In this document: positions 1-18,767 of the stretch, piece after piece
Position numbering within the stretch: the stretch's first letter is position 1
How the letters are laid out: each line of letters starts with the position of its first letter
Assembly: GCA_003135495.1 (NCBI GenBank)
Contig: PLBX01000552.1
Location: forward strand, 1-18,767
From: Acidobacteriaceae bacterium
GTDB taxonomy: Bacteria; Acidobacteriota; Terriglobia; Terriglobales; Acidobacteriaceae
DNA length: 18,767 bases
Direction: 5' to 3'
Notes under the pieces: model-generated
Told to the model about the DNA's origin: nothing
The model's input: the letters and a program-made list of their open reading frames with translations, nothing else
The model's database searches: none
Program-made: the position numbers and the translations under genes

Positions 1-659
1 TTCTTGATGTCGATCCAGCCATTGGTCATCGCCCCGCGTCCGAATGTTGGCCCCAAACTGGAGACCGTAGGGCCGTGTCAAACCCGAGCCTGGTTTTCCA
101 GGTAGCAGACCCCCAGGCTGCGCATGCTTTTGACCACCAGATAATTAAATTCATTGGTGTCGGTGCAGCCCCCGGTGAAGGCAATGCCCTCGCAGCGGTT
201 CACGGTGTGGCCATTCGCGTCTTTTTCCAGGAACGAGTCTTCACGCGTTTTCTTCACCCGCTGTGCGATTTCGCTGTAGGCCTGCTCCCAGGAAATGTCT
301 TCCCAATCGGTGGCTCCCGGCCGCCGCACTTGCGGCTTGAGCAGCCGCCGGTCATTCATGATGTCCTGTTCGAGCGATGAACCTTTGGGGCAGAGAGTTC
401 CGCGGTTGATGGGATGGTCGGGGTCGCCTTCGACGTGCACCACCTGCGGGATCGCGTTCTTGGCCTTGTCGCCGAGCGTGTAGATAATGACGCCGCAGCT
501 CACCGCACAATAAGGACAGGTGCTGCGAGTTTCGCTGGCGCGTGAAATTTTGAGGGATAGGGTCTGGGCGTAAACCGGGGTTAGATCGAAGCCGAGGGCA
601 GAGATTCCAGCACCCCCGAGAACCGTGCCCCTAAGAAAGTTCCGGCGAGATAGCTCCAT
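1..659 (-). CDS. fdnG: Formate dehydrogenase-N/O alpha subunit, selenoprotein, N-terminal part (cut by window edge)
   Basis: This is the catalytic molybdopterin subunit of a membrane-bound, periplasm-facing formate dehydrogenase. About 219 residues are in the window and the gene continues past base 1. Visible features: a twin-arginine signal (SRRNFLRG, residues 4-11) followed by a hydrophobic stretch ending near VYAQ; a [4Fe-4S] motif C48-x2-C51-x3-C55 with C90; and the FDH-type context NQARV before codon 194. Codon 194 is UGA (78-80), and the reading continues HGPTVSSLGPTFGRGAMTN, which matches known FDH alpha chains in which selenocysteine is the molybdenum ligand. The start is the ATG at 657-659, with a G-rich stretch upstream and the Tat signal directly after it; the open frame further upstream lacks family similarity. 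The iron-sulfur and cytochrome subunits are expected beyond the left edge. fdoG is an equally possible name. Confidence 0.93.
49..80 (-). promoter_or_regulatory. Selenocysteine UGA codon and bacterial SECIS element
   Basis: The UGA at 78-80 is followed in the mRNA by a hairpin: CUCC (63-60), loop AGUUU (59-55), GGGG (54-51), extended by GG (66-65) with CC (50-49) around an unpaired U at 64. Counting U of UGA as 1, this puts a bulged U at 17 and the loop GU at 23-24, the positions known to be needed for SelB binding in E. coli fdhF. The first bases after UGA (CACGGCCC) also match the E. coli formate dehydrogenase genes. The geometry is read from sequence; its function is inferred from the family. 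Confidence 0.85.
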
Positions 660-937
660 TGTGTTGCCCCCGTGCTGCACTTTCCAGAAGTTACGGAGGT
701 GAATGGTTGTGGACGCGCAAGATTGCGTCCGGCTTAATTCCTGCGAATGCGGAGAACTATAAACCCGAACCAATGCGACCGTCAACCGGGGAAACGGTCG
801 AGGATTAGGATACTCGACATTGACGAGCCTGAGAGCACCGTTTTTAGCGAGAAATCGACCCGACGGTTCATCCGTTATTACCGTCCAGATTACTGTTGAT
901 CCTCGATCTGATCGTTCCTTATATGTAGAAGAGTACG
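660..937. other. Gap between the 94-aa gene and fdnG
   Basis: This 278-bp gap holds no ORF with family similarity. It should carry the fdnG leader and promoter, and possibly a terminator for the 94-aa gene, but I cannot pick out a convincing box or hairpin. The long open frame that runs through it on the minus strand is an upstream extension of fdnG. Confidence 0.5.
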
Positions 938-1222
938 TCAAATATTGATAATTTTGTCGGTATGCCGGCTCAGGTACCAGCAGGGGCTGCTGCCGAAGTG
1001 CGGAAACAGGGAATGGACGCAGGTGTCGGTCTCCTGTTGTCCGGGCTCGTACTGAATCTTCCCACTCTTGACGTGGATGGCGTAAAGAGGATTCACCGTT
1101 ACTTGCCCAAACTGCGGACGCCCGCCAGGAATCTGGAAGCGCAACGAGCAATAGTCGCCGACATACAGCAGAGCGGCGATAACGACAATCGCAGTGACTG
1201 TCCAAAGCAATGCACGTTTCAT
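938..1222 (-). CDS. Small membrane-anchored protein of unknown function
   Basis: 94 residues. The start is the ATG at 1220-1222, with a weak GGGAT-type ribosome site. An N-terminal hydrophobic segment (about residues 5-20, ALLWTVTAIVVIAALLYV) suggests a membrane anchor or uncleaved signal, followed by a short soluble part with GGRPQFGQVTV and a C-terminal block with two cysteines (TCVHSLFPHFG, then SSPCWYLSRH). The Cys, Trp and His rich end looks constrained, and I have an impression of similar small proteins in Acidobacteriota, but I cannot name a family or function. It lies between fdnG (same strand, 278 bp downstream) and divergent fdhE, so a link to formate dehydrogenase is possible but unproven. 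Confidence 0.65.
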   Translation of the reverse strand: MKRALLWTVTAIVVIAALLYVGDYCSLRFQIPGGRPQFGQVTVNPLYAIHVKSGKIQYEPGQQETDTCVHSLFPHFGSSPCWYLSRHTDKIINI

Positions 1223-1373
1223 GGTTGATCCCGTATGCCGGCTCCCAAGTGTTAGTGAGTAATTGGAATCTTATCTGCTCATACGCGCGATCGTAACCAG
1301 GATTTTTCAAAGACCGGCGCATCTACCGTTTGCAGGTCCGTTTGCATGGTGCGACGCGGACATTCATAATCGC

Positions 1374-2249
1374 ATGATGTCTGATAGCGGACTCTCTGAT
1401 CGCAGTTTGCCGGGCCGCCGCATTTTTAATCGTACGACCGCGCAGGGCGAATGGCAGCGCCGGATTGCAAGGGCTGAGGAACTCGGCGCTCAGTACAGCT
1501 TTGCGGCGGAGATCCTGCGTTTTTATGCGGCCATCGCGCGCTTTCAGAAAGACTTATTTGCGGAAGCCGGACGGTCCCGTGCTGGCGTGCTTGCCGGTGG
1601 ACCCGAAGCAGAGGGTTTTGCATGCCCGCTTCTGCCCGGAGTTGAAAAACATTTCGGCGATTTTCTTACCGTGGTTGAACGGAATGGGCCTGCTCCGCTG
1701 CAAGAGCCTGCGCGCGAGTTGAGACGCGCCGGTTCTGAGGCCCACTTTCAATTGCTGGCGATTTTTTGGGAGGCTGGCGATGCGGGCGCGGTATCCTCCG
1801 GTCCAGCTGATTTTTTCGCGCGCGCATTTCTCCAGCCTTATGCGGCGGACATCCGCACACGCTCGATTATGCAGTGGAACGGGCCCGCTCCGTACTTGTG
1901 CCCTTTATGCAAACGAAAACCGGTATGCGGCGTTCTGCGTCCACTGGGAGACGGCGGACAGCGGTCTTTAGTCTGCTCATTTTGTCTGGCGGAATGGGAG
2001 TTTCGAAGACTCGTTTGCCCCGGATGCGGGGAGGAGAATCCCGCTAAGCTTGCGATATATACCGCCGAAGAACTCAAGCATGTTCGCGTGGAAGCGTGCG
2101 ATAGTTGCCGCATCTACATCAAGACAGTCGACATGACAAAGAGCGGACTGGCGGAGCCGGTGGTCGATGAGATCGCTGCGGTGCCGCTCGATCTGTGGGC
2201 TCAGAAGCAGGGATACACGAAGCTGCAAGCGAACCTGATGCAGCTATAG
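1374..2249 (+). CDS. fdhE: Formate dehydrogenase accessory protein FdhE
   Basis: FdhE is a cytoplasmic rubredoxin-like maturation factor for respiratory formate dehydrogenases. In 291 residues from the chosen start there are four CxxC pairs: C176/C179, C201/C204, C215/C218 and C242/C245. They fall in the order typical of the family and would bind iron or zinc. The helical N-terminal half includes the family-like stretch FAAEILRFYAAIARFQ near residues 43-58, and the end has the family's PLDLWAQKQGY. E. coli FdhE has 309 residues, so the length fits. The start is uncertain: tandem ATGs at 1374 and 1377 have no clear ribosome site, and a TTG at 1263 would add 37 residues without recognisable similarity. 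The partner enzyme gene, fdnG, lies on the opposite strand to the left. Confidence 0.9.
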   Translation: MMSDSGLSDRSLPGRRIFNRTTAQGEWQRRIARAEELGAQYSFAAEILRFYAAIARFQKDLFAEAGRSRAGVLAGGPEAEGFACPLLPGVEKHFGDFLTVVERNGPAPLQEPARELRRAGSEAHFQLLAIFWEAGDAGAVSSGPADFFARAFLQPYAADIRTRSIMQWNGPAPYLCPLCKRKPVCGVLRPLGDGGQRSLVCSFCLAEWEFRRLVCPGCGEENPAKLAIYTAEELKHVRVEACDSCRIYIKTVDMTKSGLAEPVVDEIAAVPLDLWAQKQGYTKLQANLMQL

Positions 2250-2308
2250 CGAAAGTTATTTCGTCGGGAATTCAGGCGCTGCGGTGAGCAAAGCTGCGCT
2301 CGGTTTGG

Positions 2309-2331
2309 ACGGGTGGGGCGCCCGTCCCCAC
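2309..2331. terminator. GC-rich hairpin between convergent fdhE and the FUSC gene
   Basis: GTGGGG (2313-2318) and CCCCAC (2326-2331) form a perfect 6-bp stem with a 7-nt loop; ACGGG (2309-2313) and CCCGT (2321-2325) form a competing stem. It lies 60 bp after the fdhE stop and 18 bp after the FUSC stop. There is no T-tract, so intrinsic termination is uncertain. It could instead be a dispersed GC-rich intergenic repeat. Confidence 0.35.
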
Positions 2332-2348
2332 ACGCCCGTCCCGACTAG

Positions 2349-4541
2349 TCACGGTAAGCGCTCAAACTTTAATATTTGTTCGCGAAGAGTATTGAGACTG
2401 TTCGTTATGCGATCCGTTTCTTCATTCACCAGCGCGTAGCGTGCGATTTCGGAATTGCCAGCATGCAGCAATCGATGATGATCTTCACGTAGATCGGGAA
2501 GATTGCGCAGAGACACTTTTTCTCCCCGTAGCGATGCGGCGAGTTTTTCAATTGTGATTTCCACGTCGCGGGCGAAGTCTACGAATTCTTTGCGCACGGG
2601 GTCCGCGCTGATTGGCACGACTTCCAAGGCCATGACGGCGCGAACGAAACGATGGGAGTTCGCGAGCATCGCGGTCAGCAGGTGAACTTTTTCCGCGCTC
2701 GTCCCAGGTTCCGCTCGCAGCCGGTCGGCGGACGCTTCCATGTTCGATCGCGCAAGCCGCACTGCCAGACGCGCACGATTTAACTCCGTTTCATTCCGCG
2801 AATTGCCTTGCAGATGCGCTTCCACCACAGCATGGAAATATGCGCGATAAGCCTCCAGCATATCGGCCATCATTTTGCCAACCTGCGTCCGTTCCCAAGT
2901 GGGCCACACCAGATATGCGGCGAGTGCGACCACTCCTCCGAGGCAGGTCATTTCGCCGCGTGCCAGGATGACCGCTTTCGGGGACACTCCGGTGAAGGCC
3001 ACCATCACGACGATAAGGGCGCTGACCGCTATGGTGAACACTCCATAATTTGCGCCTCCCGCCCAGCGCAGTAAAAATGTAAAGACGCCGATTAGCACTA
3101 TTTCCATAGCGCTGCTCGGCGGAAAAAAATGAAAGAGGCCGGTCGCCAATACCAAACCCAGTATCGTTCCTCCAATGCGCAATACGCCGCGGCTGAAGGT
3201 TGCGGTAAATTCCTGCTTCAGCACCAGCACGATGGTCATCGCCAGCCAGTACGAGCGTCCACTGCGGATCTGATGGGCCACCACTTCTCCTATGGCCAGA
3301 CACATTGCCATGCGTATGGCATGGCGAAAGGCGGACGATTGCAGGGTGAGATTCGCGCGCAAGGTCGCGAGCCTTCCGGTAATTCTGCGCGGCCACGGTT
3401 GCATCGCGTCGCGGGTTGCCAGCGCTTCCAATCCTTCAGGACTGGTTTCGTGAATGCTGCGCAGAGCGCTGCGGAACTGCCCGACGAGCGCATCCATTTG
3501 GTGACGGGCATCTCTCGTCATTGCTAAGCTCATCGGGGAAAGGGACGCAGAACTCGCGTTCTTTTCCTCGCCGCGGAGACTGTCCGCCAATGTTTCGAGT
3601 TCGCGCGAATTGTTTTGCGTGTTTTTCGAAACTTGTTCCGTCAATTCGCCGGTGGATAGAGATCGTGCTAGATCCGCCAGTACGTTTGCTGCGACTTCCA
3701 AAAAATGCTGCACCGTTGGCAAGCGAGCCGATGTCTCGTTATCGCGCTCTATTCTTCGCCGCAGCCGGCGCAAAGTCAGAAGGCTCAGCCGAATTCGCTC
3801 TCCCTGGTTTAACAGCGACCAATAGCGGGCCGCTTCGAGGCTGTTGTCGTTTCCAAGCCCGGCTAATGTTTCTCGTGCAGCAGTGCTTTGTTCGCTAGCC
3901 GGCGGACCTGCCTCCGACTTGGCGGGGACGACCGCAGCACGGGAAAGCTCGCTATAGAAGTCGGCCAAAGCACGCTGCTCGGGCTGGTAGCGGCGGACCG
4001 GCCAAAGCACCAATGCCAGGGCGGTTTGCAACAGACCTCCGCCGAGAGCTAGAAGACCGGATGCGAGCGCTCGTTCGGGAGTTAGAGGCTGCGCCGCAAA
4101 AATGATCAGCGTCACCACGCTGATCACGCCCAAATTCTCCGCCGTCGGACCGAGCGACACCGCGAGCCCGGCGGCGAAAGCCCACAAGCTCGGCACGGCG
4201 ATCGATAGAACGAGGTTTCGCCCGGCAAGTCCCCCCGCGACCACGGCGAGCGCGCACAGAAATGTTGCGGTCAACATTCTTTTAGCGCGCGTTAAATAAG
4301 GGCTGTGGCCGTCAGAGTAGGAAACCTGCAGCGCTCCCGTAGCCACTGCGAGTCCGCCGAGCGGCATGCCTATCGCTGCGCCCACGGCCAATGGCAGCGT
4401 GACTCCGATGGTGTTGCGAAGAGCAATCCACGGCTCCATGTGGCTGTGATCAAAGTGGAAAACCTTTCGCCAATACTCTCGCCACGCGTCCCACTGCGCA
4501 TCGGTCGCAGCCACAGCTCTAGCGGAATCCAACTCGCTCAA
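2349..4541 (-). CDS. FUSC family membrane protein (putative aromatic acid or small-molecule exporter)
   Basis: 730 residues with the duplicated layout of the FUSC/YccS/AaeB class. A first membrane block lies at about residues 42-182 and a second at about 405-550. The blocks are separated by a long soluble region (about 190-400) rich in charged helices, and a soluble C-terminal helical tail follows. The family-typical end of the second block is seen (SYWLAMTIVLVL near 430-441, ending in a Trp-Pro, VWPTWE). Proteins of this class are inner-membrane components of efflux systems such as AaeB for hydroxybenzoates; the substrate here cannot be told from sequence. The start is a TTG at 4539-4541, supported by GGAGAG just upstream. 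No membrane-fusion partner (AaeA-like) is nearby, so it seems to stand alone. Confidence 0.85.
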   Translation of the reverse strand: MSELDSARAVAATDAQWDAWREYWRKVFHFDHSHMEPWIALRNTIGVTLPLAVGAAIGMPLGGLAVATGALQVSYSDGHSPYLTRAKRMLTATFLCALAVVAGGLAGRNLVLSIAVPSLWAFAAGLAVSLGPTAENLGVISVVTLIIFAAQPLTPERALASGLLALGGGLLQTALALVLWPVRRYQPEQRALADFYSELSRAAVVPAKSEAGPPASEQSTAARETLAGLGNDNSLEAARYWSLLNQGERIRLSLLTLRRLRRRIERDNETSARLPTVQHFLEVAANVLADLARSLSTGELTEQVSKNTQNNSRELETLADSLRGEEKNASSASLSPMSLAMTRDARHQMDALVGQFRSALRSIHETSPEGLEALATRDAMQPWPRRITGRLATLRANLTLQSSAFRHAIRMAMCLAIGEVVAHQIRSGRSYWLAMTIVLVLKQEFTATFSRGVLRIGGTILGLVLATGLFHFFPPSSAMEIVLIGVFTFLLRWAGGANYGVFTIAVSALIVVMVAFTGVSPKAVILARGEMTCLGGVVALAAYLVWPTWERTQVGKMMADMLEAYRAYFHAVVEAHLQGNSRNETELNRARLAVRLARSNMEASADRLRAEPGTSAEKVHLLTAMLANSHRFVRAVMALEVVPISADPVRKEFVDFARDVEITIEKLAASLRGEKVSLRNLPDLREDHHRLLHAGNSEIARYALVNEETDRITNSLNTLREQILKFERLP

Positions 4542-4847
4542 TTACTCTCCATTGCCCAGATGTGGGAGTACTCAGTTTACCAACCACAATACATGCCCTC
4601 TCGCGAAGCCGCTTGTAACGCTCGATTGGCGGCTGCTGTCTACGGGGCCAAATGAAGAGCAAGAAATGATTTGAGGGAACAAGGTTTGCTGCAGCGCGGC
4701 GGAGGCAAGACGGCTTGGCGATTTTGCGGTGCGGCGACCGCAGAGAGGAGACCTGTAGAGAAGATAGTGTGTAGTTTATTGCGAGAGTGCGCCGCGACTA
4801 TAGCTAGTTATTCCGCAAAAATGAAACGATGTTACGCACTGCTCAAT
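4542..4847. other. Gap between phaC and the FUSC gene
   Basis: 306 bp with no convincing gene. It must hold the end of the phaC transcript and the promoter of the FUSC gene. A perfect 6-bp inverted repeat, TGCGGT/ACCGCA (4725-4730 and 4737-4742), is present without a T-tract on either strand. A degenerate PhaR-like site, CTGC-AGC-GCGG, lies at 4689-4699. Confidence 0.45.
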
Positions 4848-5915
4848 TCAATCGGAGCGCGGGGCCAGCCAGTTCTCAATGTGCGGCCATGTGCGTTTAC
4901 CTGCGCCACTCCCGGCCATAATTCCTATGTGGCCACCAGGAATACGAAACAGTTCCTTGTCGGTGCTGCTCACTCTTGACATGATCGCAGCCGACTGGCA
5001 CGGAGGCGTTATGTGATCCCCCTCGGCGATTACAGTAAGAAGCTTGGCGCTGATACGGCCCAAGTCAACCCGCTCTCCGCGGATTATCCATTCGCCGCGC
5101 ATTAAACGATCATTGCGATAGAGATCGACAACCAGTTGCCGGAATGCTCCGCCAGCCAGCGGTACATTATCAGTGACCCATGTATTCATCGCCTGCCAAG
5201 CATCGACGACCTGCGGATTGTCTAGGTTGTCCCACAACTTCAAATAATTTCCGACGTAATTTTCCACCGGTTTAAGGGCCTTGGCGCCATAGTCAATCAT
5301 CTCGCCGGGCATGTTGCCGAAAGCTGCCAGCACTTTGTCCACGTCAAAATAGCGCTCGTCGACCCAGCGCGAAAAGGTGATGCCGTCCTTGTTGGAAAAA
5401 TCTAAGGGCGCCGTCAACAGGACCAGGTTGCGCAATCCGTCATCCGGACGTAAAGCAGCGTAAATCGTGGTGATGATGGCCCCAATGCACCACCCCAACA
5501 TGCTGAATTCTTCGCTGCCCGACACTACCTTCAACTTGCGTATTGCGCGCGGCAGGTAGTCGAGCGCGTAATCGTCGAACTTTAAATGTTTATCCTCCGG
5601 GCCCGGCGTGCCCCAATCGAGAAGGTACAGATCGTAGCCGCTCTTAACCATGAATTCCACAAAACTATGGCCCGGTTTCAAATCGAGAATGTAAGGACGG
5701 TTCATCAGGGCGAAGACGAGCAGAAGCGGCACTGGATGCCGTTCTTCCTTGGGTAGCAAGGGTATGTAGCGGTATAGCTTGGCCTTGTTCAGCGTCCATA
5801 TCAATTCTTTGGGAGTTTGCGCAATGGACGCTTTCGTGGTCACCGCCTTGGTGAAGTCAGTGAACTTTTCTCCAACCCCTAAAAGCTGATCGGTGACAAC
5901 AGCTGCTTCGTACAT
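4848..5915 (-). CDS. phaC: Class III polyhydroxyalkanoate synthase, catalytic subunit PhaC
   Basis: 355 residues, the usual length of class III PhaC, against about 590 for class I. It polymerises (R)-3-hydroxyacyl-CoA on granule surfaces. The alpha/beta-hydrolase fold carries a modified lipase box GWCIG with nucleophile C143, the aspartate of GDH (D300) and the histidine of GGHIG (H329). These match the catalytic Cys-Asp-His of Allochromatium PhaC. Other family motifs seen are NRPYILDLKPG (72-82) and DLYLLDWGTPG (95-105). The start at 5913-5915 is only two bases after the stop of the PhaE-like gene, with AAGGGG about 8 bases upstream, so translation is probably coupled. Class III synthases work as PhaE-PhaC complexes, which fits this order. 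Confidence 0.95.
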   Translation of the reverse strand: MYEAAVVTDQLLGVGEKFTDFTKAVTTKASIAQTPKELIWTLNKAKLYRYIPLLPKEERHPVPLLLVFALMNRPYILDLKPGHSFVEFMVKSGYDLYLLDWGTPGPEDKHLKFDDYALDYLPRAIRKLKVVSGSEEFSMLGWCIGAIITTIYAALRPDDGLRNLVLLTAPLDFSNKDGITFSRWVDERYFDVDKVLAAFGNMPGEMIDYGAKALKPVENYVGNYLKLWDNLDNPQVVDAWQAMNTWVTDNVPLAGGAFRQLVVDLYRNDRLMRGEWIIRGERVDLGRISAKLLTVIAEGDHITPPCQSAAIMSRVSSTDKELFRIPGGHIGIMAGSGAGKRTWPHIENWLAPRSD

Positions 5916-5917
5916 GG

Positions 5918-6343
5918 CTACTTGGCCCCTTTCTTCCTGCTCCTTCTTGCTGCGGGTCTCGCTGCAGGCCGTGCTGCAGAACGGGTGCGCGAAGCTGGCC
6001 GTGGACTCGCAAGCGACTTTTCTATACGGTCCAGTTTGGCATCCATATCATCGAGACGCACTTCGATATTTACAGTCCTCTCCGCGATGCTGACCACGTC
6101 GGCCCTGGATGGCATGCTGAATTGCTGCAGTGCCTGTAGCATAACCTTCTCTACCGCTTCACGAAACGGGGAAGAGGCAGAAAGATAATTATTCAGCATC
6201 ATCCCGCTGGCCTTGGCGTAGGCATCAGTATTAACTGTGTCGACCATGCTCTTAGCCCATGCATCGAGATAGGTATCCCGCATCTCGCGAAACGCATCGG
6301 TGGGATCGAATTCCTTGCCGTTTGCCGCTTGTTTCTCACTCAT
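5918..6343 (-). CDS. phaE: Short PhaE-like PHA synthase subunit with basic Ala/Arg/Pro tail
   Basis: 141 residues directly upstream of phaC. The part from about residue 58 to 112 (FREAVEKVMLQALQQFSMPSRADV and the following coiled coil with LDDMDAKLDRIE) resembles the conserved C-terminal part of PhaE, the partner needed for class III synthase activity. Allochromatium PhaE is about 350 residues, so this copy lacks most of the usual N-terminal region. The last 29 residues (113-141) are a low-complexity basic tail with AARPAARPAARR and KKGAK, resembling the histone H1-like tails of PhaF-type phasins that bind DNA. A strong ribosome site, GGAGG, at 6354-6358 supports the start. It could also be called a PhaF/PhaM-like granule protein; its place next to phaC favours PhaE. 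Confidence 0.78.
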   Translation of the reverse strand: MSEKQAANGKEFDPTDAFREMRDTYLDAWAKSMVDTVNTDAYAKASGMMLNNYLSASSPFREAVEKVMLQALQQFSMPSRADVVSIAERTVNIEVRLDDMDAKLDRIEKSLASPRPASRTRSAARPAARPAARRSRKKGAK

Positions 6344-6377
6344 AAAGCAATATCCTCCATAGTCACCGCACAGTGGG

Positions 6378-6424
6378 AGACAGCCCTAGATACGCCAACT
6401 ATTATTGTAGGCGCTGGGCTGTCT
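6378..6424 (-). promoter_or_regulatory. Compound hairpin in the phaP-phaE intergenic RNA
   Basis: A perfect 9-bp outer repeat, AGACAGCCC (6378-6386) with GGGCTGTCT (6416-6424), encloses a second stem, CGCCAAC (6393-6399) with GTAGGCG (6407-6413), with one mismatch and a 7-nt loop. It fills the middle of the 102-bp gap. No T-tract follows on the minus strand, so I read it as an intercistronic RNA structure (attenuator, processing site or 3' stabiliser for phaP mRNA) more than a simple terminator. The pairing is read directly; the role is inferred. Confidence 0.6.
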
Positions 6425-6445
6425 ACCGGGCGAAGTATAATTTCG

Positions 6446-7045
6446 TTACGCCGCTGTCGCGTGCTTTACCGGCTTGGATGCGATATCCAGTACTGACTTT
6501 TGAGTCTCGAGCAAAAGATCTAATCCACTCTGAAACATCTCCGCAAAAGGGTTGGCAAGAAATGGATTCGCAAAGCGGAACTGCTTCTTGGCGGTTTCAT
6601 ATCCCGCTCTTTGCTGCTCTGCACAGAATTCCAGATTTTTCTTTTGCGTTGCGGTCGCGTGATCCACAGTCTGCTGGACGAGCGCAGTTGCGTTATCGGC
6701 GAACTTTGCCACCAAAGCTCCGCGCTCCTCGGCAAGGCCGGTTAGCGTTTCACTCTGCTCGACGGCAAGATCGATGTATTCCTTCTGGGTTTCGACATAG
6801 CGGTCTAAAGACTGGCCTAAAACATCGAACCAGAACACACCAGGTGTTTCCGGAGTGAGATGAAATGCTTTTTTGCAGGTCTGTACGAGTTCAGCGCTTT
6901 GGCCGGCTGCGACTTCCAGGGACTTCTTCTGGAGATCTGCCAGACGTTCGACGCTCTTCGTGTATACAGGGACGAAACTTGCCGCTACTTCAGCGCTTTC
7001 AGCTGCCGCTCGCGTGCTGCGTGTTGACTTTCGGGGGGTGCTCAT
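6446..7045 (-). CDS. phaP: Phasin family PHA granule-associated protein
   Basis: 199 residues, nearly all predicted amphipathic helix. It is rich in Ala, Glu, Gln and Lys and has no membrane segment. The central region (LADLQKKSLEVAAGQSAELV, then YVETQKEYIDLAVEQSETL and later VDHATATQKKNLEFCAEQQ) has the heptad-like pattern of phasins, which coat PHA granules and control their size. The N-terminus is basic (MSTPRKSTRSTR). The start at 7043-7045 has a strong AAGGAG (7052-7057). It is the first gene of a leftward phaP-phaE-phaC set and faces phaR, with a PhaR-type operator in between. Repression by PhaR that is relieved when polymer appears is the known logic for such pairs. Confidence 0.87.
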   Translation of the reverse strand: MSTPRKSTRSTRAAAESAEVAASFVPVYTKSVERLADLQKKSLEVAAGQSAELVQTCKKAFHLTPETPGVFWFDVLGQSLDRYVETQKEYIDLAVEQSETLTGLAEERGALVAKFADNATALVQQTVDHATATQKKNLEFCAEQQRAGYETAKKQFRFANPFLANPFAEMFQSGLDLLLETQKSVLDIASKPVKHATAA

Positions 7046-7091
7046 GATCTGCTCCTTCTTAGAACCAATGTTTTTTGAACTAAAATACTAA

Positions 7092-7148
7092 TGCTGCGAT
7101 ATATGCTGCAGCGCAGCACGACTTCATATTAGCGAGAATTGCTGCGAT
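7092..7148. promoter_or_regulatory. PhaR-type operator in the phaP/phaR divergent region
   Basis: A perfect palindrome, TGCTGC-AGC-GCAGCA (7104-7118), contains CTGC-N3-GCAG, the consensus reported for Paracoccus PhaR. Two half-sites reading TGCTGCGAT flank it at 7092-7100 and 7140-7148. It lies 59 bp upstream of the phaP start and 55 bp upstream of the phaR start, so it could control both genes, including autoregulation of phaR. Sequence match and context are strong; binding is inferred. Confidence 0.75.
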
Positions 7149-7172
7149 GTGTCAAGGGGAAAATGAGGCAAC

Positions 7173-7748
7173 ATGAATCGAAAGCCCGTCATCATTAAGA
7201 AATACGAAAACCGCCGTCTCTACGACACTACCAACAGCCGCTATATCAATCAGGATGAAGTGGCCCAAATGCTGCAGAGTGGTTACGACGTGCAGGTTGT
7301 GGATGCGGCTACCGGCGAGGATTTGACGCGCCTTGTGCTTACCCAGATCATCGTAGAGCAAGCAAAGGCGCCGAACTCTGCTTTCCCATTGGATGTTCTT
7401 CGGGAAATGGTCGTCGCTTCCAGCCGGGCAACACAGGAAAGCACGCTTAAGTACATGAAGACCGCACTTGATATGTACCAGAATGCGTATCGGGCTATAA
7501 CGCCCCCAGTAAACCCTTTCGAATTTATGCAGCCAACAGCACGCCAAGAGCCGCCAGAATCAGAGTCCGGCATGCAAAGGGGAATGGCCGCGAGCCGCCC
7601 TGCACGCAAGAAAGTAAGCGACAAAAAAAGCGAGCGGGATGTCGTGGGCGAACTCAAGCGTCGCGTTGCAGAACTGGAGTCGCACGTCTTGGGTCGCAGC
7701 GCTAAGAAACCGCGGAAGCGGAAAGCTGCGTCGCGCCGCAAGCCTTAA
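7173..7748 (+). CDS. phaR: PHA synthesis repressor PhaR
   Basis: 191 residues. The N-terminal domain (about residues 7-66) has the family signature IKKYENRRLYDTTNSRYI followed by VAQMLQSGYDVQVVDA and DLTRLVLTQII, the PHB/PHA accumulation regulator DNA-binding domain. PhaR binds DNA upstream of phasin genes and is titrated onto nascent polymer, which releases repression. The middle (LREMVVASSRATQESTLKYM) fits the accumulation domain. The C-terminal third is basic and low in complexity, with a short predicted coiled coil (VGELKRRVAELESHV) and a Lys/Arg-rich end, a tail similar in kind to that of the PhaE-like protein. The start at 7173 follows GAGG by 5 bases. Confidence 0.93.
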   Translation: MNRKPVIIKKYENRRLYDTTNSRYINQDEVAQMLQSGYDVQVVDAATGEDLTRLVLTQIIVEQAKAPNSAFPLDVLREMVVASSRATQESTLKYMKTALDMYQNAYRAITPPVNPFEFMQPTARQEPPESESGMQRGMAASRPARKKVSDKKSERDVVGELKRRVAELESHVLGRSAKKPRKRKAASRRKP

Positions 7749-7939
7749 AGGCGCGATTAATTTTGTAAATCAAAAACAAATTCCGACCCGCGGCGAATCA
7801 CTCGCAGCGGTGACGAGAATCACAAACTTCTCGATGCATCTTGGAATAAACTCACACCGTGGCTGGCTTTCTGGTCGCGTGAGATAAAGGCTATTGCCTT
7901 ATCTAATTGTGAGCGAGCGCATTTTAATGAGGAGGAACC
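7749..7939. other. Gap between phaR and the 66-aa ORF
   Basis: 191 bp, AT-rich just after the phaR stop (TTAATTTTGTAAATCAAAAA), with no recognisable gene or clear terminator hairpin. It presumably carries the promoter of the small gene that follows. Confidence 0.4.
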
Positions 7940-8140
7940 ATGACCCTATCAATCATACCGAATCCAAATTCATCTTCAACTGTGGCTCCGCCCCTACATA
8001 CTCCTATCCCGAAGTCCGTAACTTCGTTTGATTCGGAGTATGAGCACAGCTTTGAACGCTACGTCGATGTGAAATTGCTGGTACTGGAAGCCGACGCGGA
8101 GAAGGGCGCGATTCCCGCAACCTACGCTGCTGCATCTTGA
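7940..8140 (+). CDS. Small hypothetical protein with strong ribosome site
   Basis: 66 residues of unknown function. Translation is supported by a near-perfect Shine-Dalgarno (GAGGAGG, ending 5 bases before the ATG), among the best in the window. The N-terminal half is rich in Pro, Ser and Thr and looks disordered; the second half is acidic (FDSEYEHSFERYVDVKLLVLEADAEKGAIP) and may form a helix. There is no signal peptide or membrane segment. Its place between phaR and a PHA-linked dehydrogenase suggests a possible granule or regulatory role, but nothing in the sequence proves this. Confidence 0.55.
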   Translation: MTLSIIPNPNSSSTVAPPLHTPIPKSVTSFDSEYEHSFERYVDVKLLVLEADAEKGAIPATYAAAS

Positions 8141-8150
8141 GCAGTATTTT
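8126..8150 (+). terminator. Weak hairpin with T-rich tail at the end of the 66-aa gene
   Basis: CTGCT (8127-8131) pairs with AGCAG (8140-8144), with an added G-U pair, an 8-nt loop and TATTTTG following. It overlaps the stop codon of the small gene. The stem is short, so this is only a candidate. Confidence 0.25.
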
Positions 8151-8199
8151 GTCGCAGTGTCGCGATTGAAATTCTGGGCCGCCCGAGAAGTGTTATGCG

Positions 8200-9030
8200 C
8201 TAGAAGTGGAAGCCGCCGCCGCAGATCAATACTTCGCCGGTCACGTAATCGGAAAGGGGCGAGCAAAAGAAGAGGACAGCTCCTGCAGCCTCGGTAGGTG
8301 TTCCCAGCCGTCCCAATGGACACGCGGTTTTCACCGATTCGAGCATCGTCGCCTGCACTCCAAGTTTGATCGAACGCCCGCCCATTTCGATGTTTGAGCC
8401 TTCGCCAGTGAGCACCTGAGTAAGACGAGTTTCGATCAGGCCGAAGCCGACGGCGTTAACATTGACGTTATAGCGGCCCCATTCTTTTGATAGCGTTCGC
8501 GTGAGGCCGAGCACGCCGGCTTTTCCGGATGAATAGCCGGCTTGTCCGGGATTGCCGTCGGTGCCTGCAATCGAAGTTATGTTGACCACCTTTCGCATAA
8601 CCTGCTTGCCCGCCGCTATTTCGCGTTTGGCGGTTTCGCGGATATATGTGGATGCAGCCCGCAAGATGCGGAAAGGCACGACCAGGTGGATTTCCAGCAT
8701 CGCCTGGAATTGCTCGTCCGTAGTTTTTTGAATGACGCCGTCCCAACTGTAACCGGCGTTATTCACTATGATGTCAACGGAGCCAAAAGCATCGAGCGTC
8801 GCTTGTATGAGTTTGTCGGGAAAATCGGGCTGGGTAAGGTCGCCGGCGCAGATTTCTACTTTTTTCCCGATCGAGCCGAGAAGAGATTTGGTCTCGCGCA
8901 GCGCGGATTCGTCCAGATCATTAACCATGACCGAGGCGCCACAGTCGGCGAGTTTTTCCGCGATGGCCCGGCCAATACCGCGGCCAGACCCCGTAACTAA
9001 AGCGGTCTTACCATTAAGATTAAAGGACAT
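8200..9030 (-). CDS. Short-chain dehydrogenase/reductase (3-hydroxyacyl-CoA or 3-ketoacyl reductase type)
   Basis: 276 residues with a full classical SDR set: nucleotide-binding TGSGRGIG (13-20), NNAG (90-93), and catalytic S153, Y166 and K170 (YSSGK). D38 at the end of the second strand (VMVNDLDE) usually favours NAD(H) over NADP(H). An insertion of about 15 residues near 130-146 (RETAKREIAAGKQV) separates it from standard FabG/PhaB. The likely reaction is interconversion of 3-ketoacyl- and 3-hydroxyacyl-thioesters; the exact substrate is unknown. The start at 9028-9030 has GGTGGTG upstream. The open frame extends to 9090, but that extension is made of the PhaR-like palindromes and is rejected. 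The gene is divergent from the MaoC-phosphotransacylase gene. Confidence 0.85.
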   Translation of the reverse strand: MSFNLNGKTALVTGSGRGIGRAIAEKLADCGASVMVNDLDESALRETKSLLGSIGKKVEICAGDLTQPDFPDKLIQATLDAFGSVDIIVNNAGYSWDGVIQKTTDEQFQAMLEIHLVVPFRILRAASTYIRETAKREIAAGKQVMRKVVNITSIAGTDGNPGQAGYSSGKAGVLGLTRTLSKEWGRYNVNVNAVGFGLIETRLTQVLTGEGSNIEMGGRSIKLGVQATMLESVKTACPLGRLGTPTEAAGAVLFFCSPLSDYVTGEVLICGGGFHF

Positions 9031-9056
9031 AAATGCACCACCATTCGAGCAACGGA

Positions 9057-9090
9057 CGCTGCAGTGCAGCGAACTGTTGCTGCAGTGCAT
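9057..9090. promoter_or_regulatory. Tandem PhaR-type operators between the SDR and maoC-ptb genes
   Basis: Site A, CGCTGC-AGT-GCAGCG (9057-9071), is a perfect 6-bp-arm palindrome containing CTGC-N3-GCAG. Site B, TGCTGC-AGT-GCATTA (9078-9092), has a perfect left arm and a right arm with 4 of 6 matches. Their centres are 21 bp apart, two helical turns, so they would lie on the same DNA face. They sit 26 bp upstream of the SDR start and about 70 bp upstream of the divergent gene. This predicts PhaR control of both genes. Confidence 0.65.
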
Positions 9091-9162
9091 TAAACCATAA
9101 CTTGGGCTCTAAGAAAAGTCCCTACGGTTACGGAACATGTCGTTCAGGCAGGAGGTTATCCA

Positions 9163-10584
9163 ATGGATCGTATCGAAAATCGCACGTTTAAGGAATTGCA
9201 GGTCGGCGACAGCGCCAGTATTACGCGAAAGTTGACTTACAAGGACATTGAGCTCTTTGCCATTATGTCGGGGGACGTGAATCCGGCGCACGTGGACGCA
9301 GAGTTTGCCAAAAACGATATGTTTCACCAGATCATTGCCCACGGAATGTGGGGAGGGGCTTTGATATCGACGGTCCTAGGGACCGAACTTCCAGGACCTG
9401 GCGCAATTTATCTGGCGCAATCGCTGCGATTCAGGCGTCCCGTGTGTATCGGCGACACACTTACGGTGAGCGTTACAGTTGCTGAAAAGTTTACAGACAG
9501 GAACCGGATTACGCTCGAGTGCCAGGCCACAAATCAGAAGGGTGAGCTAGTGATCTGCGGTACGGCTGAAGTTATCGCGCCCGCGGAAAAGATTTCCCGC
9601 GAACGCGTAATTCTTCCTGAGGTGAAACTGCTAGAGCGTGGCCGCCACTACCGCCGGCTGATCGATGCGACCCGAGGCAAGGCGCCAATTAGGACAGCCA
9701 TTGTGCATCCAGTGGACTGTGTCTCTTTGCAAGGTGCAATCAGTGCCGCCCAAGCTAAGCTCATCATTCCTGTTTTTATCGGGCCGGAGGCACGAATCCG
9801 TGCTGCGGCGCAGCAAGCTCATCTTGATATTGCTTCTTACGAAATAATAAGTACGGAACACAGCCTTGCCGCGGGCATGTTGGCGGTGGCATTCGCGCGG
9901 GAGCGCAAGGTCGATGCTTTAATGCAAGGCAGCATTCATGCCGATGAACTGATGCAAGTGGTAAATACGGAAGAAGGCCTGCGCTCGGGACGACGCATGA
10001 GCTACGTTTCCGCGATCGACGTTCCTAGCTTTCCTCGACCCTTATTCGTTACGGACGCGCTCTTGAATATCTATCCGACGTTGGAAGACAAGCGAGACAT
10101 TGTCCAAAATGCAATTGACATGGCTCACTGTTTAGGTTTGGCGAGGCCGAAGGTCGCATTGCTCGCGGCGCAAGAGGCGGTGTCGGGGAAACTGCCCTCG
10201 ACACTGGATGCGGCGGTACTATGCAAAATGGCCGATCGCGGACAGATTACTGGAGGCGATGTCGATGGCCCCTTGGAGTTCGGGGTCGCTTTGTCCCCAG
10301 AAAGTGCGCAGAGCAAAGGGGTCGTATCCGTGGTTGCCGGGCAGGCGGACATTTTTCTCGTCCCAGATATGGAAGCCGGCAGCATGCTGGTCGAGCAACT
10401 GGAACTGCTCGCTGATGCCCAGGTTGCGGGGTTAGTGGTTGGCGCCCGAGTTCCAGTCATTTTGACGACGCGGACTGACAGCGCTCTGACACGGCTTGGT
10501 TCCTGCGCGTTGGCGTTATTGATGAGTCAGTCCCAGCGAACGTTGGAGAAAGCCTCACCGCTCCGCCAGGAGATCGTTGCCTAA
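9163..10584 (+). CDS. MaoC-like (R)-enoyl-CoA hydratase fused to phosphate acetyl/butyryltransferase
   Basis: 473 residues with two domains. Residues about 8-140 are a MaoC/PhaJ hot-dog hydratase with D38-x4-H43 (GDVNPAHVD), the catalytic pair of (R)-specific enoyl-CoA hydratases. Residues about 155-465 are a phosphotransacetylase/phosphotransbutyrylase domain, with family motifs such as VDALMQGSIHADELM (250-264), TDALLNIYPTLEDKRDI (297-313) and VAGQADIFLVPDMEAGSML (391-409). The domain order is known from annotated 'bifunctional enoyl-CoA hydratase/phosphate acetyltransferase' proteins. The hydratase would give (R)-3-hydroxyacyl-CoA for PHA; the second domain would exchange CoA for phosphate. 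No acyl kinase (ack/buk) lies in the window. AGGAGG at 9149-9154 supports the start. Confidence 0.92.
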   Translation: MDRIENRTFKELQVGDSASITRKLTYKDIELFAIMSGDVNPAHVDAEFAKNDMFHQIIAHGMWGGALISTVLGTELPGPGAIYLAQSLRFRRPVCIGDTLTVSVTVAEKFTDRNRITLECQATNQKGELVICGTAEVIAPAEKISRERVILPEVKLLERGRHYRRLIDATRGKAPIRTAIVHPVDCVSLQGAISAAQAKLIIPVFIGPEARIRAAAQQAHLDIASYEIISTEHSLAAGMLAVAFARERKVDALMQGSIHADELMQVVNTEEGLRSGRRMSYVSAIDVPSFPRPLFVTDALLNIYPTLEDKRDIVQNAIDMAHCLGLARPKVALLAAQEAVSGKLPSTLDAAVLCKMADRGQITGGDVDGPLEFGVALSPESAQSKGVVSVVAGQADIFLVPDMEAGSMLVEQLELLADAQVAGLVVGARVPVILTTRTDSALTRLGSCALALLMSQSQRTLEKASPLRQEIVA

Positions 10585-10801
10585 GATCCCTAGCCCCCGG
10601 ACGGGAATAAAGGTTGCATAACGGAGATAGCAAGTTCTATTTTGTTGATTGGGTGAATCTTTATTTTCGATTTTTCTAAACGGTCGGCAGGAGTTAGAGT
10701 TGTGCAAGATCAGTAGTTTGTAGTGCGTTGAATAACCACCCCCAGCTAAGAGCAGTTTCGACGCTGTTAAGCTTCAACTTTTTGTCCAAGGAGTACCGAA
10801 T
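10585..10801. other. Gap before the 75-aa ORF
   Basis: 217 bp without a recognisable gene. It includes an AT-rich stretch (about 10634-10680) that may hold a promoter for the small gene; no clear terminator follows the MaoC-phosphotransacylase gene. Confidence 0.4.
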
Positions 10802-11029
10802 ATGAGAGAAGCGCATGGTCACATGGTGCGACATGACATTGTTCACAACCAGAACAGTGCCAGAATCCGGCAACTGTGCCGGGACATAAACAACCGGGCG
10901 GGCGATCGCGAAAGGTTACAAAGCCTGGTGATCCAGTTGCAGACGGTGCTCGCGGCCGGATACGAAATTCGGGCGGGGAAGTTGTCTCCCCAACGAGACA
11001 ATCCTTTCGATAAGATCATGGTTTGCTAG
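10802..11029 (+). CDS. Small hypothetical protein, basic and helical
   Basis: 75 residues with a good ribosome site (AAGGAG, 10788-10793, 8 bases before the ATG). The sequence is His-rich at the N-terminus (MREAHGHMVRHDIVHNQ) and then resembles a two-helix protein (RIRQLCRDINNRAGDRERLQ, then LVIQLQTVLAAGYEI). It has no signal peptide or membrane segment. I do not recognise a family, although short helical proteins of this look, with LCR-DIN and SLV-QLQ patterns, are common in Acidobacteriota. It converges on the large synthase-reductase gene, whose stop is 24 bases away. Confidence 0.55.
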   Translation: MREAHGHMVRHDIVHNQNSARIRQLCRDINNRAGDRERLQSLVIQLQTVLAAGYEIRAGKLSPQRDNPFDKIMVC

Positions 11030-11053
11030 CACTGCCTGCTGGTTTTTGGCACC

Positions 11054-11839
11054 TTACATGTGGTATCCGCCGTTGACGTTCAACTCTTGCCCTGTGATGT
11101 AATCCGCATCCGCCGCCAGGAAGCCGGCAGCCTTCGCTATCTCCTCGGTTGAGGCGAACCGTCCTAAAGGAATCTTCGACTTTATTTGCGCTGCAATTTC
11201 TTCTGGAATCGCTTCGACCATTTCTGTGGAAGTGAATCCGGGTGCAATCGCGTTGGCGGTGATGTTGAACTTCGCCATCTCCAGCGCGAGAGTTTTAGTA
11301 AAGGCAATGATGCCGCCTTTACTGGCGGAGTAATTAGCCTGACCGAATGCGCCCATCTGCCCGACCACCGAGCTGATGTTGATAATCCTTCCGAAGCGCT
11401 GGTTGATCATGGAAGGCAACGCGGCGCTGGTGCAGTAGAAGGTGCCGTTAAGATTCACGTTGATCACTTCTGCCCAGTCATCCTCAGTCATCTTGCGCAT
11501 GCTTCGGTCGCGCGTTATGCCGGCGTTGTTAACCAGGATGTCGAGCCGCTGCCACTTATCCAATACTTCTTTCACGATGCGGCGCGCTTCGCCTTTCTTG
11601 GATACATCGCCTTGAATGGCGATGCATTCCACGCCGAGCTCTCGAATTTCGGCCGCTGCGCTCTCAGCATGCGTGCAATCACACCGGTAGTCCAAGGCAA
11701 TGTTGGCGCCGCGCCGCGCGAGTTCGATGGCGATGGCGCGTCCAATGCCTCGCCCAGCGCCCGTAACCAGCGCTACTTTTCCACGCAAAGAGTGAGAGCC
11801 ATTTTCATTTCCGTTTCCATTGTTTCCCTTATTTTCCAT
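11054..11839 (-). CDS. Reductase part with its own start (3-ketoacyl-ACP / acetoacetyl-CoA reductase-like)
   Basis: This is an alternative reading inside the large ORF. An ATG at 11837-11839 is preceded by AGGAGAGG (11856-11849) at ideal spacing and would give a 261-residue protein: a 17-residue Asn/Gly-rich leader (MENKGNNGNGNENG), then LRGKVALVTG, the usual N-terminus of FabG or PhaB. The catalytic S157, Y170 and K174, NNAG (104-107) and the C-terminal ITGQELNVNGGYHM are all intact. The product would reduce acetoacetyl-CoA or 3-ketoacyl-ACP to the (R)-3-hydroxy form. Whether it exists as a separate protein, as the end of the fusion, or both, cannot be settled from sequence. Confidence 0.55.
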   Translation of the reverse strand: MENKGNNGNGNENGSHSLRGKVALVTGAGRGIGRAIAIELARRGANIALDYRCDCTHAESAAAEIRELGVECIAIQGDVSKKGEARRIVKEVLDKWQRLDILVNNAGITRDRSMRKMTEDDWAEVINVNLNGTFYCTSAALPSMINQRFGRIINISSVVGQMGAFGQANYSASKGGIIAFTKTLALEMAKFNITANAIAPGFTSTEMVEAIPEEIAAQIKSKIPLGRFASTEEIAKAAGFLAADADYITGQELNVNGGYHM

Positions 11840-13738
11840 CGAAGTATTCCTCTCCTGAGAGTTGCAAGTTACTATTGCAGGGTCCACTTGCATCACCACG
11901 TAACCGCCCACCGCTCCCGCGCCAAAGCCGGGCGCGAAAACCCGCATGGGACGGTCGATTCGTCCGTCGCGCACGGCATCGTGAATGGCCAGCAAAATAC
12001 TGGCGGACGAAGTATTTCCCACGCGTTCAATGTTGAAGTAAAGGCGTTCAGCGTCGAGGCCGGCCGCTTTGGCCAGGTCGAGCACCATGCTCTTATTGGC
12101 TTGGTGCGGCACGACGAGATCGATTGCATCCATCAGCGAGCCGTCACCCCCGTTAGGGTGTGGCAGCGCTTTGAGCTCAGCGATCATTTGCACGAGATAG
12201 CGTTTCGCCAGCATCTTCACTTCGGGTCCGTACACGGTAATGTTGTTGTCGAACTCCGGATTAGGCCAGATGATGGAATTCACTTCCGACCATGGGCCGC
12301 TGGCGTAAGTTTGAAATACCTCGATGTCGGACGGCTCTCCAGCCGGCGCTGGACTTACGATCATTGCCGCAGCACCGTCGCCGAAGATCATGCGAGAGGT
12401 TCGCACGGTGCCGATTTTGTCCGAAAACTTCTCCGCACAGACGACCAGAATAGGCCGCTCGATCTCCTGCAGCAGGCGGACCGCTTCGGAGAGCCCATAA
12501 GACATTCCCGCACATGCCGCCACAATGTCGCAGGAACAATGGGTCTGGGCGAGTCCTAATTCGCCTGACAACCATGTAGATACCGACGGTATGAGTCTCG
12601 TGCTGGTGCAACTGCAGAACAGCACTGCGCCGATCTCCGACGGTTTGCGGCCTGACTTCGTGAGCGCCGCTCGCACCGCCAGCAGAGACATATCCTCCAG
12701 GCTCAACTCGCTGTAGCAACGTTGTTCGATGCCCGTCTTCTCCGAAATATCCGTTGCGCTCATACGCGACCAGCAATAAGCCTGGTTGCTGATGAGGTCG
12801 GTGTTGGTGCACGGTATCTCGCCCTCATATACGGCAATCGCTTCGATGCGCGGAAGAACCTTGAAGCGCTCGCTGACGATGATTGGCAGATACGGTTCTT
12901 CCGGCTCACTTAACGCCAACGTCTCAGGCCGCGCGGGCCGTGGTCGATGGATCGCATGACCGTTTTGTTTAACGCGCTCGATGAACTGAAGCACGTCTGT
13001 GTTCTTGGGGTGATACGCCACGACGTAGTCGTCGTCCTGCAGTTTGCCCACCTCAATACTGCTGCTGGTGGCCGGATCCCAGCGATACTGGTTGTGGAGA
13101 ATCATCGACTGGCGCATGAGCGCTTCGAGTTCAGGGACCGTATGGAGACAGTTGAGTACGTCGTCGTGATCGTAGCCGGGATAGTCCCGGTCATAAATGA
13201 GCAGCCGGTACGTTAAATTGTTTGGATCAGACAGAATTTCATCGACGGTAGGCTTGATGCCTCGAAATTCCCCGCCGGCTCCCTGCTTATTTCGGAAGGC
13301 GTCGAGCAGAATGTGGAAGCTCTTGTCCTCGATCTCTTCATCCCATAGAGCGGGGAGCGTCTCGTACCCCGCCGCGATGGCAGCTCCCATGCCGCCTTCT
13401 TCGCGGGGCTTGTAGACGGGTAGAAAAATATCGGTCCGGTGACGCGGAAGATCCTTCCAACGTGTCGGGCGTTTTTCGTACATGGTCAGTACGTAACGCT
13501 GTGTCCAAAAAAGGTTGAGTGCCAGATCGCGGCAAATTTCGTAGCGGCTGTGGTAGTGGCCTGCTCGCACGCGCGCCACGATGTCGTTTTCGGTCGGCGC
13601 CTTCTCCCCGAAGTCTCGCCTGATTACGGCAGTAAATTGATTCAGCGTATCGAAGACAGAAAAATCCAACTCCGGAAAGAAATTGCAGGGAAATACCATC
13701 CGGCCATATCGGTTGATGACAAACGGTTTGAGCAACAT
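11054..13738 (-). CDS. Three-part protein: unknown N-terminal domain, ketoacyl synthase III, FabG/PhaB-like reductase
   Basis: 894 residues from the ATG at 13736-13738, which has AAGGAAG upstream and does not overlap the preceding gene; a longer in-frame start at 13777 would. Residues 1 to about 285 are an unrecognised domain with RYEICRDLALNLFWTQRYVL and DIFLPVYKPREEGG. Residues about 295-620 are a KAS III/FabH-like thiolase fold with catalytic C409 (AACAGMSYGL), H545 (VPHQAN) and N575 (RVGNTSSAS). After a linker rich in Asn and Gly come about 240 residues of SDR with TGAGRGIG, NNAG and Ser-Tyr-Lys (S157, Y170, K174 counted from its own Met), close to FabG/PhaB. The reaction set would be decarboxylative condensation to a 3-ketoacyl thioester, then reduction. 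The joint contains an internal ribosome site and ATG, so the reductase may also, or only, be made separately. Confidence 0.82.
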   Translation of the reverse strand: MLLKPFVINRYGRMVFPCNFFPELDFSVFDTLNQFTAVIRRDFGEKAPTENDIVARVRAGHYHSRYEICRDLALNLFWTQRYVLTMYEKRPTRWKDLPRHRTDIFLPVYKPREEGGMGAAIAAGYETLPALWDEEIEDKSFHILLDAFRNKQGAGGEFRGIKPTVDEILSDPNNLTYRLLIYDRDYPGYDHDDVLNCLHTVPELEALMRQSMILHNQYRWDPATSSSIEVGKLQDDDYVVAYHPKNTDVLQFIERVKQNGHAIHRPRPARPETLALSEPEEPYLPIIVSERFKVLPRIEAIAVYEGEIPCTNTDLISNQAYCWSRMSATDISEKTGIEQRCYSELSLEDMSLLAVRAALTKSGRKPSEIGAVLFCSCTSTRLIPSVSTWLSGELGLAQTHCSCDIVAACAGMSYGLSEAVRLLQEIERPILVVCAEKFSDKIGTVRTSRMIFGDGAAAMIVSPAPAGEPSDIEVFQTYASGPWSEVNSIIWPNPEFDNNITVYGPEVKMLAKRYLVQMIAELKALPHPNGGDGSLMDAIDLVVPHQANKSMVLDLAKAAGLDAERLYFNIERVGNTSSASILLAIHDAVRDGRIDRPMRVFAPGFGAGAVGGYVVMQVDPAIVTCNSQERNTSMENKGNNGNGNENGSHSLRGKVALVTGAGRGIGRAIAIELARRGANIALDYRCDCTHAESAAAEIRELGVECIAIQGDVSKKGEARRIVKEVLDKWQRLDILVNNAGITRDRSMRKMTEDDWAEVINVNLNGTFYCTSAALPSMINQRFGRIINISSVVGQMGAFGQANYSASKGGIIAFTKTLALEMAKFNITANAIAPGFTSTEMVEAIPEEIAAQIKSKIPLGRFASTEEIAKAAGFLAADADYITGQELNVNGGYHM
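11849..11874 (-). promoter_or_regulatory. Internal ribosome site and out-of-frame tandem stops at the synthase-reductase joint
   Basis: AGGAGAGG (11856-11849) lies 9 bases before the internal ATG. Just upstream, TAG TAA (11874-11869) lies one base out of the synthase frame. Losing one C from the CCC just before it would end the synthase two codons after QVD, a natural end for a KAS III. This looks like an ordinary two-gene junction made continuous by a single base. Confidence 0.6.
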
Positions 13739-13763
13739 AACTTCTTCCTTCACCCGGCGGAAG

Positions 13764-14207
13764 CTATTCGAACTCAACCAATGTCTGGTTAATTTTGACT
13801 GCTTCCCCAGGAACTACCTTGACGCTTTTAAGCTTCCCCGCAAATGGAGCCGTAACGCTGGTTTCCATCTTCATGGCCTCCAGAACGAGGATCAAATCAT
13901 CGGGCGATAACTCATCTCCAGCCTTGACGCTAACTCGTACAACTATTCCGGCGACCGGACTGTGGCACAATTTCGATTCATCAGGCTCGTTGGCTGAATG
14001 AGGGTGCGCTCTGGGTACTGTGGGCAACACCTTCGATTGAAGCTGCGCTCCAACATGAGGACCGCCGCTCGACCCCACCAGCAAAGCTCCCCCGCCGTCG
14101 ATCTCAATTTCAACTTCATAGGCCTGTCCGCCAACTGCGATCTGCATTTTCACAGACGGCTCCAATTCAATCGCGCTTTGTGCGGTGAACCGATCGCCGA
14201 CTGCCAT
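13764..14207 (-). CDS. Biotin carboxyl carrier protein of an acyl-CoA carboxylase or decarboxylase
   Basis: 147 residues. The C-terminal part (about 80-147) is a biotinyl domain with the signature EAMKMET; K113 would carry biotin. The glycine/alanine turns PVAGIV and PFAGKL flank it as in the family. The first 75 residues have a beta-rich segment (QIAVGGQAYEVEIEIDGG) and a Pro/Ala linker, as in stand-alone carriers of propionyl/methylmalonyl-CoA enzymes. The start at 14205-14207 lies one base after the stop of the upstream gene, suggesting coupled translation; an in-frame ATG 20 codons on (MQIAVGG) is an alternative. The gene belongs to the carboxyltransferase operon. Confidence 0.88.
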   Translation of the reverse strand: MAVGDRFTAQSAIELEPSVKMQIAVGGQAYEVEIEIDGGGALLVGSSGGPHVGAQLQSKVLPTVPRAHPHSANEPDESKLCHSPVAGIVVRVSVKAGDELSPDDLILVLEAMKMETSVTAPFAGKLKSVKVVPGEAVKINQTLVEFE

Positions 14208-14208
14208 G

Positions 14209-14631
14209 TCATAGCTCGTGGCCTCGCTGGCTCAAATTATGCGAAGCCTGAATTACGACCCGCCCTTGCTGAGCCCATGGGTCGGCCGTTATCGTGGGTG
14301 TCTGCAGCAGCTTCACCGACCGAACCCGAATCTTCCTGCCCAGCAAAGCGGTGATCGTTTGTGAAATCATTGACACCGTTTCTGGCGAAATCTCATCGCT
14401 CACTACTGGCAACGAAGTAGCTTCATCTTTCGCTTTAGATTTAGATTCTTGCGTCGCGGCGTCAGACGCCTCTTGCAGGACTTTCACTTGAGTCGACAAG
14501 GCTTCTATTTGCCGGTCGAACTCAATCCCATGTTGAGCGCACCTCCGTTGAATCGTGCGTCGCAAGATGATGAATGGCACCAGCCATCCGGCGATGACGA
14601 GCGCGGCAGCCAAAATGTATGTGTGCGTCAT
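14209..14631 (-). CDS. Single-TM OadG-like small subunit
   Basis: 140 residues. One N-terminal membrane helix (about residues 5-23, ILAAALVIAGWLVPFIIL) is followed by a basic stop-transfer (RRTIQRR), a charged coiled-coil-like stretch (about 37-75), and a C-terminal block (SPETVSMISQTITALLG, then WAQQGRVVIQASHNL). Layout and place, between a carboxyltransferase and a biotin carrier, resemble the gamma/delta membrane subunits of sodium-pumping decarboxylases (OadG/MmdD), whose C-termini have a similar I-A-I-x-ALG...W..GR pattern. The likely role is to tether the biotin-carboxyltransferase complex to the membrane. Similarity is weak, so the family call is tentative; the stop is one base before the biotin carrier start. 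Confidence 0.6.
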   Translation of the reverse strand: MTHTYILAAALVIAGWLVPFIILRRTIQRRCAQHGIEFDRQIEALSTQVKVLQEASDAATQESKSKAKDEATSLPVVSDEISPETVSMISQTITALLGRKIRVRSVKLLQTPTITADPWAQQGRVVIQASHNLSQRGHEL

Positions 14632-14642
14632 TGCAATCGATC

Positions 14643-16238
14643 CTAGAGTGGAATCAATCCATGCTTTTTCGGCGGACGAAACTCTCGCTTCGAAATAACC
14701 GCTCCCAAGGCTCGCGCAAGATATTTAGGGGTCTCGGCGGGTTCGATGATGTCATCCACCAAACGACGCCCAGCCGATACGTAGGGATTGGCAAAAGTGT
14801 TGCGGTAACGCTCAATGAGTTCTTTGCGCCGGAACGCTTTATCTTCCGCTTCATCGATTTCATGACGGAAGACAATCTCCGCCGCACCTTCCGCGCCCAT
14901 TACTGCAATTTCAGCGGTGGGCCATGCGACAACGCGATCTGCTCCCAATTTTTTGCTGCACATGGCGATGTAGGCTCCGCCATAAGCCTTGCGCAACACG
15001 ACGGTTATTTTTGGAACGGTCGCAGCTGAATATGCGAAGAGCATCTTTGCTCCGTGCCGAATAATGCCGCCGTATTCCTGCTCAATACCCGGTAAGAATC
15101 CTGGCGTGTCCACGAAAGTTATGAGAGGAGTATTGAACGCGTTGCAGAAACGAACGAAGCGTGCGACCTTATCGGAAGCGTCAATGTCGAGCACCCCTGC
15201 CAGCACGCGAGGCTGATTTGCCACGATGCCGACGGAGCGTCCCTGAATGCGGCCAAATCCAATGACAACATTCGCGGCGAAACCGGGCTGGATCTCAAAA
15301 AAATCCTGATAGTCCAGAGTCCGGGAAATCACGGAACGAACGTCGTAGGGAATTTTTGGGTCTACCGGAACCAGCTGATTTAAATCTGGGTCGGACTCGG
15401 GCGCGACGTTATGAGGCAGTTTGGGAGCTTCTTCCAGATTGTTCGACGGCAGGAAACTCAACAGACGACGGCATAAAGATAGCGCTCCAGCGTCTTCGTC
15501 GGCGATCAGGTGAACCACGCCCGAGCGATTCATTTGCGCTGCGGGGCCGCCTAATTCCTCGGAGGTCACTACTTCGCCAGTGACCTGCTTGATGACGGAT
15601 GGCCCGGTGATGAACATCCGGCCTTGCTTGGTTTGAATAATGAAATCGGTTAGAGCAGGACTATATGCAGCGCCGCCTGCGCATGGACCGCAGATGATAG
15701 AAATCTGCGGCACCGTACCTGACAACAAAGTGTTATTGAAAAAAACGCTCGCGTAACCGGCGAGGCTATCGATACCTTCCTGAACCCGCGCGCCTCCGGA
15801 ATCGTTGATGAAAATGAACGGGCTGCCGGTCTTGAGTGAAAGCTGCATCATCTCTGTGATTTTGGCGCAATGCGCCTCACCCGCCGCCCCCCCGACGACG
15901 GTGAAATCCTGACTGGCAAGATGCACAAGCCTGCCATCAATACTGGCGCAGCCTGTGACCACTCCATCCGCCGGCAAATCTTTCTCTGCCATGCCAAAGT
16001 AAGTAGAACGATGCTTCGCGAAGGCGCCTATTTCTTGAAAGCTCTCTCGATCGACAAGTTGGTCCACGCGCTCGCGGGCAGTGAGTTTCCCGGAAGCGTG
16101 GTGCTTGTCGATTCGTTTTTTTCCGCCTCCGCCGGTGACGGTGGTACGCTTCACGCGAAGCTCGGCGATCTTTCCTTCCATCGTTGGTTTCTCCGAAACA
16201 AGTTGCAATGCGGGCGTAGAGACCGGATTCGCGGCCAT
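14643..16238 (-). CDS. Acyl-CoA carboxylase carboxyltransferase (PccB/MmdA type)
   Basis: 531 residues, the normal length of the single-chain carboxyltransferases of propionyl-, acetyl- or methylmalonyl-CoA (de)carboxylases. The two crotonase-like halves are seen: the N-terminal half (about 45-280) with TARERVDQLVD, FINDSGGARVQEG and CGPCAGGAAYSPALTDF, and the C-terminal half (about 290-520) with TPGFLPGIEQEYGGIIRHGAKMLF and YGGAYIAM. It moves a carboxyl group between biotin and an acyl-CoA. Substrate choice (acetyl against propionyl) is not decidable here. AGGAG just upstream supports the start at 16236-16238. It is first in a four-gene leftward operon with gaps of 11, 1 and 25 bases. No biotin carboxylase gene is in the window. 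Confidence 0.92.
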   Translation of the reverse strand: MAANPVSTPALQLVSEKPTMEGKIAELRVKRTTVTGGGGKKRIDKHHASGKLTARERVDQLVDRESFQEIGAFAKHRSTYFGMAEKDLPADGVVTGCASIDGRLVHLASQDFTVVGGAAGEAHCAKITEMMQLSLKTGSPFIFINDSGGARVQEGIDSLAGYASVFFNNTLLSGTVPQISIICGPCAGGAAYSPALTDFIIQTKQGRMFITGPSVIKQVTGEVVTSEELGGPAAQMNRSGVVHLIADEDAGALSLCRRLLSFLPSNNLEEAPKLPHNVAPESDPDLNQLVPVDPKIPYDVRSVISRTLDYQDFFEIQPGFAANVVIGFGRIQGRSVGIVANQPRVLAGVLDIDASDKVARFVRFCNAFNTPLITFVDTPGFLPGIEQEYGGIIRHGAKMLFAYSAATVPKITVVLRKAYGGAYIAMCSKKLGADRVVAWPTAEIAVMGAEGAAEIVFRHEIDEAEDKAFRRKELIERYRNTFANPYVSAGRRLVDDIIEPAETPKYLARALGAVISKREFRPPKKHGLIPL

Positions 16239-16557
16239 AGTAGATCTCCTCGTACTGAATTATTTGTAGGAGTCTCGCCGAGACAAAATCTAACTGCCTG
16301 CGGTCATTACTGCAGTATTGCCAGATGAGAGACAGTTCATTGTGTGCGACATTCGAATGTGCCACTGTGACGGGGGGCACAGGGGGGTGTGATGGGCGCA
16401 CGGTTTCGCGAGACTTTCGACTTCCAATGTTGAAGAAATCGGTATTGGTACTGACGATCGGAAGAATTGTTGCCGGGATTTTCCATTAAGTGGTTGCCTT
16501 GACCTGTGCTGGGCGCGGCCTTTAATCGAGTAAGCTAATATTCACTTACTCGAAATC
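16239..16557. other. Divergent promoter region between the carboxyltransferase operon and wecB
   Basis: 319 bp with no gene but several perfect palindromes: GTCTCG-C-CGAGAC (16272-16284) in the carboxyltransferase leader, TACTGCAGTA (16308-16317), ACATTCGAATGT (16349-16360), and the 9-bp repeat next to wecB. TACTGCAGTA shares the CTGCAG core with the PhaR-like sites but lacks the N3 spacer. Promoter boxes are not clear enough to place. Confidence 0.5.
16526..16553. promoter_or_regulatory. Perfect 9-bp inverted repeat just upstream of wecB
   Basis: TCGAGTAAG (16526-16534) and CTTACTCGA (16545-16553) flank a 10-nt spacer; the right arm ends four bases before the wecB ATG, and no Shine-Dalgarno is visible there. 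It may be an operator overlapping the start, or an RNA hairpin that limits ribosome access. The repeat is directly seen; its function is inferred. Confidence 0.55.
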
Positions 16558-17625
16558 ATGAACATACTGCACATCGTCGGAGCCCGGCCCAACTTTATGA
16601 AGGTCGCTCCCGTCCTGCTGGCGCTGAATCGACGAGAGAATGTTGCGCAAACGCTTATTCATACCGGGCAGCACTACGACGTAAATATGTCCGATGTGTT
16701 TTTTCAGCAACTAGGAATTCCAGCTCCTGACATTAATCTCGCGGTCGGTTCGGGCACCCATGCCAAGCAGACTGCGGAGATCATGATCCGCCTTGAACCC
16801 ATAATTCTGGAACGACGACCGGACATTGTCCTCGTCTACGGGGATGTCAATTCTACCGTCGCCACAGCGCTCGTGTGCGCGAAGGCTGGGGTTCCGATAG
16901 GGCATGTGGAGGCTGGTTTGCGCTCCTTTGACAGGAGCATGCCTGAGGAAATTAATCGTCTGGTTACCGATCAGCTTGCCGATATGCTGTTTACGCCTTC
17001 AGTAGACGCGGAAGAGAATCTTCGAAAGGAGGGAATTCCGGCGGAGAAGATTTTCTCAGTGGGCAATGTGATGATTGACTCGCTGGTGCGTCTATTGCCG
17101 CTGGCAACAAATATTTCGCAAGACGGTCTTCCACCCCGGTATGCGCTGGTTACACTGCACCGGCCGGCAAATGTCGACGATAGCGACACTTTAAAAAAAA
17201 TTCTTGAAGCGCTTCTTGAGGTGAACCGCGATTTGTCGGTGGTATTTCCTGCTCATCCGCGAACGCGGAAACGAATTGCTGATTTTGGATTGAATCCAGA
17301 ACAGCTGTGCTTACTCGATCCGTTCCCTTACATTGAATTTTTAGCATTGCAGTCGCGCGCCACCGTGGTGATTACGGATTCGGGCGGCATTCAGGAAGAG
17401 ACCACGTTTCTCGGCGTGCCTTGTCTTACCCTGCGCGAGAATACTGAGCGGCCCATCACTGTCACTCTGGGAACAAATGTACTGGTCGGCCGCGATCCGC
17501 GAAAGTTGCGCTCCGAATTATTGCGGGTGCTTAGCGGGAAGCAAAAGAAAGGATCGATCCCGCCGCAGTGGGATGGGCGCAGCGGAGAGCGCATTGCTGA
17601 CATTCTGGTAAGACAGCGAGGATGA
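16558..17625 (+). CDS. wecB: UDP-N-acetylglucosamine 2-epimerase (non-hydrolysing)
   Basis: 355 residues, slightly shorter than E. coli WecB (376). It interconverts UDP-GlcNAc and UDP-ManNAc in the cytoplasm for surface polysaccharide. Family motifs in order: GARPNFMK (8-15), TGQHYD (36-41), VYGDVNSTVA (94-103), GHVEAGLRS with the following PEEINR (114-134), TLHRPANVD, PAHPRTRK, and the UDP-binding DSGGIQEE with the later RENTERP near the C-terminus. The ATG at 16558 is the natural N-terminus (MNILHIVGARP), although no ribosome site precedes it. The gene stands alone and is divergent from the carboxyltransferase operon; the glycosyltransferase at the right edge is the only other polysaccharide-type gene seen. 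Confidence 0.95.
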   Translation: MNILHIVGARPNFMKVAPVLLALNRRENVAQTLIHTGQHYDVNMSDVFFQQLGIPAPDINLAVGSGTHAKQTAEIMIRLEPIILERRPDIVLVYGDVNSTVATALVCAKAGVPIGHVEAGLRSFDRSMPEEINRLVTDQLADMLFTPSVDAEENLRKEGIPAEKIFSVGNVMIDSLVRLLPLATNISQDGLPPRYALVTLHRPANVDDSDTLKKILEALLEVNRDLSVVFPAHPRTRKRIADFGLNPEQLCLLDPFPYIEFLALQSRATVVITDSGGIQEETTFLGVPCLTLRENTERPITVTLGTNVLVGRDPRKLRSELLRVLSGKQKKGSIPPQWDGRSGERIADILVRQRG

Positions 17626-18191
17626 TCGGGTTCGCGATCTTCACGGAACATTCGTCGAGGGACACTCATCGCTGAACACCGATCGTAGGACATGCATCGC
17701 CAAACAATAGTAATTTGGTCTGCGTTGCTTTTCGTCCGCTCCTGAGCTGGATAGGGTAATCTTGGGACAAGTCTTCCTATTGGTATTGCTTTCTAATACG
17801 CGCGGGTGAAGTAGGCGATGGGCCCGACCAGGGTCACAGCGGCGGTGCCGACTCCGTCCCACCCGCTCCAGTTTAGGTGCCGTTCGAAACCCTCTGGCGA
17901 CGCACGTTTTATGCTGGAACTCCCGCTTTTGCCTCGGATGCACTCTCCAAACCGGCGAAGGAATCTCCGATTTGTGCGCAGAAACTTGCACACTTTGAGG
18001 CTCGGGAGTTGCGTAGCATGAGTGAGTTTCGTTGGAGATGGCTAACTTCTTCGTTTTCTTCGCGCCGGCGAGTGTTTTTAAGCGCTGGCGGGTTTACCAT
18101 ATAAGAGAAGAAGTGTGGAACGGTAGCGGGCGTGCATCTAATCTATTGGATCGGTGTTGCGCTTCGATTCTGATTCCGGGGATTACAACAG
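17626..18191. other. 566-bp gap with no convincing intact gene
   Basis: There are short open frames on both strands, none with a clear ribosome site or family signature. Just after the wecB stop there is a weak hairpin, GATCG/CGATC (17624-17628 and 17635-17639). One minus-strand frame inside the gap ends in a protein-like C-terminus and is listed separately as a possible remnant. Confidence 0.45.
17793..17993 (-). pseudogene. Possible C-terminal gene remnant
   Basis: A 66-codon frame whose last 26 residues (NWSGWDGVGTAAVTLVGP, then IAYFTRAY) read like a real C-terminal membrane-proximal segment, while the upstream part (RRFLRRFGECIRGKSGSSS) looks random. There is no ribosome site. It may be the tail of a decayed gene, or chance. 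No family is recognised. Confidence 0.2.
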
Positions 18192-18581
18192 ATGAGATTT
18201 TCAGTGGTGGCGGTGATACTAGCGGGCCTCAGCATAGGTGCTTCGGCGCAGAGTAATACTTCCGGTACGTACAAACTGAAGCATTCAACCGCGCAGAAAG
18301 ATCCGAAAAGTCACGTGATCGTACCGCCATCGAAACCTGCGAATACGGGAAACAATCAAGTTTCCAATGCGAAGGATTTGCAGACCCTCGAACATCAAAC
18401 TGCCAAAGCTTCCGCGCCGCCGCGGTCAGGAGGCAAGAAGGCTGTGGGCGCTCGACCGATCAAGCCGGTTAAAGATAAGTCCACTCCTCCGATCAATTTT
18501 GGAGGGACGACCAAGCGCACCGGAAATACCGGCCATGCCACGAATCCTTATAGTCGAGTAAAACAGAAGGGTTCTCACTAA
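18192..18581 (+). CDS. Small secreted basic hypothetical protein
   Basis: 129 residues. The N-terminus is a classical Sec signal peptide (MRFSVVAVILAGLSIGASA, cleavage likely after ASA, before QSNTSG). The mature part is low-complexity, rich in Lys, Pro, Thr, Ser, Asn and Gly, with no cysteine and little predicted structure (KPANTGNNQ, KPVKDKSTPPINFGGTTKRTGN). It ends in a basic segment. Such proteins may bind cell wall, nucleic acid or polysaccharide outside the membrane, but the function is unknown. The start has a G-rich but weak ribosome site. It converges with the glycosyltransferase gene; their stops are 48 bases apart. Confidence 0.65.
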   Translation: MRFSVVAVILAGLSIGASAQSNTSGTYKLKHSTAQKDPKSHVIVPPSKPANTGNNQVSNAKDLQTLEHQTAKASAPPRSGGKKAVGARPIKPVKDKSTPPINFGGTTKRTGNTGHATNPYSRVKQKGSH

Positions 18582-18629
18582 GAGCACGAGCCAGTCCCGG
18601 GTCGGAACCAGCGTCGGTCCCAGCAATTA

Positions 18630-18767
18630 TCACGGAGCAACTGTCCGGTCCGGGACGCGAACCGTCTGCCGAACCGCTTGCAACTTAGGCTCCTTGATCG
18701 AGTACTTCAGCAGGCAATACAAAGCTCGAAAGCCGTCTTTCCATCCAATCTTTTTGCCTTCCTCGTA
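18630..18767 (-). CDS. Family 2 glycosyltransferase, C-terminal end (cut by window edge)
   Basis: 46 codons including the stop (TGA at 18630-18632) are open to the right edge. The translation starts [20 protein letters not shown], followed by KYSIKEPK. This matches the end typical of dolichyl-phosphate-mannose-type family 2 glycosyltransferases of Acidobacteriota and others ([14 protein letters not shown]). The catalytic domain lies outside the window, so donor and acceptor are unknown. The frame is short, but the match to a familiar C-terminus is specific. Confidence 0.7.

Follow-up and report, generated by a model that had tools for sequence, protein, structure and literature searches.

A candidate ATP-driven route to (R)-3-hydroxybutyryl-CoA in polyhydroxyalkanoate gene clusters that carry a KAS III–reductase fusion

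Polyhydroxyalkanoate (PHA) synthesis is usually described as the succession PhaA–PhaB–PhaC, in which the first, thiolase-catalyzed step is unfavorable and reversible. A malonyl-CoA bypass through NphT7 is an engineering solution for PHB (PMC10530661; PMC5432608), and the passages of the sugarcane study that deal with it describe this route in place of the thiolase (PMC10530661). NphT7, the acetoacetyl-CoA synthase of the mevalonate cluster of Streptomyces sp. CL190, is presented in passages of PMC5432608 as an enzyme of KAS III fold with a Cys-His-Asn triad, taking malonyl-CoA and acetyl-CoA as substrates; the same passages report the ACP-binding arginine as missing, propose an AGGSR motif for CoA recognition, and mention neither an extra N-terminal domain nor a fused reductase. 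In a full-text search of open-licence PMC papers, neither a natural PHA supply through a KAS III nor the fusion described here came up.

The locus described here belongs to an Acidobacteriaceae bacterium (assembly GCA_003135495.1, contig PLBX01000552.1, positions 1–18,767; genome G000), and "the window" denotes this whole analyzed stretch of 18,767 nt. On its minus strand, from 16238 to 11054, genes for a carboxyltransferase (CT), a 140-residue protein, a biotin carrier and an 894-residue open reading frame (ORF) follow one another with gaps of 11, 1 and 25 bp, in agreement with the single leftward operon of the initial annotation, which had also placed it on the same stretch as pha genes (phaC, a small subunit, a phasin-like gene and phaR, at 4848–7748). 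A promoter and terminator scan returned fewer sites than in shuffled sequence. The features are as follows.

4848..5915, minus strand: PHA synthase PhaC, class III type (TIGR01836, 333 bits, below the cut-off of 365)
5918..6343, minus strand: small PHA synthase subunit (PhaE/PhaR-like), 141 aa (TIGR02132, 42 bits, below the cut-off of 148)
6446..7045, minus strand: phasin-like phaP, assigned from its position and from 32–57% identical matches beside phaC in KAS III genomes
7173..7748, plus strand: phaR regulator (PF07879, E 6.8e-27)
8200..9090, minus strand: second SDR/FabG-like gene of the PHA neighborhood (PF13561, E 5e-49)
9163..10584, plus strand: neighboring MaoC hydratase–phosphate acyltransferase fusion (NF006045, 668 bits, cut-off 282)
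11054..13738, minus strand: 894-aa fusion of an N-terminal domain, a KAS III and a PhaB-like reductase, in one open frame
11054..11839, minus strand: reductase domain, a putative ancestral PhaB (PF00106/PF13561; tree)
11843..12883, minus strand: KAS III domain (PF08545/PF08541; Cys409-His545-Asn575; HQANKS)
11849..11856, minus strand: AGGAGAGG, a Shine-Dalgarno-like site preceding the internal start codon (ATG) of the reductase
12881..13738, minus strand: N-terminal domain, residues 1–286 (about 285 aa), matching no known family
13764..14207, minus strand: biotin carrier protein, 147 aa (PF00364, E 3.1e-15; EAMKM biotinylation motif)
14209..14631, minus strand: 140-aa protein, hydrophobic in a single N-terminal stretch and encoded between the CT and biotin carrier genes
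14643..16238, minus strand: CT, 531 aa, MmdA/PccB type (PF01039, E 1.7e-186; TIGR01117)

The fusion protein and its condensing domain

The initial annotation recognized both a KAS III and a FabG/PhaB-like reductase, and the domains are confirmed, but not as separate genes: they share a single 894-residue frame, with no stop between them, that begins at an ATG (13738) common to the aligned homologues. An assembly artifact is ruled out by the junction, which is open in all 17 fusion-bearing genomes, and by the homologues, since the best 120 of 4005 all carry both KAS III and SDR Pfam domains. On the N-terminal domain the initial annotation was silent. Residues 1–285 have no Pfam match, and neither Pfam, Foldseek nor VIA supports a known fold for them; because VIA merely re-ranks Foldseek's own list, a new fold is not shown by this result. 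The domain occurs in 2513 predicted proteins at E<=1e-5. With regard to a possible stand-alone form, a search with it gave 609 matches; the best 120 have lengths of 236–506 aa, and although many of them come from short contigs, some come from long ones. It may pass malonyl-CoA on from the carboxylase or anchor the enzyme to the granule. In an AF2 model of the full-length fusion, much of the reductase is poorly modeled.

The triad that had been called intact is so, Cys409, His545 and Asn575 (894-aa numbering) being the same in every one of 36 aligned sequences, one of them from the window. A serine (HQANKS) stands where FabH has its ACP-docking arginine, which we take to be the residue after HQAN-x, Arg249 of FabH; the arginine that NphT7 is said to lack is presumably this same HQAN-x-R residue. 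It is absent from 17 of 17 fusions (motif HQANK[STNK]M) and from 28 of 30 other sequences, L053 and L058 being the two that retain it, and it is present in all four FabHs of carrier genomes, a separate FabH occurring in each of the four carrier genomes examined. The fusion shares fold and triad with the FabH of fatty acid synthesis and differs from it in lacking the ACP arginine and in adding an N-domain and a reductase. With NphT7, as described in passages of PMC5432608, it shares fold, triad, the missing arginine and, putatively, both substrates; it differs in that NphT7 serves the mevalonate pathway rather than PHA and has the AGGSR motif, which is absent from our 23-sequence alignment.

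It could be argued that the fusion is a KAS III/ketoreductase of lipid or secondary metabolism that works on acyl-ACP, with an incidental PHA neighborhood. The KAS III is closest to FabH in sequence and fold (best Foldseek match FabH2, E 1.8e-21), at 131 bits to TIGR00747, under the FabH cut-off of 292; the reductase part scores 298.1 bits to the 3-oxoacyl-ACP reductase model TIGR01830, just above the cut-off of 297.75, and 269 bits to the acetoacetyl-CoA reductase model TIGR01829, below its cut-off of 302; and among the best 120 of 4005 homologues, those with names are mostly called 3-oxoacyl-ACP synthase or reductase. However, the arginine that the FabHs of carrier genomes keep is gone from every fusion, the fusion alternates with a phaC-linked thiolase, and its relatives in other phyla are paired with PHA synthases, all of which makes this explanation highly improbable.

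The putative carboxylase genes

The PccB-type CT and biotin carrier claimed initially are both borne out by their Pfam matches, and the claim of a one-TM protein agrees with the single hydrophobic stretch of the 140-residue protein. The latter has 34–50% identical matches at the same position in operons of other genomes, and neither it nor three homologues have any Pfam match above cut-off, OadG/MmdD included. The operon has no gene for biotin carboxylase (BC); BC genes lie on other contigs only, and the operon therefore depends on a subunit encoded elsewhere. Four carrier genomes have two BC genes each, every one adjoining another biotinyl-type ORF. Like PccB/MmdA-type acyl-CoA carboxylases, the system combines a CT with a biotin carrier; unlike them it comes with no BC in the operon, with no pump subunit among the Pfam-scanned window ORFs, and paired with a KAS III.

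These genes might instead encode an Mmd-like decarboxylase or transcarboxylase, with the malonyl-CoA of KAS III coming from the general AccABCD and the later steps as in the pathway that we prefer. The CT matches the mmdA model TIGR01117 (755 bits, below the cut-off of 999), and the operon order resembles that of mmdA-D-C, which is CT, small membrane protein, biotin carrier; the missing BC is also in keeping with this idea, as is the fusion without a visible CT nearby in 5 of 17 genomes (L169, L175, L188, L193 and L199). We nonetheless judge it distinctly unlikely, given the absence of a pump subunit from the scanned window proteins, the lack of an OadG/MmdD match in the 140-residue protein, and the inclusion of BC in the carboxylases read in other phyla.

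A further question is the acyl-CoA that is carboxylated. If it were propionyl-CoA, with methylmalonyl-CoA or a propionyl primer serving the KAS III, monomers could be 2-methyl-branched or 3-hydroxyvalerate. The CT does fall in the MmdA/PccB group, with the 12S subunit of transcarboxylase (1on3) and a propionyl-CoA carboxylase (1vrg) as its best PDB matches, and the displaced thiolase is BktB-like; BktB-type thiolases accept propionyl-CoA. However, the operon CT has isoleucine at the position of Streptomyces coelicolor PccB Asp422, as do all 11 distinct loci of the operon in which the motif can be seen, and separate PccB genes, with cysteine at this position, occur in three of these genomes. 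According to passages of PMC7835884, changing Asp422 to Ile lets PccB use acetyl-CoA; 1vrg, named a propionyl-CoA carboxylase, also has Ile there. Given that the carboxylases read beside the KAS III outside Acidobacteriota resemble acetyl-CoA carboxylase, and that the CT has Ile at the Asp422 position (weak evidence), the 2-methyl-branched monomers of the initial annotation find no positive support, and use of propionyl-CoA seems very unlikely.

Alternation with a linked thiolase, and relatives in other phyla

The initial annotation suggested looking in related genomes for linkage with phaC and for absence of phaA. The count set comprised 40 Acidobacteriota genomes sharing this phaC; 26 of 30 genomes of one set (PhaC matches 29–42% identical) and 5 of 12 of another (weak partial PhaC matches) were left out. 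The fusion occurs in 17 of the 40 and a phaC-linked thiolase in 19, with both in none and neither in 4, so that the linked thiolase is missing wherever the fusion is present (Fisher p 6.9e-8 by genome; by genus, 5 vs 8 of 16 genera, p 0.026; both without correction for descent). Linkage to the pha genes is conserved: in 13 of 17 genomes fusion and phaC share a contig, about 8 kb apart at most, and a CT is on the KAS III contig in 12. Among the five without one, the L193 and L199 contigs end early, with just the biotin carrier visible in L193; fusion and CT are separated by other genes in L185 and L194. The cluster differs from the sugarcane construct, as described in passages of PMC10530661, in being natural and recurrent and in encoding a CT and a biotin carrier of its own in those 12 of 17 genomes.

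The one linked thiolase tested, from L160, resembles BktB: it exceeds the cut-off of NF006552 (645 vs 565 bits) but stays under that of the equivalog NF042999 (630 vs 725 bits). "Thiolase-free" is accurate for the pha cluster, with no thiolase among the window proteins scanned, but not for the genome: a complete lack is ruled out, as G000 has three other thiolases, which reach 46% identity to the linked PhaA from L160 (a fourth PF00108 match coincides with the FabH gene on contig C583), and none of the 40 genomes is without a thiolase match. A thiolase elsewhere might thus make most of the acetoacetyl-CoA, with the KAS III as a side route at low acetyl-CoA and the same chemistry as in our preferred reading, and KAS III and thiolase do occur together in the L061 locus. 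Yet genomes without the fusion have other thiolases in comparable number and still keep a dedicated linked one in 19 of 23 cases, which leaves such a side role unlikely.

In the reductase tree, the 17 fused SDRs form one clade (support 100/99), which joins 16 phaA-linked PhaBs and one further SDR in a wider clade (99/98). Because the fused reductase clusters with the phaB found beside the linked thiolase, the fusion seems to take the place of PhaA within the same gene cluster. The two kinds of cluster have in common orthologous PhaC and PhaR, a PhaB part in one clade and, by our reading, the intermediates; the window cluster differs from the PhaA/BktB–PhaB–PhaC pathway in having a carboxylase and KAS III for the thiolase and in the fusion of KAS III to PhaB. 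At the junction, AGGAG or GGAGG occurs within 20 nt upstream of 16 of 17 Met codons, vs 3 of 288 other Met codons. With this ribosome-binding-site-like motif and ATG kept, free reductase may also be produced, from the internal ATG at 11839.

The N-domain KAS III occurs unfused at 31 other loci, mostly in Actinomycetota, where a carboxylase match was found in 24 (not over threshold in L053, L054, L056, L057, L058, L099 and L103), an SDR in 23, a PHA synthase (PhaC) match in 20 and a thiolase in 2 (L061 and L103). Members of the family occur in Acidobacteriota, in Actinomycetota and, at the least, also in Desulfuromonadaceae; Geodermatophilus obscurus is a cultured carrier. For three of the 31 loci the carboxylase architecture was read by Pfam: it is BC-BCCP-ACC_central-CT in L047 and L059 (1837–1884 aa) and AccA/AccD-BC-BCCP in L061 (1523 aa); judged by their domains, both resemble acetyl-CoA carboxylase. 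Seven neighboring ORFs compared with PHA synthase models all match them at E<=1e-36, though none reaches the curated cut-off; the L061 PHA synthase match does exceed it. Among plasmids, the L061 protein had no match at E<=1e-60.

Proposed pathway and neighboring genes

The core of the initial reading, a CT and biotin carrier with KAS III and reductase in place of PhaA and PhaB, is upheld by this genomic evidence, and we consider it probable that the operon is a dedicated ATP-driven (R)-3-hydroxybutyryl-CoA route for PHA, displacing the PhaA/BktB-type thiolase of the same cluster. The proposal draws on gene order, the fusion, the alternation with the linked thiolase, the kinship of reductase and phaB, and the pairing with carboxylases and PHA synthases across phyla. 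Most likely, acetyl-CoA and malonyl-CoA would yield acetoacetyl-CoA, then (R)-3-hydroxybutyryl-CoA and PHA. The CT, the biotin carrier and a BC encoded elsewhere would carboxylate acetyl-CoA to malonyl-CoA; the KAS III, given its fold, triad and lost ACP arginine, would load acetyl from acetyl-CoA on Cys409 and condense it with malonyl-CoA, the loss of CO2 making acetoacetyl-CoA formation effectively one-way; the fused reductase, given its kinship with thiolase-linked phaB, would produce (R)-3-hydroxybutyryl-CoA on the same polypeptide; and PhaC would polymerize it.

We lean slightly toward a broader claim, that this is a natural, ATP-paid PHA pathway without a dedicated thiolase, shared by no fewer than three groups (Acidobacteriota, Actinomycetota and Desulfuromonadaceae), that its core is a KAS III family not described before, which has an N-domain of unmatched fold and is paired with three carboxylase architectures, and that in Acidobacteriota phaB was absorbed with its own ribosome-binding site, so that one gene yields a condensing–reducing fusion and free PhaB. 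If the operon works in this way, the reversible first step of PHA storage would become ATP-paid and one-way in some soil bacteria; evolution would have arrived at the engineered bypass using different carboxylase partners, and one lineage would have put condensation and reduction in one chain. PHA potential in genomes would then be read differently, as a missing linked phaA would not mean a missing pathway, enzymes for one-way acetoacetyl-CoA supply would be at hand, and a function would be suggested for some 2,500 predicted N-domain proteins.

The synthase genes match their initial description in part: class III is the best model for PhaC, though below cut-off, whereas the 141-residue "PhaE" scores to TIGR02132 alone, a class IV subunit model. 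For the phasin-like protein, Pfam gives nothing at E<=0.001; the Phasin_2 family is reached only at E 0.098. Relatives of the second SDR/FabG-like gene lie near KAS III clusters and thiolase clusters alike.

The operon and its fusion protein

The initial annotation had proposed that a carboxyltransferase–biotin carrier–KAS III–reductase operon in the window serves as a thiolase-free supply line for PHA. The run of four minus-strand genes was recovered, with intergenic gaps of 11, 1 and 25 bp and Pfam matches for the carboxyltransferase (CT), the biotin carrier, KAS III and the reductase (SDR, the family of PhaB and FabG). The KAS III and the reductase, however, are not separate proteins: both domains lie in a single 894-aa ORF, together with an additional N-domain.

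Features of the operon (all minus strand)
16238–14643: carboxyltransferase; ORF with Pfam carboxyltransferase match
14631–14209: 140-aa protein with a single hydrophobic stretch at its N-terminus; ORF
14207–13764: biotin carrier; ORF with Pfam biotin carrier match
13738 (ATG)–11054: 894-aa N-domain/KAS III/SDR fusion; ORF with Pfam KAS III and SDR matches
11837–11856: internal ATG of the fused gene, preceded by a ribosome-binding-site-like motif that 16/17 genomes retain

The start ATG at 13738 is common to the aligned homologues. A Pfam scan gave no matches for the N-terminal ~285 residues of the fusion; KAS III and SDR domains occur in all of the best 120 of 4005 homologues, for which the sources naming an organism give Terriglobales, Candidatus Sulfotelmatobacter or Korobacteraceae.

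Fusion and phaC-linked thiolase in Acidobacteriota

The distribution of the fusion is patchy: it is present at full length in 4 of 61 genomes (the window's own and its relatives), and 2 of the 250 class genomes have it, counting the window's own (a third match, 33% over 85 residues, was treated as chance). Orthologues of the window PhaC, at identities of at least 68%, were found in 7 of the 250 class genomes, five weaker matches being excluded, and in 36 of 398 family genomes. The latter, with G126, G184 and G251 from the class scan and G467 from a separate scan, form a set of 40 phaC genomes; 26 other genomes with 29–42% PhaC matches, from the same scan as G467, were excluded.

Within this set, the N-domain KAS III is present in 17 genomes (in G838 spread across two contigs), and a thiolase at least 64% identical to that of locus L160 lies on the phaC contig in 19. 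No genome has both, and four (G739, G184, G873, G467) have neither. Fisher tests, uncorrected for shared descent, give p = 6.9e-8 when genomes are counted and p = 0.026 when genera are (16 genera: 5 with KAS III, 8 with PhaA, 3 with neither). The L160 thiolase, the one linked copy compared with thiolase models, is BktB-like, scoring above the cut-off of subfamily model NF006552 and below that of equivalog NF042999. The term 'thiolase-free' applies to the pha cluster, not to the genome: the window's own genome encodes three thiolases, and each of the 40 has at least one match.

An SDR 60–71% identical to the fused reductase domain adjoins the thiolase in 16 of the 19 thiolase-cluster genomes. 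In a tree of 58 SDRs, all 17 fused domains form one clade (support 100/99), nested in a joint clade (99/98) with these 16 PhaBs and one unfused SDR from G712; 13 other FabG-like SDRs fall outside, and branch order within the joint clade is less certain (93/70). The most economical interpretation is a replacement of the thiolase gene in which the incoming KAS III would have become joined to the phaB already present. The frame is open across the KAS III–SDR junction, and an in-frame ATG is kept there, in all 17 fused genes; AGGAG or GGAGG lies at most 20 nt upstream of 16 of the 17 junction Met codons, versus 3 of 288 other Met codons, in a codon phase that varies between lineages. Because ATG and motif are both kept, they suggest an internal start that may yield some free PhaB.

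At L171 (4370–5100), in G739, a decayed remnant of the KAS III–reductase fusion adjoins an intact phaC; this genome, with neither N-domain KAS III nor linked thiolase, is 77% complete.

Active site and carboxylation

The KAS III triad was correctly described as intact: Cys409, His545 and Asn575 are invariant across 36 sequences. E. coli FabH contacts ACP via Arg249, within HQAN-x-R. This arginine is kept in all four FabHs examined from fusion-carrying genomes, whereas it is absent from 17/17 fusions and from 28 of 30 other family members (the exceptions being L053 and L058). NphT7, the KAS III-like enzyme cited in the initial annotation, is reported to be without an ACP-binding arginine and to have an AGGSR motif (PMC5432608), which was not found in the aligned fusion homologues.

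Where S. coelicolor PccB has Asp422, the operon CT carries Ile in all 11 distinct loci with a visible motif, and a D422I change in PccB is reported to broaden substrate range to acetyl-CoA (PMC7835884). As a sign of acetyl-CoA use this residue is weak, because 1vrg, named a propionyl-CoA carboxylase, has Ile too. Three of these genomes also have a PccB gene of their own (loci L122, L129, L131) with Cys there, neither Asp nor Ile. CT and fusion share a contig in 12 of the 17 genomes, two of which (L185, L194) have further genes between them; no CT is visible near the fusion in L169, L175 and L188, nor on the truncated contigs L193 and L199. The operon has no biotin carboxylase (BC) gene; four carrier genomes each have two elsewhere, each adjoining another ORF with a biotinyl-type motif.

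Unfused relatives, supply routes and neighboring genes

A scan of genome contigs for the N-domain KAS III kept 79 of 503 confirmed loci. Unfused forms of ~650 aa occur in Geodermatophilaceae, Frankiaceae, Nocardioidaceae, Micrococcaceae, Mycolicibacterium, Desulfuromonadaceae, Steroidobacteraceae and Vicinamibacterales. Among 31 unfused loci, 24 have a carboxylase match, 23 an SDR, 20 a PhaC match and 2 a thiolase (L061 and L103). Pfam scans show that in Actinomycetota (L047, L059) the carboxylase is one chain of 1837–1884 aa combining BC, biotin carrier, ACC_central and CT domains; in Desulfuromonadaceae (L061) it is an AccA/AccD-BC-BCCP chain of 1523 aa adjoining phaE and phaC. At the remaining loci, carboxylases were scored via similarity to these chains. 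With the acidobacterial operon, that makes three carboxylase architectures paired with one KAS III family. NCBIfam matches listed for the L047, L059 and L061 chains fall under curated cut-offs, and substrate was therefore deduced from domain content. No carboxylase exceeded the threshold in L053, L054 (fragments only), L056, L057 (short contig), L058, L099 or L103. Matches to PHA synthase models (E<=1e-36) were obtained for seven adjoining ORFs (L045, L049, L053, two in L055, L067, L100), all under the curated cut-off, which the L061 PhaC exceeds. In a 36-row tree, one clade (100/100) is made up of the fused acidobacterial proteins, and the giant-carboxylase group falls into a second (99/97).

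The L061 locus (1699–15818) unites phaE, phaC, the carboxylase chain, N-domain KAS III, SDR and thiolase. In Candidatus Mycobacterium methanotrophicum (L103:11556–12524), an N-domain ORF has no KAS III part; thiolase and a PhaB-like SDR occur in the locus.

The genomic evidence is strong for a malonyl-CoA route to PHA that would replace PhaA, the chemistry of which we infer. Counting against it are the retained thiolases, the missing operon BC, the loci with an incomplete set, and the model scores of the fused SDR, which lean toward ACP reductase. PHB synthesis through NphT7 is already known as an engineered route (PMC10530661), and other natural PHA supply routes are described via FabG, PhaJ, FabD or SucD-4HbD-OrfZ (PMC6686919); among open-licence PMC papers, we found no report of a natural KAS III-based supply.

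Elsewhere in the window, a MaoC hydratase–phosphate acyltransferase fusion (9163–10584, plus strand) might connect PHA monomers with acyl phosphates; relatives lie near pha/KAS III genes in L164, L181, L184, L192 and L198, with a partial match in thiolase-type L166. A formate dehydrogenase start with a TAT signal (3–1322, minus) adjoins fdhE (1263–2249, plus); its ORF ends at a TGA within NQARV-U-HGPTV, apparently a selenocysteine site.
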